From positions 1 through 64,000 of the forward strand of contig JAIBCG010000002.1 in NCBI GenBank assembly GCA_019694295.1: a stretch of DNA of 64,000 bases, read 5' to 3'. A model generated the notes under the pieces. That model was not told the DNA's origin. It ran no database searches and worked only from the letters and a program-made list of their open reading frames with translations. Position numbers and translations under genes: made by a program. Origin of the DNA: Saprospiraceae bacterium (lineage in GTDB: Bacteria > Bacteroidota > Bacteroidia > Chitinophagales > Saprospiraceae). This document shows positions 1 through 64,000 of the stretch, one piece after another (within the stretch, counting starts at the first letter, position 1; each line of letters opens with the position of its first letter).

Positions 1-1446
1 ATTAGCCCTTTTTCAATCAGAGGTAATACTGATTGCAGGATTGAAAATATTTGTATAGACAGCCGAAAGGTGTCAAAAAGTTCTTTGTTTATTGCTATAA
101 AAGGTACACTCACCGATGGCCATAAGTATATTGAGACAGCTATCCGTCAAGGGGCAGTAGCAGTTGTTTGCGAATCCTTACCGGATACATTGGTAGAAGA
201 TGTGTGTTATATCTTAACTGATAATTCGTATAAAGCCTCCGGTTTGCTTGCAGCCGCTTTCTATGGATTTCCTTCTGATTCTTTCAAAGTAATCGGCATT
301 ACCGGTACCAACGGAAAGACAACCGTAGCAACACTGCTTCATCAATTATTTTCTGGTTTGGGTTACAAATGCGGGTTGCTTTCTACAGTGAATAATATAA
401 TAGGAAGTGAAGTAAAAGCTTCGACTCATACTACACCCGAACCTATAAGCCTTCAAAACCTGTTCGCTGAGATGGTTGATGCAGGGTGCGATTACTGCTT
501 TATGGAAGTGAGTTCGCATGCTGTTGATCAGTACCGTATTGAGGGAGTAAAATTCTATGGAGCGGTATTTACTAATCTTACGCACGACCATCTAGATTAT
601 CACAAAACATTCGAAAACTATCTAAAGGCAAAGAAAAAGTTCTTCGATAATCTTGATAAGCATTCATTTGCTCTTGTCAATGCAGATGATAAAAACGGAA
701 GAGTGATGGTTCAGAATACTCGTGCTTCGATCAAAACTTACGGATTGCGTACAATGGCTGATTTCAAAGGAAAGGTCATACAGAATTCGGTTGAGGGTTT
801 GCACCTTGAGATCAACAATGTTCAGATGCATAGTAGTCTTATCGGTGAATTTAATGCTTACAATCTTCTTGCCGTATATGGTGCTGCTGTCTTGTGTGGA
901 ATGGATGAGTACGAGGCGATGCTGGGATTAAGCAGTTTGAAGCCTGCCGAAGGTAGATTCGAAATAGTGAAAGATGTACGTACCCGGCGGACAGGAATAG
1001 TTGATTATTCGCACACACCAGATGCGTTGGAGAAAATTTTGCAAACCATTAAAGATATCAGACCCAAAACAGCCAGAATACTTCTCGTAGTGGGGTGTGG
1101 TGGAGACCGCGACAAGACTAAACGACCAGTGATGGCACATATAGGTGTAGTGAATAGTGATGTGGTTATACTTACCAGTGACAACCCAAGGAGCGAAGAC
1201 CCTGAAGTGATACTTGATGAAATGTGGAAAGGCATAGACACCGAATATCAACCAAGAGCTGTGAGAGTAACAGACCGTAAACAAGCAATAAAAATGGCTT
1301 GCCTAATGTCCGACAATGACGATATCATCGTTGTAGCAGGCAAAGGGCATGAAAAATATCAGGAGATAAAAGGAGAAAAGTTTCCTTTTGATGATCTTGA
1401 AATTTTAAAGCAAGAAATAAATGAAAACATTAAAATTAAGAAATAA
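1..1446 (+). CDS. murE: UDP-MurNAc-tripeptide synthetase MurE, 5' partial
   Basis: Cytoplasmic ligase that adds meso-diaminopimelate to UDP-MurNAc-L-Ala-D-Glu with ATP. The frame is open from the first base, and the upstream residues (ICIDSRKVSKSSLFIAIKG) match the conserved N-terminal Mur segment, so the true start lies outside the window and the GTG at 70 is internal. The P-loop GTNGKTT is near visible residue 102. The DNPR motif near residue 394 is the DAP-specificity signature, so the peptidoglycan is probably of DAP type. The C-terminal Mur ligase domain is complete, with stop TAA at 1444. It is the first visible gene of the dcw cluster and is followed by a 110-bp spacer before mraY, unusually long for this otherwise tightly packed operon. 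Confidence 0.97.
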   Translation: MSPFSIRGNTDCRIENICIDSRKVSKSSLFIAIKGTLTDGHKYIETAIRQGAVAVVCESLPDTLVEDVCYILTDNSYKASGLLAAAFYGFPSDSFKVIGITGTNGKTTVATLLHQLFSGLGYKCGLLSTVNNIIGSEVKASTHTTPEPISLQNLFAEMVDAGCDYCFMEVSSHAVDQYRIEGVKFYGAVFTNLTHDHLDYHKTFENYLKAKKKFFDNLDKHSFALVNADDKNGRVMVQNTRASIKTYGLRTMADFKGKVIQNSVEGLHLEINNVQMHSSLIGEFNAYNLLAVYGAAVLCGMDEYEAMLGLSSLKPAEGRFEIVKDVRTRRTGIVDYSHTPDALEKILQTIKDIRPKTARILLVVGCGGDRDKTKRPVMAHIGVVNSDVVILTSDNPRSEDPEVILDEMWKGIDTEYQPRAVRVTDRKQAIKMACLMSDNDDIIVVAGKGHEKYQEIKGEKFPFDDLEILKQEINENIKIKK

Positions 1447-1550
1447 AGACTTTATCATTCTCAGATCAATTGTATGCAGCTGCCGGTGGACTTAGTCCTA
1501 TTAAGTCCATTGGAGCTGATTTTGAGAACAGAATGAAAGATTTAAGATAA
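1421..1550 (+). other. possible small ORF with a frameshift, between murE and mraY
   Basis: An ATG at 1421, overlapping the murE 3' end, opens a frame reading MKTLKLRNKDFII up to 1459. One base later (from 1461) a different frame continues as SDQLYAAAGGLSPIKSIGAD and more, to TAA at 1548-1550, six bases before the mraY ATG. Joined by one +1 shift, this gives about 42 residues with protein-like composition. I do not recognise a family. It may be a small gene broken by mutation or sequencing error, or simply chance. Confidence 0.25.
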
Positions 1551-1556
1551 ACCGAT

Positions 1557-2810
1557 ATGTTATACCTGATTGCCAAATATTTACAAACCCTGTACCACAT
1601 CCCTGGATTGAGGCTGTTTCAGTACATCACCTTCAGGGCTGGTTTGGCAATCGTATTATCACTTATCATCTCTATTTTTTTTGGTAAAAGAATTGTCAAC
1701 TGGCTGCGGAGGTTGCAGATAGGTGAGTCGGTCCGAGACCTAGGTCTTACCGGTCAAAAAGAAAAGGAAGGTACACCTACCATGGGTGGTGTTATTATTA
1801 TCCTTGCCATTATGGTTCCATGCCTATTGCTATGTGACCTTACTAATGTATATATACTGCTGATGCTTTTTGCTACTACATGGATGGCCATTATTGGTTT
1901 TGTAGATGATTATATAAAGGTATTCAGGAAAAAGAAAGATGGTCTTGACGGTAAATTCAAGATAGCCGGACAGATAGGCCTGGGCCTCATTGTAGCACTT
2001 ACCATGCTGTTCAACGAAGAGGTGACCGTAAGAATGGAAAAAGAGAAAGCCGAAAATCTGGGATATCACATAGTGAAGAGAACCGTTGTAGAAGATCATC
2101 GCAACCAAGGCACCTTCAAAGATATGGTTTATGTAAAAACTACACTGACCAATGTGCCATTCATGAAGGGGAACCAGTTTGAATACGGAGATCTGTTGCC
2201 TTCATCTATGCGCGAGAAATGGGTTTGGTTGTTATTTACCCTAATAGTGATATTCATTATTACTGCGGTGTCAAATGCTGCTAATCTTACAGACGGGCTC
2301 GATGGGCTTGCTACCGGTATATCTGCTATTATTGGCGGTACGTTGGGTGTGCTGGCTTACGTTTCGTCTAATACTATTTTTGCAGACTATCTGAATATAT
2401 TTTACCTGCCGGCCACAAGTGAGCTTGTTATATTTTGTGCCTGTTTCATTGGAGCATGTATCGGGTTTTTGTGGTACAATGCTTATCCGGCTACGGTGTT
2501 TATGGGTGATACCGGAAGCCTCACGCTTGGTGGTATCATTGCAGCACTTGCCATCATATTGCGCAAGGAATTACTGATACCCGTATTGTGTGGAGTATTT
2601 TTCGTAGAGACATTGTCTGTAATGTTGCAGGTAGGTTATTTTAAATATACAAAAAAAGTTAGTGGTGAAGGAAAACGGATTTTCCTCATGTCGCCATTAC
2701 ACCATCATTATCAAAAGAAAGGATACCATGAAGCAAAGATTGTAACACGCTTCTGGGTGGTGGCCGTAATGCTAGCAGTGCTCACCATCATAACATTAAA
2801 ATTGAGATAG
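1557..2810 (+). CDS. mraY: phospho-MurNAc-pentapeptide transferase MraY
   Basis: Integral membrane enzyme that transfers phospho-MurNAc-pentapeptide from UDP to undecaprenyl phosphate, making lipid I. Visible motifs are FVDDYIK (Asp-Asp near 117-118), [13 protein letters not shown] near 239-251, MGDTGSLT near 317 and the HHHY motif near 382, all family-defining. At 417 residues it is longer than the roughly 360 of Proteobacteria. The excess is a polar segment at about residues 158-218 between membrane helices, which is usual for Bacteroidota MraY. The ATG at 1557 starts at the first hydrophobic segment. It lies between murE and murD, with 27 bp to the next gene, and is presumably cotranscribed. 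Confidence 0.97.
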
Positions 2811-2837
2811 AATAAACATTGCATAAAGATCTGAATA

Positions 2838-4154
2838 ATGAAAATTGTGATACTTGGTGGCGGTGAAAGTGGTGTAGGGAGTGCTGTTTTGGCACATTCA
2901 CTAGGTCATGATGTTTTTTTATCTGATGGAGGAATGCTCAGAGATGATTATAAGCATACTCTCGAATCACTTGGTATCCCTTTTGAAGAAGGTGGACACC
3001 AGTTTGAAAACCTCGCTGATGCCACACTAATAGTGAAAAGCCCGGGTATAGCAGATAATGCAGCAATAGTCAAAAAGTTGAACGAGCTTGAGATTCCGAC
3101 TATTTCTGAGATAGAATTTGGCTACCGACATACGGATGCCAAGATAATTGCCATCACAGGTAGCAACGGTAAGACCACCACTACTTCGCTTGTTTATCAT
3201 ATATTGAATCAGGCAGGTTTTAATGTTGCTCTTGGGGGCAATATCGGGAAGAGCTTTGCCGCATTAGTAGCTGAAGGTGGCTACGATTATTATGTGTTGG
3301 AGATCAGTAGTTTTCAATTAGATGGTATTCAGGATTTTAGACCGGATATTGCTATACTATTGAACATAACACCTGACCATCTTGACAGATATGATTACAA
3401 ATTCGAAAATTATATCGCATCAAAGTTCAGGATTACTGAAAACCAAACCAATAAGGATTTGATGATATATTGGGCGGAGGATCCGGTCATTGCTTCAAAT
3501 TCTCAATTTTTCAACAACATCACGAAAAAAAAGGGTATTAAAGGACCTTTTGTAAAAGATGGGATTTTCAGCATTGGAGATTTTGCATGCCAAGCGGATA
3601 ATATTTCAATAAAAGGCCCACATAATGAAATAAATGCAGCCTGTGCAGTAACTGCAGCACTTGACCTAGGGATCACAGATGAGGTGATAGCAAACGCATT
3701 GGCTACTTTCGTAAATATGCCACACCGACTTGAATATGTTGCAACAATAGGAGGTGTAAGTTTTATCAACGACAGTAAAGCCACCAATGTAGATGCGGCT
3801 TGGTATGGACTCAGTGCAGTTAATAATCCTGTAATCTGGATAGTCGGAGGGACAGATAAAGGCAATGATTACACACCTTTGACCGAGCAGGTAAAAAATA
3901 AAGTAAAAGCCATTGTCTGTATGGGAGCAGACAACAGCAAAATCATAGATTTTTTCAGCAATATTGTTGAAACTATCAAAGACACACACTCAGCAGAAGA
4001 AGCAGTTGATATAGCTTTCTCGCTGGCCAATCAGGGCGATACAGTATTGCTTTCACCGGCATGCGCAAGCTTTGACCTTTTTAATAATTACGAACATCGC
4101 GGAGAAACCTTTAAGAAAGCAGTGAAAAATTTAATTATTAAAATTGAAAGTTGA
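2838..4154 (+). CDS. murD: UDP-MurNAc-L-alanine--D-glutamate ligase MurD
   Basis: Cytoplasmic Mur ligase adding D-glutamate to UDP-MurNAc-L-Ala. The N-terminal Rossmann-like stretch GGGESGVGSA is at residues 7-16, the P-loop GSNGKTTTT near 105-113, and the central domain carries NITPDHLDRY. The C-terminal ligase domain has the MPHRLEYV and DSKATN motifs characteristic of MurD. Its length of 438 residues is normal. It lies 27 bp after mraY and 6 bp before ftsW, in the conserved dcw order, with no sign of its own promoter. Confidence 0.96.
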   Translation: MKIVILGGGESGVGSAVLAHSLGHDVFLSDGGMLRDDYKHTLESLGIPFEEGGHQFENLADATLIVKSPGIADNAAIVKKLNELEIPTISEIEFGYRHTDAKIIAITGSNGKTTTTSLVYHILNQAGFNVALGGNIGKSFAALVAEGGYDYYVLEISSFQLDGIQDFRPDIAILLNITPDHLDRYDYKFENYIASKFRITENQTNKDLMIYWAEDPVIASNSQFFNNITKKKGIKGPFVKDGIFSIGDFACQADNISIKGPHNEINAACAVTAALDLGITDEVIANALATFVNMPHRLEYVATIGGVSFINDSKATNVDAAWYGLSAVNNPVIWIVGGTDKGNDYTPLTEQVKNKVKAIVCMGADNSKIIDFFSNIVETIKDTHSAEEAVDIAFSLANQGDTVLLSPACASFDLFNNYEHRGETFKKAVKNLIIKIES

Positions 4155-4160
4155 TAAAGT

Positions 4161-5432
4161 ATGGTAGCCAGAGCATTAAAAAGCATTTATAACGGCGAAA
4201 GAGGTGACCGCATGATTTGGTTTATAATCATCGCACTCGGTATGGTTAGTTTGTTAGCAGTTTACAGCTCATCTATGGGGCTTGCATTTAAAAATAATTC
4301 AACAGCACATTTGTACTTGCTGCAGCATTTTCTCATTCTGTCTGTAGGGTTTGTGATCATCTACATAGTATCACTCATGAATCACATCAAATTTTCAACA
4401 ATCGGTGTGGCTTTGATGATATTGGCTGTGTTGTTGTTGGTTTATACTTTGTTTTTCGGTTCGTCTATCAATGGTGCTTCGAGATGGATCAGGATACCGA
4501 TCATCAACATTACTTTCCAGACTTCTGATTTTGCTAAACTTGCACTTGTCATCTATCTGGCAAGGATACTCACTACCAAGCAGGAGAAAATTAAAGACTT
4601 TAAGGCTGCATTTGTTCCGATCTTGTTCCCGGTTGCCATTGTTTGTTTTTTGATTGCCCCTTTTAATCTTTCTACCGCAATGTTAATATTCCTTACTTCC
4701 ATGGTAATGATGTTTATCGGCAGGGTAAGGGTAAAATTTATGGCTGGCCTGGCAGCAATGGGAGTTGGTATGCTTGGGCTTTTATACATTTTGTGGTGGT
4801 TTTTCCCGAATCACGTCAGGGTACAAACCTGGTCGAACAGAATTCAGGATTTTATGGCGAATGGTGATGGTTCGTTCCAGAATGTACAGGCAAAAATTGC
4901 AATAGCCAATGGTGGATTCTTTGGTGCCGGTGTCGGTGACGGCGGGCATCTTCGGTTCCTGCCTTCGGCTTATGCTGACTTTATATACGCATCTATTTGT
5001 GAAGAGTATGGTGTGTTTGGTGGTGCTATTATATTGATATTATTTGTTTGGTTTTTTATACGGGTCGTTGTACTTGTTGCAAAAAGTCCGAAAACTTTCG
5101 GAACCCTTTTGGCCATAGGACTAGCACTGCTCATTACCGTACAGGCTTTGACCAATATGGCGGTGTCCGTCCATTTGTTGCCCGTTACAGGGCTTACATT
5201 GCCTTTGGTGTCTAAAGGTGGCACATCATTGATTTTTACAAGTATTGCTTTAGGGATGATTTTGAGTGTATCCAGATACGTTGAAAAATCTACAAAATCT
5301 GCTATTAAAGAGACGAACAAAAATGAAGCTGTCGTATCTGAAAATGATGAAGTGAATGTAACAGAGGCAGTTCCACCTTTTGATATTGCGTATGTAGTTG
5401 ATGATACTAAAAAAGGCACCAACATAGTATGA
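4161..5432 (+). CDS. ftsW: SEDS-family peptidoglycan glycosyltransferase FtsW
   Basis: Polytopic membrane protein of the SEDS family, which polymerises lipid II at the septum with its class B PBP partner. About ten hydrophobic segments are visible. Conserved SEDS features include NGASRWIRI, the loop with AKIAIANGGFFGAGVGDG, and PVTGLTLPLVSKGG near the C-terminus. After the last membrane segment there is a hydrophilic, acidic cytoplasmic tail of about 50 residues. Position between murD and murG identifies it as FtsW rather than RodA. Its stop codon overlaps the murG start (ATGA at 5429-5432), indicating translational coupling. Confidence 0.95.
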   Translation: MVARALKSIYNGERGDRMIWFIIIALGMVSLLAVYSSSMGLAFKNNSTAHLYLLQHFLILSVGFVIIYIVSLMNHIKFSTIGVALMILAVLLLVYTLFFGSSINGASRWIRIPIINITFQTSDFAKLALVIYLARILTTKQEKIKDFKAAFVPILFPVAIVCFLIAPFNLSTAMLIFLTSMVMMFIGRVRVKFMAGLAAMGVGMLGLLYILWWFFPNHVRVQTWSNRIQDFMANGDGSFQNVQAKIAIANGGFFGAGVGDGGHLRFLPSAYADFIYASICEEYGVFGGAIILILFVWFFIRVVVLVAKSPKTFGTLLAIGLALLITVQALTNMAVSVHLLPVTGLTLPLVSKGGTSLIFTSIALGMILSVSRYVEKSTKSAIKETNKNEAVVSENDEVNVTEAVPPFDIAYVVDDTKKGTNIV

Positions 5433-6523
5433 AACTGATTATCGCAGGCGGAGGTACCGGAGGCCATGTCTTTCCGGCTATAGCTATAGCTAATGCTGTC
5501 AGAGCTCTCAGGTCTGATACTGAGATACTATTTGTCGGAGCAAAAGATAAGCTCGAAATGGAAAAAGTGCCCGCAGCTGGCTACAAGATAGAAGGCTTGT
5601 GGATTAGCGGATTTCAAAGAAACTTGAGCTTAAAAAATTTAAGCTTTCCGCTGAAGCTTGCACACAGTATGATCAGATCAAGAAAAATTCTGTCAACATT
5701 CAGACCCGATGTGGTCGTAGGTGTAGGTGGTTTTGCCAGTGGCCCAATTCTTAAAGCGGCAGCACAGAAGGGCATTCCGGTGATAATACAAGAGCAAAAC
5801 TCGTATGCCGGCGTTACCAATAAGTTACTTGCCCGCTCAGCTGCTGCCATTTGTGTTGCGTACGAAGGAATGGACAAATTTTTCCCTAAGGATAAGATCA
5901 TACTTACCGGGAATCCGGTTCGTACGGATGTTGCTGACATCGAAGGTAAGCGGCCCGAAGCCTGTAAATTATTCTCACTCGATCCGAATAAGAAAACTAT
6001 TGTGGTACTAGGTGGAAGTCTTGGTGCGCTTACACTTAATGACTCTGTAAGGCTTGCACATAGCTTTTTGGCGAAACACAATGATGTTCAACTGTTGTGG
6101 CAATGTGGTAAATCACATTTCGATACATTTAAGCAATCAGAATCTGCCAGGCTACATAATGTACGAATCATGCCGTTCATCGAAAGAATGGATCTAGCTT
6201 ATGCTATAGCAGATGTGATTGTAGCCCGGGCCGGAGCACTTACAGTTTCTGAACTCTGCCTGGTCGAAAAACCGGTTATTCTGGTTCCGTCGCCTAATGT
6301 AGCCGAAGATCATCAGACCAAAAATGCACTTTCTCTGGTACGGAATAATGCTGCTTTACTGGTTAAAGACCAAGATGCACGAACGAATCTTTTTCCACTG
6401 GCTCATAAATTATTAAATGATAAAGATACCTGTAGGGCAATGTCTGTACAGATTGGTTTATTGGCCCGGCCAGATGCGGCACGCGATATTGCACAAGTAA
6501 TCATTTCAAATGCTAATATCTGA
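5429..6523 (+). CDS. murG: UDP-GlcNAc transferase MurG
   Basis: Peripheral membrane GT28-type glycosyltransferase that adds GlcNAc to lipid I, producing lipid II. The N-terminal glycine-rich loop GGGTGGHVFPA is at residues 7-17. A second glycine-rich motif, VVGVGGFASGP, follows near residue 95, and the IIQEQNSYAGVTN segment is the typical acceptor-side motif. The C-terminal half has VLGGSLGA and RAGALTVSEL, the UDP-GlcNAc binding region. Length 364 is normal. The start overlaps ftsW by 4 nt and the stop overlaps the murC start by 1 nt (TGATG), so the three genes are coupled. Confidence 0.97.
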   Translation: MKLIIAGGGTGGHVFPAIAIANAVRALRSDTEILFVGAKDKLEMEKVPAAGYKIEGLWISGFQRNLSLKNLSFPLKLAHSMIRSRKILSTFRPDVVVGVGGFASGPILKAAAQKGIPVIIQEQNSYAGVTNKLLARSAAAICVAYEGMDKFFPKDKIILTGNPVRTDVADIEGKRPEACKLFSLDPNKKTIVVLGGSLGALTLNDSVRLAHSFLAKHNDVQLLWQCGKSHFDTFKQSESARLHNVRIMPFIERMDLAYAIADVIVARAGALTVSELCLVEKPVILVPSPNVAEDHQTKNALSLVRNNAALLVKDQDARTNLFPLAHKLLNDKDTCRAMSVQIGLLARPDAARDIAQVIISNANI

Positions 6524-7893
6524 TGTTAAACTTGGCTGACATACGGAAAGTTTTTCTCATCGGTATCGGTGGTATCGGCATGAGTGCCTTGGCTCGTTAC
6601 TTTAAGTTGATGGGAAAGGAAGTGAACGGCTACGACAAAACGCAAACAGCATTGGTCACTCAACTTATCCGTGAAGGCATCAATATTCATTTCGAAGACT
6701 CTGTTGATCTTATTCCAACTGATACCGACCTCGTTATCTACACGCCGGCCATTCCGGCACAGCACGCGCAGTTTCAATATTTCAAAGACAATGGATATTC
6801 ACTTTACAAAAGGTCTCAGATACTGGGTTTCTTGTCGAATGAATATAAGGTACTGGCAGTGGCAGGTACACATGGCAAGACTACAACAAGCTCTTTGCTC
6901 ACACATTTGTTGTTGTCGGGTGGCATCGATTGTACTGCTTTCTTAGGTGGCATTTCTGAAAGTCTGGGCTCTAACTTTGTTTTTGGTAAGTCACCATGGA
7001 TGGTTGTAGAAGCAGATGAGTACGACCGGTCGTTCCTTACACTACATCCCGAACACTCTGTCATTACTTCAGCAGACCCCGACCATCTTGATATTTATGG
7101 CAATGAAGCTGAAATGCTAAAAACTTTTGTCCAATTTGCATCCCAGAATAGCAAAAACGGTCAGGTTTTTATTAAAGAAGGCCTTGCAATAACACAGGAT
7201 GTGAAAGCGCTTCATACCAATGTCCAAACTTATGGTATAGGTGCAGGTGAAATTTATGCTTCAGAAATTACGATTAAAGAAGGATATTTCCATTTTGATT
7301 ATTGCAATAATGGAACAAGCTATCATGATCTGAAAATATCTCTTCCCGGAAGGCATAATATTGAAAATGCAGTAGCTGCCATATCAGTTGCTTCATTACT
7401 TGGTGTAACCGAAGCAGATATCAGGCATGCACTCGTCAGTTTTAAAGGCATCAAACGCAGGTTTGAATTTATACACAGAGGCAGAGTTTCGTACATTGAT
7501 GATTATGCACACCATCCTGGCGAGCTGGCAGCAGCTATCCAGGCCGCTCGCGAACTTTACCCTGAAGCCCGGATAACAGGAATATTTCAGCCGCATCTTT
7601 ATACTCGGACGCGCGATTTCGCTGACGGATTTGCAGCCGTATTGGATACGCTCGACGAAATTTGGTTAATGGATATTTATCCGGCCAGAGAATTGCCCAT
7701 TGAAGGAGTAGATAGCAAAATGTTACTGGAGAAAATGCAAAATCCGAATGCCAGATTAATGTCAAGAAATCAAATTCTTGAAGCTACATCTTCCCTTGAA
7801 CAAGGGCTTCTGATGACTTTAGGTGCAGGAGATATTGATACACTTGTAAAACCCATTTCAGAAATTTTAAAAGAAAAACAGCATGAAAATTAA
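6523..7893 (+). CDS. murC: UDP-MurNAc--L-alanine ligase MurC
   Basis: First amino-acid-adding Mur ligase of the pathway (L-alanine onto UDP-MurNAc, ATP-dependent, cytoplasmic). The dinucleotide-like motif GIGGIGMSAL is at residues 13-22 and the P-loop AGTHGKTTTSS at about 114-124. EADEYDRSF and SADPDHLDIY are central-domain motifs of MurC, and the C-terminal domain has DDYAHHPGE and FQPHLYTRT. Length 456 is typical. It overlaps murG by 1 nt and ftsQ by 11 nt. Confidence 0.97.
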   Translation: MLNLADIRKVFLIGIGGIGMSALARYFKLMGKEVNGYDKTQTALVTQLIREGINIHFEDSVDLIPTDTDLVIYTPAIPAQHAQFQYFKDNGYSLYKRSQILGFLSNEYKVLAVAGTHGKTTTSSLLTHLLLSGGIDCTAFLGGISESLGSNFVFGKSPWMVVEADEYDRSFLTLHPEHSVITSADPDHLDIYGNEAEMLKTFVQFASQNSKNGQVFIKEGLAITQDVKALHTNVQTYGIGAGEIYASEITIKEGYFHFDYCNNGTSYHDLKISLPGRHNIENAVAAISVASLLGVTEADIRHALVSFKGIKRRFEFIHRGRVSYIDDYAHHPGELAAAIQAARELYPEARITGIFQPHLYTRTRDFADGFAAVLDTLDEIWLMDIYPARELPIEGVDSKMLLEKMQNPNARLMSRNQILEATSSLEQGLLMTLGAGDIDTLVKPISEILKEKQHEN

Positions 7894-8656
7894 TTTTTTA
7901 TCGAAAGTCAGATCCAGATATTACTGGATGGGTGGAATATTACTATGTACAGTGATATTGTTTACGTCCATTTCTTCGCGCAAAAGCGGAATCATCCAAG
8001 ATGTAAGGATAACAATTAAACCCTTACAAGGTGGAGAATTGTTAGTACAAGACAAAGATATCATTAATACCATTACCAGCAATTATGGATCAACCCTTGA
8101 TGGTCTGGCCATACGTGAAATAGATGTTCAGAAAATTGAAGATTTTGCAAAAATGAATCCATTTGTAAAAAAGGCAGAGGTTTTTATAGATGCCAGAAGC
8201 CGCCTGTGTGTCAACATCACACAAAATAATCCTCTACTCAGAATATTTGATAAATACGGACACTCGTATTATATAGATGAAGACTTGAAAACATTTCCGG
8301 TTTCGAGGCATGATTCTCCGCGTATGCTTATTGCCAACGGATACCTGCCGGCCCAGGATCAAGTATTAAGCAATGCAGACAGTATGATCATACATGATGT
8401 TGTAAAGATAGCGGATGAAATAAGTAAAGACGAGTTTGCACAACGCAATACAGAGCAGATTTATGTCGAAGAAGATGGCAATATTGTATTGGCCACCAAA
8501 CTTGGAAACCAAAAATTCTTAATAGGTGACGCGTCAAGAATCGAGGAAAAGCTTTACTATATACAGATATATTATAAAAATATAGCATCTACAGCAGGCT
8601 GGAAAAAGTATAAATTTGTCAATTTGAAATTTGATGGTCAAATAGTCTGCAATTAA
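7883..8656 (+). CDS. ftsQ: cell division protein FtsQ/DivIB-like
   Basis: Bitopic divisome protein that recruits later division proteins. A short basic cytoplasmic N-terminus is followed by one membrane helix at about residues 16-31. The periplasmic region then starts with a POTRA-like stretch (residues about 35-110, including the segment around DIINTITSNYG) and ends in an FtsQ-like beta domain. Sequence conservation in FtsQ is low, so the call rests on topology, length (257) and position between murC and ftsA. The start ATG at 7883 overlaps the murC end by 11 nt, a coupled arrangement. Confidence 0.88.
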   Translation: MKINFLSKVRSRYYWMGGILLCTVILFTSISSRKSGIIQDVRITIKPLQGGELLVQDKDIINTITSNYGSTLDGLAIREIDVQKIEDFAKMNPFVKKAEVFIDARSRLCVNITQNNPLLRIFDKYGHSYYIDEDLKTFPVSRHDSPRMLIANGYLPAQDQVLSNADSMIIHDVVKIADEISKDEFAQRNTEQIYVEEDGNIVLATKLGNQKFLIGDASRIEEKLYYIQIYYKNIASTAGWKKYKFVNLKFDGQIVCN

Positions 8657-8690
8657 TTTAGAAATTATTAAAAATTATAATATATTGTAT

Positions 8691-8698
8691 TAATTTTA
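8691..8698 (+). promoter_or_regulatory. possible -7 box of an internal promoter before ftsA
   Basis: TAATTTTA matches the Bacteroidota TAnnTTTG box at seven of eight positions, in the 87-bp ftsQ-ftsA spacer, the longest spacer between murD and ftsZ. No clear -33 TTTG is visible at the usual distance. An extra promoter for ftsA-ftsZ would make sense, but the support is weak. Confidence 0.25.
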
Positions 8699-8743
8699 CC
8701 GCTGAATTATACATCCATAGAAACAACAATAAATTAAAGCCGC

Positions 8744-10099
8744 ATGAACAAAAACCTGACAAATAGTAAAGATTTAACTGTTGCTGTTGATATAGGCACA
8801 ACCAAAGTCTGCGCTGTAGCAGCAGTTCGTAACGATTATGGCAAACTTGAAATTATAGGGTATAGTACTGTATTCTCAGACGGTGTACATAAGGGAATTG
8901 TTAAAAACATCGACCGTACGGTAAGCGCCATCTCTCAAGTTATTAAAAATGTTGAAGAACAGATAGGTAGAAAAATCACCAAGGTCAATGTAAGTTTAAG
9001 TGGTCAACATGTTAGAAGTTACCATCAACAAGCTATTATCCCACGTCAGAATCCTAATATCGTCATTTCTGATACCGATGTAGATAGCCTTATTAATCAA
9101 ATGGGAAATGTGGCATTGCCTGCAGGTGACAAAATAATTGAAATCTTACCACAAGAGTTCAGCGTCGATAACGAGGGAGGTATCTTGGATCCGCGAGGCA
9201 TGACAGGAGTCAGGCTTGAGGCAAATTTTCATTTAATTACAAGCCAACATTCTACTCAACAGAACCTAAACAGGTGTATTGAAATGGCAGGACTTACCAT
9301 TGGTAAAACCATGCTCGAACCAATGGCATCAGCAGAAGCAGTATTGACAGACGAAGAAAAAGGGGCAGGAATAGCCTTGGTAGATATTGGAGGTGGAACA
9401 ACTGATATTGCAATATTCAAGGATGGCCTTCTACGGCACACAGCAATTATCCCATTAGGAGGTAATAATATTACAAATGATATCAAAGAAGGATGTGAAG
9501 TTCTGCAGCCACAAGCCGAAAAACTAAAAGTAAGGTTTGGCTGTGCACTTGCCCAGGAAATAAACGAAAACAGGATCATAACAGTTCAAGGAATACGAGG
9601 CCACGAACCAAGGGCTGTGTCAGAAATTAACCTTGCCAGGATCATTCAGTCCAGAATGGAAGAAATACTGGATTTCGTAGGTTCGGAAATCAGACGTACC
9701 GGATACGAAAGAAAGCTCATCGGTGGCATAGTTATTACGGGTGGTGGAGCATTGCTTAACCACATACGCAATCTTGCAGCGTACCGTTTGGGTATGAGTG
9801 TAAGAATCGGATCTCCGCGTGAGTCTCTTGCCCAGGGTTATCATGAAGAAATCAGTAGTCCTATGTATGCAACAGCCATTGGCCTTTTGCTAAAAGGCGT
9901 ACCTGATATGACACCTGTAGCAAACGAAGTGATGGTCGAAGACCTGCAACCAGATACAAGTGACACTGATGCACAAAACACAATACCATATCATGAACCT
10001 GATGAAGCAGGAGATACTGATATTTTTAAAGATCCTAAGAATTGGTTTGACAATTTGGTAAACAGGGCCACGAGTTGGTTTACTGAAACCAAAGATTGA
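8744..10099 (+). CDS. ftsA: cell division protein FtsA
   Basis: Actin-like ATPase that tethers FtsZ filaments to the membrane. The N-terminal phosphate-1 motif VAVDIGTTKVCAV is near residues 13-25. The second phosphate motif IALVDIGGGTTDIA is near 209-222, and the adenosine motif GGIVITGGGALL lies near 327. The C-terminal tail is acidic, then ends in an amphipathic segment rich in Trp and Phe (NWFDNLVNRATSWF), which is the expected membrane-targeting sequence. At 451 residues it is slightly longer than the usual 410-430 because of this linker. It lies 44 bp upstream of ftsZ. Confidence 0.97.
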   Translation: MNKNLTNSKDLTVAVDIGTTKVCAVAAVRNDYGKLEIIGYSTVFSDGVHKGIVKNIDRTVSAISQVIKNVEEQIGRKITKVNVSLSGQHVRSYHQQAIIPRQNPNIVISDTDVDSLINQMGNVALPAGDKIIEILPQEFSVDNEGGILDPRGMTGVRLEANFHLITSQHSTQQNLNRCIEMAGLTIGKTMLEPMASAEAVLTDEEKGAGIALVDIGGGTTDIAIFKDGLLRHTAIIPLGGNNITNDIKEGCEVLQPQAEKLKVRFGCALAQEINENRIITVQGIRGHEPRAVSEINLARIIQSRMEEILDFVGSEIRRTGYERKLIGGIVITGGGALLNHIRNLAAYRLGMSVRIGSPRESLAQGYHEEISSPMYATAIGLLLKGVPDMTPVANEVMVEDLQPDTSDTDAQNTIPYHEPDEAGDTDIFKDPKNWFDNLVNRATSWFTETKD

Positions 10100-10143
10100 A
10101 CTTAAAAATAATGTTTTAGTTAACAACAAATATTAATCCTGAA

Positions 10144-11553
10144 ATGAGATTCGTAATGCAAAATGATAAAAAATCGATTATCAAGGTAATCGGAGTAGGT
10201 GGTGGAGGTAGCAATGCTGTTAACCACATGTTCAAAAAAGGCATCGAAGGAGTTGACTTCGCCGTCTGTAATACAGATAACCAAGCACTTGACCAGTCAC
10301 CAGTACCTGTAAAAATTCAGCTGGGACCTAGTCTTACGGATGGTCGAGGTGCCGGCTCCAAACCTAATGTCGGCAAACAAGCTTGTATTGAATCAAAGGC
10401 GGAAATTGAAAAATTTCTTGCAACTGGTACAAAAATGCTATTTGTCACTGCTGGTATGGGAGGAGGTACCGGCACGGGTGCAGCACCAGAAATTGCCAAG
10501 ATAGCCCAAGAAATGGATATTCTTACTGTCGGCATAGTGTCATTACCTTTTTCATTCGAAGGTAACAAAAGGATAACCCAGGGCAATGAAGGCCTTGAAG
10601 AGCTGAAGAAAAATGTAGATACGCTTGTTGTCATCTCTAATGATAAAATGCGTTCTATCTATGGTAATCTGAGCATGTCGGAAGCCTTTGGTAAGGCCGA
10701 TGATATCCTTACTGTTGCAGCAAAAGGTATAGCTGAAATAATCACAGTGGCGGGCTATATTAATGTTGACTTTGAAGATGTAAACACCGTCATGCGCAAT
10801 AGTGGTGTAGCCATAATGGGTACCGCCAGCGCCGAAGGTGATGACCGCGCTAAAAAGGCCGTTGATATGGCACTTACTTCACCATTACTCGAAGATGGTT
10901 GCATTCAAGGTGCAAAACACATCCTCCTAAACATTACCAGTGGCTCTAAAGAAGTGACTATGGACGAAATTACACAGATCACTGATTTCGTACAAACTGA
11001 AGCAGGCTCAGATGCCAATCTCATCTGGGGTAATTGTTTTGACGAATCTCTCGGTAATCAGATAGCTGTAACTATCATCGCTACAGGCTTTGACCATACA
11101 GACTCAGAAAAGAAACAGGATGACAAAACTGGAGTAATAGTTGTTCCTCTGGATGGTGATGATAATACACCAAGTATCTCATCAATCAGCTCTGAAGGCA
11201 ATAAAGGCCAACCTATTGATTTAGAGCCTACACGCCGATTTAATCCCAATCCGTATTACCCTGATGAAGTTTATGTAAGTGTAGGAAATAAAAACGCTCA
11301 GCAGTACGGAACAGATCAAAAACCAAAAAGTTTCATGTCTAAAGCTGATTACGACAGCATAACAGAATTAACTAATACAGGTTATGAGCGAGGTTTTAAA
11401 TTATACGAAGATGAACCGGCGTTTAAAAGAAAAAATGTGAACCTTGAAACGGTAAGTAGTCACACAGAAGAGTTTACATCTAATTATAGCATTAACGAAT
11501 CAGGAGAAGCGGTATTTGGCCCAAATAAATATCTCCACGGCAGACCTGATTAA
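10144..11553 (+). CDS. ftsZ: cell division GTPase FtsZ
   Basis: Tubulin-like GTPase that forms the Z ring. The tubulin signature GGGTGTGAAP is at about residues 106-115. Other GTP-binding motifs are GVGGGGSNAVNHM near the N-terminus and NTDNQAL. The GTPase core ends near residue 325. A variable linker follows, then the conserved C-terminal peptide that binds FtsA (EPAFKRKNVNL, near 424-434), and a further tail of about 35 residues ending in NKYLHGRPD, a layout seen in other Bacteroidota FtsZ. The start could be the ATG at 10144 or the one at 10156; the latter gives MQNDKKS. Confidence 0.98.
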   Translation: MRFVMQNDKKSIIKVIGVGGGGSNAVNHMFKKGIEGVDFAVCNTDNQALDQSPVPVKIQLGPSLTDGRGAGSKPNVGKQACIESKAEIEKFLATGTKMLFVTAGMGGGTGTGAAPEIAKIAQEMDILTVGIVSLPFSFEGNKRITQGNEGLEELKKNVDTLVVISNDKMRSIYGNLSMSEAFGKADDILTVAAKGIAEIITVAGYINVDFEDVNTVMRNSGVAIMGTASAEGDDRAKKAVDMALTSPLLEDGCIQGAKHILLNITSGSKEVTMDEITQITDFVQTEAGSDANLIWGNCFDESLGNQIAVTIIATGFDHTDSEKKQDDKTGVIVVPLDGDDNTPSISSISSEGNKGQPIDLEPTRRFNPNPYYPDEVYVSVGNKNAQQYGTDQKPKSFMSKADYDSITELTNTGYERGFKLYEDEPAFKRKNVNLETVSSHTEEFTSNYSINESGEAVFGPNKYLHGRPD

Positions 11554-11562
11554 TGTATATAT

Positions 11563-11597
11563 AAAAAGGTGGTTGAAATCATTCAACCACCTTTTTT
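11563..11597. terminator. bidirectional intrinsic terminator between ftsZ and the phosphorylase gene
   Basis: A perfect 10-bp stem (GGTGGTTGAA, 11568-11577, with TTCAACCACC, 11582-11591) encloses an ATCA loop. Five A residues precede it and six T residues follow, so it can terminate on both strands. It lies 14 bp after the ftsZ stop and 25 bp from the stop of the convergent gene at 11622, and probably ends both transcripts. Confidence 0.93.
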
Positions 11598-11621
11598 GTT
11601 GATCTTATACCTTGCCCAAGG

Positions 11622-12497
11622 TCACATTATAATTTTTTCCATAACAGCATCTATTAACTTTTCTATATCCTTTTGTGGATCTTGAGAAAATTTTCCGGTT
11701 TTCCTGTTAGCTATCAATACATTACAAGATAAGCATCTGTGCCCTAAAACAGACCCAAGCCCATAAATGCCGGCAGTCTCCATCTCAAAATTGGTAGTAC
11801 GTAGCTGACCGGTGCTGAAATTACTCAACGTATCAAGATAATCCGTATTCGGATTGTGGGCTCTGACTTTTCTCCCCTGAGGCGCATAAAATCCCGGACA
11901 CGTTACGGTTATTCCTTTGACAAATGTATCTGAAAACCGACTGACCAAAGTTTCATCGGCCATTGCTGTGTAAAAATTCATGGGTAGTTTTAACGCTCGG
12001 TCGCAGAATGACTTAAAACTGTCATGTAACGCCACCTCTTTTTTATTCATTTTGTAATCGTAATACAAAAGAAGTCCATCAAGTCCGATGCCAAATTCTG
12101 ATATGAGAAGCGTACCTGTGTCCAGGTCAGGCTGCATGCTTCCAGAGCTGCCAACGCGGATGATCTCCAGACTCTTTTGATTTTCCTTAACGGTGCGCGT
12201 TGCAAAATCAATATTGACCAGAGCATCCAGTTCATTCATAACAATATCGATATTGTCAGTACCAATACCTGTAGAAATAACCGAAATGAGCTTTCCGTTT
12301 AATTCTCCTGTATGTGTTACAAACTCCCGATTGCTCTTCTTGAGGTGAACTTTATTGAACATCCGGGTAATCTTTCCTACACGGTCCTGGTCACCAACCG
12401 TTATAACTGTATCCGCCAAATCATCCGGCACAAGATTTAAATGATAAATTGATCCGTCTTTGTTGATGATGAGGTCTGCTTCTGAGATCTTGTTCAT
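11622..12497 (-). CDS. nucleoside phosphorylase (PNP/UDP family)
   Basis: Phosphorolytic enzyme of nucleoside salvage, cytoplasmic. The N-terminal part has the phosphate-binding pattern VGDQDRVGKI. The middle has ISTGIGTDNIDIVMNEL and IIRVGSSGSMQ, which corresponds to the nucleoside phosphorylase GTSGS motif, and NFEMETAGIYGLG carries the Glu that binds the ribose. The Glu-Met-Glu arrangement and length (291) fit the uridine phosphorylase branch, but substrate cannot be fixed from the sequence. It is transcribed convergently to ftsZ, with the terminator between them. The start ATG at 12497 is the first in frame. Confidence 0.88.
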   Translation of the reverse strand: MNKISEADLIINKDGSIYHLNLVPDDLADTVITVGDQDRVGKITRMFNKVHLKKSNREFVTHTGELNGKLISVISTGIGTDNIDIVMNELDALVNIDFATRTVKENQKSLEIIRVGSSGSMQPDLDTGTLLISEFGIGLDGLLLYYDYKMNKKEVALHDSFKSFCDRALKLPMNFYTAMADETLVSRFSDTFVKGITVTCPGFYAPQGRKVRAHNPNTDYLDTLSNFSTGQLRTTNFEMETAGIYGLGSVLGHRCLSCNVLIANRKTGKFSQDPQKDIEKLIDAVMEKIIM

Positions 12498-12714
12498 GCT
12501 ACTTTCCTTTGATTAAAAATGTTAGTATGGCAGAATTTGATGATAATGCTTGCCTGTCCAAAATTAAGCATTTTGTGTCAAACAACAGACTTTTTTATCT
12601 TTTATTTTGAATATACCACATTGCACTGTAGTTGTATGGAATTTTGTTCTTTAATATGGCTTGGTATTTTTTTTGAATTTGAATTTATTCTTTAACTGCC
12701 GACACAACAGATGG

Positions 12715-13215
12715 TCATTTTGTACAATCAAGGATGATGGGCTCGGTCTCAATTATATTGCTCTTATGACCTGCTCTATCTTTCAAATAAATTTCATAAA
12801 CCACTGTGTCTGTCGGGAAAGTTTTAGACGGTGTACAAGGCGCCTGACCATCAGGGAAATAACAACATGTACTGAATAATACAAATTCGATTTCACCAGA
12901 AATGCCGTTTTTTGCTCCTGCTTCGGTTATAAAAGGAATCTTATATTTGCTGGATAAAAATCCGTCACGCTTATCCACCACAAACAAACTCAGCGAGTCG
13001 TTGCTACCTATATCACCATCACCATCTGTAAAGCTAAAGCTTACTCGAAGCGAATCGGCATTGATACTACTCTGCTTTAGTTGTTTTTTACTCATACCCA
13101 AATACTTGATGACCGGCTCTATCGGATAATCTGGTGGCTTTGTGCACCCGACAACAGACAAACAAAAAACAAGAAGTGTAAAAGCAAATAATTGGTACCA
13201 AGACATATATATCAA
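12715..13215 (-). CDS. putative lipoprotein, unknown function
   Basis: Predicted exported lipoprotein of up to 166 residues. A hydrophobic signal segment is followed by the lipobox VVGC, with the lipidated Cys near residue 24 and a KPPDYP linker after it. The mature part has a DGDGDIGSNDSL stretch, similar to acidic beta-sandwich lipoproteins found across Bacteroidota, and several Cys residues (CC, PC). It may start at the second Met (13206), which gives a more compact signal peptide. I do not recognise a named family. It lies 217 bp upstream of the phosphorylase gene on the same strand and is divergent from the acyl-protein synthetase gene. Confidence 0.75.
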   Translation of the reverse strand: MIYMSWYQLFAFTLLVFCLSVVGCTKPPDYPIEPVIKYLGMSKKQLKQSSINADSLRVSFSFTDGDGDIGSNDSLSLFVVDKRDGFLSSKYKIPFITEAGAKNGISGEIEFVLFSTCCYFPDGQAPCTPSKTFPTDTVVYEIYLKDRAGHKSNIIETEPIILDCTK

Positions 13216-13248
13216 ACGTTAAGATGCAGAAAATAGTCTGCTTCATAT

Positions 13249-13256
13249 TATTTTTG
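13249..13256 (+). promoter_or_regulatory. -7 promoter box for the LuxE-like gene
   Basis: TATTTTTG is an exact match to TAnnTTTG, 19 bp before the GTG start at 13276. No convincing -33 TTTG is seen. Confidence 0.45.
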
Positions 13257-13275
13257 TAAAATTAATAAAAACTCT

Positions 13276-14250
13276 GTGAATTCTTTTTCTTCTTCACCTA
13301 CAGATTTCGACAAGAAGGCATTAACATTATTCAGGAAACAGGCAACGGAGAATGATTTTTACCGCAGATTTCTCGAAATATTGAAAGTACAACCACAAAA
13401 TATTGACCAAGTTAGTAATATTCCCTTTCTGCCTGTACAGTTATTCAAACACAATGAAATAAAAACAGGTGACTGGCTTGAGCAAAATGTCTTTTTGTCA
13501 AGTGGTACTACTTTGCATACACGCAGCCGTCATTTTGTAAAGGATGAGCAAAAGTATCTCCGGAATGCAGCAACAGGTTTTAAAGAGGTATTCGGAAATC
13601 CGAGCGAATGGAATATTATTGCCTGTCTGCCCGGATATTCCGATAATCCTTCATCATCTCTCATCAGTATGGTTCATTATTTGATAGGCCTGAGCGGCAA
13701 TATTCAGAGTGGTTTCATACCATTTGAACACGAAACGATAAAACATAAGCTGAAAGAATGCATAAAAAGCTCTAAAAAGACAATGCTCATCGGTGTTGCT
13801 TTTGCCTTGGCCGATTTCGCACTTTGTAATAAGGTAGAATATGCTGATTTGTACATCTTAGAAACAGGCGGAATGAAAGGAAGAGGAGAGGACTTTACAA
13901 GAAAAGCATTACACACATTGTTGTCAGACAGTTTTGGTACTGCACATATATTTTCAGAATATGGCATGACAGAATTGTTCTCACAAGCATATACAATGGC
14001 AGGTACCGACAGATTTAAATGTATGCCGTCTATGAAGATACTGGTAAAAGACATCAACGACCCAATGGAAATAAAGCGCAACGGCAGGTATGGTGCGATC
14101 CACATCATCGACCTTGCCAATGAAGATACCTGTGCATTTATCGCTACCCAAGATCTTGGTTTGCTGCACGATGACGATAGCTTTGAAGTCATAGGAAGGA
14201 TTGATTCGGCAGATCTTCGAGGCTGCAATTTGTTGTATATTGCGCCATAA
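13276..14250 (+). CDS. LuxE-like acyl-protein synthetase domain protein
   Basis: Protein of 324 residues resembling the acyl-protein synthetase (LuxE) family, which belongs to the adenylate-forming enzymes and activates or transfers acyl groups. Supporting segments are FLSSGTT near residues 74-80, which fits the phosphate-binding Ser/Thr/Gly loop, LETGGMKGRGE near 195, and FSEYGMTEL near 223, which fits the adenylate-binding motif. A GTG start is used; no upstream in-frame ATG is available before a stop. The substrate is unknown. The next gene, a membrane sulfatase, follows after 55 bp on the same strand and may be cotranscribed, though a CATCTTTG box at 14275 could give it its own promoter. 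Confidence 0.72.
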   Translation: MNSFSSSPTDFDKKALTLFRKQATENDFYRRFLEILKVQPQNIDQVSNIPFLPVQLFKHNEIKTGDWLEQNVFLSSGTTLHTRSRHFVKDEQKYLRNAATGFKEVFGNPSEWNIIACLPGYSDNPSSSLISMVHYLIGLSGNIQSGFIPFEHETIKHKLKECIKSSKKTMLIGVAFALADFALCNKVEYADLYILETGGMKGRGEDFTRKALHTLLSDSFGTAHIFSEYGMTELFSQAYTMAGTDRFKCMPSMKILVKDINDPMEIKRNGRYGAIHIIDLANEDTCAFIATQDLGLLHDDDSFEVIGRIDSADLRGCNLLYIAP

Positions 14251-14305
14251 TTCAAAAATTCCCTGCCAATAACACATCTTTGTATGTTGATATCAACTTC
14301 TGTGC

Positions 14306-16201
14306 ATGAAAAATGAAACTTTCTACCTCAGACAATTGCTTTACCGGTTAGGCATCATTTTTTTGCTATTGACGCTCATCCGGTTGCTTTTTCTTTGGGC
14401 CAATTTTTCAACTTTTTCAGTATTTCCGACTAATAAATTGTTACTTTCATTTTTGGTTGGCCTTAGGTTTGATATTTCTTCATTGCTCTATACCAATGCA
14501 TTGTTTGCCCTACTCGCCATTTTGCCGTTTGGCTTCAGGTCAAATAAAAATTATCAACATTTGCTCTTTATAGTGTTTCTTGGGTTGAATGCTGTGATGC
14601 TGGCACTTGAGATACCGGATATCGCTTACTTCAAATATGCGCAAAGACGAAGCGGAGTGGGTGAGTTTAACCTGGCAGGTGATTTTGTTCGGCTTATTCC
14701 AGCGTTTATTAAATCTTACTGGTACCTATGGATTTTATTTGGCTTGCTGGTTTATGGGCTTTCGCGGATATACAAAAAGTGGTATTTCAATGTTGTGGTG
14801 CCACCAACCAGATGGTACTGGCAATGGATCATTTTTATACTTACTATGGGGGCAGTCGTCATTGGTATGCGCGGAGGGCTTCAGCTACGCCCAATGACAC
14901 CGGTGAGTGCAGGTGTTGTTCTCAAAGACGCTCGGCTTATTCCACTTGCTACCAACACAACACTCAACTTCATATTTTCATTTCAACAAAAAGCACTTAC
15001 AGAGCTCCAATATTTCCCGGTAAATGAGCTGGATGCACGGTTTGCACTGAAAAGGAATGTGGCTGCCACGGCACCCTTTCAACCTGTGAATGTGGTACTC
15101 ATCATACTCGAAAGTTTTGGAACAGAATACATTTCTCGACAATCCGACGGCAAGATCTATGCACCTTTCTTTGATAGCCTGGCTACACAGGGCATAAGCT
15201 TTGGTCAAAGCTATGCCAATGCCCAAAGGTCAGCCCAAGGAATAGTCTCTGTTACATCCGGTATTCCGGCCTTGATGGAAGAGCCATTTCATTTTTCGCC
15301 ATACCAGAGCAACCAGATAGAAAGCATAGCTTCTGCACTTAAACAGAAAGGATACTACTCAGCATTCTTTCATGGCAGCAATCCGGGTTCGATGGATTTT
15401 GAGCGTTTTGCTGCCATTAGCGGATATGATGATTTTTTTGACAGAAGAGATTACAGCAATGATCGCGATTATGACGGTAGTTGGGGAATTTGGGATATTC
15501 CGTTTTTTCAATGGACGGTAAGCCAAATGAATTCATTCAAGAAGCCATTCTTCTGTACCTTGTTTTCACTTAATCCACACAATCCTTTTAAAGCCGAAAA
15601 ATGGTTCGAAGACAAATATCCCGGTGAGAATCCTACCTTGCGATGTGTGCGTTACACGGACGAAGCACTAAGACAATTTTTCAAAACAGCTTCCGGATAT
15701 GATTGGTACCAAAACACACTTTTCGTATTGTGTGCAGACCATACAGGTGTGCCTTTCGGTGAAAAGTACACCACCCGCGAAGCCATTTTCCGGATACCGA
15801 TCGTATTTTATTCGCCCAATACCAGTATCATATCCAAGGCACAAATCGGTGTGAAGCCTAATGAGGCGCTCATGTCGCAGATTGATATTTTGCCGTCAAT
15901 ACTCGATTTATTGCATTACGACCATGATTTTCATTGCTTTGGTGAAAGTATTTTCAGACATGACAAAAAGAAATACACGTATCAATACAGCAATGGTGTT
16001 TTTCAGATATTGGATGGTGAGTATATTCTGTTATTTGACGGTTCGAATGTTGCAGGATTGTATAATTATAAGCAAGACCCAATGATGAGAAATGACATTT
16101 CAAGTAAAGAAACGGAATTGACGAAGCAAATGTCTGATCAATTAAAAACAGTCCTGCAGCGATACAATAGGGCAATGATCAGAAACGAGCTGAACAGATA
16201 G
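14306..16201 (+). CDS. LTA synthase-like membrane sulfatase / phosphoglycerol transferase
   Basis: Membrane-anchored alkaline-phosphatase-fold enzyme of 631 residues. About five hydrophobic segments fill the first 220 residues, and a periplasmic sulfatase domain begins near residue 262 with NVVLIILESFGTEY, whose Glu is an expected metal ligand. NAQRSAQG near 308 should contain the Ser or Thr nucleophile. CADHTGVPFG near 477 supplies the metal-binding Asp-His. Homologues transfer phosphoglycerol or phosphoethanolamine to envelope lipids or glycans, but the substrate here is unknown, and a Gram-negative member would not be expected to make lipoteichoic acid. It is followed by a 436-bp gene-free region. 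Confidence 0.85.
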   Translation: MKNETFYLRQLLYRLGIIFLLLTLIRLLFLWANFSTFSVFPTNKLLLSFLVGLRFDISSLLYTNALFALLAILPFGFRSNKNYQHLLFIVFLGLNAVMLALEIPDIAYFKYAQRRSGVGEFNLAGDFVRLIPAFIKSYWYLWILFGLLVYGLSRIYKKWYFNVVVPPTRWYWQWIIFILTMGAVVIGMRGGLQLRPMTPVSAGVVLKDARLIPLATNTTLNFIFSFQQKALTELQYFPVNELDARFALKRNVAATAPFQPVNVVLIILESFGTEYISRQSDGKIYAPFFDSLATQGISFGQSYANAQRSAQGIVSVTSGIPALMEEPFHFSPYQSNQIESIASALKQKGYYSAFFHGSNPGSMDFERFAAISGYDDFFDRRDYSNDRDYDGSWGIWDIPFFQWTVSQMNSFKKPFFCTLFSLNPHNPFKAEKWFEDKYPGENPTLRCVRYTDEALRQFFKTASGYDWYQNTLFVLCADHTGVPFGEKYTTREAIFRIPIVFYSPNTSIISKAQIGVKPNEALMSQIDILPSILDLLHYDHDFHCFGESIFRHDKKKYTYQYSNGVFQILDGEYILLFDGSNVAGLYNYKQDPMMRNDISSKETELTKQMSDQLKTVLQRYNRAMIRNELNR

Positions 16202-16212
16202 GCTCAGTTTAC

Positions 16213-16245
16213 TTTGTACGCAACAATAATAATGCATTATATTTG
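16213..16245 (+). promoter_or_regulatory. Bacteroidota promoter driving the 16.25-16.55 kb intergenic transcript
   Basis: TTTG at 16213-16216 (-33) and TATATTTG at 16238-16245 (-7) are both exact and 21 bp apart, the spacing expected for the major Bacteroidota sigma factor. It is one of the best promoter matches in the window, and no protein of normal size follows it. Confidence 0.6.
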
Positions 16246-16251
16246 TTTACC

Positions 16252-16554
16252 ATTCAAGACATATTACAAGAATAAAAATGTTACTGAAAAAATACATTTT
16301 TATAAAATTGGCTTGATTTTGGTAATATGAAATTTGTCTTAGAGTTACATTTCAAAATCCGTTGGCAGAAGCCGACCTGTAAGAAGGATTGTTATTGCAG
16401 GTATGTGAAACAAATTTCCCGACATTCCATTCCGATTAACATGTTTTGACACATAATGATGGCCAAAACATAACCATGAAACATAATGTCCATCCCAGCT
16501 GAATCAAAATTACGACCGATACATCTTGCCCTGTGAAAATAGGGCATTTTTTTT
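16252..16554 (+). ncRNA. candidate structured non-coding RNA (possible 40-residue ORF inside)
   Basis: This stretch holds no normal gene but is bounded by a good promoter and an intrinsic terminator. Three hairpins are visible: GTTGGC/GCCGAC with an AGAA loop (16361-16376); ACCTGTAA/TTGCAGGT, one G-U pair (16375-16402), sharing two bases with the first, so the two may alternate; and ATGTTTTG/CAAAACAT (16441-16471). A small ORF (16327-16449, 40 residues, basic, four Cys) overlaps the first two hairpins, so a small protein is an alternative. I could not match it to 6S, tmRNA or SRP RNA. It could also be a long 3' UTR of the sulfatase gene. Confidence 0.42.
16527..16554 (+). terminator. intrinsic terminator
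   Basis: TGCCCT (16527-16532) pairs with AGGGCA (16541-16546) around an 8-nt loop and is followed directly by eight T residues. It is 325 bp after the sulfatase stop, so it more likely ends an intergenic transcript than the sulfatase mRNA alone. Confidence 0.8.
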
Positions 16555-16583
16555 GCATTTTTCTATAAAATGTTGCATCTTTG
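16552..16583 (+). promoter_or_regulatory. promoter for the dockerin/T9SS protein gene
   Basis: TTTG at 16552-16555 lies 20 bp before CATCTTTG (16576-16583), a one-mismatch -7 box. Transcription would start near 16590, leaving a leader of about 48 nt before the ATG at 16638. It begins inside the T-run of the upstream terminator. Confidence 0.5.
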
Positions 16584-16637
16584 CACGATACTAAAAACCG
16601 TTGGCAAGAATTGATTTTTTTACACATTTAGAGCTAC

Positions 16638-19259
16638 ATGCATAAAGGTTTACTTACTGTATTTTTTGTGTTGTTTTCTGTATTTTTTTTAATTGCTCAG
16701 TCAACAAACCAACAAAATAATTTGTCCTTGGTGTTGGACAATATTCCGCCAGTAGCGGTGTGTAAGAGTCATGTCCAGATTAGCCTTACAGACAATCCGA
16801 CCAAGGTTTTCCCGGTTTCTTTCGATGACGGAAGCTACGATGAAGAATGTCTCGCTCAGTTGCTTGTCAAACGGATGAATGAGCCTGAGTCAGCTTTCAA
16901 ACCATTTATGTATTTTACTTGTGACGACATCGCTAACAGCCCGGTAAAAGTTGTGTTGCGAGCCGTGGATTGCGAAGGTAATGTGAATGACTGCTGGTCT
17001 GAGGCTGATGTGGAAGATAAAACAAAGCCGGTAGTAGTTTGCCCGGCCGACCTTACTATCTTCTGCACACAAGACCCAAATCAATATTTTACACAGCCTA
17101 CAGCAATAGACAATTGTGGGACATTGACATTTACCAGTAATGTCATCGATAACAGAGACCAGTGTCAAAATGGTTATGTTTCAAAAATATGGACAGTAAA
17201 AGACAATGCCAAGAATCAGGGTACTTGTACGCATCGCGTATATTCAAAACACGTTTCTGATTATACTGTGACGTTCCCGAGTGACGTCACCATCAATAAA
17301 TGTGTATCGCCTGATGATCTCACCAAAACAGGAGAACCAATATTTAAAGATAAACAGTGCGATCTACTTGCAGTAGGCCATACGGATCATGACTTGCCGG
17401 TGACAGACGGCAATGGTTGCTTCGTAAGGATTAGAAAATGGCAGATTATTAACTGGTGTACATACGACCCGAATAAAGCCACACATACGCCACTGGGTAT
17501 TCCGATAGGTAATAAAAAATACAAAGATGATGACGGATTCTTCGAATATACCCAATATATAAAAGTATTCGAAACCGCCGACCCTGTCCTTACCTGCAAA
17601 GATACTACGATATGTTTCCAAAATGATTGCGAAGTGAGCTTTGACATTCCTAAGCCCGCTGTTGTTGATTGTAGCCAGAATATTTATTATAGCCTTTCCG
17701 GTGATTTGGGTAGTAAATATTCAGTATCCGGCGTGAAATCAGGAGTATATCAGATTCAACACAATGTATCTGACGGCTGCGGCAACCATAGTTTTTGCAA
17801 TGTTAACATTACAGTAAAGGACTGCAAAAAGCCAACACCGGTGGTACATCAAAAACTTGCCACTACATTGATGGTTCAAAACGGTTTGGTCGAAGTGTGG
17901 GCTTCAGATTTTGAAACCAGTAGCTATGACAACTGCACAAAATCAGAGAATCTGAAATTCTCATTTAGTCCGGACAAAAACGATATTTCGAAAATTTTCA
18001 ATTGCGACAGTCTCGGTCTTCGCACAGTAAAAATCTGGGTAACAGACGAAGCAGGCAATCAGGATTATGCTATTGCCACCATCGATATTCAGGATAATAT
18101 GAATGCTTGCGATACTAGTGGCACAATCATTCAGGTGTCCGGCTCAGTTAAAAAACCTGATGGGAGCCCCATGGTCGATGTACATATCAAAAATCCATAC
18201 GTAGAAGTTATAACCGACTCAGTTGGATATTTTGCTACACCATTGCTCAATATGCATTTACCTTATACGATGGAATGTATAAAACAGGAAGACCCTAAAG
18301 CAGGTTTATCTGTCTTGGATGCAATATTGCTCCGTGACCACATATTAGGATATAAAAAACTTAGCAATCCGTACCAGTACCTGGCAGGCGATGTCGATAA
18401 GTCAAAAGGGATCAATACTTACGACCTGTTTTTATTAAAGCAAATGATACTAGGGCACCTTGAAGAATGGCCAAAGAATCAAACTTTTAACTACATAAGT
18501 AAAAAGAAAACTTTTGATAAGCCTGAAGAAATATGGAATGATGCAACTACAGGACTGTTGCTTGATTCACTTGCGACCGATTCACTCGTGTTTGATCTGG
18601 TAGCCATTAAAACAGGAGATCTCAGTGATGCAGACCAACTTATTGGTAGTGATAATATTTCTACAAGGGCAAGTACAACCATTAGTTTTGTAAGTGGCAA
18701 TAAAATTAATTATACCGGAGATGGCCCGGCAAAGGGCATCCAGTTTGCTGTGAATATCAAGGCATTGTCCACCGAAATATATGCAGAGCAAGGAACCATT
18801 TCAATAACTGATGTTGACAATGGAATGTTTGAAGTGAAATACATTACAGACGAAGTGGTTATACCAGGCCAGACTCTATTATCATGGCATAATACGGATA
18901 AAAATTTCTTGCCGGTATTGACCAATAGCCTTCAACCAATGTCAGTAGCCGAAAACAACGAACTCCAACAGCTTGACTTGAAACACCCTAAGGTAAATTT
19001 TCCACTTGAGGAAGGTATATTTGTGTATCCGAATCCGGCAAAAAATGCTGTCCGTGTAAAGATTACCTCAGCTGGAGCACAGATGGCTACCATCGAAGTA
19101 ATTGATCTTGAAGGCAAAGTTATAGATCACTTTGACAAGAATCTGATTGAAGGCGTCAATTTATATGCATTGCCCATTAATACAGGTACAGGCATTTTCA
19201 TCATTAAAGTAGAGACCCAACGCAATATCTTTCAGGAGAAAATCAGCATCATAGAGTAA
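16638..19259 (+). CDS. secreted T9SS protein with HYR-like domains and a dockerin-like module
   Basis: Secreted surface protein of 873 residues. A signal peptide covers about residues 1-21 (ending FFLIAQS). Several Cys-rich beta-sandwich repeats follow that resemble HYR domains, with recurring phrases such as DNIPPVAVCK, DKTKPVVVCP and TADPVLTCKD. Near residue 510 there is a short carboxypeptidase-regulatory-like segment (VSGSVKKPDGSPM). At about 550-610 two dockerin-type EF-like repeats are visible (SVLDAILLRDHILG and DVDKSKGINTYDLFLLKQMI). The end carries the T9SS type A sorting domain (VYPNPAKNAVRVKI) from about residue 797. It should be exported by Sec, moved by T9SS and anchored or released. 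Ligand unknown. Confidence 0.88.
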   Translation: MHKGLLTVFFVLFSVFFLIAQSTNQQNNLSLVLDNIPPVAVCKSHVQISLTDNPTKVFPVSFDDGSYDEECLAQLLVKRMNEPESAFKPFMYFTCDDIANSPVKVVLRAVDCEGNVNDCWSEADVEDKTKPVVVCPADLTIFCTQDPNQYFTQPTAIDNCGTLTFTSNVIDNRDQCQNGYVSKIWTVKDNAKNQGTCTHRVYSKHVSDYTVTFPSDVTINKCVSPDDLTKTGEPIFKDKQCDLLAVGHTDHDLPVTDGNGCFVRIRKWQIINWCTYDPNKATHTPLGIPIGNKKYKDDDGFFEYTQYIKVFETADPVLTCKDTTICFQNDCEVSFDIPKPAVVDCSQNIYYSLSGDLGSKYSVSGVKSGVYQIQHNVSDGCGNHSFCNVNITVKDCKKPTPVVHQKLATTLMVQNGLVEVWASDFETSSYDNCTKSENLKFSFSPDKNDISKIFNCDSLGLRTVKIWVTDEAGNQDYAIATIDIQDNMNACDTSGTIIQVSGSVKKPDGSPMVDVHIKNPYVEVITDSVGYFATPLLNMHLPYTMECIKQEDPKAGLSVLDAILLRDHILGYKKLSNPYQYLAGDVDKSKGINTYDLFLLKQMILGHLEEWPKNQTFNYISKKKTFDKPEEIWNDATTGLLLDSLATDSLVFDLVAIKTGDLSDADQLIGSDNISTRASTTISFVSGNKINYTGDGPAKGIQFAVNIKALSTEIYAEQGTISITDVDNGMFEVKYITDEVVIPGQTLLSWHNTDKNFLPVLTNSLQPMSVAENNELQQLDLKHPKVNFPLEEGIFVYPNPAKNAVRVKITSAGAQMATIEVIDLEGKVIDHFDKNLIEGVNLYALPINTGTGIFIIKVETQRNIFQEKISIIE

Positions 19260-19291
19260 CAGCCTAATTGCTTTTAGACTTATCTTCGTGA

Positions 19292-20461
19292 ATGATTTCA
19301 CTAGAAGGTAGAGTTCCTGTTTCGCTTAACAAATTGCAGTTATTGAATTATCTGCAGGCAGAGGTACGTTTGCATCATGTATCGCCCTATACCTCACGTT
19401 TACTGACTATCGAATCCGAGCTTCAGCATTTTCAGATGTTGGATTTTAACATAAGCTCACCGGCAAATCAACTGATTGTAGATATAGAAATGTTGATACC
19501 GGTAAATGTCCGCCTCCCTCTTTGTAAATTCCGGGTGAACACTAAACCAAAGATCAAGATAAGTATTTTAGGTACCGGGTTTTCTGGCACATCAAAGATA
19601 GAATCCCTAAGTCTCAGCCTCCGCACATTGCAACTCAACGGAGCCTTATCGGTTTTTGAGGGCATGATCCGGAAAAATATTATTGCACAAGTAGAAAAAC
19701 TATTACCGGATATATTGAAGCTTGTAAATTCAAAAATTTCTGAGCTACTATCTCAAAAGACTCAAATTGATTTTAACATTTCAGGCATAGACTACAACAA
19801 TCTCCTATATGTAAAAGGTGTGAAGCTACGAGAATGCAGTAGCAGCAACAATAGCCTGCTCATTGATGTATTCTCATCTGCTTATATAGAGAATCAAAAT
19901 CAAGGATTCGGAGCGGAGTATTATGTAATCGAGCGAAAAGAGCACACGGGTCAGTTTAATGTTGCTATTCATCAGGATTTTCTGAAATCGATATTGACCA
20001 AACTCATTACCGAAGTCGAAATTCCTGTATTGAATAAAAAAATACCTTTGGTACTGACAGATTTTCGGGTAGTGTGTAATGTACTGTATGTAGGTTTGGA
20101 GCTAAGCGAATTTTACAAAGGAGCCTGGCGGCTAAAGCTTGATACCAGTGTTACGAGTGATACATTGAGATTCTCTTTGCTCGAAATGCAATCCACCGGT
20201 AGTAATTCTTTGTTTGATAAAGGTATTACAAAATTGCTCGAACTCGGCATCGAGAAGCTCATACAAAAATATGCTGAAATTCCCTTTTCAACCATAAATG
20301 CTCATATAGCAGGTGGTATCAAAGATGCCTATCATTTCGATTTTCAGAGTTCGGCCATCAAACTAAGTGTTCCGAAGTTTTCTGTAAAACATATTACATT
20401 TGATGACAAGATCGTATTGGTCAACTGCGAATGGCAAGATCGGTTCTATCTGGAATTATAG
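19292..20461 (+). CDS. uncharacterised protein, weakly DUF4403-like
   Basis: Protein of 389 residues with no signal peptide or membrane segment. It is rich in alternating beta-type stretches and seems to consist of two related halves: VPVSLNKLQLLNYL in the first and IPLVLTDFRVVCNVLYVGLE in the second. This layout recalls the DUF4403/tubular lipid-binding type, but the resemblance is loose and I would not assign a function. The ATG at 19292 is the first possible start, because TGA lies directly before it in frame. A near-match -7 box (TATCTTCG, 19281-19288) ends only three bases before the start, so the mRNA may be leaderless. The 3' end overlaps the convergent gene by 6 bp. Confidence 0.7.
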   Translation: MISLEGRVPVSLNKLQLLNYLQAEVRLHHVSPYTSRLLTIESELQHFQMLDFNISSPANQLIVDIEMLIPVNVRLPLCKFRVNTKPKIKISILGTGFSGTSKIESLSLSLRTLQLNGALSVFEGMIRKNIIAQVEKLLPDILKLVNSKISELLSQKTQIDFNISGIDYNNLLYVKGVKLRECSSSNNSLLIDVFSSAYIENQNQGFGAEYYVIERKEHTGQFNVAIHQDFLKSILTKLITEVEIPVLNKKIPLVLTDFRVVCNVLYVGLELSEFYKGAWRLKLDTSVTSDTLRFSLLEMQSTGSNSLFDKGITKLLELGIEKLIQKYAEIPFSTINAHIAGGIKDAYHFDFQSSAIKLSVPKFSVKHITFDDKIVLVNCEWQDRFYLEL

Positions 20462-20845
20462 GCGTTTTAACTGCAGGATGATTTCATTACCACTGTCGTT
20501 CATCCTCAGAATGAGAGACGTGAGTCGTAGCTGAATGATTTCGACTGCTACCGGTTGGTTGGTTTGGATATTGGAAGGCTGAGTGATGAGCATATTTTTT
20601 TCAAGTTTATATTTGCCATGCTCCGTATATTCTGAAGGATTTGTGTAAGAATAGTCGCCATTCAGCTTAAATGTAAATTTTACCTTAGACCAATCCATTT
20701 TGATACTGTTGCCATTTTCAGCAACATGAGCACCTACCCAATTGCCCAGAATGATGTATTTCTTAAATCCACCAAGGTTTATCAATACAAAAATCAAAGT
20801 AATGAATGCAACTAAGAACAGCAGGATATTTCTTTTTCTAACCAT
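20456..20845 (-). CDS. small membrane-anchored protein, lipocalin-like
   Basis: Predicted protein of 129 residues with an N-terminal hydrophobic anchor (residues about 6-24) after a basic MVRKR start, then an extracytoplasmic part. The pattern ILGNWVGAHV, followed by strands with KFTFKLNGDYSYT and GKYKLEKNMLI, fits the small lipocalin-like domains common in Bacteroidota. I chose the ATG at 20845, because the 44 residues that could be added upstream have no conserved look and lack a signal peptide. The stop overlaps the convergent upstream gene by 6 bp. Role unknown. Confidence 0.6.
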   Translation of the reverse strand: MVRKRNILLFLVAFITLIFVLINLGGFKKYIILGNWVGAHVAENGNSIKMDWSKVKFTFKLNGDYSYTNPSEYTEHGKYKLEKNMLITQPSNIQTNQPVAVEIIQLRLTSLILRMNDSGNEIILQLKRL

Positions 20846-21027
20846 ACCAATAAAAGGACAATTGTAATTTTGAGTAAACGAATAAAGATGAAAAATATTA
20901 GAAATTATTTGTATATTGAATGAATTTGTCGGCGAATCACAGAAATTCATTTGATATTTCGAAGCAGATGAAGGCATAAACTGTACTTACTTAGAGCAAA
21001 TATGTTTTTTCTGATGTGTAAATCCAT

Positions 21028-21035
21028 TAACTTTG
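21028..21035 (+). promoter_or_regulatory. -7 promoter box for dusB, nearly leaderless
   Basis: TAACTTTG is an exact TAnnTTTG match that ends 7 bp before the ATG at 21043. Transcription would start at or within a base or two of the start codon. Confidence 0.5.
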
Positions 21036-21042
21036 CGGTCTT

Positions 21043-22041
21043 ATGGTAAAGATTAGAAATATCGAAATAGCAGATTTTCCGCTGATACTGGCCCCAATGG
21101 AAGACGTAAGTGATCCGCCTTTTCGGTTTCTTTGCAAAGAAGAAGGGGCAGACCTCATGTACACCGAGTTTATATCTGTAGAAGGTCTCATACGTGATGC
21201 CGATAAGAGTCTGAGAAAACTTGATATTTATGAAAATGAAAGGCCCATAGGTATTCAGGTATTTGGTGGTGAAATAGATAGTATGGTAGAAGCCATGGCC
21301 GTGGTCGAGGATGCAGACCCGGAAATAATAGATATCAATTTTGGTTGTCCGGTTAATCGTGTTGTTTGTAAAATGGCAGGAGCGGGTATTCTGCAAGATA
21401 TACCGAAAATGATAAAACTAACAGAGTCGGTCGTAAAGGCAACATCTAAACCCGTAACCGTTAAGACAAGACTCGGCTGGGATGAAAATTCCATCAACAT
21501 AATCGAAGTAGCCGAACGCCTGCAGGATGTAGGTATCGAAGCCCTCACCATACATGGCCGCACCCGCAAACAAATGTACAAAGGACAAGCAGACTGGAGT
21601 TATATAGGCAAGATAAAGGAAAATCCCAGGATGCACATACCCATATTCGGCAATGGAGATATTGACTCTCCGGACAAAGCAAAGATTTACCGCGAGCGAT
21701 ACGGTGTGGACGGAATAATGATAGGTAGGGCAAGCATTGGGTATCCTTGGATATTCAGGGAGGTCAAACATTATTTTAAAACCGGCGAACTACTTGTAGC
21801 GCCTACAATCGCAGAGCGCGCCGATGCAGCCAGCAGACATTTACAACATGCCATCAGATGGAAGGGAGAAAAGCTTGGTATATTAGAGACCAGGAAGCAT
21901 TATACCAATTATTTTAAAGGATTTCCAGACATCAAGCCATTCAGGGCACGCCTGGTCACAGCTGACAAACCTGAAGATGTATTTGCAGTCATTCATGAAA
22001 TGAAAGATAAATATTCGGTGACAGAAGTTTTCATGTCATAA
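21043..22041 (+). CDS. dusB: tRNA-dihydrouridine synthase, DusB type
   Basis: FMN-dependent enzyme reducing uridines in the tRNA D-loop. The N-terminal segment LAPMEDVSDPPFR is the flavin-binding start of the TIM barrel. The catalytic Cys lies in NFGCPVNR (Cys near residue 102). TIHGRTRKQMYKG and NGDIDS, then GVDGIMIGRASIG, are further Dus motifs. A C-terminal helical domain completes 332 residues, a normal length. The closest branch by motif is DusB/NifR3, but position specificity is inferred only. The cca gene starts 23 bp downstream, so two tRNA-maturation genes probably share one transcript. Confidence 0.93.
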   Translation: MVKIRNIEIADFPLILAPMEDVSDPPFRFLCKEEGADLMYTEFISVEGLIRDADKSLRKLDIYENERPIGIQVFGGEIDSMVEAMAVVEDADPEIIDINFGCPVNRVVCKMAGAGILQDIPKMIKLTESVVKATSKPVTVKTRLGWDENSINIIEVAERLQDVGIEALTIHGRTRKQMYKGQADWSYIGKIKENPRMHIPIFGNGDIDSPDKAKIYRERYGVDGIMIGRASIGYPWIFREVKHYFKTGELLVAPTIAERADAASRHLQHAIRWKGEKLGILETRKHYTNYFKGFPDIKPFRARLVTADKPEDVFAVIHEMKDKYSVTEVFMS

Positions 22042-22064
22042 AGTTTAACAAATCAAAGACAATT

Positions 22065-23483
22065 TTGGAAAATTTTCACCTATATAGCACCGAAAGGGAC
22101 ATACTTAATGTAGTGCAAAAAGCAGCAGAGCTATTGAACATACAGGCCTATCTCGTAGGTGGCTTTGTACGTGACCGCTTGCTTGGCAGACCTTGTAAAG
22201 ACCTGGATATAGTGTGCACGGGCGACGGAATATTGCTGGCTGAAACAGCAGCATCCATGTTGCCGGGGAAACCCAAAGTAAGTGTTTTTCAAAGATTTGG
22301 TACCGCCATGCTACGTTTTCGTGATATGGAGATAGAATTTGTAGGTGCAAGAAAGGAGTCGTATGTGTCTGATTCCAGAAAACCTTACGTCGAGGCAGGT
22401 ACTATTGAAGATGACCAGCAGAGAAGAGATTTTACAATCAATGCAATGGCCATCAGCCTCCAGAAGGAAGATTTTGGTACTTTGGTTGATCCATTCAATG
22501 GCGTGCAGCATCTGGAAGAAAAAGTGATACGAACTCCATTAGAGCCAAGAAAAACATTTTCTGACGACCCGCTCAGGATGCTACGAGCCATCAGGTTCTC
22601 GGCCCAGCTTCAGTTTGAGATTTTTCCCGAGACATTGGCTTCTATTACAGATAATTGCGACAGGATACTAATCATTTCACAAGAGAGAATCATAGTTGAG
22701 TTAGAAAAAATACTACTGAGCATAAAACCATCTGTCGGCTTCGAACAGTTGTATAAAACGGGATTGTTAAAACATATTTTACCCGAATTGGTAGAACTTC
22801 AGGGTGTAGAGTACATTGATGGCAAGGGGCACAAGGACAATTTTTACCACACACTTGAAGTTATTGATAACCTCCGGAGCAACACGGATAATATCTGGTT
22901 GCTATGGGCTGCCGTATTTCATGATATTGCCAAACCTGCTACAAAAAAGTTTACTCCAGATACAGGCTGGACATTCCATGGTCACGAATATCTGGGATCT
23001 GTAATGTTGCCAAGAATATTTCGAAAACTAAAACTACCAATGGATGGCAAACTTAAATATGTGCAAAAGCTGGTAAGCATGCACCTGAGACCCATTTCAC
23101 TTACAAAAGAGAACATAACGGATTCGGCTATTAGGAGGCTCCTTTTTGATGCCGGTGATGATATTGACGATCTGATGTTGTTGTGCGAAGCTGACATTAC
23201 GTCTAAAAATGCTGAAAAAAAGGCCAGATTTCTTGAAAACTACAGAGTTGTAAAGCAAAAACTCATAGAAATAGAAGAAAAAGATAACATACGTAACTGG
23301 CAACCTCCAATATCAGGTGAATTAATCATGTCAACATTCAATATCAAACCGGGTAGGGAAGTTGGTCTGATAAAGAATGCCATACGTGAGGCTATACTTG
23401 ACGGTGTCATTGCCAATGAGTACGAAACAGCCTACAAGCTGATGATGGAAAAAGGTGCAGAACTAGGCTTGGTGATTGTGTGA
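22065..23483 (+). CDS. cca: tRNA nucleotidyltransferase (CCA-adding) / poly(A) polymerase family with HD domain
   Basis: Enzyme adding or repairing the 3' CCA of tRNA. The class II nucleotidyltransferase head has GGFVRDRLLG near residues 32-41 and KDLDIV, with the two Asp metal ligands. RRDFTINAMA and DDPLRMLRAIRFSAQ are the conserved neck motifs. An HD domain follows (NFYHTLEVI, then AAVFHDIAKP near 285), usual in the bacterial HD-containing branch. Length 472 is normal. The start used is TTG at 22065; no ATG exists between the dusB stop and the conserved N-terminal motif. CCA-adding versus poly(A) activity is not settled by the sequence. Confidence 0.92.
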   Translation: MENFHLYSTERDILNVVQKAAELLNIQAYLVGGFVRDRLLGRPCKDLDIVCTGDGILLAETAASMLPGKPKVSVFQRFGTAMLRFRDMEIEFVGARKESYVSDSRKPYVEAGTIEDDQQRRDFTINAMAISLQKEDFGTLVDPFNGVQHLEEKVIRTPLEPRKTFSDDPLRMLRAIRFSAQLQFEIFPETLASITDNCDRILIISQERIIVELEKILLSIKPSVGFEQLYKTGLLKHILPELVELQGVEYIDGKGHKDNFYHTLEVIDNLRSNTDNIWLLWAAVFHDIAKPATKKFTPDTGWTFHGHEYLGSVMLPRIFRKLKLPMDGKLKYVQKLVSMHLRPISLTKENITDSAIRRLLFDAGDDIDDLMLLCEADITSKNAEKKARFLENYRVVKQKLIEIEEKDNIRNWQPPISGELIMSTFNIKPGREVGLIKNAIREAILDGVIANEYETAYKLMMEKGAELGLVIV

Positions 23484-23486
23484 TGC

Positions 23487-23525
23487 AAAAAAAGAGTTCC
23501 AACATAGTTGTGAAACTCTTTTTAA
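23487..23525. terminator. bidirectional terminator between cca and the convergent coiled-coil gene
   Basis: AAAAAGAGTT (23489-23498) pairs with AACTCTTTTT (23514-23523), and an inner CAAC/GTTG pair is also possible. The A-run and T-run serve both strands. It begins a few bases after the cca stop. Confidence 0.8.
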
Positions 23526-23577
23526 GATTTTAGAGGGTAAAAATGCTTTGACAGCGGTATTTTTTACCTTATTGATA

Positions 23578-24594
23578 CTAGTCAAAAAGCTTTTTGTAAC
23601 TGTCGCCGTCTTCTTTTTTGTCATTTTCGCGTGGGAGCATTTCCGGATGATTGTTAAGATCGAGCGTGTCACTTTTGCCACCCTGCATCAGCAGCAGCTG
23701 GCTTTGGTTTTCCCATTGTTCGAGCATTTTCAGGCCTTCCTCTTCGAATACGCCATTCTGCAGATCAACGGAATCCATGAATTTTGATGACATATCCATG
23801 AATCTTTCCATTTCGCCTACTTTATTGGCGACATCGTCAGCAATGGCTTCTACAGCCATATCGAACATCGCTTTTTTATCTTTATCGCCCGATATAACTT
23901 TCATGGCTGAAGACATAGCAGAATGGCTGGCTCTGATGGCTTCACGTTCTTCTTGCTTTACTTTTACCTGATCTCTGGTGTCCTCCAGTAAGATTTCACT
24001 GTTTTCGTACATTTTGGCAAGAATTCTGTGCAGAATATCCATTTTTGAATACAGAGAATTGTATTTTTCGTTCGAATCTTTAAGTCTTGCAGCCTGGCGT
24101 GTAGAGAGTACGAGCTGTTTTTCGTTTCCTTGTTTTTTTGCAGCATTTGCTATATTCAACTCGTTTTCAATACTTTTATCATTCTCCTCCATGGTAGTCT
24201 TTAGCTTGCGCATTGAGCCTCGTAGGTTGCCTATTTGCTTACTCATCTTTGACAAATTATTCTCAAGGTCTTCGACATAGCTCTTCAGAATGCCTATAGG
24301 ATCAAGGTTGACAAATATACCTGTAATCCAGCGCATGATACTTTTGTAGCCGTACCAGAAGAGATTGCGCATGCGCGGGTCAACGACCATATATATTACA
24401 GCAGCTAGGGCAATCAATAATAGAGCCAGATACAATGTGTTGGATACCAATGTGATAAGTATTGGTAACATTTTATATAACAGATAGCCCAGACCAACGA
24501 TGATGCCGGTCATAAAAATGCCGCCTGTGACCCCTTCGGGTCTTTGCCAGAATGTCTTTGGTTTGAAATCAGAAGGAGGTGTAATTGAAGCCAT
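23578..24594 (-). CDS. membrane protein with long coiled coil, PspA-like in layout
   Basis: Protein of 338 residues. Two hydrophobic segments at about residues 24-45 and 52-70 are joined by a very short turn. A cytoplasmic region then follows, dominated by long charged heptad stretches (about residues 105-290, for example EDLENNLSKMSKQIGNLRG and STRQAARLKDSNEKYN). The helical part is reminiscent of PspA/IM30 proteins, but a classical PspA lacks the two membrane segments, so this is a resemblance in layout and not a family assignment. The tail is acidic. It has its own -7 box upstream and ends at the shared terminator. Role unknown; membrane organisation or stress is only a guess. Confidence 0.72.
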   Translation of the reverse strand: MASITPPSDFKPKTFWQRPEGVTGGIFMTGIIVGLGYLLYKMLPILITLVSNTLYLALLLIALAAVIYMVVDPRMRNLFWYGYKSIMRWITGIFVNLDPIGILKSYVEDLENNLSKMSKQIGNLRGSMRKLKTTMEENDKSIENELNIANAAKKQGNEKQLVLSTRQAARLKDSNEKYNSLYSKMDILHRILAKMYENSEILLEDTRDQVKVKQEEREAIRASHSAMSSAMKVISGDKDKKAMFDMAVEAIADDVANKVGEMERFMDMSSKFMDSVDLQNGVFEEEGLKMLEQWENQSQLLLMQGGKSDTLDLNNHPEMLPRENDKKEDGDSYKKLFD

Positions 24595-24618
24595 AGTTGA
24601 TATTAGTTTTGTTCAGAA

Positions 24619-24626
24619 CAAATATA
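24619..24626 (-). promoter_or_regulatory. -7 promoter box for the coiled-coil gene
   Basis: On the minus strand the sequence reads TATATTTG, an exact TAnnTTTG match, 24 bp before the ATG at 24594. Confidence 0.45.
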
Positions 24627-24661
24627 CAAATGCAGTGAGATTAAAGTTCGCAGACGCTCAA

Positions 24662-25633
24662 TTATTTTAAAATTTTATTTGCAAAGGCAAAAGAAAAGCT
24701 TTCGGCAAAACTTTTTTCAGACTGTCTTTGTCCGAACCCACAATGTCCGCCTTTCGGTGTAAGCGCCAGTGTCAGTATGTCTGATGATTGTGCAAACTGC
24801 TTCGGATTACTTTCCACGGGTATCATTGGGTCATCAACGGAGTTCAGTAGCAGGGTAGGCACACGGATGTCTTCAAGCCAGTTGTTGATGGTAGCATTAG
24901 CATAAAGTTCTTGTCGGCTGTTGTATCCGTTGAAAGGCGCGCTGTATTGTTCATCAAATTGGGCCCAGCTTTTGATATTTGACAAACCGGCTTTGTCAAT
25001 GATGCCCGGGTATTGTTTCTCTTTTTCGGAGAGTTTTACCATAAGGCTTTTCATGAATTTGTTTTTATACACAAAATTGGCTTTGCGGTCTAATGTGTGT
25101 GCACATGCCTCAAGGTCGAAAGGAGTTGAAATGGCTATGTTGAGTTTGATGAAATCTGAATAAAGTACAGCTTTTTTTGCAACAAATTTGGTATTAATGA
25201 CACCGCCCATGCTATAACCACCCAATGCTATTTGACTGTATTTATACTTGTCAAGCACATGTTCTATTACTTCTGTTATATCGTGTATATCGCCATGATG
25301 GTATAGTTTCGGAGCAATGTTCATCTCACCGCTACAGCTGCGGCAGTTCCAGGCTAGTATGTCCCAGCCGTTTATTGAAAATTCTTGTGCCATGCCTTTG
25401 ACGTACTGTTTGTTGGAATTTCCTTCCAGGCCGTGTGTGATGATGAGGAGTTTGTCATTTGCTTTTTTAATCCAGTCGAGGTCCAAAAAATCGCCATCCG
25501 CCAGTGTCAATCGTTCACGTACATACTGTATGTTGTCTATTTTGCGTGTCATAGAAGGTACGATAGTAGCCAGGTGTCGGTTGTTGCTGTACCAGTTGGG
25601 TTTATAGTTTTTACTGAGATCAATAATAGGCAT
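24662..25633 (-). CDS. alpha/beta hydrolase, YheT type
   Basis: Alpha/beta-hydrolase of 323 residues. The oxyanion motif HGLEG is at 67-71, the nucleophile elbow GGYSMGG places Ser at 141, the acid is probably the Asp in NSVDDPMIP near residue 266, and the base is the His in GGHCGF near 300. The N-terminal stretch NRHLATIVPS and NCRSCSGEMN are typical of the YheT branch of the family. No signal peptide, so cytoplasmic. Natural substrates of this branch are not well known; ester hydrolysis is inferred from the triad. It is transcribed away from the small DUF2905 gene, 47 bp apart. Confidence 0.87.
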   Translation of the reverse strand: MPIIDLSKNYKPNWYSNNRHLATIVPSMTRKIDNIQYVRERLTLADGDFLDLDWIKKANDKLLIITHGLEGNSNKQYVKGMAQEFSINGWDILAWNCRSCSGEMNIAPKLYHHGDIHDITEVIEHVLDKYKYSQIALGGYSMGGVINTKFVAKKAVLYSDFIKLNIAISTPFDLEACAHTLDRKANFVYKNKFMKSLMVKLSEKEKQYPGIIDKAGLSNIKSWAQFDEQYSAPFNGYNSRQELYANATINNWLEDIRVPTLLLNSVDDPMIPVESNPKQFAQSSDILTLALTPKGGHCGFGQRQSEKSFAESFSFAFANKILK

Positions 25634-25653
25634 TACTTTTTATAAATTTTGTC

Positions 25654-25661
25654 TATTTTTG
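25654..25661 (+). promoter_or_regulatory. -7 promoter box for the DUF2905 gene
   Basis: TATTTTTG is an exact TAnnTTTG match, 19 bp before the ATG at 25681, in the short divergent spacer after the hydrolase start. Confidence 0.45.
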
Positions 25662-25680
25662 TTAAAATGAATGGTTGAAT

Positions 25681-25899
25681 ATGCAGATAGCCAAGGGTCT
25701 AATAATAGCCGGAGTAATCCTTATCATTATCGGATTGATTTATTATTTCTTTCAGGACAAGCTCGGATGGCTGGGCAGGTTACCGGGCGATTTTAGTTAT
25801 AAAAAAGATAATTTCAGTTTTTTTGCACCTATTACCACTATGCTGATTCTGAGCATTTTATTATCAGTCATCATTAACTTGATCAGAAGATTTCTCTGA
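25681..25899 (+). CDS. small DUF2905 membrane protein
   Basis: Protein of 72 residues with two hydrophobic segments (about 5-24 and 49-68). The hydrophilic link between them contains LGWLGRLPGDFSYKKDN, the conserved core of DUF2905. I start it at the ATG at 25681 (MQIAKGL); a TTG two codons earlier is possible but less likely. Function is unknown in the family. It is convergent with tyrS, with stops 10 bp apart. Confidence 0.85.
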   Translation: MQIAKGLIIAGVILIIIGLIYYFFQDKLGWLGRLPGDFSYKKDNFSFFAPITTMLILSILLSVIINLIRRFL

Positions 25900-25909
25900 A
25901 CACTTTGTA

Positions 25910-27202
25910 CTACTTAAACTTTAGCAGGCACTTATTTTTCTTACCATTTTCTATAAACAGGTATTTGCCACAAAGCAAAGCGTGGCTGTCAATTTTTGCT
26001 TCAATAGTTGACATCTTTTGTTTGTTGATACTGATGGCATTGCCTGTTATGGCTCGTCGGGCTTCGCTCTTAGAAGGCAGAATACCAGAAGCATCAGAAA
26101 GCAGGGTAAGTAAGTCTGTCTGATCTAAAGCAGAGCTACTGTTAAATTCGTAACATTGTATTTCGGCACCTACGGTCTCCCATTCTTCTTCAGAAATTCT
26201 CTTTAAGTAATCTTCGTCGAGTTTAGGGTTAAATAACAGTTCGGTTACTTTCAGCACAGACTCAAAATCTTGAGCCGAGTGCACACGGCATGTGATGTCT
26301 TTGCCTAGCTCTTTCTGCAGGATACGTAGGTGTGCTGCTTCTTTGTGCTGATTTTCGAGCTCTTCTATTTCATCTTTAGTCTTGAGGGTAAATATACGGA
26401 TGTAAGTGCTTACATCTTCGTCAGATGCATTGAGCCAAAACTGGTAAAACTTGTAAGGAGATGTTCGCTTAGGGTCGAGCCACACATTACCCGATTCAGA
26501 TTTTCCGAATTTTGTTCCGTCTGCTTTTTTAATAAGAGGTGTGGTAATTGCATACGCGGTACCTTGTGCTTTACGTCTGATGAGTTCAGTACCGGTGACA
26601 ATATTGCCCCATTGGTCAGAGCCACCCATCTGTAACTTGATGTTGTGGTTTTTCCAGAGATAATAGAAGTCATAACCTTGTATGAGCTGATATGTAAATT
26701 CGGTAAAAGACATACCTACTTCGCTATCCAGGCGTTTGCGCACACTGTCTTTGGCCATCATGTAGTTGACGGTTATGTGTTTGCCGGTATCGCGGATAAA
26801 GTCGAGGAAGCTTATTTCCTTAAACCAATCGTAATTGTTGACTATTTCAGCCGGATTGGTTTTACTTTCAAAGTCGAGAAATTTTTCGAGCTGTTTTTTC
26901 TGGCAGGCAAGGTTATGGTTGAGCGTATCTTCGTTGAGCAGGTTTCTTTCTTCACTTTTCCCGGTTGGGTCGCCTACCATACCTGTGGCGCCACCTACCA
27001 AAGCTATCGGTATGTGACCACATTGCTGCAGATGCAATAATGTCATAATCTGAACCAAATTGCCAACACCGAGCGAATCGGCTGTCGGGTCAAATCCAAT
27101 GTACGCCTTTACTACTTCCTTGTTGAGGAGTTCTTCTGTGCCTGGCATGATGTCCTGCAGCATACCTCTCCATCTCAGTTCTTCTACAAAATTCTTTTTC
27201 AT
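25910..27202 (-). CDS. tyrS: tyrosyl-tRNA synthetase
   Basis: Class I aminoacyl-tRNA synthetase that charges tRNA-Tyr, cytoplasmic. FDPTADSL and GGATGMVGDPTGKSEERN are highly conserved TyrRS motifs. The KMSKS loop appears as KFGKS near residues 232-236. QGYDFYYLW and GGSDQWGNI are the tyrosine-binding segments. A C-terminal S4 RNA-binding domain occupies about residues 360-430 (SKSEARRAI and SINKQK). Length 430 is normal. Unusually, the HIGH signature position (residues 45-48) reads GVGN, lacking both His. The -7 box TATTTTTG lies close upstream, on the minus strand. Confidence 0.95.
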   Translation of the reverse strand: MKKNFVEELRWRGMLQDIMPGTEELLNKEVVKAYIGFDPTADSLGVGNLVQIMTLLHLQQCGHIPIALVGGATGMVGDPTGKSEERNLLNEDTLNHNLACQKKQLEKFLDFESKTNPAEIVNNYDWFKEISFLDFIRDTGKHITVNYMMAKDSVRKRLDSEVGMSFTEFTYQLIQGYDFYYLWKNHNIKLQMGGSDQWGNIVTGTELIRRKAQGTAYAITTPLIKKADGTKFGKSESGNVWLDPKRTSPYKFYQFWLNASDEDVSTYIRIFTLKTKDEIEELENQHKEAAHLRILQKELGKDITCRVHSAQDFESVLKVTELLFNPKLDEDYLKRISEEEWETVGAEIQCYEFNSSSALDQTDLLTLLSDASGILPSKSEARRAITGNAISINKQKMSTIEAKIDSHALLCGKYLFIENGKKNKCLLKFK

Positions 27203-27218
27203 GAATAAAATTTCGATA

Positions 27219-27226
27219 CAAAAATA
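27219..27226 (-). promoter_or_regulatory. -7 promoter box for tyrS
   Basis: The minus strand reads TATTTTTG (exact TAnnTTTG), 16 bp before the tyrS ATG at 27202. No clear -33. Confidence 0.45.
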
Positions 27227-27295
27227 ATGATTCTGCAGAATATAAGTTTCTTATTTTAAGACTGTGATATTCAGATTTCTGCTTAATTTCACAAC

Positions 27296-28606
27296 ATGAA
27301 ACGCACAACCTTCCTGTCAGGTTTCCTTGCCGGCCGACTTTCAGCAGTACGCGAACGCAATTTTTCGTCTTTAATCGTACGCGTAGGTGTGGTGGCTACG
27401 GCTATCAGTATTGCTGTGATGATTATTGCCACTTGCCTTATAAGTGGATTCCAGAAAAGTATAAGCGAAAAAATTTTCGGATTTTGGGGGCATATACACA
27501 TTATACATAACAGTGAGCTGAACAGTTACGAGAGCAAGCCCATTTCCGTTAGACAGAATTTCTATCCTGAGCTGAAAGACAAAGGCCCCATCAACTATAC
27601 CGGGCCACAAGAAGTACTGGGTTTTGTGTTTCCGAACTGGCAGACACAGCACACTACCAAAGGGAAAATCCGCAACATTCAGGCATTTGCCTTCAAAGCC
27701 GGGATAATGAAGACCAAATCGGAGATTGAAGGAATAGTGCTGAAAGGCGTAGATGAACATTTTAACTGGACATTTATCAAAGATTTTATCATCAGAGGCA
27801 AGCCTGTAGCCAATATCGGCAAAGGTTCGCGTGATATTCTCATCTCCGAACAGACAGCCGACAGACTTAAAACAGACGTAGGCAAGTCGCTTATTCTATA
27901 TTTTGTCAATAATGGTGAGCAAATCAAGAAAAAGTTTACTGTTTCGGGTATTTATAAGACCGGACTTGAGGAATATGACCGGAAATTTGCAATCATTGAT
28001 ATTGCAATCATCAGAGAATTAATGGGCTGGGCACCTGATGAAGTTGGCGGCTTTGAAGTATTTCTGGATGATGTAGCAGACCTGGATGCTTACAATACCT
28101 ATCTGTACGATCAGGTAGTACCCGATAGTCTTTATACAGAATCAATCAGGATGAAGCTTCCGAATATATTCGAATGGCTCGAATTGCAAAACACCAATGA
28201 GCAGCTTATTATCGGACTTATGATGATAGTAGCCATCATTAACCTCAGTACAGCCTTGCTCATCCTTATTGTTGACCGTACCAATATGGTAGGTATGCTC
28301 AAGGCTTTGGGTGCAAGCAATTTTTTGGTTCAGAAGGTTTTTATCCGGTTTGCCGGGCATATTCTGGTACGTGGTTTGTTTTTTGGCAATTTGTTCGGAT
28401 TGTTGATTGCAGGAGCTCAAAAATATTTTAAACTCATCAAGCTCTCTGAAAAGGATTATTACCTGAGTTATGCACCGATATATTTTGACTGGAGTAAAAT
28501 AATGATGATTAATGTATTTGCTTTCTTGGTAGTAATCCTAATTATGCTGATACCTTCATTGATGGTGAGGTCAATATCACCACTGAAGGCCATCATTATG
28601 AAATAA
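27296..28606 (+). CDS. ABC transporter permease, LolC/E (FtsX-like) type
   Basis: Inner-membrane permease of 436 residues with the MacB/LolE layout: one membrane helix near residues 27-50, a large periplasmic domain (about 55-290), then three C-terminal helices (about 295-320, 345-370 and 400-425). The C-terminal FtsX-like region shows STALLILIVDRTNMVGMLKALGAS, a strong signature of the family. The likely role is lipoprotein release from the inner membrane or export, powered by a separate ATPase not encoded nearby. A near-match -7 box (TAATTTCA, 27284-27291) ends only 4 bp before the ATG. Confidence 0.87.
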   Translation: MKRTTFLSGFLAGRLSAVRERNFSSLIVRVGVVATAISIAVMIIATCLISGFQKSISEKIFGFWGHIHIIHNSELNSYESKPISVRQNFYPELKDKGPINYTGPQEVLGFVFPNWQTQHTTKGKIRNIQAFAFKAGIMKTKSEIEGIVLKGVDEHFNWTFIKDFIIRGKPVANIGKGSRDILISEQTADRLKTDVGKSLILYFVNNGEQIKKKFTVSGIYKTGLEEYDRKFAIIDIAIIRELMGWAPDEVGGFEVFLDDVADLDAYNTYLYDQVVPDSLYTESIRMKLPNIFEWLELQNTNEQLIIGLMMIVAIINLSTALLILIVDRTNMVGMLKALGASNFLVQKVFIRFAGHILVRGLFFGNLFGLLIAGAQKYFKLIKLSEKDYYLSYAPIYFDWSKIMMINVFAFLVVILIMLIPSLMVRSISPLKAIIMK

Positions 28607-28679
28607 TTAATACTTTACTTGTACTTAAAAGCTATAAAGTTAATAATAAAAGATTGTAAATTTGCAGTGCAAATGAATA

Positions 28680-28720
28680 AGTGCAACTGTCTTGTCACCG
28701 AGTAGCTGTGCTGATTTTTT
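28680..28720 (+). terminator. weak terminator candidate after the permease gene
   Basis: AGTGCAACT (28680-28688) can pair with AGCTGTGCT (28704-28712) with two wobbles and one mismatch, and T6 follows at 28715-28720. A TAAATTTG box lies just upstream at 28657-28664, so this may instead end a very short transcript. The 28607-28913 spacer also holds palindromic repeat copy A. Confidence 0.3.
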
Positions 28721-28884
28721 AAACCCTGATTACGTGTTAGGAACTTAAAACGAAAATAATTAGTACAAAAAAAATCCATATACAAGTGCTAAAGCATTGA
28801 GGACAATGAATTTAAACTATTGACATGGATTTGAAGAAATAATTGTGCGTCGTTAAGAGTCTAATGCGTGTTCCGGATTAAACC
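28719..28884. repeat. dispersed palindromic intergenic element, copy A
   Basis: About 166 bp, flanked at both ends by TTAAACC (28719-28725 and 28878-28884). The two arms of about 55-60 nt are imperfect inverted repeats; the clearest inner pairing is AAATCCAT with ATGGATTT (28825-28832). The middle has CATTG/CAATG around AGGA. Related copies occur at 45937-46102 and 50108-50268, with landmarks in the same order and spacing. It lies in the spacer just upstream of corA. Confidence 0.62.
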
Positions 28885-28913
28885 TTATTCTTTCATCATG
28901 GAAAATAACGGAG

Positions 28914-29864
28914 ATGATCAGATACTTCAGAAAAGAACATGGACAGTTGATGGAACTGGAGAATTTTGCTCCGGGTTGTTGGGTGCACATCTCAACACCT
29001 TTTAGCTCCAACGAGTTAGAAGATTTTGCTGAGCGCTTTGATATAGAGCTTGATTATCTGACCGACTCGCTTGACCCCGAAGAACGTTCGCGCTACGAAA
29101 AAGAAGACCATTTCAAATTTATACTCATCAATACACCGATACCCAATCAACGGGATGATGAATACCAGCCTGTGTTTATGACCGTTCCTATCGGTATCAT
29201 CTTTGCCGAAGAATTCATGATAACCATTTCGGCATTTGATAATACCATTATGGACTTGTTTCTAAAAGATAAAGTCAGACATTTCAATCCGGGCGACTAC
29301 CAGCTGTTTATTCTACAGATATTAGACCAGAACGTTAACAGGTTTACGAGTTATCTTAAGAAGCTGAACCTCAACCGGGACGTAATAGAGCAGCAACTCA
29401 TAACAAGTAGCCGCAATAACGAGCTTAAACAATTGCTAGGCCTCGAGAAGAGTTCCATTTACTTCGTTAACGCACTCAGTTCTAACGAGCTTTTGAAGCT
29501 GAAACTAAAAAGGACGGATTTTCTTGGCATCAACGGTGACGAAGACAAGGTCGATTTTTTTGAAAATATCATCATTGACAACAATCAGGCCCACCAGATG
29601 GCCAATGTATTTACGCATATCATCAATGGTACTACGGATGCTATGGCCTCCATTATCTCTAACAACCTGAATGTCATCATCCAACGATGGACAATGATAA
29701 CAATTGTGCTGATGGTACCTACACTGATAGCTAGTTTTTATGGAATGAATGTGAAGCATTTGCCATTTGATGATTCGGATTACGCTTTCTATTATATAGT
29801 GATTCTCTCACTGGTGCTTACCTTGCCTTTAGTTTGGGTCATTAAGCGCAAGGAACTTTTCTAA
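28914..29864 (+). CDS. corA: CorA-family divalent metal transporter
   Basis: Inner-membrane channel for Mg2+ or related divalent cations, acting as a pentamer. A cytoplasmic domain of about 250 residues is followed by two membrane helices at about 261-278 and 291-310. The selectivity signature YGMNV ends the first helix, near residues 276-280, and the loop and final helix end in a basic KRKELF tail, as is usual. Length 316 is typical. The start ATG at 28914 has GGAG four bases upstream, one of the few Shine-Dalgarno-like sites here. The upstream spacer contains palindromic repeat copy A. Confidence 0.94.
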   Translation: MIRYFRKEHGQLMELENFAPGCWVHISTPFSSNELEDFAERFDIELDYLTDSLDPEERSRYEKEDHFKFILINTPIPNQRDDEYQPVFMTVPIGIIFAEEFMITISAFDNTIMDLFLKDKVRHFNPGDYQLFILQILDQNVNRFTSYLKKLNLNRDVIEQQLITSSRNNELKQLLGLEKSSIYFVNALSSNELLKLKLKRTDFLGINGDEDKVDFFENIIIDNNQAHQMANVFTHIINGTTDAMASIISNNLNVIIQRWTMITIVLMVPTLIASFYGMNVKHLPFDDSDYAFYYIVILSLVLTLPLVWVIKRKELF

Positions 29865-30365
29865 GCGATATTTTTAGTAAAATCGGAAGGGAGACACTTC
29901 CGTTTGAGAATAAAGCCGACATCTTATTCACAGTTTTTTGATTTATTTCAACAAAGCAAAAATATTGATTATCAACTAATTGTAATACTTATTAACATAG
30001 TGTTGATAAGTAAAATCATGGTTTGTTGACTACAATATTCCATAAAAAGCTTCGGTTGTCTAGTACACAGAAAGTGCGAAGCTTGATCTGGAAGTTGTGG
30101 GTATTAACAGAAGGGTAAAGGAGAAGCAAAGATTTTTATTCACACTGAATAATGCCTGACAAAAACAGTTTTTTACAACAGATGCATATTGAAGCTATTC
30201 TTCCGTATTGTTAATAATTCTACTGTACTTGGTAAGCAGATTAATCTAAATCTTACTGCAACTTTCCGGTAAAATTGACTAATTTTGTCACATAATAATG
30301 CCAACAAAGCCTATATTTCATTGGCAAGATAAGCAATCTATGATACCAACATTAAACACACTATT
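29865..30365. other. 501-bp gene-free spacer with three hairpins
   Basis: No ORF of note. Hairpins: CGGAAG/CTTCCG (29884-29902), just after corA and followed only by TTT, so a weak terminator; CTTATTAACA/TGTTGATAAG with a TAG loop and one G-U pair (29988-30010); and AAGCTTCG/CGAAGCTT, perfect 8 bp with a 22-nt loop (30047-30084). The last 85 bp contain the promoter of the DUF1801 gene. I see no similarity to the palindromic repeat family. Confidence 0.4.
30280..30287 (+). promoter_or_regulatory. -7 promoter box for the DUF1801 gene
   Basis: TAATTTTG is an exact TAnnTTTG match, giving a leader of about 70 nt before the ATG at 30366. Confidence 0.4.
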
Positions 30366-31145
30366 ATGCAAAAGTTCAACACCATTGATGAATATCATGA
30401 CCAGCAGTCTGGTGCAATACAGGTAATACTTCAACTGTTAAGGCAGGCTATCAGGCAGGCTGCACATCAGGCAACAGAAGTGATTAGCTATGGTATGCCG
30501 GCTTTCAAACAAAATAAAGTGCTGGTTTATTACGCTGCAGGAAAAAACCATATAGGGTTTTACCCGACGCCTGACCCTATTGTTCATTTCAAAAAAGAGT
30601 TGGAAGGGTACAAGACTTCAAAAGGGGCAATACAGTTTCCGATATCTGAAAATCTGCCGTGGGACCTGATACGGAGAATAGTGGAGTTCCGTCTTGTAAC
30701 TGATACTGCCTTAGCTAAATCAACATCAAGTAAGCTGCGAAATGTAACAGAAAAGCCAACAGATATACCTGCTTATCATGCAATACAAAACCCGGTACAC
30801 AAGGAGATATGTGAAATATTGTACCGCAATATTTCAAAACATCTGTCGCATACAGAAGAAAAATTGTGGCACGGACACCCGGTATGGTTCATTGACGGTA
30901 ATCCGATTGTCGGCTATAGCAGCCAAAAAAACGGAATCAGGCTAATGTTCTGGAGTGGTGCTGACTTTGGTGAGGGTGTATTGAATGTACGGGGTGAAAA
31001 ATTTAAGGATGCCTCAGTTTTCTATAATTCTGCCAATGAAATAAATACTACTGATTTGCAACGATGGTTGAAAAAATCTGAAGAGATACAATGGGATTAT
31101 AAAAATCTGATTAAACGAAAAGGCGTTCTTGAACGTTTGAAGTAA
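30366..31145 (+). CDS. protein with two DUF1801/YdhG-like domains
   Basis: Cytoplasmic protein of 259 residues. The N-terminal half (about 1-120) has the DUF1801 pattern with EVISYGMPAFKQNKVLVYYA and HIGFYPTP. The C-terminal half (about 138-250) looks like a second, diverged copy: EKLWHGHPVWFIDGNPIVGY, then RLMFWSGADFGEG. Two such domains in one chain suggest an internal fusion or duplication. Function is unknown; the fold is thought to bind small ligands (related to iron-chaperone-like YdhG). The YdeI-like gene starts 14 bp downstream. Confidence 0.8.
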   Translation: MQKFNTIDEYHDQQSGAIQVILQLLRQAIRQAAHQATEVISYGMPAFKQNKVLVYYAAGKNHIGFYPTPDPIVHFKKELEGYKTSKGAIQFPISENLPWDLIRRIVEFRLVTDTALAKSTSSKLRNVTEKPTDIPAYHAIQNPVHKEICEILYRNISKHLSHTEEKLWHGHPVWFIDGNPIVGYSSQKNGIRLMFWSGADFGEGVLNVRGEKFKDASVFYNSANEINTTDLQRWLKKSEEIQWDYKNLIKRKGVLERLK

Positions 31146-31159
31146 CAAACCGACACAAA

Positions 31160-31450
31160 ATGCAAACAAAAGAAATAGAGAATGGAATTCTGCATGAGAT
31201 AGCAGATGATATAAAGGCAGCGTTGGTGGCAGACGATTCTTTGAGTCAAATCTGGAACAAACTTACACCTATACAGCGAAATGAATGGATCTGTTGGGTA
31301 ACAATCGTGAAAAAGCCCGAAACAAGAGTGGAGCACATCCAACGCATGACTGAAGACCTGAAGTCGGGTAAACGTTCGCCTTGTTGCTGGCCCGGATGTC
31401 CGCACCGCCGCCCGGAAGCTCGGAAATGGTTTAAAAATATTGATGAATGA
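31160..31450 (+). CDS. small YdeI/OmpD-associated-like protein
   Basis: Protein of 96 residues with the YdeI C-terminal domain pattern: LTPIQRNEWICWV, KKPETRVEHIQRM, LKSGKRSPC, and a Cys-rich end CCWPGCPHR. Full YdeI proteins join an N-terminal DUF1801-type domain to this C-terminal part, so the upstream DUF1801 gene and this one may be split pieces of one functional unit. Start ATG at 31160. Function uncertain. The 184-bp spacer after it contains a perfect 8-bp hairpin. Confidence 0.8.
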   Translation: MQTKEIENGILHEIADDIKAALVADDSLSQIWNKLTPIQRNEWICWVTIVKKPETRVEHIQRMTEDLKSGKRSPCCWPGCPHRRPEARKWFKNIDE

Positions 31451-31546
31451 AATCTACAACTCGTAATGCTTAACCGGTTTTATCAGAATAGGGTAGCCAA
31501 TTTTTTCTTAGCTTAAACGTTTATCATGAACTTGTAAATTTTTGGA

Positions 31547-31573
31547 AACCAAATTCGAATTTAGGATTTGGTT
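31547..31573. other. 8-bp hairpin upstream of the DedA gene
   Basis: AACCAAAT (31547-31554) pairs perfectly with ATTTGGTT (31566-31573) around an 11-nt loop. There is no T-run, so it is not a standard terminator. It may be an operator or leader structure for the gene at 31635. Confidence 0.3.
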
Positions 31574-31634
31574 CTGAACAATATGAGCAAAGAATGGTTA
31601 TGCTTCGCAATATTCATACATTAATAAAAATTGA

Positions 31635-32303
31635 ATGGAACTAATCTTTGAGTCATTTCAGCATTTTTTAGACCCTGACTGGATTATGAAAAATGGTGGA
31701 CTTTACCTCGTACTGATAATATTGTTTATCGAAACAGGTGTTTTTTTCGGATTTACCCTACCTGGAGATCCTTTGCTCTTTATTTCCGGAATGGTCATTG
31801 CATCAGTCGAAGAATCGCACTATCCCTTTAGTTCTGAGTATCTCAATCTTCCCTTTTGGATGGTATTGTTTATGATTTCTACCATATTAGGCAATTATTT
31901 TGGGTATTGGTTTGGCAACAGATTCAGATTCTTAATTCAGGGTGATAAAGAAACCTGGCTAATCAAACGAAAACATATACGTACAGCAACAGAATTTTAT
32001 GAAAAAAGAGGTGGCTTGACCATAGCAATAGCACGCTTCCTGCCCATTATCCGGACATTTGCACCTATCATTGCCGGTACAGTCAAAATGGATATGAAGA
32101 AATTCACCTATTACAATATTCTGGGTGCTGTATTATGGGTTGGTAGCCTTGTTTTTTTAGGTTATTTACTAGGTGATAATCCATGGGTGAAGGCTAACCT
32201 TGAATATATCATTATAGGAATCATTGTAGTGGTTACTGCTCCGGTAATCATCAAATTATTTGCCGGAAGCAAACGAAATACATCCGGAATAAATGCCCAA
32301 TAA
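31635..32303 (+). CDS. DedA-family membrane protein
   Basis: Polytopic inner-membrane protein of 222 residues of the DedA/SNARE-associated (VTT) family, implicated in undecaprenyl phosphate or phospholipid recycling. Signatures: FIETGVFFGFTLPGDPLLF near residues 35-54 with the conserved Glu and Pro-Gly-Asp, GNYFGYWFGNRF near 95, and the reentrant-loop motif RFLPIIRTFAPIIAG near 135-149 with the conserved Arg residues. Five or so hydrophobic segments are present. ATG at 31635. The substrate cannot be told from sequence. Confidence 0.92.
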   Translation: MELIFESFQHFLDPDWIMKNGGLYLVLIILFIETGVFFGFTLPGDPLLFISGMVIASVEESHYPFSSEYLNLPFWMVLFMISTILGNYFGYWFGNRFRFLIQGDKETWLIKRKHIRTATEFYEKRGGLTIAIARFLPIIRTFAPIIAGTVKMDMKKFTYYNILGAVLWVGSLVFLGYLLGDNPWVKANLEYIIIGIIVVVTAPVIIKLFAGSKRNTSGINAQ

Positions 32304-32437
32304 GCGTTGTTATCAACACGCTTGACTATTTTGTGAATGTCATTTTATCGTAAAATTTAAACATCACATTGACTGAAATCAAAAAATCAATCTATATTGG
32401 GCCTGAATTATAAACACAAAAAAACATCATTAATAAT

Positions 32438-32678
32438 ATGAAGTGTCCTACTTGTAATGGCAGAAAGAAGTGGAATAGAGATTGACTATTGCCCTGAATG
32501 CCGTGGTGTGTGGCTCGACCGAGGTGAGCTTGATAAAATCATTGAAAGGTCAATACCGGAAACAAATACTAAATCGCGCCCGGCTGAACAACATAATGAC
32601 CGGCCGCATTATTCGCGTGAGGACGAGTACAAGTACAAAAACAAGAAAAGTTTGTTAGGAGATTTGTTCGATTTTTAA
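32438..32678 (+). pseudogene. zinc-ribbon (TFIIB-type) small protein gene, damaged at its N-terminus
   Basis: The ATG at 32438 opens MKCPTC, the expected first zinc knuckle of this family, but that frame ends within 50 bases. The rest of the family sequence (MAERSGIEIDYCPECRGVWL, then DRGELDKIIERS) continues in another frame from the ATG at 32457. Relatives have several residues between the first CxxC and MAER, so a short deletion (11, 14 or 17 nt would fit) has merged and shifted the frames. A 73-residue product could still start at 32457, but it would lack half of the zinc site. A sequencing error cannot be excluded. Confidence 0.65.
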
Positions 32679-32961
32679 AGCCGAAAGGTGATTGTGCTTA
32701 ATGTTTTGACTATACTCAACCCCATTTTTTTCTTTGAATATTCGTAAAGATATTGATGATGAAATACATGATCGATAACATCTGATATTCTGGATGATTC
32801 TTTTATTTTATTTTCAAAAACTTTTTTGTGTTCAATTGGTTATCTAACCAACATATTGGCATACAACCATTCATACAGTATTTCTAATTGTCTTTTCAGA
32901 AAATCTGCATCTATTCCCAAATAAAAAAAATTAATTACTTTTACAGCCAAGAAACTCATTT

Positions 32962-33921
32962 ATGATACTTTGGATTGCATTTATCTCATTCATTATATTC
33001 GCCCTGGCATTAGATCTGGGTGTTTTCAACCGAAATCCACATGAAATTAAAACAAAGGAAGCTACAGCCTGGACCATAGTGTGGGTGACGATAGCTCTTT
33101 TGTTTTCAGGCGTCGTGTATATGGCATTTCAGAACAACTGGGTGGGCAACCCAACCAATCTGACACCTACTCAGGCGGTGCTGAAGTATATTACGGGTTA
33201 TCTCATCGAACTTTCACTCAGTGTTGACAATATTTTTCTCATTGCCTTGATTTTTTCATCATTCCAAATAGCCAAAAAATATCAGCACGAAGTATTGTTC
33301 TATGGTGTTCTCGGAGCAATCATCTTCCGGGCTATAATGATCGTGTTTGGAGTGGCTCTTATCAACAAGTTTAGCTGGATTATTTATGTTTTCGGTGCGT
33401 TTCTAATATTTACGGCGTTAAAGATGCTACTTACACATGACAAACCACAGAATCCGAAGGACTCTCGGCTGTACAAGTGGATAAAGAAGATTTATCCGGT
33501 GTCAAGGTCTGTGTATGGTGGAGCTTTTTTTATGAAAAGAGGCAAAATTCGCTTTGCAACACCACTTTTTGTTGTTGTTATCTTAATTGAATTAACTGAT
33601 CTTTTCTTTGCTCTGGACAGCATCCCGGCTATTCTTGCTATTACAGCCGATCCGTTTATTGTGTTCAGCTCAAATATTCTTGCCGTTATGGGTTTGCGAT
33701 CCATGTATTTCCTAATAGTAGGTATGCTTGATAAGTTTAAATATATCAGCTATAGCCTTATCGTCATCCTTGCATTCGTGGGTATCAAAATGATACTGTC
33801 ACACCATGTCGATATACCAGACTGGCTGTCATTGAGTGTGATAGCTTTTTCACTTGGCGCAGGAATGGTTGCTTCTACTATATCCGAGAAGAAGGCAGCA
33901 AAATCGCTTACAGAAGGGTAA
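32962..33921 (+). CDS. TerC/Alx-family integral membrane protein
   Basis: Polytopic membrane protein of 319 residues. The family signature ELSLSVDNIFLIALIFSSF lies near residues 87-105, and the second, ELTDLFFALDSIPAILAITAD, near 213-233; both acidic SVDN/ALDS motifs are intact. Eight to nine hydrophobic segments alternate with short loops. Relatives are metal (often Mn2+) exporters or are linked to tellurite and pH stress. I looked for the yybP-ykoY manganese riboswitch in the 283-bp upstream spacer and did not see one. A TACTTTTA box (one mismatch to TAnnTTTG) lies about 24 bp before the ATG. Confidence 0.93.
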   Translation: MILWIAFISFIIFALALDLGVFNRNPHEIKTKEATAWTIVWVTIALLFSGVVYMAFQNNWVGNPTNLTPTQAVLKYITGYLIELSLSVDNIFLIALIFSSFQIAKKYQHEVLFYGVLGAIIFRAIMIVFGVALINKFSWIIYVFGAFLIFTALKMLLTHDKPQNPKDSRLYKWIKKIYPVSRSVYGGAFFMKRGKIRFATPLFVVVILIELTDLFFALDSIPAILAITADPFIVFSSNILAVMGLRSMYFLIVGMLDKFKYISYSLIVILAFVGIKMILSHHVDIPDWLSLSVIAFSLGAGMVASTISEKKAAKSLTEG

Positions 33922-34312
33922 ATGTAATATTCAGTTGAACCTAAAATTTACGATTGTACGAAGCTTTATTTAACCGTTGCCGTACAACTACGTTGAATGG
34001 TATTGCCTGCAAATTATCATTAGTGTGCCTGTTAATATAACAGAATGCCTTTACGGAATCTACCAAAATTCAAGTTAGGACCTAATATTCAAGCAATAAT
34101 TGAATACTTACTGTATGATAACTTATTGTGGAAATCATGTATCTTCTAATGTAGTTCCTGCTCAATAGAATAGTCTTCGATAAGGCTTTACCATTTACCC
34201 ACCATTTGACGCCATCCACTAACTCGGCTTGTACTGTTACTCACTTGCCAAACTTTAACTGAATAATGCGAATACATTTGTATCGTAGAAAAATTTCAGA
34301 AATTAAAGTAGC
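33922..34312. other. 391-bp gene-free spacer with one hairpin
   Basis: No ORF of note. TTGTACG (33954-33960) pairs perfectly with CGTACAA (33981-33987) around a 20-nt loop; outer ACG/CGT bases can extend it. No T-run follows. The right end has the promoter box of the next gene at 34273. Confidence 0.35.
34273..34280 (+). promoter_or_regulatory. -7 promoter box for the barrel/TANFOR/FnIII unit
   Basis: TACATTTG is an exact TAnnTTTG match, 32 bp before the ATG at 34313. It would serve three genes spanning more than 10 kb. Confidence 0.45.
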
Positions 34313-36139
34313 ATGACCCAGCAGGACCTTAAAAAGAAACAAATATTGCAAAGTGTATTACTGATATGCCTTTGTACAACTATTAATATATCTTTGAAGG
34401 CCGATGGAGCAATACCTAGAAACGGTATTCTCAGTACAAGCTCAATACACTTTTTCTATCCGGTGGATGATACTCTGAAGGTACCCACGGTAGGTAAAAA
34501 GGACTTCGGATTTTCAGGAGGAGCCAGTGTTTTTGCCTCTACTTACAACTCCAACATCCAGAATATCTCTTCCAGTCCATTCAATTATGGTATATCCTTA
34601 GCTACTTCTCTGAAATTTAAGAAAAATTCATTTCCTTTCTCACTCAGTTATAGCAACAACAAGCTCAATGTTTCATATCCATACTTCAGGATCGGATGTG
34701 CACCATCCTATAAATGGATGAAACTGTACCTTGGAAATCAGACGCTGAGTTATAATCGTTACGTTTTTAGTGGTATCAATGTCTTTGGCGTCGGGTTTGA
34801 GATACACCCCGGTTGGTTTTATTTGTCTGCCATAAGTGGCAATCTTGCAAAAAAAATCTTCGTTGATAGTCTCTCCACATCTTATAATAATGTGCGCCCC
34901 AGGTTTTCAGCCAATGGATTTGCAATAAAATCTGGAGTCAAGACCCGATCGTTTCAATTATTATTCACCTATTTTTCAGGTAATGAAGATAAAACTTCCA
35001 TCCGCTATTCGAACCCAAAATATTTCTTGACACCACGTATGGGGAAAGCATTGGGTGCCGAGATGGGTATCAGATTTTCTAAATATGTCAACTTTTCATC
35101 CATTGGCGGTTTAAGTATTTTTACAAGAAATAAAGATGCCGGTAATCTTGACACTTTGTTAAAAGCATCACAGGCACAACCATTGCCCGCATGGGCCAAA
35201 ATAATTGAAGGCAAACCAAATACCACTACACAGATATTTTATGCTTTCGAGAATTCACTTCGATACGAAAATAAAATATTTTCATTAGGCATAAAGCAAA
35301 AACGGATCATGCCTGAGTTTAAGAACCTCGGATTGCGGATTGAGGGAAATGACATTGACCAATATACCATAGAACCCGGGTTTACATTTTGGGATGGTAA
35401 GCTTACGTCAAATATTACCGTAGGTATCCAAAATAATAACCTCTTGTCAAAATCAGCACTCAGCACAAATAGTAAGATCTATGAAGTGTCAGTCAATTAT
35501 GCTGCTAATGAAAATTTGTTCTTGAATGCATCATTTTCCAATTTTGGCATCCAGACCTCATCTACTTCCATAGCATCCGAAGATAGTATTTCTATACGCA
35601 ATGTAAGTAGTAATATAGGCCTGAGTAGCAATTATGTGCTTGAGCAGAATGCAGATATTAATCGTTCACTGAGCTTTAATCTGAATAATCAGCGAACCAC
35701 TGAAATATACGAGAATAGTAAGTTTAACAACTCTGATTTCAATTCTTTTTTTGCAAATCTGGCTTATAGTGTTAGCAAACCACACGGGTTAAACTACAAT
35801 GTAGGCCTTAATTATAGCAAAAGCGGAACATTGCTGGCAGAGTTTAATAATAAGATTCTGGATGTACAAATGTATGGCATGTTTGGCGGTGTCAGTATGA
35901 ATATTTTTCAGAATAAGACAAAAGACAGATCTTTGACCATCGGTGCTGGTACTAACCTCAATTATAGCGGCTTGGCTGGCGGTAAAAAGAGCCTTGCTAC
36001 AGGACTTGGCCTAAATTTAATTTTTGCATTCACCAAAAATATGACATTCACAGCAGGGTACACCCATTCCTCAAATACAATAGAGCATGTGCGACTGCTT
36101 CAAAATAGCTTTAATACCAACATTCAAACAAATTTTTAA
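34313..36139 (+). CDS. predicted outer-membrane beta-barrel protein
   Basis: Exported protein of 608 residues with no named family that I recognise. A signal segment lies at about residues 11-29 after a basic start. The mature protein is a long series of alternating amphipathic strands with aromatic ends (for example FSGGASVFASTYNSN, WFYLSAISGNLAK, HGLNYNVGLNYSKSG), and it ends in Phe, as outer-membrane barrels do. Roughly 20 or more strands would fit. The stop at 36137-36139 is one base from the start of the 2,115-residue protein, so the two are strongly coupled and probably form one complex. Confidence 0.7.
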   Translation: MTQQDLKKKQILQSVLLICLCTTINISLKADGAIPRNGILSTSSIHFFYPVDDTLKVPTVGKKDFGFSGGASVFASTYNSNIQNISSSPFNYGISLATSLKFKKNSFPFSLSYSNNKLNVSYPYFRIGCAPSYKWMKLYLGNQTLSYNRYVFSGINVFGVGFEIHPGWFYLSAISGNLAKKIFVDSLSTSYNNVRPRFSANGFAIKSGVKTRSFQLLFTYFSGNEDKTSIRYSNPKYFLTPRMGKALGAEMGIRFSKYVNFSSIGGLSIFTRNKDAGNLDTLLKASQAQPLPAWAKIIEGKPNTTTQIFYAFENSLRYENKIFSLGIKQKRIMPEFKNLGLRIEGNDIDQYTIEPGFTFWDGKLTSNITVGIQNNNLLSKSALSTNSKIYEVSVNYAANENLFLNASFSNFGIQTSSTSIASEDSISIRNVSSNIGLSSNYVLEQNADINRSLSFNLNNQRTTEIYENSKFNNSDFNSFFANLAYSVSKPHGLNYNVGLNYSKSGTLLAEFNNKILDVQMYGMFGGVSMNIFQNKTKDRSLTIGAGTNLNYSGLAGGKKSLATGLGLNLIFAFTKNMTFTAGYTHSSNTIEHVRLLQNSFNTNIQTNF

Positions 36140-36140
36140 T

Positions 36141-39100
36141 ATGAAAACATCAAATAATCAGACTGTCGGAATTGGGTCCAGTAATTGTAAAGAAGGAGGA
36201 TTTGTTTCAGCTAAAATTACCAAAAATATTTTTTTGGTTGCACGTTTTTTTCTGTCAGCATTGTTCCTCATTTGTATCCAGACAGCTGTTTATAGCCAGA
36301 ATCAATTAAAAATAAATGTACAGGTACAGCCACCATACAGCCCTTTTTTGAATGATTATCTTGGGTTGAAGGACAAAACTGTACTTACTGTTACGAACAC
36401 AACCAGTCAGACCATTCAGTATTATCTCAAAGTTTCGCTTACCAACAACGATAATTTTTCGGCAAAAACCAAGGATGACTACAAACCTGCCACACCTATG
36501 ACCATCCAAGGCGGACAAACAGTTATGATTCAGGCAAGCTCATCTGCCGGTAGCTCATTTAGTGAAGAAAATATTGAAGTGGACTATGGAGATTATACCC
36601 TGAGTGATGTATTGAGAGATGGTGTGTTGCCGGATGGCAAATACAATCTGTGTGTTACAGCTTTTGATTACACTAATGACCAACAAATAAGCAGTAGTGC
36701 CACCGGATGTAAATTAATTAACATCTCATACCTCAATGCACCTCGAATACTGGCATGTGACAATAAATCATTTACACAAACAATGCCTCAGAATATCAAT
36801 CTTAGTTGGTCGCCGGTGACGGGAAATAATCAAAACAAACAGATATTGTATGATTTATACATAGCACCTATAACCGAGGCGGATAATCCACAAGACATCA
36901 TCGAAACGGGAATAGCTACCGGTTCACCAAATCTGATAAAAGTGTCAGGTATCGTGGTTAATGCTTATACTTATTCTGTCAATAAGCCAGCATTGACCAT
37001 TGGCAAATATGCCTGGGCAGTTAAAGCCGCAGTTGCTGATAAATCATTGCCAATAGAAAACGACGGGCTGAGTAATGTCTGCACTTTTGATTACAAACCA
37101 ATGGAAATGAAGTTTAATAATGTGCAGATGAATGTAGGACCTGAATGCAAATGTAAGTCTCAATTACCTAATGGGCTCGACCCCATACAAGGGTCGCCGG
37201 CAGTAGGGCAGATTGTCAATTCCGGTTTTTTGAAAGTGACTTTGACAGCAGTTAGCAAGAGTGACAATGGATATACAGGGACAGGTACAGTACCTTTGCC
37301 TATCCTCAACAATGGTATTGTAAAAGTAAATGTTAGCTTTACAAATATAGATATTAAAAAATCAGGCAACGAATATTACCAAACTTCAGGGATAATAGAA
37401 GCAGTGATGGACGAGAAGGCATCGTTTTTGCCAAAATTTAATCCTATTGATCCGGGAAGTCTAAACCTTGACCCACAACAGATGCAGTCATTGTCATCTT
37501 TTTTTGAAAATTACTCTAATCAACTGATCTCAAAGATTAAAAACTATCCAAATACAATTGCTTACAATTTGCCGATAGGCCTCGATGAAAAAGCCATGAA
37601 TATTGCAATAACAGGCTTGACATTGGCACCCGAGCAGTCTTATTTTGATGCGGTATCAGTATTGGATATTATTGATGGTAATACGAAGGTAGCACTTATA
37701 GGCCAAGGCATCTGTATTGATGCCGGTAGTTTCTGCGGCAATGCAACACTTTCATTGATGGAAGACTTCAATGTACCTAGTATAGGTATAAGCCTGAAAG
37801 GAAATGGTAAAAATGACGGCACATCTATCTCTTTCGATAAAGATGGCTTCAAGAACCTACATATTGCAGCTACCTATACCTTCCCTGACAATAGCCTGGT
37901 AGAAGTAGCAAGCCAAAAACCGGCCGCAGTGACGCTTACATCCGATACCGATTCGGGTTGGAGCGACTGGCTTGCCGAAGTAAAGTTTTCTGAATTTTAT
38001 ATGGCTGGTTTTCCGGATGTTACATTTGGCCCGGATGCTAATGGTACAAAGATAATGTACGACCACAGTGATAAGAGAAATCCGGCGGACATTCCGAGTC
38101 CATATACAAGTGAAGATAATGCCGATGCACCTATTAATACAAATCAGCCTACTTGGCGAGGATTCTACATTCCTTCAGTTGCTATAAAATTGCCACCATC
38201 TCTCACCAATGTCAATGGTAATCCTCTCGTGGTGAAAGCAGAAAAATTGATTTTTGATGGAGGGCTTTCGGGTAATGTTTCAGTTAACAATATTATGAGT
38301 ATCAATGATGGCTCACTAGATGGCTGGTACTATTCCATTGATCAGTTTCAAATTAATTTCTGGAAAAACACCTTTAAGAGTAGCAGTCTGAGTGGCAAAA
38401 TCGTGCTACCGATATCAAGAAAATACGATGATACAAGTAATCAACTTGATTATACCTGTACATTGTCCAAGCCGGCCAACAGTTCATTAAACTATAATTT
38501 TGTGATATCGCCCAAAGATAATATTGCCTTTAATGTATTGTGGGCAAATTGCAAATTCAAGCCGGGCACTAATATTCAGATAACTAAAACAAACGATGGC
38601 AAATTCGTAGCAATGGCCACTTTAAATGGTCAAATGACAATTACATCTAAGATAGATAATCTACCAGATGTCAACATAGCGGACGTTAAGTTTGAGAATT
38701 TGAGATTTCAGAGTCAGAAACCGTATTTTACACCTGGCCAGATAGATGCATGCCTGTTTTCAACAGCTTCGCCGCAGCATTCTATAGCCGGGTTCAGTAT
38801 TAACTTTGACCCTACACCTGGCAAAGGAATATCACTGTATTCGAATGCCAATAATGGTGTACAGCTTGGGCTAAAATTTAACGCCCAGCTCAAGCTAGTA
38901 AAAGATGTTGATTTTGTGCCAAAGGCAGATGTGTCGTTTAATATTTTCGGTAATCTTAAGATGAATGGCACCAGACCGGAATGGGATGGGGTAGGGGCTA
39001 ATATTTCTAAGATTAAGTTTGAAGCCGGTGCTAAAATCGGACCCCTTGGAATCATTGGTGAGATCGCATATTTTAACGACAACAACGGAAGTTATGGATT

Positions 39101-42100
39101 TATGGGTGGCCTCACAATGGATGCTGCCGGTGTAGTGACCATAGGCGCCAAGGCCCAATTTGGCTATTCTGCCAATGAAGGTGGCTTCAATTACTTTTTT
39201 ATCGATGGCATGGTTGACTTCAAGTCAAATGGGATACCCATGGGGCCGGCTTTGGCTATCTATGGTTTTGGAGGAGGCGCTTTTTACAATATGACCATAC
39301 CGCAAGTCAATATGAATGGGGCAAACATCACAGGTTCTCCAGCTTATGTATTTGATCCCAACGACCCACAAGCAGGTGTGTCTATGTCGGGTATTGTATA
39401 TACTCCAAAAAAGGGATTGTTTTCAGTGAAGGCAGCAGTCTTATTTGGCTTGACAGCACGCAATGTACTGGATGCTGACGGAAGTGTCACCATGAATTTT
39501 AACACTAACACCGGAAGTGTTCTGAGTATTGATTTTCAGGCCACCGGCCGATTTATTACAAAGGCCGACGACCCAATACCGATAAAAAATACAGAGTGTA
39601 TGGGCAAATTAACCATATACATGCAGTTGAATTTTGACGAAGCGTCAATTTTATTCCATGCCGACATTAAGGCAGGTGTTCCTACACATACGGATATAAA
39701 CTTATTCTATATTGATGCCGGGATCGATTTCTATGCAGGTCGTTCGGGGTGGTTTGTACATGTAGGCACACCATGGAAAGACGGAAACCTTAAGGGTGGT
39801 ACCCCGATTACACTTACTGTATTTAATAAGCTCAAGTTTTTATCATACTTCGAATGTGGTACTGGTTCAGGTAAAATATTCTATAAGAACACGATAGTAA
39901 GTGGTGTGAATGCTGTTGATCCAATGCCGCCGATACCCAATTATATTTATGATATAATTAATAACAATAACAGATCAGGTGAAAACGGAAATATAGATAA
40001 CTCTGTCAATAGCTTTAGTTTTTCGAAGAATGATTTAAAAGGAGGCCTGGCTTTTGGTGCAAACTTTAGTACTGAAATAAATGTAAACTTTCTGTTATTC
40101 TACCTTGAAGCAAAATTTATGGTTGGGTTCGACCTTGCATTTTATGAATTGCAAAAAGGCGCTATGTGCGTAAATGAAAAGAACGAAAAAATGTTTAAAG
40201 GCGTTAATGGCTTCTATGCAATGGGGCAGGCATATTTTGGTGCAAGCATTGATGTAGGTATTGATATCGACTTATTCTTCTTTTCAGGTAAAATAAGTAT
40301 CATCTCGGCAGGAGTGGCTGCTTATGTCCAGTTTGGAGCTCCTAGCCCATCTTTTGCTACAGGTGCCATTGGCGGACGTTATAGCCTGCTCGGTGGTTTG
40401 ATTGAAGGCCATTTCGGTGTAAAATTCTTCTGGGGTGAAAAATGCTATGAGATTGAAGACGAATCGATTGACTTGATAGCTGAGGTGAATCCTACCGCAG
40501 ATTTTGACAAAGAACATTACCAAACACCGGTAAAAGCCTCGCAGTTGCAGCCTGTCAATCTAGATCCGTATGTGGTTTTTAATTTTGAAATAGACCGTAC
40601 CTTCCTAATCATTGCCAATGTTGATGAAAAAGACCCAGACAATCCGGGTGCTACTTATCGCCAATACAGATATTATCATATATTGCCGGAAGATATAAGT
40701 ATCAATGTATCAGGTGGGCTGATAGAACAAAATGGTGTACCTCTACCTAAGCCTTTGTCAATAAATGACTTTAAAGTAAGTAATGACCATTTTGTGCTTA
40801 AGCTAAAAGAACCCGTAATGTTTAGAAAGGAAACGGATTTTGTTTTTGACATAAAGCTGCCGGTTAGAATTTTTAATCTGAGAGAACGCTCAAAACAACA
40901 AGCCGCTACTTCACAAGGCTACAAAACCGATGCAGAACTCGCAGGAGTTAACAATTTCGTCCGTAATCAATGGGACCTGGCAACAGATGCAAACCTTCAG
41001 AAATATTACGACCAAAGACACGTGCAATTTACAACAGATTGTGGCATCAAATACCTAGAACAATCCTGGATAACGGACATTGATCCCTTGCATCGTTCGC
41101 AAAATAACCCTGCAGGGTACAGTGCGGCATTTAATGAGAAAAATTTGAGAAAGGGAACTTACTTCACGCCTACATATACATATTCTATCAACAAGCCTTA
41201 TGCTCAGCAATTAATATCCAATACGAGCAAAAATAATGTAAAATTGTCATTGGAGCATCCTGAGATAAACCTTAGCCTCGACAATGGTTATTTATCCAAT
41301 GACTTTCTGTGTATCCCACCCGATTTTGTAAATAATTCTGACATAACGCTCAAAATATCTACATTCGAAAAGCGGAATTCCGGCAACACATTCAAATCGT
41401 ACTTGGTGGATGCAGTAGTATCTGCCGATAAACGCAGTATAACTGCAAATCTTGATAAGGATTTTCCAAAGAATAGTTTTGTCATCGTCCAGATGGTACT
41501 CAAAAAACGTACAAACCCGAATAGTAACAATAGACCGGAGTCATCACTTGTGACAAAAAAACTTATAACCAACAATGAGGCAAATGTGTGCACAACCATC
41601 ATGACCAGGACTGCCAACCTCGATGCGAAGTTGAAATCCGCCAGCGAACTTGAGTTATTTAAGTGGTATTTTACAACGGGTAGTTATACCAGTTACCCTG
41701 ATAAAATGGCGGATATGGATATAAAAGTAGATACTGTCACGACAAGGTATAATTTGATAGGCGGAAACAAGGGAATGGTGGCCTCTGCTTCGTTTGAAGC
41801 TGTGGTTTCAACTTATCAATTCAAAGGCAATGAAAAATTTGATTTTCATGATGTGTACGATTATAATCTGAATCAGGTACTGACAGATGGAATCTCGAAG
41901 CCGTTCCCGAAAAAACTGGCCGATGGATATCTGGGATTTGCATTTGACAATGCCTCGCAGACTTTGGTAGATGATTTCCTAAGAACCTACTTTGATAATG
42001 AAATGGTTATGAAACAATTTTTAAAATTGTACCCTGATGATTATTTGCACGATACACCTACGGGTCAGGGCGGCCATGTGAAATTGATGAATCTGTTCAT

Positions 42101-42488
42101 CACACAAAGAATGAAGGATTTGACGAGATGGGAAAATGTAACTAAGGTAGGTGCTGTATTGCCTCCTCTTGATTATCTCCCATCCGAATTGCTTTATAAA
42201 GGTGCAGACTTCACGGGTATGGATATGGGTCAGCTTAATATTAAAAAACAAATCTTATTTTCTGTTTCAAAAAATTCTAGAATCAAAAGTAATCTTGGGG
42301 GACATACTAAGATCATTCCTGCTCATATTATTGGATTAAATGATATTCCGAATTTTAAGCCCGGCAATGGTCCTGTAATATTCCAGGCCTTCATGGCAGA
42401 TATGATGCAAGATTTTAACAATAATATTCTTTCGAAAGTTGCAGGTGCTTTTAACCCGATGATTTTAAACAATAAACAATCCAGATAA
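36141..42488 (+). CDS. giant exported protein with an N-terminal TANFOR-like domain
   Basis: Protein of 2,115 residues. The start at 36141 was chosen over an upstream ATG inside the previous gene, because it gives a signal peptide (hydrophobic core at about 32-47, ending YSQN) after a long polar N-region. Residues about 54-130 resemble the TANFOR domain of Bacteroidota (VQPPYSPFLNDYLG, then tension-type beta strands and GGQTVMIQA). The remainder is a very long series of beta-rich, low-Cys stretches with no T9SS sorting domain or lipobox. Coupled by 1-nt spacers to the barrel gene before and the FnIII gene after. Location (periplasm or surface) and partners are inferred. Confidence 0.75.
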   Translation: MKTSNNQTVGIGSSNCKEGGFVSAKITKNIFLVARFFLSALFLICIQTAVYSQNQLKINVQVQPPYSPFLNDYLGLKDKTVLTVTNTTSQTIQYYLKVSLTNNDNFSAKTKDDYKPATPMTIQGGQTVMIQASSSAGSSFSEENIEVDYGDYTLSDVLRDGVLPDGKYNLCVTAFDYTNDQQISSSATGCKLINISYLNAPRILACDNKSFTQTMPQNINLSWSPVTGNNQNKQILYDLYIAPITEADNPQDIIETGIATGSPNLIKVSGIVVNAYTYSVNKPALTIGKYAWAVKAAVADKSLPIENDGLSNVCTFDYKPMEMKFNNVQMNVGPECKCKSQLPNGLDPIQGSPAVGQIVNSGFLKVTLTAVSKSDNGYTGTGTVPLPILNNGIVKVNVSFTNIDIKKSGNEYYQTSGIIEAVMDEKASFLPKFNPIDPGSLNLDPQQMQSLSSFFENYSNQLISKIKNYPNTIAYNLPIGLDEKAMNIAITGLTLAPEQSYFDAVSVLDIIDGNTKVALIGQGICIDAGSFCGNATLSLMEDFNVPSIGISLKGNGKNDGTSISFDKDGFKNLHIAATYTFPDNSLVEVASQKPAAVTLTSDTDSGWSDWLAEVKFSEFYMAGFPDVTFGPDANGTKIMYDHSDKRNPADIPSPYTSEDNADAPINTNQPTWRGFYIPSVAIKLPPSLTNVNGNPLVVKAEKLIFDGGLSGNVSVNNIMSINDGSLDGWYYSIDQFQINFWKNTFKSSSLSGKIVLPISRKYDDTSNQLDYTCTLSKPANSSLNYNFVISPKDNIAFNVLWANCKFKPGTNIQITKTNDGKFVAMATLNGQMTITSKIDNLPDVNIADVKFENLRFQSQKPYFTPGQIDACLFSTASPQHSIAGFSINFDPTPGKGISLYSNANNGVQLGLKFNAQLKLVKDVDFVPKADVSFNIFGNLKMNGTRPEWDGVGANISKIKFEAGAKIGPLGIIGEIAYFNDNNGSYGFMGGLTMDAAGVVTIGAKAQFGYSANEGGFNYFFIDGMVDFKSNGIPMGPALAIYGFGGGAFYNMTIPQVNMNGANITGSPAYVFDPNDPQAGVSMSGIVYTPKKGLFSVKAAVLFGLTARNVLDADGSVTMNFNTNTGSVLSIDFQATGRFITKADDPIPIKNTECMGKLTIYMQLNFDEASILFHADIKAGVPTHTDINLFYIDAGIDFYAGRSGWFVHVGTPWKDGNLKGGTPITLTVFNKLKFLSYFECGTGSGKIFYKNTIVSGVNAVDPMPPIPNYIYDIINNNNRSGENGNIDNSVNSFSFSKNDLKGGLAFGANFSTEINVNFLLFYLEAKFMVGFDLAFYELQKGAMCVNEKNEKMFKGVNGFYAMGQAYFGASIDVGIDIDLFFFSGKISIISAGVAAYVQFGAPSPSFATGAIGGRYSLLGGLIEGHFGVKFFWGEKCYEIEDESIDLIAEVNPTADFDKEHYQTPVKASQLQPVNLDPYVVFNFEIDRTFLIIANVDEKDPDNPGATYRQYRYYHILPEDISINVSGGLIEQNGVPLPKPLSINDFKVSNDHFVLKLKEPVMFRKETDFVFDIKLPVRIFNLRERSKQQAATSQGYKTDAELAGVNNFVRNQWDLATDANLQKYYDQRHVQFTTDCGIKYLEQSWITDIDPLHRSQNNPAGYSAAFNEKNLRKGTYFTPTYTYSINKPYAQQLISNTSKNNVKLSLEHPEINLSLDNGYLSNDFLCIPPDFVNNSDITLKISTFEKRNSGNTFKSYLVDAVVSADKRSITANLDKDFPKNSFVIVQMVLKKRTNPNSNNRPESSLVTKKLITNNEANVCTTIMTRTANLDAKLKSASELELFKWYFTTGSYTSYPDKMADMDIKVDTVTTRYNLIGGNKGMVASASFEAVVSTYQFKGNEKFDFHDVYDYNLNQVLTDGISKPFPKKLADGYLGFAFDNASQTLVDDFLRTYFDNEMVMKQFLKLYPDDYLHDTPTGQGGHVKLMNLFITQRMKDLTRWENVTKVGAVLPPLDYLPSELLYKGADFTGMDMGQLNIKKQILFSVSKNSRIKSNLGGHTKIIPAHIIGLNDIPNFKPGNGPVIFQAFMADMMQDFNNNILSKVAGAFNPMILNNKQSR

Positions 42489-42489
42489 G

Positions 42490-44559
42490 ATGAAGAACCT
42501 TAAAATAGTATTCTGTACGATGTTGTTTTTTATAGCAACTCTTTCGTTCGGCCAGCAGGCTGAAGTGCCTAAGATTAGCTTGAAATATGCTATAATGGCC
42601 AAAACATTCAAAGATAGTATAGTGCTGCGCTGGGCACCCGAATCACCAAATGCCCTCCCTGCCCATATTGATGCAGGAGTGTGGGTCGAAAAACTCGTGG
42701 TAAGTGGAAAATTTCCATACAAACTGGGTAAATGGCAAAGAATTACGCCTACACCCATTTTGCCCCAACCACTCGAAGCGTTTAATACCGAAGCTTGTAA
42801 AAAAGACGAATATACCATGCTCGGTGCACAGCTCTTGTATGGCAAACTTCCTTCTATTCCCACACATACAGGGTTCAAAGGGGTGAAAGATCAGACCGAG
42901 ATGCTAACCAACTTATTCTCATTGGCAATGCTCGGGTGTGATTATTCGCCGAAGGCAGCTCAAATGATGGGAATGCGGCAGGTAGTCAAAGTATCTATAG
43001 CTGAAAATGAAAAAATCTTCTTCAGAATTTATTCAGCATTTGATAATCCGATGTTTCAAATAGATACAGGTATGACTTTTACTACCTATGGCGAATGGGG
43101 TGCCCAAACAGCACCAAAATTTCTGACCGCAAAGTCACAGGAAAAAATGGTAGAACTCGTCTGGCCTTGCAACAGGACACTCAACCGTTGGTCGGGCTTT
43201 AATATCGAACGGTCTGGCGATGGAAAAAATTTCACCCGACTCAATAAAAAACCATTTATCATTATGAGTCCAGAACTTGACATTAATATGTATTACAGAG
43301 ATAGTGTAAGCAATTATGTGAAGTATTATTACCGCATTCAGGCATTGGATCCTTTTGGAGATGTCACGGATTTTAGTGAGTCAGTCAGCTGTTATGGTAG
43401 TGATAAAACACCGCCAGGCCGATTAGTACTTGAAGAAAACCATGGTGACGGCAGTGGCATTACATTGAAGTGGCGTTTTGAAAATAATCAACCTGCCGTT
43501 GATTTAGATCATTTTGTTGTGAAGACAGGTCCCGGTGTTGATTACATACATGATACTTTGAAAATTCTGCCCAACTCAGCTGCCTCCTTTGAGTATCCTG
43601 TGAGAGCAAAAGTCAAATCTACCTACTTCGAAGTAGCCGCAGTAGATACAGCCGGCAATTATTCATCGTCCAATCCGGTCAGATATTTTATTCCTGACAC
43701 CGAGCCACCCAAAGCACCTGTTGGGTTCAAAGCAACTATTGACACTGCCGGCATTGTACGATTAAGCTGGCAACTCGACACAACAGATGAGATACAGGGT
43801 TACAGAGTATTCAGAAAGAATGACCCGAAGCACGAATTTACTTGTATGCAGCAAGGATTTTTGAAAGAAACTGTGTTTACAGATACGCTTGCTCTCAATA
43901 CTTTAACCAAAGACATTTATTATGCAGTGGCCACCATTGATATGAGCTATAATATGAGCAAGATGACGGAGACCATCAAGCTAATAAAACCTGATAAAGC
44001 TAAGCCAGTACCTCCACAAATCACTCATTACAAACTGCGTGACAGAAGCGTTACACTACAATGGACCCAAAGCCCAAGTGATGATGTCGATTATTACCAA
44101 TTGTATCGAACAGACGAGAAAGGTAGTACAGTGTTGGTTGCTAAAAACCTGAGAGCCGACCAATTGGAATATACGGATTCAGCCCTGACTGCCAAAGCCA
44201 GATATACGTATTATCTCAATTCAACAGACAAGTCAGGTCTTACATCTGAAAACTCGTTCCCACTGGATATTCTTGCATATACCAATAACCCCGGAAAAAT
44301 AATTGCCCTCACATGGTTATCAGAGAAAGAAAAATTTGGATTCAAATGGACAGACCCAAACCCTAAAGCCGCCTTTTATATCATTTACAAAGATACCGGC
44401 AGTGGCCTGCAACAGTACAAAAGTATCGACTCGGATCAAAGCAAATTCACTGAAGAAACCAATAAACAAACTAAGGTTAGGTTCGGCCTACAGGCAGTTT
44501 ATCAAAATCAGCAAAAGTCAGGCATTTATTCACTCGAATGGTATAAACCTGAACATTGA
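42490..44559 (+). CDS. exported protein with fibronectin type III-like domains
   Basis: Protein of 689 residues. A signal peptide covers about residues 1-21 (ending TLSFGQQ). The N-terminal 220 residues have no recognisable domain. From about residue 220 there are about four FnIII-like units, with strand pairs such as VELVWPCN, ITLKWRFENN, VRLSWQLDTTD and VTLQWTQSPSDD, spaced some 90-100 residues apart. No T9SS C-terminal domain, lipobox or membrane anchor is visible. It begins one base after the stop of the 2,115-residue protein and so is expected to be made with it. Possibly a structural or recognition subunit. Confidence 0.78.
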   Translation: MKNLKIVFCTMLFFIATLSFGQQAEVPKISLKYAIMAKTFKDSIVLRWAPESPNALPAHIDAGVWVEKLVVSGKFPYKLGKWQRITPTPILPQPLEAFNTEACKKDEYTMLGAQLLYGKLPSIPTHTGFKGVKDQTEMLTNLFSLAMLGCDYSPKAAQMMGMRQVVKVSIAENEKIFFRIYSAFDNPMFQIDTGMTFTTYGEWGAQTAPKFLTAKSQEKMVELVWPCNRTLNRWSGFNIERSGDGKNFTRLNKKPFIIMSPELDINMYYRDSVSNYVKYYYRIQALDPFGDVTDFSESVSCYGSDKTPPGRLVLEENHGDGSGITLKWRFENNQPAVDLDHFVVKTGPGVDYIHDTLKILPNSAASFEYPVRAKVKSTYFEVAAVDTAGNYSSSNPVRYFIPDTEPPKAPVGFKATIDTAGIVRLSWQLDTTDEIQGYRVFRKNDPKHEFTCMQQGFLKETVFTDTLALNTLTKDIYYAVATIDMSYNMSKMTETIKLIKPDKAKPVPPQITHYKLRDRSVTLQWTQSPSDDVDYYQLYRTDEKGSTVLVAKNLRADQLEYTDSALTAKARYTYYLNSTDKSGLTSENSFPLDILAYTNNPGKIIALTWLSEKEKFGFKWTDPNPKAAFYIIYKDTGSGLQQYKSIDSDQSKFTEETNKQTKVRFGLQAVYQNQQKSGIYSLEWYKPEH

Positions 44560-44591
44560 ATAATATTAATTAATATTTTAAATATCGAATT

Positions 44592-45917
44592 ATGAAAAAT
44601 GTATTATTGTTTTGCGCCTTGTGTCTTCTACACCCATCAATATTCTCACAGCAGATATTTTTCGAGGATTTTGATACGTACACCTTGGGTCCTATAGGTG
44701 ATCAAAATCCAGAATGGGTTAATCTTTCGAATGCTCAGGTAAATGTTAAAATTGATGGGGGCAATTTTGTAAATTGCTCAGGCTCTGATAATCAAAATGC
44801 GTATCTGAGTTTTGAATCAGCTGACTTTGAAGAGTGCAAAAGAATAGTTTCTACTAGCTATTCTAATTTTGTCCTTGACATGAAGGCTACTTTGAATTCA
44901 GGTATTAGCGTAAAAATTGTGGATACAGACGATTTTGCTTTCGAATACCTTTATGAGTTTGACGGTTCTGGGAACTTTGAATTTGCATTCATACTAGATT
45001 TTGTATATCACCAGATTCAGGTAATCAGGAATGGAGTAACAGTAAAAACAGATAACTTACCCGCTGGTTTTAACTCTATTGATGAGATTCACTTTAATAA
45101 TTCCACCGGCAAATTTAAACTAGGCTGTGTTGAACTGTCTGATGTCACAGATGTAGATGGTGATGGTTATCTGGCATCAAATGACTGTGATGACAATGAT
45201 GCCAACATCAATCCTGGTAAGGCAGAAATAGCCTACAATGGCAAAGATGACGACTGCAATCCTGCCACACTCGACGATGACCTCGATCAGGACGGCTACC
45301 CAAAGGCAACCGACTGCAACGATGACGATGCCGACATCAACCCTGGTAAGGCAGAAATAGCCTACAATGGCAAAGATGACGACTGCAATCCTGCCACACT
45401 CGACGATGACCTCGACCAGGACGGTTACCCAAAGGCAACCGACTGCAACGATGACGATGCCGACATCAACCCTGGTAAGGCAGAAATAGACTACAATGGC
45501 AAAGATGACGACTGCAATCCTGCCACACTCGACGATGACCTCGACCAGGACGGTTACCCAAAGGCAACCGACTGCAACGATGACGATGCTAATATCAACC
45601 CCGGAGCAGCAGAAATACCCGGAAATAGCATTGATGAAAATTGTGACGGAATATTATTGGCAGAGTTTCATCAGAGTACCAAACTTTTTGTAGAATTAAT
45701 CCCAAACCCGACCAGAGATTACCTTGAAATAAAATCCAGTTCAAAAATTGATTATGTTAAAATTTATAACATTGCCGGGTCAGAGGTGAGTTCTTACAAA
45801 ATAAATGAATCAAACATAATTTATCTAAAAGATATAAGAGAGGGCATCTATTTCATACATGCATTTTCATCCGAATCTAGTGGATCTTATATTGGAAAAT
45901 TTGTTGTAAATTATTGA
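44592..45917 (+). CDS. secreted T9SS protein with metal-binding-motif repeats
   Basis: Protein of 441 residues. A signal peptide covers about residues 1-19 (ending PSIFSQQ). A beta-sandwich of about 170 residues follows, then a run of acidic repeats of the MopE/putative metal-binding type: DVDGDGYLASNDCDDNDANI first, then 43-residue units with DQDGYPKATDCNDDDADI and NGKDDDCNP. Each carries paired Asp and Cys residues expected to bind calcium and form disulfides. The end is a T9SS sorting domain (LIPNPTRDYLEIKSS, from about residue 370). It starts 32 bp after the FnIII gene and could be in the same transcript. Confidence 0.88.
   Translation: MKNVLLFCALCLLHPSIFSQQIFFEDFDTYTLGPIGDQNPEWVNLSNAQVNVKIDGGNFVNCSGSDNQNAYLSFESADFEECKRIVSTSYSNFVLDMKATLNSGISVKIVDTDDFAFEYLYEFDGSGNFEFAFILDFVYHQIQVIRNGVTVKTDNLPAGFNSIDEIHFNNSTGKFKLGCVELSDVTDVDGDGYLASNDCDDNDANINPGKAEIAYNGKDDDCNPATLDDDLDQDGYPKATDCNDDDADINPGKAEIAYNGKDDDCNPATLDDDLDQDGYPKATDCNDDDADINPGKAEIDYNGKDDDCNPATLDDDLDQDGYPKATDCNDDDANINPGAAEIPGNSIDENCDGILLAEFHQSTKLFVELIPNPTRDYLEIKSSSKIDYVKIYNIAGSEVSSYKINESNIIYLKDIREGIYFIHAFSSESSGSYIGKFVVNY
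45216..45602 (+). repeat. three tandem 129-bp coding repeats
   Basis: Units start at 45216, 45345 and 45474, exactly 129 bp (43 residues) apart, and a shortened, diverged fourth begins at 45603. Units 1 and 2 differ at two of 129 bases; unit 3 differs at a few, mainly at its end. The repeats look richer in G and C than the flanking gene. They are within the T9SS protein gene and encode the acidic metal-binding motif. A diverged precursor unit lies before 45216. Confidence 0.9.
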
Positions 45918-45936
45918 GTAAGTAAAGTATAAACAA

Positions 45937-46102
45937 TTAAACCAAAATAATGCATTTGGAATTGTTAGCGAAAACAATTTACTACGAAAAATTGGTCTGC
46001 ACTTCAACAAAGCATAGTGACCCTGGTTTTGGAGCTTTTGAAATGGATTTGAAGTAATAATTATTTTCAATATATAGTAAATTACGGTATTCGAGTTAAA
46101 CT
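45937..46102. repeat. dispersed palindromic intergenic element, copy C
   Basis: About 166 bp, beginning TTAAACC (45937) and ending TTAAACT (46096-46102). The 3' arm from 46033 (GAGCTTTTGAAATGGATTTG onward, about 40 nt) differs from copy B at only three positions. The inverted-arm pairing is weaker than in copy A. It lies between the T9SS gene and a strong terminator, in the 331-bp spacer (45918-46248) before the sensor gene. Confidence 0.6.
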
Positions 46103-46136
46103 ACAAAACTTTTTCGTTAGTATAAATGTGTTTCTA

Positions 46137-46186
46137 AGTGCTGTCTTTTTGATATTTAAATTTGATATTAGACGGCACTTTTTTTA
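46137..46186 (+). terminator. strong intrinsic terminator
   Basis: AGTGCTGTCT (46137-46146) pairs with AGACGGCACT (46170-46179), nine Watson-Crick pairs and one wobble, and is followed by a T-run. The loop is AT-rich. It lies 220 bp after the T9SS gene stop, behind repeat copy C, so the element may be transcribed as part of that 3' end. Confidence 0.78.
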
Positions 46187-46236
46187 TTAAGATTAATACA
46201 TTAACATTGTATCTGAAATTTTATGTAAATATAATG

Positions 46237-46244
46237 TATGTTTG
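46237..46244 (+). promoter_or_regulatory. -7 promoter box for the sensor kinase gene
   Basis: TATGTTTG is an exact TAnnTTTG match. It ends 4 bp before the TTG at 46249 and 13 bp before an alternative TTG at 46258, so the mRNA would have almost no leader. Confidence 0.42.
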
Positions 46245-46248
46245 AGAA

Positions 46249-49200
46249 TTGAATGTTTTGAAAAAGTTAACCATCCTTATTTATTTCTTTTCGTTTGTGG
46301 TTTGGAATTTGAAGGGTCAGACCTTGAGTTTCAAAACCTATAATAGTAATTCAGGTCTTTCTCAGAATAGTATTTACTCCATTACACAGGATAAAGAAGG
46401 ATTTTTATGGTTTGGCTCACAGGCAGGGCTCAACCGCTTTGACGGAAATGAGTTCAAACTATTCGTTCCCAGAATAGTGACCAATCATAAGGTCATGACT
46501 GATTTTTCCAAGATGATAACTGCCCTTCACAGAGATGCTACCAATTTTCTGTGGGTGGGCACAACCAATGAACTCCTGATTTACGATGCAGTTAAAAATA
46601 AATGGTACACACCGGAGGAAAAATATCCTGGATTTTATATTGCACCTCTGGCTTGGGTTGTAGCTGTTACCGAAGATGCTGGCGGCAAACTATGGGTCAG
46701 CACCCGTAAGGCAGGATTGTATTGCTACGACAAAATCAAAAAGAAGATGATTGTCCTGCCAAAGCAAATAGTACAGGCAAAACCGGAAATTAAACATTGT
46801 CGCTTTGATAATGATCATATATGTACGGCCAGAGATAATGTTATCTATTTGTTGAATGATACTTCGGTGCAGTTAATTAATACAGACAAGCTTCTCCAAT
46901 CAAATGGTAATATTGTAACCGCAGTCGAATCGGTCAATGGTGATGTTTGGTTCATTGCCAACGGCAAATCAATTTATTCATATAATCTTGGGAGCAGTAA
47001 GTTGACTCGCCACACCTTAAATTTTGACAACAAGCAATATCTTAAAGATTTAAGCAGCCTTTATTTCTCAGATGACAATACCTTATGGATAAGCTCAAGA
47101 ACATCAGGGCTGGTCAGGTACAATATTATTACTTCAGAAGCAGATTATGCCAAGGCTGGTAATGAGGAGAATGCATTGAAGAAGAATTTTATTTTAAGCA
47201 TTTTTCAATCAGAAGACGGCCTAATATGGGTAGGTACAAGCGGAGGTGGCGTGTCAAAATGTGAAGTAAATAAAGCCGGCTTTCAGCTATATCATGTAGA
47301 AAATAAGGGTAGTCCGGAAGAGAGTTATGACAATATGATACTAAGTGCTTACACGGATGATGAAACGGAGTTTTATATGGGTACAAGCTACGCCGGCTTA
47401 TTAAAATACAATATTAGAACAAAACAATTTCACTACTTTGCACCATTTACCAGTTCTAATAATGTGCCACAGTCTAACAACATTTATTCAGTCATCAAAG
47501 GTGATAAAACCTTGCTTTGGCTTGCTACCTGGGGCGGATTGTATAGTTTTGACAAACTCACGCACAGATTTAAAGGCTATTTTGACAAAAAAAATGAATT
47601 TACGCGAGAGCTCAATTGTGCCATCAAACTTAAGTTAAGTAACAAAATCCTGATTTGTAGCTCAAAAGGCATTCCTTTATTGTTTGATACCGACAAAAAG
47701 ATATTTGAAAAATGTAAAGACACAGGACAATACCTGCGTAATAATATCATCAGAGTGCGTTATGCAGAAGAAAAAGAGAATGGTGATGTGTATCTGGCTA
47801 CCGAAAACAACGGTCTGGTCAGGTACAATTACATCAATGGTCGATTTACTGAATTTCCTTCCATCCGCAGGATATCGGGTGTTTGTCGGCATTTTATTCT
47901 TGATCAGGGCAAAATATGGGCAGGTACTGAGGATGGCTTAGTATATCTTGATCCTGTTACCGGAAAAGTATTACAACACCTCACGACCGAAAATGGATTG
48001 TCAGATAACGTCATCTATGGTGTATTGATGGATGATTCGAAGCAGTTGTGGGTATCTACCAACAAGGGAATTTGTAAAATAGATCAAAAGCTGTCAAAGG
48101 TTACTATATATTCGATGGAGGATGGCTTGCAGGATCTTGAATTCAATACCGCAGTAGCTTACAAATTTACCAACGGAAACCTATTGTTTGGTGGTATCAA
48201 CGGATTTAATATCATCAAACCGGTTGAATTAAAGAAAATCAATTTTGTGCCAACCCCGTTATTGGTTGATTTAAAAGTGCTGAATATTCCATATTCTGAT
48301 AGTGTACCTTATCCTTTTCTGAAGAATATTTCTTTGAAATTCAACCAGAATTTTATCACGATGGGATTTCAAAGTCCGGTTTTTACGCAAATCAACAGAA
48401 TAAACTACAGGTATATGTTGTCAAATCTGCACGAAACCTGGATAAACAACGGTTCAAGAAATTATGTCAATTTTACACAACTCAAACCTGGCAACTATAC
48501 CTTTAAGGTACAAGCCTTCGACGACAATAAAGTTTATTCCGGCATAAATGAAATATATATAACAATCCATGCTCCGTGGTATTATAATTTCTGGTTTCTA
48601 TTCTTTAGTTCAATGGCCATCGTTACATCTTCTCTTCTCATTATTTCGGCAAGAATAAAGGCATTGAAAGTAAGGAAATCACTACTACACCAAAAAGCTG
48701 TAGCCGAAATGCAATCACTGCGCCTACAAATGAATCCGCATTTTATCTTTAACTCGCTCAATAGTATCAATAGTTATATCGTTGATAACAAAACCTTACA
48801 GGCAAGTGATTATTTGTCTAAGTTTTCAAGGCTTATGAGGCTTATTCTTGAAAATTCGCGACACGAAACCATAACTCTGAGCAAAGAACTTGAGTATGTA
48901 AGCTTGTATCTTTTGATTGAATCACTTCGGTTTGCAAAGGCATTTGAATACGAAATTCATGTTGACGAATCGGTAGATGCAGAAAATCTAATAGTGCCAC
49001 CTCTGTTTATTCAGCCTTTTCTGGAAAATTCTATCTGGCATGGATTGATGCCCCGTAAGGGTACCCGAACATTGAACCTAGACCTGACTCAATCTTCAGA
49101 CATACTTACTGTTGTGGTCTCCGATAATGGCGTTGGTAGAGAATATTCAGCAAAACTTAAGGAAACAAAAATAACGCTTAAAAATTCACATGGAATGGAT

Positions 49201-49320
49201 ATTACAAAAAATCGCATCATGTACCACAATCCAAAAAATACTGTCCAGATCGAAGACTTGTATAATGCTTTAGGCGAAGCAGCAGGTACCAGAGTCGTCA
49301 TTAGTATTCACTACATTTAG
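46249..49320 (+). CDS. LytS-type sensor kinase with a Reg_prop beta-propeller sensor
   Basis: Membrane sensor of 1,023 residues. A signal/anchor segment lies at about residues 7-22. A large periplasmic part (about 25-700) has propeller repeats of the two-component sensor type (QDKEGFLWFGSQAGLNRFDG, then EDGLIWVGTSGGGV), and a Y_Y_Y-like domain follows near 710-775 (YRYMLSNLHETWI, then LKPGNYTFKVQA). One membrane helix is near 780-805. The cytoplasmic kinase is the His_kinase family with NPHFIFNSL (His near residue 831) and HATPase motifs PFLENSIWHG and DNGVG. The start must be TTG at 46249 or 46258; TGA precedes in frame. It pairs with the next gene. Confidence 0.9.
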   Translation: MNVLKKLTILIYFFSFVVWNLKGQTLSFKTYNSNSGLSQNSIYSITQDKEGFLWFGSQAGLNRFDGNEFKLFVPRIVTNHKVMTDFSKMITALHRDATNFLWVGTTNELLIYDAVKNKWYTPEEKYPGFYIAPLAWVVAVTEDAGGKLWVSTRKAGLYCYDKIKKKMIVLPKQIVQAKPEIKHCRFDNDHICTARDNVIYLLNDTSVQLINTDKLLQSNGNIVTAVESVNGDVWFIANGKSIYSYNLGSSKLTRHTLNFDNKQYLKDLSSLYFSDDNTLWISSRTSGLVRYNIITSEADYAKAGNEENALKKNFILSIFQSEDGLIWVGTSGGGVSKCEVNKAGFQLYHVENKGSPEESYDNMILSAYTDDETEFYMGTSYAGLLKYNIRTKQFHYFAPFTSSNNVPQSNNIYSVIKGDKTLLWLATWGGLYSFDKLTHRFKGYFDKKNEFTRELNCAIKLKLSNKILICSSKGIPLLFDTDKKIFEKCKDTGQYLRNNIIRVRYAEEKENGDVYLATENNGLVRYNYINGRFTEFPSIRRISGVCRHFILDQGKIWAGTEDGLVYLDPVTGKVLQHLTTENGLSDNVIYGVLMDDSKQLWVSTNKGICKIDQKLSKVTIYSMEDGLQDLEFNTAVAYKFTNGNLLFGGINGFNIIKPVELKKINFVPTPLLVDLKVLNIPYSDSVPYPFLKNISLKFNQNFITMGFQSPVFTQINRINYRYMLSNLHETWINNGSRNYVNFTQLKPGNYTFKVQAFDDNKVYSGINEIYITIHAPWYYNFWFLFFSSMAIVTSSLLIISARIKALKVRKSLLHQKAVAEMQSLRLQMNPHFIFNSLNSINSYIVDNKTLQASDYLSKFSRLMRLILENSRHETITLSKELEYVSLYLLIESLRFAKAFEYEIHVDESVDAENLIVPPLFIQPFLENSIWHGLMPRKGTRTLNLDLTQSSDILTVVVSDNGVGREYSAKLKETKITLKNSHGMDITKNRIMYHNPKNTVQIEDLYNALGEAAGTRVVISIHYI

Positions 49321-49354
49321 ATAATTATTTATAAACATTCAATTTTCATTTCTA

Positions 49355-50107
49355 ATGAATAAACATATATATACAGCTGTATTAATCGATGATGAAGAGC
49401 ATTGTATCAAAACACTTAAATGGAACCTGACCGAATTCTGTCCCGAAATAGAAATAATAGGGGAGGCCAACACAGCACGTGACGGATATTCAATCATCAA
49501 TCAACTCAATCCCGACTTGATATTTTTAGATGTTGAAATGCCTGATATGAGTGGTTTCGATATGTTGGCCAAATTCGATAAAATCAACTTTAAAGTCATT
49601 TTTACCACAGCCTACAACGAATATGCCATAAAGGCCATCAAACTCAATGCCATCGACTACCTGTTGAAACCAATAGACAAGGATGAATTAAAAGCAGCCA
49701 TTGTTAAACTGCACACTGCAAACAGTGATGTATTGCACAGCAAAATCCAAAACCTGAAATTTAACCTGCATGTCAGCCCCGAACAACAACGCATTACTGT
49801 AAGTACTATCGATGGCGTACAGTTTTTTGACCTCAAGGCAATAACCTGTCTGGAAGCTGACAGTAATTATACATATTTGCACTTCAACGATGGCTCAAAA
49901 ATTCTTTCTTCCAGAACACTCAAAGAGTACGAAGAAGTTCTGCCTCCGGATAGTTTTTTCAGATGCCATAATTCTTTCATCGTCAATTTTAGGTTTATCA
50001 AAAAATATACAAAAGGCGAAGGTGGCGAAATAGAACTCGTCACAGGTCAGAAAATAGCGGTCTCGAGAAGAAAAAAACAGGAATTCATCGACTGGATAAC
50101 GATGTGA
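49355..50107 (+). CDS. LytTR-family response regulator
   Basis: Two-component response regulator of 250 residues. The receiver domain has the acidic pair IDDEE at the N-terminus, phosphoacceptor Asp59 in IFLDVEMPD, and the conserved Lys in YLLKPID near residue 109. A LytTR DNA-binding domain follows (about 150-250), with ITCLEADSNYTYLHF, the RCHNSFIVNFRFI segment and SRRKKQEF. It lies 34 bp after the sensor and is almost surely its partner. Targets are unknown; a neighbouring T9SS gene or the surface cluster is possible. Repeat copy B begins directly after its stop. Confidence 0.93.
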   Translation: MNKHIYTAVLIDDEEHCIKTLKWNLTEFCPEIEIIGEANTARDGYSIINQLNPDLIFLDVEMPDMSGFDMLAKFDKINFKVIFTTAYNEYAIKAIKLNAIDYLLKPIDKDELKAAIVKLHTANSDVLHSKIQNLKFNLHVSPEQQRITVSTIDGVQFFDLKAITCLEADSNYTYLHFNDGSKILSSRTLKEYEEVLPPDSFFRCHNSFIVNFRFIKKYTKGEGGEIELVTGQKIAVSRRKKQEFIDWITM

Positions 50108-50268
50108 TTTTACCAGATAACACATTAGGAATTTAAACGGAAATGATTCGTACAAAAAAATCCAAAATAAGTGATAAAAGCACAGGGAATGCTGGTTATT
50201 GAGCTTTTAAAATGGATTTGAAGTAATAATTATTTACAGTAAAGAGTCCAATACGTTTTCTGGGTTTA
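50108..50268. repeat. dispersed palindromic intergenic element, copy B
   Basis: About 161 bp, starting immediately after the regulator stop codon (TTTTACC, 50108) and ending GGGTTTA (50262-50268). Arms are inverted (the AAATCCA region with TGGATTT at 50213-50219, and AAAAGC with GCTTTT). Nearly identical to copy C in the 3' arm. It lies between convergent genes and could serve as a terminator here. Confidence 0.6.
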
Positions 50269-50280
50269 TGCAGTATGTGT

Positions 50281-51164
50281 TTACCTCGCTATCACAAGCT
50301 TTTGTACGCTTATACCAACTTTTGTCATGATGGTGATGAAATAAATGCCGTTTTGTATGCCGGCAACATTTGCCGTTACCTTGTGTGCACCACATCTTTC
50401 GTGCACAATGGGTAGTCCGCTGATTGTGCTAATACTGTATTCTTCAATAATATCAGCCGATTCTAAGCTTATGGCGGACGAAGCCGGATGTGGGTATATC
50501 TTGCCCTTTTCAGGTATAGGTACTTCGCCGGTAGCACCTGGTTTACACTTCTGGTAGCATTTTTTTACTACAGGATCTTGGTAGGTGATGACACTGTCCT
50601 GCTCCAAACATAGAAGTGTAGGGTAACAGATATCAAAAATGCCCATACCAGTTATACCCGAACTTAGGAATCCAAGAGTGCTGCCAATACCTTCAATCCA
50701 ATATTCTGGTGCACCGTACATCCAATCTACACCTTTTATTTCCATCCTTTTACGTGGGAGGGAGTCTATTATCACTTCATCAATCTGGCCAATCTGTACC
50801 TTACTTGTGTGGTATGAATAAGGGTGATACGGAAAATGTCCGTCAACTTCCACAATATCATCGGTTTCTAAGCTGAAGTCGTATAACAGTTTTTCTTAAG
50901 GATCATTTTTGAATATTACAAATACTTTTTGTGATGGTTTGTCCTGCCTGATGAGTGCAAAAAACTCTTTTTTGATAGTTGGATAACTGTAATTGGCTAT
51001 ATAAATTTTCTTATCGTCTTGGATTTGTAAGTCGAATCACCTTCAATAGAATACTTTACAAAATCGACCGACCATACGGCATTTGAGTCTGGCAATGGAA
51101 TATATTGGGCTGATAATGACATTGCAAACAATATTGCGGCCATAAAAAGTAAATATTTTTTCAT
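50281..51164 (-). pseudogene. T9SS-cargo gene broken by a frameshift and an internal stop
   Basis: Read from 51164, the gene opens with MKKYLLFMAAILFAMSLSAQ, a signal peptide, and continues to about 51010. There the frame breaks near an AAAA run and a TAG follows. The next frame continues as IYIANYSYPTIKKEFFALI with a TAA at 50896-50898 after FKNDP, then reads through EKLLYDFSLET and VDGHFPYHPYS to the end. The last 70 residues are a T9SS-type sorting domain (IYPHPASSAISLESADI). Joining the pieces gives a protein of about 290 residues. Two independent lesions favour a true pseudogene over a single sequencing error. Confidence 0.75.
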
Positions 51165-51240
51165 ATTGAGGCGATTTTGATGGTGAAATATGAATAATAC
51201 AAAATATACTGATGAAGTACATTTTGCCAATCCTACAACA

Positions 51241-51248
51241 CAAATATA
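51241..51248 (-). promoter_or_regulatory. -7 promoter box upstream of the broken T9SS gene
   Basis: The minus strand reads TATATTTG (exact TAnnTTTG), 76 bp before the pseudogene ATG, in an otherwise featureless AT-rich spacer (51165-51466) in which I see no other element. Its presence suggests a still recent decay. Confidence 0.4.
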
Positions 51249-51466
51249 AGGAATAATTTTATCAAAATAAAAAAAATCAAATAATATTATTCTAAAATCA
51301 TTGTAAAATAATCGTATAAATTTTAAATTGATTGTTCAATAATGTTATTTATTCTGATACAAGTTTTTTGTTTCCAACCGGCACTTTCATTATCTCGATT
51401 TTTTTGTGTAAATTGCAATCCGTTATTTGACACCATCTATTTATACATTATATATACACTATAATC

Positions 51467-52762
51467 ATGCTGAACGAAATTATTTGCCCCAATTGTAAAA
51501 AAGCCTTCAAAGTGGATGAGGCTGGCTTCGCAGAAATACTCAAACAGGTACGCGACCATCAGTTTGAAGAAGAATTGGCAAAACTCCATAACCGTGCCGA
51601 ACAGGACAAACAAAATGCCGTAAAACTCGCCGAAGCAAACCTGCGACAGTCACTCCAGAACCAGCTCAATGCAAAGGACAACGAACTTAACTTGCTCAAA
51701 GCTTCGCACGAAGCCCAACTCGCCCAAAAACTGGCTCAAAAGGAATCGGAACTTACTCAGCTGAAGGCTAAAATTGGACAAGCCGAGCTAGAAAAGAAGC
51801 TTTCCGTTACACAAGCCATTCAGCATCTCGAGAAAGAACGCGATAGCCTGCAAAATACCATCAAAAACAAGGATCTCGAAAAAGAACTCCTTTCAAAAGC
51901 ACTACAAGAAAAATTTGCTGCCGAACTCAATGCCAAGGATAACATCATCAGGCTTAAAGATGAAGAGATAGAGCTGCGCAAAGATATGAAACTCAAACTC
52001 TCTACTAAAATGCTCGGCGAAACACTCGAACAACATTGCGAAACTGAGTTTAACAAACTGCGTGCCACTGCATTCCCGAATGCTTATTTCGAAAAAGACA
52101 ACGACTCGAGCTCAGGTAGCAAAGGCGATTTCATCTTCCGCGAAACAAATCATGCCGGTATTGAAATTGTATCCATCATGTTCGAGATGAAAAACGAAGC
52201 CGATCTCACAGCTACGAAGAAAAGAAATGAGGACTTTCTGAAAGAACTAGACAAAGATCGCAATGAGAAAAAATGTGAGTACGCTGTACTGGTTTCATTA
52301 CTTGAACTCGATAACGAGCTCTATAATTCCGGTATAGTGGATGTCTCTCACAAATATCCGAAAATGTATGTCGTAAGACCACAGTTTTTTATTCCCATCA
52401 TAACATTGCTCCGAAATGCCGCTCTCAACTCTGTACAGTATAAGCACGAGCTTGCCCTCGTTCGGAGTCAGAATATCGATATCACTAATTTTGAGGAAAA
52501 AATGAACAAGTTCAAGGAAGGTTTTGCAAGAAATTACGACCTGGCAAGCAGAAAGTTCAAAGATGCCATCGACGGAATCGACAAAACAATCAAAGAACTC
52601 GAAAAAACCAAAGCAGCCTTACTCTCTTCTGAGAACAACCTCAGACTCGCCAATGAAAAAACCGAAGACCTCACCATTAAAAAACTTACACATGGCAATC
52701 CGACTATGAAGCAAAAATTCGAAGAACTGAAAGGAGGCGCAAATATATTAGGTGAAGAATGA
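51467..52762 (+). CDS. DUF2130-family coiled-coil protein
   Basis: Protein of 431 residues. A Cys pair (ICPNCKKAF) at residues 6-10 could be half of a zinc site. A long coiled coil covers about 30-170, rich in Glu, Lys and Gln. The DUF2130 core follows (about 180-320), with [26 protein letters not shown] and then [15 protein letters not shown] second coiled coil closes the protein. The D-x(n)-E-x-K arrangement (GDFIF ... EMKNE) resembles the PD-(D/E)XK nuclease core; that is my inference and not a known activity of this gene. No signal peptide. Nothing nearby suggests a restriction system. Confidence 0.85.
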
Positions 52763-52851
52763 AAATAGATGAGGAAATACAGGCTTTTGATTCTTTTTAA
52801 GTGAAATGAATCAACATTCTTTGTTATGTTACGAGGTTCAAAAGATAATCT

Positions 52852-52859
52852 TATCTTTG
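52852..52859 (+). promoter_or_regulatory. -7 promoter box for the polytopic membrane protein gene
   Basis: TATCTTTG is an exact TAnnTTTG match; the leader would be about 45 nt. The nearest TTTG is too far upstream (28 bp) to be a clear -33. Confidence 0.42.
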
Positions 52860-52908
52860 GGCCATTCATTTACGTTATAGATTCAACAAACAATTAATAG
52901 ACTTAGCA

Positions 52909-54285
52909 TTGAGCAAAAGGATTTTCCCACACCTTGCGGTAATCATTTTTTTTGTAATAGCCATCTTCGTGGATTTTAATCACCATCCATGGACATCAAA
53001 AGATGTTCTACGATACGATAGGTTTGGTTATCACAACTATTTACCAGCTTTGTTCATTTACAACGATATAACAAAGTACAACTTCATTGACAACATCGAA
53101 AAACTATACCCTTCTACTAATGGTGAGCAAAAGCGTTATGGTCTTCATCAGGTAGAAAAGACGGGCAACTTATGCAATCAGTACCCAATAGGAGTGGCAG
53201 TTTTTCAGGCACCATTATTTTTGGTTGCACATCTGTGGGCAACCGTTTCAGGACGGGACAAATCTGATGGATACTCCGCTGCCTACCAGCATTCAGTCGT
53301 GCTTTCTACACTACTCTTCGCAACGCTTGGCTTATTGATACTCAGCCGGTTTTTGAGCAAATATTTTTCGGACGTAGTAGTGTTTTTTACAATTCTGCTG
53401 ATTGCTTTTGGTACCAATTTTTTCCATTATGCTACACTTGAGAGTGGTATGGCACACATTTACCAGTTTTTTCTGTATTCGAGCATACTGTACCTTACAT
53501 ATCAATGGTACCGGCAGCCTGCCTTCAAGACTTCTGCTCTTATTGGCATTTGTACAGGTCTGGCTATCATTACCCGGCCTACCGATCTGCTCATTTGTAT
53601 TATTCCACTTAGCTGGGCATCAACCATGCCGGGCAAATGGGATTTCATAAGGCAGAATATGAAGTATGTCTGGTTAATCGTATTATTCACCTTCCTGTTT
53701 TGTCTGCCACAGATGTTATACTGGAAATACGTGACCGGCGACTGGGTCTATTATTCTTATAACGGAGGCGATTATTTCCGCTTCGACAGACTACGGATTA
53801 TACAGGGTCTGTTTAGCTACCGCAAAGGTTGGTTTGTATATACTCCGCTTGCCTTGCTTGCATTTATCTATATGTGGGGCGTGCGCAAAGATTCTGCGTT
53901 TTATTCCTACAAAAAAACATTCTGGATTTTCTTCATACCAATGATTTACCTTGTTTTCTCGTGGAATAACTGGTTTTACGGCTGGAGTTATGGCTGTCGT
54001 GCATTATTAGGCACGTTGCCTTTGCTGGCCATACCCTTGGCTCTGATGGTGCAGGATATTGCTACAAGCAAGTTGTTAAGGAAATTGATAGCCGTTACAG
54101 GTGTTATTTTCATTACCTTTCTAAATCTTTTCCAGACCTGGCAATATGAGCATTATATACTGCATGGTGCGCTTATGAATGAATCTACATACTGGGCCTT
54201 GTTCCTCAAGACAGAAAAGCCGCCGGATTTTGACAAAAACTTTAAGCTGCAGGAAGAACTCGACTGGAATACGGGCGGATTCTAA
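52909..54285 (+). CDS. polytopic membrane protein, glycosyltransferase-39-like layout
   Basis: Integral membrane protein of 458 residues with about ten hydrophobic segments, starting after a short basic N-terminus. The first periplasmic loop (about residues 25-70) is polar and contains RYDRFGYHNYLPAL, and acidic-aromatic loops are spread through the rest. This matches the general plan of GT39/ArnT-like enzymes, which use lipid-linked sugars, but I do not see a decisive catalytic motif. The start is a TTG at 52909 (MSKRIFPH). Substrate unknown. It ends 45 bp before the convergent sirtuin gene, with no clear terminator. Confidence 0.65.
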   Translation: MSKRIFPHLAVIIFFVIAIFVDFNHHPWTSKDVLRYDRFGYHNYLPALFIYNDITKYNFIDNIEKLYPSTNGEQKRYGLHQVEKTGNLCNQYPIGVAVFQAPLFLVAHLWATVSGRDKSDGYSAAYQHSVVLSTLLFATLGLLILSRFLSKYFSDVVVFFTILLIAFGTNFFHYATLESGMAHIYQFFLYSSILYLTYQWYRQPAFKTSALIGICTGLAIITRPTDLLICIIPLSWASTMPGKWDFIRQNMKYVWLIVLFTFLFCLPQMLYWKYVTGDWVYYSYNGGDYFRFDRLRIIQGLFSYRKGWFVYTPLALLAFIYMWGVRKDSAFYSYKKTFWIFFIPMIYLVFSWNNWFYGWSYGCRALLGTLPLLAIPLALMVQDIATSKLLRKLIAVTGVIFITFLNLFQTWQYEHYILHGALMNESTYWALFLKTEKPPDFDKNFKLQEELDWNTGGF

Positions 54286-54330
54286 TATCCTTGAAGCAAA
54301 GTACAGAAAGTGGCTTAGACAGAATCCGGG

Positions 54331-55020
54331 TTAAATTTGAAACAAGAGTTTCACAGCTTCATCTATACCTTCTACAGCCGTTTTTTGGATGAAATAAGTA
54401 TTGGTCTTTTTTTGTGTAAAATTTGAATCAGCCTTCGGGTCGATATATATCACAGGACAATGCGGAGGTATTTCATACACCAGACCGGCAGCCGGGTAAA
54501 CCTGCAAGGAGGTACCGATGATAAGCAGATAATCGGCAGTACTGCATATTTCAGCGGCATTGCTAAGCAAAGGCACTTCCTCACCAAACCAAACAATATC
54601 TGGTCGTAGCTGTGCACCATCTTCAGCCAACTGCCCCTTGTTCAGGTCATCATTCCAACGATAGCGGAGTGCAGCATTCTTTTCTGAACGCACACTTAGG
54701 AGTTCGCCATGCAGGTGCAGAACATTATTGCTACCTGCCCGCTCATGCAGGTCATCTACATTCTGTGTGATGATCTGTACTTCGAATGCACGTTCAAGCT
54801 CTGCAAGTGTTTTATGTGCCTTATTGGGCACTACGGTTTTTAACTGATGGCGCCGTTGGTTATAGAACAGGAGCACTTTGTCCTGATTCGTCCGCCATCC
54901 ATCGGGCGATGCTACTTCTTCTATCCTGTAGCCCTCCCAGAGCCCACCGGCATCTCTGAAGGTCTTCAATCCACTTTCTGCGCTGATGCCCGCACCTGTT
55001 AGCACGACTAGTTTTTTCAT
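54331..55020 (-). CDS. cobB: NAD-dependent protein deacylase, sirtuin (CobB/SIRT5-like)
   Basis: Sirtuin of 229 residues that removes acyl groups from lysine using NAD. NAD-binding GAGISAESG is at residues 9-17, TQNVDDLHERAG at 85-96 and the catalytic His in HLHGE near residue 104. Tyr53 and Arg56 (YNQRR) are in the YxxR arrangement of the desuccinylase group, pointing to succinyl or malonyl removal. The usual zinc-binding Cys pairs are absent between the His and the GTSLQVYPA motif, where no Cys is seen before VWFGEE, as in some class III members. The ATG overlaps the NNR stop by 4 nt, so the two are translated together. Confidence 0.9.
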   Translation of the reverse strand: MKKLVVLTGAGISAESGLKTFRDAGGLWEGYRIEEVASPDGWRTNQDKVLLFYNQRRHQLKTVVPNKAHKTLAELERAFEVQIITQNVDDLHERAGSNNVLHLHGELLSVRSEKNAALRYRWNDDLNKGQLAEDGAQLRPDIVWFGEEVPLLSNAAEICSTADYLLIIGTSLQVYPAAGLVYEIPPHCPVIYIDPKADSNFTQKKTNTYFIQKTAVEGIDEAVKLLFQI

Positions 55021-56537
55021 GATTGCCTTATTTTTCTGAATGTATGACCAATATTATCTATCAGATCCGATGCGAGTAATGATTCGTAAGATTGGCCTCC
55101 TTGTACCGCCAGATCTCCTGACATACCATGTAAAAAGATGCCGATGATGCAAGCTTCTTTACGCGAATATCCCTGAGCAGCCAACCCGGTGATGATACCT
55201 GTAAGAACATCGCCACTGCCCCCGGTGGCCATACCCGGATTGCCATTCGTGTTGAAATAAACTTCACCATCAGGGCAAGAAAGGGTAGTGTACCCACCTT
55301 TGAGTATGATGTATGCATTGAGTTCGGCCGATTTTTGTTTTTGAAGTTTAATCTGGTCAGAATAAGTAGCAGTAGGCCCGAACAATCTTTCAAATTCTTT
55401 AACATGCGGTGTCAGGATGCTTTCTTTTGGTAAATTTCTGATAATTTCAGGATACATGCTCATTAGGTTGAGCGCATCAGCATCCAATACTACCGGTATG
55501 GTTATATTCTTGTGAAACAGTTCATCAAGCATACGCTGGGTATGGTGTTGTGTGCCTATACCGGGGCCGATTGCCACAGCAGTACACCTGGCAGGAATAT
55601 TGACCTCCGAAATGAAATACTTGTGCCTGTCCACATCTACCATTGCTTCCGGAATGGCCATCTGCAAGATTTCATAAGCGCATGCAGGTGCATGAATGGT
55701 TGCGAGTCCGCTTCCTGTTCTCAATACCGCTTTGCTACACATGATGGTTGCACCGAGTTTTCCATAACTGCCTGAGATGATGTAGGCATGGCCAAAATTT
55801 CCTTTATGTGCAAACCTGTCGCGTACTTTAAGATGTTGCAGTACAAGTTGTTTGTCTATCCAATGGTATTCGGCCGGTTCGTTGTGCAGGAAATCCTGGT
55901 CACATCCTATGTCGGCTACCATCCATCTGCCCGTATTCTTTGCATATTCCGGTAGGAAAAACGTGAATTTCGGAAACTGAAAAGTAATGGTAAGCTCGGC
56001 TTCTACTGCATTGCCATCCAGTATTTTGTCAGCACAAATGCCAGACGGAATGTCCACTGATACGACTTTGGCATTTTCAGTGTTCATCCAACTGATGACC
56101 TCATCTATAATTCCTTCAACAGCACGTGTTGTACCTGTACCAAGGATGGCATCAATGATGAGATCTGGTTTTTCAAGATCATTCAACTGATTAATTTTCT
56201 TGATGATATGTACAGGAAAAGGCTGAGAATCAACAGGATTATCCAGATAAAACTGCATGTATTCACTGTTGAGTTTTTTGCTTTCTGCCGGAATGAGCAA
56301 TAGCTCAATATCACAGTATCGTGCATACAAAAGTTTGGCTATTGCTATACCGTCTGCTCCATTGTTGCCGTATCCGCATATAACAAATATTTTGCCGCTA
56401 AGGTCAGCATCAGTGGCTGTAAGCATCTCCACAAAAGAATTTCCGGCACGGTTTATCAACTCCCTAATCTGGATATTCTGATTTTCGCAAGTTACACTGT
56501 CACACTTTTTTATCTGTTCTGCATTAAATATTTTCAT
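55017..56537 (-). CDS. nnr: bifunctional NAD(P)HX epimerase/dehydratase
   Basis: Repair enzyme of 506 residues that restores damaged NAD(P)H hydrates. The N-terminal epimerase domain (about 1-215, YjeF_N) has CGYGNNGADG near residues 55-64 (most relatives read GNNGGDG) and VDIPSGI near 160. The C-terminal dehydratase domain (about 225-500) is ribokinase-like and has AHKGNFGHAYIISGSYGKLGA, DADALNLM, LTPHVKEFERL, and the glycine-rich GNPGMATGGSGDVLTG. Length is typical of the fused form. Its stop overlaps the sirtuin start by 4 nt. ATG at 56537; the 167-bp upstream spacer is divergent from the PorP/SprF gene and has no clear minus-strand -7 box. Confidence 0.94.
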   Translation of the reverse strand: MKIFNAEQIKKCDSVTCENQNIQIRELINRAGNSFVEMLTATDADLSGKIFVICGYGNNGADGIAIAKLLYARYCDIELLLIPAESKKLNSEYMQFYLDNPVDSQPFPVHIIKKINQLNDLEKPDLIIDAILGTGTTRAVEGIIDEVISWMNTENAKVVSVDIPSGICADKILDGNAVEAELTITFQFPKFTFFLPEYAKNTGRWMVADIGCDQDFLHNEPAEYHWIDKQLVLQHLKVRDRFAHKGNFGHAYIISGSYGKLGATIMCSKAVLRTGSGLATIHAPACAYEILQMAIPEAMVDVDRHKYFISEVNIPARCTAVAIGPGIGTQHHTQRMLDELFHKNITIPVVLDADALNLMSMYPEIIRNLPKESILTPHVKEFERLFGPTATYSDQIKLQKQKSAELNAYIILKGGYTTLSCPDGEVYFNTNGNPGMATGGSGDVLTGIITGLAAQGYSRKEACIIGIFLHGMSGDLAVQGGQSYESLLASDLIDNIGHTFRKIRQS

Positions 56538-56688
56538 TAAATGTTGCTTTTTAATTATAACATTAGCATTTTTGTAAAGTGAACTAATAAACCCTGAACA
56601 TATTTCAAAAATCTATACGGAAAGTAACCTTCGTGTATCCGTCACGTATATATCCCGAAATATTTTCTCATATTAAGTTCGTTTTTAA

Positions 56689-56696
56689 TATATTTG
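56689..56696 (+). promoter_or_regulatory. -7 promoter box for the PorP/SprF cluster
   Basis: TATATTTG is an exact TAnnTTTG match, 50 bp before the ATG at 56747. No exact -33 TTTG. Confidence 0.45.
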
Positions 56697-56746
56697 CAAA
56701 TTAAATGCATTTTGCAATTTTTTTAATAACCAAAATTATTTGTGTT

Positions 56747-57787
56747 ATGAAAATAACACTACGATGTGTAATCCCACTGGTAGTTTTGCTTTTTTGCTTG
56801 ACACCAACAGTAATTAAATCACAAGATAGTGATTTACATTTTACTCAGTATGGTATGTCCCCTATTAATTTAAATCCGGGACTGACAGGAATCTTTAATG
56901 GTGACATACGGTACACCGGAAATTACAGAAGTCAGTGGGCCTCTGTACCTGTCGGATATTCCACTGCATCTTTTGCTTATGATCAGAAGATCTACAATGC
57001 CAAACTCAAAAACGGTTTGTTCGGGGTGGGCGGTATCTTCAATTACGACCAGGCCGGAGCATCGGCACTCAGGTCATTGCAGCTGATGTTGGCAGGATCA
57101 TATACGCAGCGTATTTCGCAGCGCAATTTTCTGACGCTGGGCGCATCTGCAGGTGTTGCACAACGTGCATTCAAGGATGGTGACCTCACCTGGGACGAGC
57201 AGTATATTGGTAATCAATACAATCCTAATAACCCGATTACAGAGTCTTTCGCCAGCAAAGCAAAGATTTATCCTGACTTTGGTCTCGGTATCAACTGGCA
57301 TTTTCAAGTACCGAATTCCAAGCGTACACAGTTTGATTTGGGAGCTTCATTGTATCACCTGCATTCGCCAAATACTTCATTTTACGACGAGCAAGATGTG
57401 CAGATAAAGCCACGACTTAGTATTCAACTCGGCTCTTCCTTTAAAATACTTCCCAAATTTGATGTAATCATCAATGCCAATTACTATGATCAGGGAGCTA
57501 ATAATCAGACAATAGCCGGTGGTGGACTCAGATACCATTTTGATGACCGAATAGGTCGCGAGATGGCATTGCAGGTAGGTGGTGAATACCGATTTTTGTT
57601 TAAAGATGCCTGGGCACCGGTAGTAACATTCTATTACCATCAATGGAAAGTAGGTGTCAGTTATGATGTCAATGTATCGAAATTTGACCGTGCTACCCGA
57701 AATCAGGGTGGCTTGGAAGTTGGTATCATGTATATCGTCACTAAGGTAAAACCATTGCCAGTATTCAAATCATGCCCAATTTTCTGA
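56747..57787 (+). CDS. PorP/SprF-family type IX secretion membrane protein
   Basis: Outer-membrane protein of 346 residues of the PorP/SprF family. I chose the ATG at 56747 over that at 56705, because it gives a normal signal peptide (MKITLRCVIPLVVLLF, ending KSQD). The mature N-terminus HFTQYGMSPINLNPGLTGIF is a family hallmark, and strands such as RYTGNYRSQWASVPVGY follow. PorP/SprF proteins anchor or deliver the partner surface protein. The cognate cargo is probably the CHU_C protein two genes downstream. The next gene follows after 45 bp in the same direction. Confidence 0.92.
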   Translation: MKITLRCVIPLVVLLFCLTPTVIKSQDSDLHFTQYGMSPINLNPGLTGIFNGDIRYTGNYRSQWASVPVGYSTASFAYDQKIYNAKLKNGLFGVGGIFNYDQAGASALRSLQLMLAGSYTQRISQRNFLTLGASAGVAQRAFKDGDLTWDEQYIGNQYNPNNPITESFASKAKIYPDFGLGINWHFQVPNSKRTQFDLGASLYHLHSPNTSFYDEQDVQIKPRLSIQLGSSFKILPKFDVIINANYYDQGANNQTIAGGGLRYHFDDRIGREMALQVGGEYRFLFKDAWAPVVTFYYHQWKVGVSYDVNVSKFDRATRNQGGLEVGIMYIVTKVKPLPVFKSCPIF

Positions 57788-57832
57788 TAAAATTCTATTA
57801 ACCGTATCCATTCCAATTAAATATCAGGAGAA

Positions 57833-60283
57833 ATGAAAAAATATTTCTACATATTGATAGCAGCTCTGTTAACAGCCGGAATTTCTAACGCACAAACTGC
57901 CAGAAATTTTGAAAAAGCCGCCGACAAAGCAATGGCAGATAAAGACTATTACAGTGCACTCGAATATTATCAGACCGCTCTGGATATAAAACCGACCGAT
58001 ATCGGTCTTATGTACAAGGTGGCAGAATCTGCAAGAGGGTTTAATGCATACAAGCTCGCCGAAGACCATTACAAAAAAGTACTCGAGAGCCCTGAAGCTA
58101 TAAACTATCCGGAAGCAAGGTTCTGGCTTGGCCAAATGCAGATATTCCAAGGAAATTATAATGACGCAAGAACAAACCTGGAGGCCTACGCGCATGACGA
58201 AAAAACTACCAAGGAAATGGCCGCCAAAGCCCACCTGTGTTTGGGTACATGTGAGTTTGTAACTGCCCGAAGCGTCCCTATGCAAGGAAATGCCCAAATC
58301 ACCAAACTTGACGAAACAGTCAACTCTCCTTGGAATGATTTTGGCGCTACTGTCCTGGATGGTAAATTGTACTTCACAAGCATGAAGTTCGAGTCACCTC
58401 AAGACAAAAAGGTGCCTGCACGGAGCTTCGCAGGTGTATTGGGGCAGGATAAAGGTCAGCTTCCAAAACGACTCAATATTCCAGGTACTGAAAAAGCACT
58501 TCACTTTGCACATAGTACATTTAACCATAGTAAAGACAAAGTATATTTTAATATCTGCACTTATCTTAATAGCAGTGACATCAGATGCGACCTGTATGTC
58601 AGCCAGGTAATGGCCGATGGTTGGAGTGAACCAAAATTACTTCCCGAGCCGGTGAATATGGCGGGCTATACCACCACTCAGCCTTATTTGTCTTATGATC
58701 CGGCTTCCAGGTCAGAAAGATTATTCTTTGTCTCTGACAGACCGGGTGGTAAGGGCAATTATGACATTTGGTATATAGACATTGATGCCAATGGTGACTT
58801 TGGTACACTCATGAATCTGGAAAGCGTCAATACCCCGGAAAACGAAATCACTCCGTTTTATCAGGCTTCAAACAAGGCATTGTATTTCTCATCCGACGGT
58901 TATGCCGGTTTCGGTGGGTATGATGTGTTCACTTCACACTGGACTGGTATCAAGTTCAGTACTCCTGAAAATATTGGTTCGCCGGTCAATGGCAGCCGTA
59001 ATGATCTTTATTACTGGCTCAACGAGAAGGAAGATACAGCATACTTCGCTTCAAACCGCGACGAATCAACATTTATTGTAAAGGAAAAAAATGCTTGCTG
59101 TAACGACATTTACCTTACCCGGTACATTATTATTAACCTAGATGCACTCACATTCGAATCTGCAACCCAGGCTCCGCTCAATGCTTGTACTGTTAAGCTT
59201 TACGAAGTGACGCCTGAAAGTAGGGTGCTTGTAGCAGAACTTACCAACCCGCAAAGTAATTTGTCCAAATTCAGGCTAAATCCAGGTCGCGATTACTGGG
59301 TGGTCGCTTCTCGGGAAGGCTACGAACCCGATTCTGCCCTGGTGACCACCAAAGGTGTTGGTGACTCAAAAGATATGACCCAGAAATTATATCTTAAACC
59401 ATCAACCATTGATCTTGAGATATTTACATTTGATGACGCAACAAAAAAAGCACTCGAAAACTGTAAAGTACAACTATTCGATATAACAGATACAGACAAG
59501 AACGATATACTTGTGTATGAAAATGTCAATCCGCTTTCGAATAATTTTACGGCAAAAATACGCCCGTGCAGAAAGTACAGGTTAATCGTTACCAGGAATG
59601 GTTATGTAACGCATACTGAAGAGTTTGGTACTACCTGTGATGGATCACAGAAGAGTATGAAGAAGGATGTTTATCTCAGAAAAGCAACACTGGAAGATTA
59701 TTTGCCTCTGAATGTTTACTTCGAAAACGACCAGCCGGTTGCAAAATCGAAGTCAGTAACAACCGTGTTGGAATATTTGACTACATACAATACTTATTAT
59801 GCGAAGAAGGAAATGTACGCCGACAACTACCTGCCACAATTCAAATCAGCTGACAGAGCACAGGTAGAACAGAAGGTGTTTGACTTTTTCGACAACAGAT
59901 TAAAACCGGGTAAAGATAGTCTGGAGGCATTTACCAGAATATTACTTGACCTTCTGAAGAATGGAGATAAGATTTATCTTGAACTACAAGGATACACAAG
60001 TCCGTTGGCTTCTTTAGAATACAATCAGAATCTTGGGTCAAGAAGGGTTAACAGCTTGATCAACCACTTCCGATCTTATGATTCAGGCGTATTCCTGCCT
60101 TATCTCAAATCAGGGCAGCTCAAACTTACTAAACGCAGTTACGGAGAGACCAGGGCTAGCAGAAAGGTTAGTGACAGCCGAAAAGACCTGAGTGCATCAA
60201 TATATTCGCCTGAAGCGAGTTATGAGCGAAGAGCAGCCATTATCGATGTGACCCGGGCAGGTAAAATGAAGAAGAAGAAATAA
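57833..60283 (+). CDS. PorE/OmpA-like protein: TPR, WD40-type propeller, carboxypeptidase-like repeats, OmpA domain
   Basis: Exported protein of 816 residues. Signal peptide at about 1-20 (ending ISNAQ). TPR-like helices cover about 24-140 (DYYSALEYYQTALDIKP). A PD40-type propeller covers about 160-410, with repeats such as RLFFVSDRPGGKGNYDIWY and ALYFSSDGYAGFGGYDVFT. Two carboxypeptidase-regulatory-like units lie at about 430-620. The OmpA-like peptidoglycan-binding domain occupies about 625-800, with LQGYTSPLASLEYNQNLGSRR near 715, but the Asp found in the classical motif is replaced by Ser. Homologues link T9SS to peptidoglycan. It lies between the PorP/SprF and CHU_C genes. Confidence 0.88.
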   Translation: MKKYFYILIAALLTAGISNAQTARNFEKAADKAMADKDYYSALEYYQTALDIKPTDIGLMYKVAESARGFNAYKLAEDHYKKVLESPEAINYPEARFWLGQMQIFQGNYNDARTNLEAYAHDEKTTKEMAAKAHLCLGTCEFVTARSVPMQGNAQITKLDETVNSPWNDFGATVLDGKLYFTSMKFESPQDKKVPARSFAGVLGQDKGQLPKRLNIPGTEKALHFAHSTFNHSKDKVYFNICTYLNSSDIRCDLYVSQVMADGWSEPKLLPEPVNMAGYTTTQPYLSYDPASRSERLFFVSDRPGGKGNYDIWYIDIDANGDFGTLMNLESVNTPENEITPFYQASNKALYFSSDGYAGFGGYDVFTSHWTGIKFSTPENIGSPVNGSRNDLYYWLNEKEDTAYFASNRDESTFIVKEKNACCNDIYLTRYIIINLDALTFESATQAPLNACTVKLYEVTPESRVLVAELTNPQSNLSKFRLNPGRDYWVVASREGYEPDSALVTTKGVGDSKDMTQKLYLKPSTIDLEIFTFDDATKKALENCKVQLFDITDTDKNDILVYENVNPLSNNFTAKIRPCRKYRLIVTRNGYVTHTEEFGTTCDGSQKSMKKDVYLRKATLEDYLPLNVYFENDQPVAKSKSVTTVLEYLTTYNTYYAKKEMYADNYLPQFKSADRAQVEQKVFDFFDNRLKPGKDSLEAFTRILLDLLKNGDKIYLELQGYTSPLASLEYNQNLGSRRVNSLINHFRSYDSGVFLPYLKSGQLKLTKRSYGETRASRKVSDSRKDLSASIYSPEASYERRAAIIDVTRAGKMKKKK

Positions 60284-60313
60284 TATTATATCAAATGATA
60301 TCATATCGCAGTT

Positions 60314-63300
60314 ATGAAAAGTTTGGAAAAATTATATGATACAGGAATGAGAAGATTTTTCAAATATTTCCTGATACTATTAGGAATAGCGCTCTATTCT
60401 GAAAAAGCAAATGCGACACACATCGTAGGTGGTGAGTTGTATTATCAATGCCTGGGCAATGACCAGTACCGGATAACACTTAATGTGTACAGAGACTGTT
60501 ATAATGGTGTTCCGCCATTCGATGATCCTGCATGGGTAGGAGTTTTTGATGCTTCGGGCAATCTTCTTGATACCATTGCTATGCCTTTTATTGGTAAATC
60601 TGACACATTGCTCAACGATGATATTTGTCTATATGTGCCGCCTTCGGTATGTGTGGAACGGTACTCATATACAACTGTAGTAACATTGCCATATATAGCT
60701 GGTGGATATACACTTGCGTACCAAAGGTGTTGTCGTAACCAGACGATTGTCAATATCATCAATCCATCACAAACCGGTGCTACCTATACCATTCGGATAA
60801 CAGAAGATGCATTGAAAGACTGTAACAGCTCACCACAGTTTAAGGGCTGGCCTCCGATATTTATCTGCCGGGGCAAGCCGATTATTTTTGATCACAGTGC
60901 TTATGATTCGGACGGGGACTCGTTGGTATATGTATTCTGTACACCATTCGTAGGAGGAATTTATAATGTAAAAAATCAACCGATTCCACCGTTTGCACCA
61001 CCTTATGATACTGTTGTGTGGAAAAAACCTTATTCAAATGCTAATCTGCTTGGCGGTACTGATCCGCTTAAAGTAGATCATTTTACGGGACTTATTACTG
61101 GTACTCCGCCTACCTTAGGGCAGTTTGTTGTGGGTATCCGAGTAGAAGAATACAGGAATGGTAAGCTGTATAGCATGGTGAAGAGAGATTTTCAATATAA
61201 TGTAGTAGAATGTGGTAAGATCGAAGCTTTGTGGCTTCCTGAATCGTTTAACGTATGTGACAGTCTGGCTGTGCAGCTCGAGAACAACAGCACCATGGCT
61301 ACAGATTTTAAATGGTTTTACAGGAATATTAATAAACCGGGCAGTAAGGATGAATTATTTTCTACCGAAAAAAATCCCAAACTGATCGTACCGGAATATG
61401 GAAGCTACGCTGTTAAACTCGTGGCCGAACCATTGTCATCCTGTTCAGATACACTCGAACAAATCATTCATTTCAAGAAAAACACACTTCATGCCGATTT
61501 TGGCTACCAGGTGATTGATTGTATTGACTCCATCACCATCCAATTACTTGATCAGTCGCATGATTCAACAGATACAGTAGTAAAATGGGACTGGCAGGTG
61601 ACTAATAACATGAATGCTGATACCCTTAACTTTACAGAACAAAATCCTAAATTTACGCTTCACCAAAGCTCCAAGGTAAAGGTTAGGTTGATAGCAGAGA
61701 CACAGTTTGGTTGTAATGATACAATCATCAAGGAGTTTCAGGCGAATATCCTACAACTCGATTCGTTGTTGGATACTGTAAAAATCTGTAAATTGGATAC
61801 CGTTAACCTCAATCCTAAATATTTTAAAGATTACAGTTATACCTGGTCACCTGTTACAGGGCTTATTCCGCCGGTTGACTCCATACCCAATCCATGGGCA
61901 TCACCATTGACTACTACCACATACACAATGGTTTATACAGACTCTACTAATCTTTGTCATGTTTCGCAAGATATTACTGTGCTTGTGCTGAGGAGTATTG
62001 ACAGTCTTGATTTCGATGTGTCCATACCTTATTGCCAAGACAGTATCAATATTGCCATCACTAACGTTCAGGTTTATTCTGCAACGGGTACTGGACAGGT
62101 TAGCTGGTACTGGGAGTTGACTTCTCCGCATGGAACACAGACTTCAACTGACAAAACACCGATTTTCTCTATCCCGGGATCTGGCTGGGTAACTATTAAA
62201 GTAATTGCCACCACTGAAGATTCTTGTTCGTATGAAAAAACAAAATCATTCCAAGCCAATACCATCCCGAAAAATCCGGCAGCTGATACGGTCAGGATAT
62301 GTATAGATGAATGCGTACATCTGTATCCGGGTGCTGATACCATGCTGATCTATGATTGGGTACCTCCGGGAGGACTTGATGACCCAACTTCGCCAAATCC
62401 GCTTGCCTGTCCGGACAGTAGTACTATTTATTTTGTCAATTATACAGACACAGTAGGTCTTTGTATTGTACATGATTCTGTACTTGTAATGGTCAACGAC
62501 ACTATGGTAGATTTTGAATTTGACATCCGCTGTAATGGTTTAACTGTACAGTTTATTAATACATCCACACCAGGTATCATCCATTTCTTCTGGGAATTCG
62601 GCGATCCGGCCAATTCAAAATCTCAGGATAAAGATCCGGTGTTTACCTATCCGGGCCCCGGTACATACAAGGTTTTGCTTTATACAACGGATGATTGGGT
62701 TTGCCGTGACTCAATAGAAAAGATCATAGTACTCGATTCATTACCTAATAAGGCAGACTTTGACTATCAATATGAGGAATGTGAAAATTATGCACTTGTT
62801 CATTTCTTCGATAAGTCAACAAGCAAATACGCAAAAATCATAAAATGGACATGGACTGTTGATGGTGTTTTAGTAAGCAATGAACAGAACCCAACCATCA
62901 AGTTTGATAAAGTAGGTAAGTACAAAGTCTGTCTGATCATTGAGACAGATGAAGGCGGATGTATGGATACGCTTTGCAAGATTATTGACATCAATTATAT
63001 TAACAATACCTGTATCCAACAGATCAATGCTTGTCTTGAAGAGTATGTGCCGCTCAATCCGGGAGGAGACTCGACCTACACCTACGAATGGTTCCCTTGC
63101 GAGAATCTCTCTGACTGCAATGGTGTAAATCCGATAGCGACTTATCCGTTCACATCAGATTATTATACTGTAAAAATCAGCCTGTTATTACCTAACGGCG
63201 ATACATGCATTACTTATGACACCATCACTATTATTAAAGATTTTGTGTATGGCGAAGTAATGAATGATACTACGATTTGTAAGGACTCAATCACCCTACA

Positions 63301-64000
63301 TGCCAAGAATTTGATAAACGTAGCTACTATTGAGTGGTACAAGGTACCTGCGATATTCCTTGGTATGGGTAATGACTTACCGATAAAAGTGACGGAGAGT
63401 GGAAAGTACTATGCTGTTTTTACATCACCACTCGGTTGTAAACATACAGATACCTTGATGGTTACCAAGCTTTCAGGGCCAATACCACAAATCGACGCCA
63501 CACCACTCTCATTCTGCGAACCGACAGCGATACAACTGACAACCGGAGCCAATCCGAGCTATACTTATCAATGGTCGCCACCTGAGTTATTTACTAATCC
63601 TACTATATTTAACCCAACCAGCTTACCGATTGATAAGACAACCATATTTACAGTAGTAGTCAACGACACGCTTGGGTGCGAAGGTTCTGCTTCCATTACA
63701 GTCACACACGAATGCCCGATATGTGATGAACCATTCATCTTTGTGCCAAACGCATTTTCACCGAATGCCGATGGCAAAAATGATGTACTCTACGTGCGTG
63801 GTGAGAGTGTTATTGACGGTATGGACTTTGTGATTTACAACAGATGGGGTCAGGAAGTATTCAGATCAAAAGACCTGAACACCGGCTGGGATGGTACATT
63901 TAACGGAAAAGAATTATCGCCTGATGTATATGGCTATTATCTGAAAGCAAGATGTTTTGACGGAACCATTTATACAAAGCAAGGCAATATCAACCTATTG
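60314..64000 (+). CDS. gliding-motility-type adhesin with CHU_C domain, 3' end cut by the window
   Basis: The frame is open for 1,229 codons to the last base. MKSLEKLYDTG leads into a signal segment (MRRFFKYFLILLGIALYS, so the ATG at 60347 is an alternative start), then ATHIVGGELYYQCLGNDQ, the hallmark start of Bacteroidota gliding-type surface proteins. Several PKD-like domains follow, for instance VQFINTSTPGIIHFFWEFGD and FFDKSTSKYAKIIKWTWTVD. Near the end, IFVPNAFSPNADGKNDVLYV, IYNRWGQEVF and GWDGTFNGKE form the CHU_C (type B T9SS) domain. The last visible residues (GNINLL) suggest only a few are missing. It should be delivered by T9SS with the PorP/SprF protein. Confidence 0.92.
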   Translation, partial: MKSLEKLYDTGMRRFFKYFLILLGIALYSEKANATHIVGGELYYQCLGNDQYRITLNVYRDCYNGVPPFDDPAWVGVFDASGNLLDTIAMPFIGKSDTLLNDDICLYVPPSVCVERYSYTTVVTLPYIAGGYTLAYQRCCRNQTIVNIINPSQTGATYTIRITEDALKDCNSSPQFKGWPPIFICRGKPIIFDHSAYDSDGDSLVYVFCTPFVGGIYNVKNQPIPPFAPPYDTVVWKKPYSNANLLGGTDPLKVDHFTGLITGTPPTLGQFVVGIRVEEYRNGKLYSMVKRDFQYNVVECGKIEALWLPESFNVCDSLAVQLENNSTMATDFKWFYRNINKPGSKDELFSTEKNPKLIVPEYGSYAVKLVAEPLSSCSDTLEQIIHFKKNTLHADFGYQVIDCIDSITIQLLDQSHDSTDTVVKWDWQVTNNMNADTLNFTEQNPKFTLHQSSKVKVRLIAETQFGCNDTIIKEFQANILQLDSLLDTVKICKLDTVNLNPKYFKDYSYTWSPVTGLIPPVDSIPNPWASPLTTTTYTMVYTDSTNLCHVSQDITVLVLRSIDSLDFDVSIPYCQDSINIAITNVQVYSATGTGQVSWYWELTSPHGTQTSTDKTPIFSIPGSGWVTIKVIATTEDSCSYEKTKSFQANTIPKNPAADTVRICIDECVHLYPGADTMLIYDWVPPGGLDDPTSPNPLACPDSSTIYFVNYTDTVGLCIVHDSVLVMVNDTMVDFEFDIRCNGLTVQFINTSTPGIIHFFWEFGDPANSKSQDKDPVFTYPGPGTYKVLLYTTDDWVCRDSIEKIIVLDSLPNKADFDYQYEECENYALVHFFDKSTSKYAKIIKWTWTVDGVLVSNEQNPTIKFDKVGKYKVCLIIETDEGGCMDTLCKIIDINYINNTCIQQINACLEEYVPLNPGGDSTYTYEWFPCENLSDCNGVNPIATYPFTSDYYTVKISLLLPNGDTCITYDTITIIKDFVYGEVMNDTTICKDSITLHAKNLINVATIEWYKVPAIFLGMGNDLPIKVTESGKYYAVFTSPLGCKHTDTLMVTKLSGPIPQIDATPLSFCEPTAIQLTTGANPSYTYQWSPPELFTNPTIFNPTSLPIDKTTIFTVVVNDTLGCEGSASITVTHECPICDEPFIFVPNAFSPNADGKNDVLYVRGESVIDGMDFVIYNRWGQEVFRSKDLNTGWDGTFNGKELSPDVYGYYLKARCFDGTIYTKQGNINLL

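What the first reader, a model, noticed from the sequence alone, without database searches (positions are those of the whole stretch)
34313..44559. Coupled barrel / 2,115-residue TANFOR-like giant / FnIII unit with no recognised export signal for the large proteins
Seen: three exported proteins in one direction with 1-nt spacers, one promoter box at 34273, and a clear barrel-like first member ending in Phe. Neither large protein has a T9SS sorting domain, lipobox or membrane anchor, unlike other surface proteins nearby. Known: TANFOR is a Bacteroidota N-terminal domain without a defined function. Inference: the barrel may be a dedicated outer-membrane partner, making this an undescribed export or surface assembly. 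This is the best candidate for a new system in the window.
Basis: partly seen in the sequence, partly recalled or inferred. Interest (0 to 1): 0.55.

Follow-up and report, generated by a model that had tools for sequence, protein, structure and literature searches.

The report
Giant protein with dedicated membrane barrel
A giant exported bacterial protein is inherited together with its own outer-membrane barrel and a fibronectin-type partner, and in some relatives the giant's front domain is fused to the barrel, which suggests a dedicated but untested way of getting such proteins onto or out of the cell surface.

Summary
Three same-strand genes with 1-nt spacers encode a 608-aa outer-membrane barrel (B), a 2,115-aa TANFOR-like giant (T) and a 689-aa FnIII-array protein (F). 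T and F have Sec-like signals but no T9SS CTD, lipobox or anchor.

TANFOR proteins are known as a polymorphic-toxin class with an unproven outer-membrane route (Jana 2020). New here: a barrel family with no Pfam family of its own, modelled with about 24 strands; its coupling to TANFOR proteins, some without the giant's core; and natural N-TANFOR/C-barrel fusions in seven genomes. The window's own C-terminus matches no toxin family; a relative's unit (L076) carries a TANFOR protein ending in an AHH nuclease.

Most likely the barrel is the dedicated outer-membrane partner that handles the giant through its N-terminal domain, like two-partner secretion or SprF shuttles in logic but belonging to neither family. 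Whether the giant passes through the barrel, is anchored by it after T9SS export, or stays periplasmic is undetermined.

The parts
34273..34280 (+). promoter-like box TACATTTG (Bacteroidota TANNTTTG type; motif recalled)
   Evidence: the pattern is common in the window (95 seen, 75 expected), so weak
34313..36139 (+). B: 608-aa outer-membrane beta-barrel, about 24 strands, C-terminal Phe; no Pfam family of its own
36141..42488 (+). T: 2,115-aa giant with Sec-like signal, TANFOR-like N-terminus, conserved beta-rich core, variable C-terminus
36240..37199 (+). TANFOR-like N-terminal region of T (own profile envelope; TIGR02542 matches 36303-36701)
37578..40508 (+). core of T, conserved to the GxKC(G) motif; a separate ORF in other loci; AlphaFold: long antiparallel strands, overall shape uncertain
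40512..42485 (+). variable C-terminal region of T, no Pfam match
42490..44559 (+). F: 689-aa exported FnIII-array protein
44592..45917 (+). probable fourth gene of the transcription unit: MopE-type metal-binding repeats plus T9SS type A CTD; clear homologues only in the two closest loci

Best explanation
B, T and F form one inherited outer-membrane unit. Shown: conserved adjacency, hydrophobic N-terminal signals without a C-terminal T9SS signal, a large predicted barrel, coupling of B to TANFOR proteins including ones without the core, and natural TANFOR-barrel fusions. Inferred: all three reach the periplasm by Sec; B inserts as a large dedicated barrel; the constant N-terminal TANFOR domain of T, not a C-terminal signal, is what B (or a TANFOR domain fused to B) recognises at the outer membrane; T is then passed to, or held at, the cell surface with F as an accessory. 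The logic is that of two-partner secretion (N-proximal recognition domain on a giant exoprotein plus a cognate barrel) or of SprF-type shuttles, built from unrelated parts. In the window's copy the cargo looks like a surface protein; the L076 unit, whose TANFOR protein ends in an AHH nuclease, suggests that the same route can carry toxins.
For: Co-occurrence in 198 genomes: T 37, B 46, F 41; T-and-B 35, all three 31; 41 of 49 T places have B and 37 have F within 15 kb on the same strand, 47 have either. In 41 inspected loci (window plus 40 chosen for hits) T is in 41, B in 38, F in 40, all three in 37, on one strand, 29 with B first and 8 in the order T-F-B. TIGR02542 hits occur in 10 of 316 phylum genomes, all 10 among the 115 with B (p 3e-5); in 8 of the 10 they lie within about 11 kb of B (positions compared by eye). 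B sits beside TANFOR proteins without the core (L093, L097, L100). N-TANFOR/C-barrel fusions: L110, L112-L116, L121, with TANFOR also on a core-bearing giant in L110, L112, L115. B model pLDDT 81.7, 24 strands of 8 or more residues. Distances of B, TANFOR, F and core correlate (r 0.67-0.80, 34 loci, 0 of 1000 shuffles reach any); swapping partners between loci of one genome lowers B-TANFOR Pearson r in 1998 of 1998 cases. L076: B, core, F, TANFOR-AHH protein and a 218-aa gene in a row.
Against: No localisation, interaction or secretion data. The same swap test by rank correlation is weaker (12 of 500 swaps reach the observed rho). Among the cleaned loci B-TANFOR (0.776) is not higher than TANFOR-core (0.784) or F-core (0.800), so correlation shows joint inheritance, not specific B-TANFOR contact. 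SprA is present in every genome with a B match (115 of 115; 244 of 316 overall), so T9SS dependence is not excluded. An N-terminal TANFOR domain fused to a barrel could be a periplasmic plug rather than an export signal. Thirteen of 64 B places have neither T nor F nearby, some on short contigs.
Confidence: 0.5

Rival explanations
1. T9SS substrate with a dedicated anchor: T leaves through SprA by an unrecognised signal and B then holds it on the surface, as SprF/PorP barrels hold type B CTD proteins.
For: Every genome with a B match has SprA (115 of 115 against 244 of 316). Jana et al. found T9SS substrates enriched near TANFOR genes and hypothesised T9SS export. The fourth gene has a type A CTD. 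A true PorP/SprF lies in the window. PorP-like barrels are proposed to anchor type B substrates (PMC9143113, passages) and cognate shuttles are needed for secretion of two tested substrates (PMC12618676, abstract).
Against: The SprA association is confounded by clade (195 of 198 genomes of this order have it). No type A or B CTD family among 39 C-terminal regions at E<=0.01 or 17 TANFOR proteins at E<=0.001 (seven proteins are in both scans). C-termini are variable while the N-terminus is constant. B does not match PF11751, which detects the real PorP/SprF at 124.9 bits; about 24 modelled strands against 14.
Confidence: 0.3
2. The giant is periplasmic: TANFOR docks on the periplasmic face of B, a pore for an unknown substrate, and T and F are a periplasmic scaffold.
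For: In the fusions TANFOR precedes the first barrel strand, a place normally periplasmic or in the lumen (topology by general knowledge). No surface signal on T or F.
Against: One TANFOR protein in such a unit ends in an AHH nuclease (L076) and one in a HINT-like start (L090; motif recalled), which makes little sense in the periplasm; others carry FnIII or carboxypeptidase-regulatory-like domains. The variable C-terminus resembles surface or secreted proteins (inference).
Confidence: 0.15
3. Ordinary TANFOR polymorphic toxin (Jana class) with incidental neighbours.
For: TANFOR-like N-terminus; FnIII neighbours were already reported as enriched (PMC7073777 Table 1); L076 shows a toxin-bearing member.
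Against: The window's C-terminus matches no Pfam family, and the next listed ORFs (100 aa or more) are F and the MopE protein, not an immunity-like gene. B is a conserved, sometimes fused partner, not incidental.
Confidence: 0.05

Closest known systems
TANFOR polymorphic toxins of Bacteroidetes (Jana, Salomon, Bosis 2020, PMC7073777; parts 1-3 of 6 and keyword passages read)
   Same: large Sec-exported proteins with an N-terminal TANFOR region, variable C-terminus, FnIII neighbours
   Different: the words barrel and porin do not occur in that main text; the window's TANFOR match is below the curated cut-off and no toxin domain is found
Two-partner secretion / CdiB-CdiA (type Vb; PMC5422565, passages read)
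   Same: giant exoprotein with an N-proximal constant domain after the signal, cognate barrel gene in the same operon, polymorphic C-termini in part of the family; single-chain passenger-barrel forms exist in type V
   Different: no Pfam match at all in the window's B or T, so no POTRA, TpsB or TPS-domain match; about 24 modelled strands, not 16; TANFOR looks Ig/FnIII-like (inference from an fn3 match in L110, and a weak PDB match); an added F protein
SprB-SprF / PorP-type shuttles of T9SS (PMC9143113 passages, PMC12618676 abstract)
   Same: giant surface protein encoded beside its own outer-membrane barrel in Bacteroidota
   Different: those barrels are 14-stranded FadL-type and bind type B CTDs; here no PF11751 match and no CTD
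Large barrels FimD/PapC usher and MtrB
   Same: nearest large solved barrels to the model: MtrB Z 18.3 over 458 residues, rmsd 6.2; FimD Z 15.8 over 393 residues, rmsd 4.4
   Different: TM-scores about 0.4, sequence identity 8-12%, and ordinary porins score Z 15-17; general barrel resemblance, not family membership

Membership tests
TANFOR (TIGR02542) | score at or above the curated cut-off (67 bits) | tested here: not met
   32.3 bits, E 8.3e-8; 37.8 bits in the genome scan. In 316 phylum genomes no hit reaches the cut-off
TANFOR (TIGR02542) | N-terminal position after a Sec signal in a large protein | tested here: met
   match at 55-187 after a hydrophobic signal
TANFOR polymorphic toxin class | C-terminal toxin domain in the protein or the next gene, with immunity gene for antibacterial ones | tested here: inconclusive
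   no Pfam match in the window giant; next gene is FnIII; an unknown toxin fold is not excluded
T9SS substrate | type A or type B C-terminal domain | tested here: not met
   B, T, F: none at E<=1 in Pfam and NCBIfam; the neighbour at 44592 does match
PorP/SprF | PF11751 match | tested here: not met
   no Pfam family at E<=1 for the window barrel; not among the families of 38 members at E<=0.1; positive control 56705-57787 scores 124.9 bits
PorP/SprF | 14-stranded FadL-type barrel | tested here: not met
   24 strands of 8 or more residues in the predicted model; FadL rows appear in the structure list at Z 14.4 over 229-238 residues, no better than other porins
Two-partner secretion | TpsB/Omp85 transporter with POTRA domains and 16-stranded barrel | tested here: not met
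   no Pfam family at E<=1; about 24 modelled strands and only 63 residues, signal included, before the first one
Two-partner secretion | cognate adjacent genes, giant partner with constant N-proximal domain | tested here: met
Two-partner secretion | translocation of the giant through the barrel | not testable with these tools
   needs genetics and localisation
Chaperone-usher | usher family membership | tested here: inconclusive
   no sequence match; structural resemblance not above ordinary porins
Outer-membrane beta-barrel | antiparallel barrel with export signal and C-terminal aromatic | tested here: met
   model pLDDT 81.7, pTM 0.72, aligns to many barrels at Z 14-18; Phe at the end; hydrophobic N-terminus in 36 of 38; single members weakly match generic porin and OMP barrel models

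The most novel reading that the evidence does not exclude
A two-partner-like export route special to Bacteroidota and close relatives: the TANFOR domain is an N-terminal outer-membrane export signal read by a new family of about 24-stranded barrels, which carry giant surface proteins and toxins to the outside without a T9SS C-terminal signal; TANFOR-barrel fusions are its single-chain form. This would answer how the TANFOR toxins of Jana et al. leave the cell.
Probability: 0.3. Interest if true: 0.85.

Novelty: new variant of a known kind. Interest (0 to 1): 0.6.

Why it matters
TANFOR proteins were proposed in 2020 as polymorphic toxins with an open question, how they cross the outer membrane without a recognised T9SS signal. 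A dedicated, sometimes fused barrel makes that question directly testable by deleting one gene. If the barrel is the exporter, it would be a new outer-membrane protein route and a new large pore family; if it is an anchor, it extends the SprF principle to a second barrel family.

Tried and rejected
Toxin reading of the window's C-terminus: not supported, no match. The AHH matches are one and the same protein, the TANFOR giant of L076; I had first guessed L074, which is negative. Specific B-TANFOR co-evolution: first seen as r 0.73 against 0.17 for B-F (rho 0.63 and 0.04), but in the 34 of 43 loci left after dropping fused or weak B, weak TANFOR, truncated or divergent F and loci without a good core, all pairs are alike (0.67-0.80); I therefore claim only joint inheritance. 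T9SS dependence by presence of SprA: useless within the order (195 of 198), suggestive but clade-confounded in the phylum. Core as a membrane barrel: strands are strongly two-faced and the search lists LptD, SlpA, porins and ApoB100, at TM-scores of 0.3 or less and large rmsd; global confidence is low (pTM 0.51) and the four stand-alone cores checked do not end in Phe, Tyr or Trp; left open. PDB sequence searches with barrel, giant and core gave nothing useful. The barrel family is not wholly without relatives in Pfam: of 38 members, one match each at E 8e-6 to 1.6e-5 to Porin_4, OMP_b-brl_3 and OMP_b-brl. Absence from print rests on these searches: 'TANFOR' (1,070 papers, mostly the name Tanford, 20 listed), 'TANFOR domain' and 'T_forsyth_147', one paper each, type IX plus polymorphic toxin plus Bacteroidetes (listing of 4), two-partner secretion plus Bacteroidetes (10 of 38 listed) and a six-term search with no hit; only open-licence PMC papers are covered, no preprints, and no supplements were opened.

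Rows dropped before counts: the distance counts leave out 10 weak or fragmentary F rows (G044:C41, G130:C44 twice, G153, G144, G103, G060 twice, G068, G140), while the presence counts keep all genomes listed; further pieces of the same giants were merged into one place. One search's 115 genomes at E<=1e-10 include distant 800-aa barrel relatives in another setting (L108, L109), so 115 is an upper bound for this system. Loci L052-L111 were chosen because they had hits; L112-L123 because the barrel hit lay in a long frame or was split, so 6 fusions of 12 there is not a rate.
Full report
What is there. Three genes on the + strand, 34313-36139, 36141-42488 and 42490-44559, are separated by single bases. 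They encode a 608-aa barrel (B), a 2,115-aa giant (T) and a 689-aa FnIII protein (F). A fourth gene, 44592-45917, follows after 32 bases and carries MopE-type metal-binding repeats and a T9SS type A C-terminal domain. B matches no Pfam or NCBIfam family at E<=1; T matches only TIGR02542 (TANFOR), residues 55-187, 32.3 bits, below the curated 67; F matches fn3 above its cut-off. All three have a hydrophobic N-terminus and no lipobox; across the families, judged by hydropathy and not by SignalP, hydrophobic N-termini are found in 36 of 38 B, 42 of 42 T and 38 of 40 F, and lipobox-like motifs in 2, 0 and 1. So the lack of a lipid anchor is a family trait, and so is the lack of a T9SS signal: none in 39 C-terminal regions of T (E<=0.01), 40 F (E<=0.001) or 38 B (E<=0.1).

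Is the unit real? Searching 198 genomes of the same order with each protein gave T in 37, B in 46 and F in 41. T and B share 35 genomes, T and F 33, all three 31; Fisher p-values are 8e-27, 1e-25 and 3e-21 for T-B, T-F and B-F, not corrected for phylogeny. Of 49 T places, 41 have B and 37 have F within 15 kb on the same strand, 47 have at least one, 31 both. I then read 40 loci chosen because they had hits: with the window, T is in 41 of 41 (some only by profile), B in 38, F in 40, all three in 37, always on one strand; 29 have B first (26 as B-T-F) and eight have T-F-B. The window's own genome has a second unit on contig C117: barrel 614 aa, giant 3,259 aa, FnIII 718 aa (locus L052).

Anatomy of the giant. 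Aligning 43 giants or giant pieces shows a conserved N-terminus and core and a variable C-terminus. The core, about residues 480-1456 in the window, ends at a GxKC(G) motif; in L076, L078, L080 and L090 it is a separate 1,093-1,208-aa protein with its own hydrophobic N-terminus, ending just after that motif, with a separate TANFOR giant in L076, L080 and L090. Other units have TANFOR giants without the core, for example L093, L097 and L100. In the order the core occurs in 33 of 198 genomes, 29 with B and 30 with F. C-terminal regions: of 39 scanned, one matches the AHH nuclease family and one, below cut-off, fn3; of 17 whole or partial TANFOR proteins, seven of them also in the first scan, six match fn3, four a carboxypeptidase-regulatory-like domain, one RCC1 repeats and one AHH. 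The AHH protein is the same in both scans: the TANFOR giant of L076, encoded after B, core and F and followed by an overlapping 218-aa gene, the position where an immunity gene would lie (inference). The L090 giant ends in a HINT-like start (seen in the sequence; family name recalled). The window's own C-terminus resembles chiefly its two closest relatives (38 and 36% identity; 17% or less to the others).

The barrel. AlphaFold gives pLDDT 81.7 and pTM 0.72 with 24 strands of eight or more residues. The nearest solved structures are large barrels, MtrB (Z 18.3, 458 residues) and FimD (Z 15.8, 393 residues, rmsd 4.4), but ordinary porins score almost as high and TM-scores are near 0.4, so this shows a big barrel, not membership. 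Of 38 family members, single ones match generic porin or OMP-barrel models at E 8e-6 to 1.6e-5; there is no model for the family itself. PorP/SprF, the T9SS shuttle family, is not met by sequence: a genuine member in the same window, 56705-57787, scores 124.9 bits, the barrel none. PorV and PorP barrels are 14-stranded (PMC9143113, passages).

The link between TANFOR and the barrel. Searching 316 genomes of the phylum, the barrel profile finds 115 (an upper bound, because distant 800-aa relatives are included). TIGR02542 finds 10, all of them among the 115 (p 3e-5), and in eight of the ten the hit lies within about 11 kb of a barrel (positions compared by eye); G393 and G432 are the two exceptions. 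The strongest sign is fusion: in L110, L112, L113, L114, L115, L116 and L121 one open frame of 863-1,016 aa has TANFOR at its N-terminus and the barrel at its C-terminus. These come from seven genomes in five families of the phylum outside the window's class (handles). L112-L123 were fetched because their barrel hits lay in long or split frames, so this is not a frequency. In L110, L112 and L115 a second TANFOR domain sits on a core-bearing giant next to F.

Co-evolution. Over 43 loci, B-TANFOR distances correlate at r 0.73 and every one of 1,998 swaps of partners within a genome lowers it; by rank the effect is weaker, rho 0.63 with 12 of 500 swaps reaching it. B-F looked unrelated (r 0.17), but in a cleaned set of 34 loci all pairs of B, TANFOR, F and core correlate at 0.67-0.80, each above all 1,000 shuffles. 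The unit is inherited together; a special B-TANFOR contact is not shown by this.

The core's fold. The model (pLDDT 76.9, pTM 0.51) is a run of long antiparallel strands, many with one hydrophobic face. Structure searches list LptD, SlpA, porins and ApoB100 at low TM-scores. I do not assign a fold.

How it most likely works. Constant N-terminus, variable C-terminus, no C-terminal signal, a conserved large barrel, and a domain that can be fused to that barrel point to recognition of T by its TANFOR domain at the outer membrane. Two versions remain: T passes through B, or T leaves by T9SS and is held by B. All 115 genomes with a barrel match have SprA against 244 of 316 overall, but at least one whole family lacks SprA in the listing, and within the order nearly every genome has it, so this does not decide. 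A third, periplasmic, version is possible because TANFOR in the fusions precedes the first barrel strand.

What is known. Jana et al. 2020 (PMC7073777; I read parts 1-3 of 6 and keyword passages) described TANFOR proteins as polymorphic toxins, reported FnIII and T9SS-substrate neighbours and hypothesised T9SS export. The words barrel and porin do not occur in its main text. The literature searches made found no other paper naming the domain. Two-partner secretion (PMC5422565, passages) is the closest logic, but no family match of any kind is found in B and the modelled strand number differs.

Verdict. The claim of a new export system is plausible, not shown.

Noticed in passing
window 46249-49320 and 49355-50107: Propeller-type LytS-like sensor kinase and LytTR regulator downstream of the unit. 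Homologues at E<=1e-10 appear in 16 and 10 of the 61 loci then searched, window included, in L053, L054 and L055 close to the unit; possible regulator, no base rate measured.
   Followed up: partly
window 56705-57787 and 57833-60283: A true PorP/SprF (PF11751, 124.9 bits) followed by a PD40/TPR protein, a PorE-like arrangement by recall.
   Followed up: no
window 44592-45917: MopE-type metal-binding repeats with T9SS type A CTD directly after the unit; strong homologues only in L053 and L054 and a weak one, E 1e-6, in L082.
   Followed up: partly
L076:3726-17995: A unit of barrel, stand-alone core, FnIII protein, TANFOR protein ending in an AHH nuclease domain, and an overlapping 218-aa gene that could be its immunity gene.
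   Followed up: partly
L108:9499-11952 and L109:7919-10351: Distant 810-817-aa barrel relatives with an N-terminal stretch before the barrel match sit beside a gene for a CHASE2-guanylate cyclase protein: an outer-membrane barrel beside a signalling enzyme.
   Followed up: partly
L094:8607-11066, L096:8784-11243, L097:8546-10993: Barrels of one family (f25) carry a C-terminal extension of about 250 residues after the barrel.
   Followed up: no
L052:5369-15148: Second unit in the window's own genome with a 3,259-aa giant and a divergent, split core match.
   Followed up: partly
L113:3-11478: Three TANFOR genes in a row on the minus strand; the first to be read is the TANFOR-barrel fusion.
   Followed up: no
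316 genomes of the phylum: TIGR02542 reaches its curated cut-off in none of 316 genomes, while a broader TANFOR profile found 55 proteins in the loci then held: the published model covers a small part of the family.
   Followed up: partly
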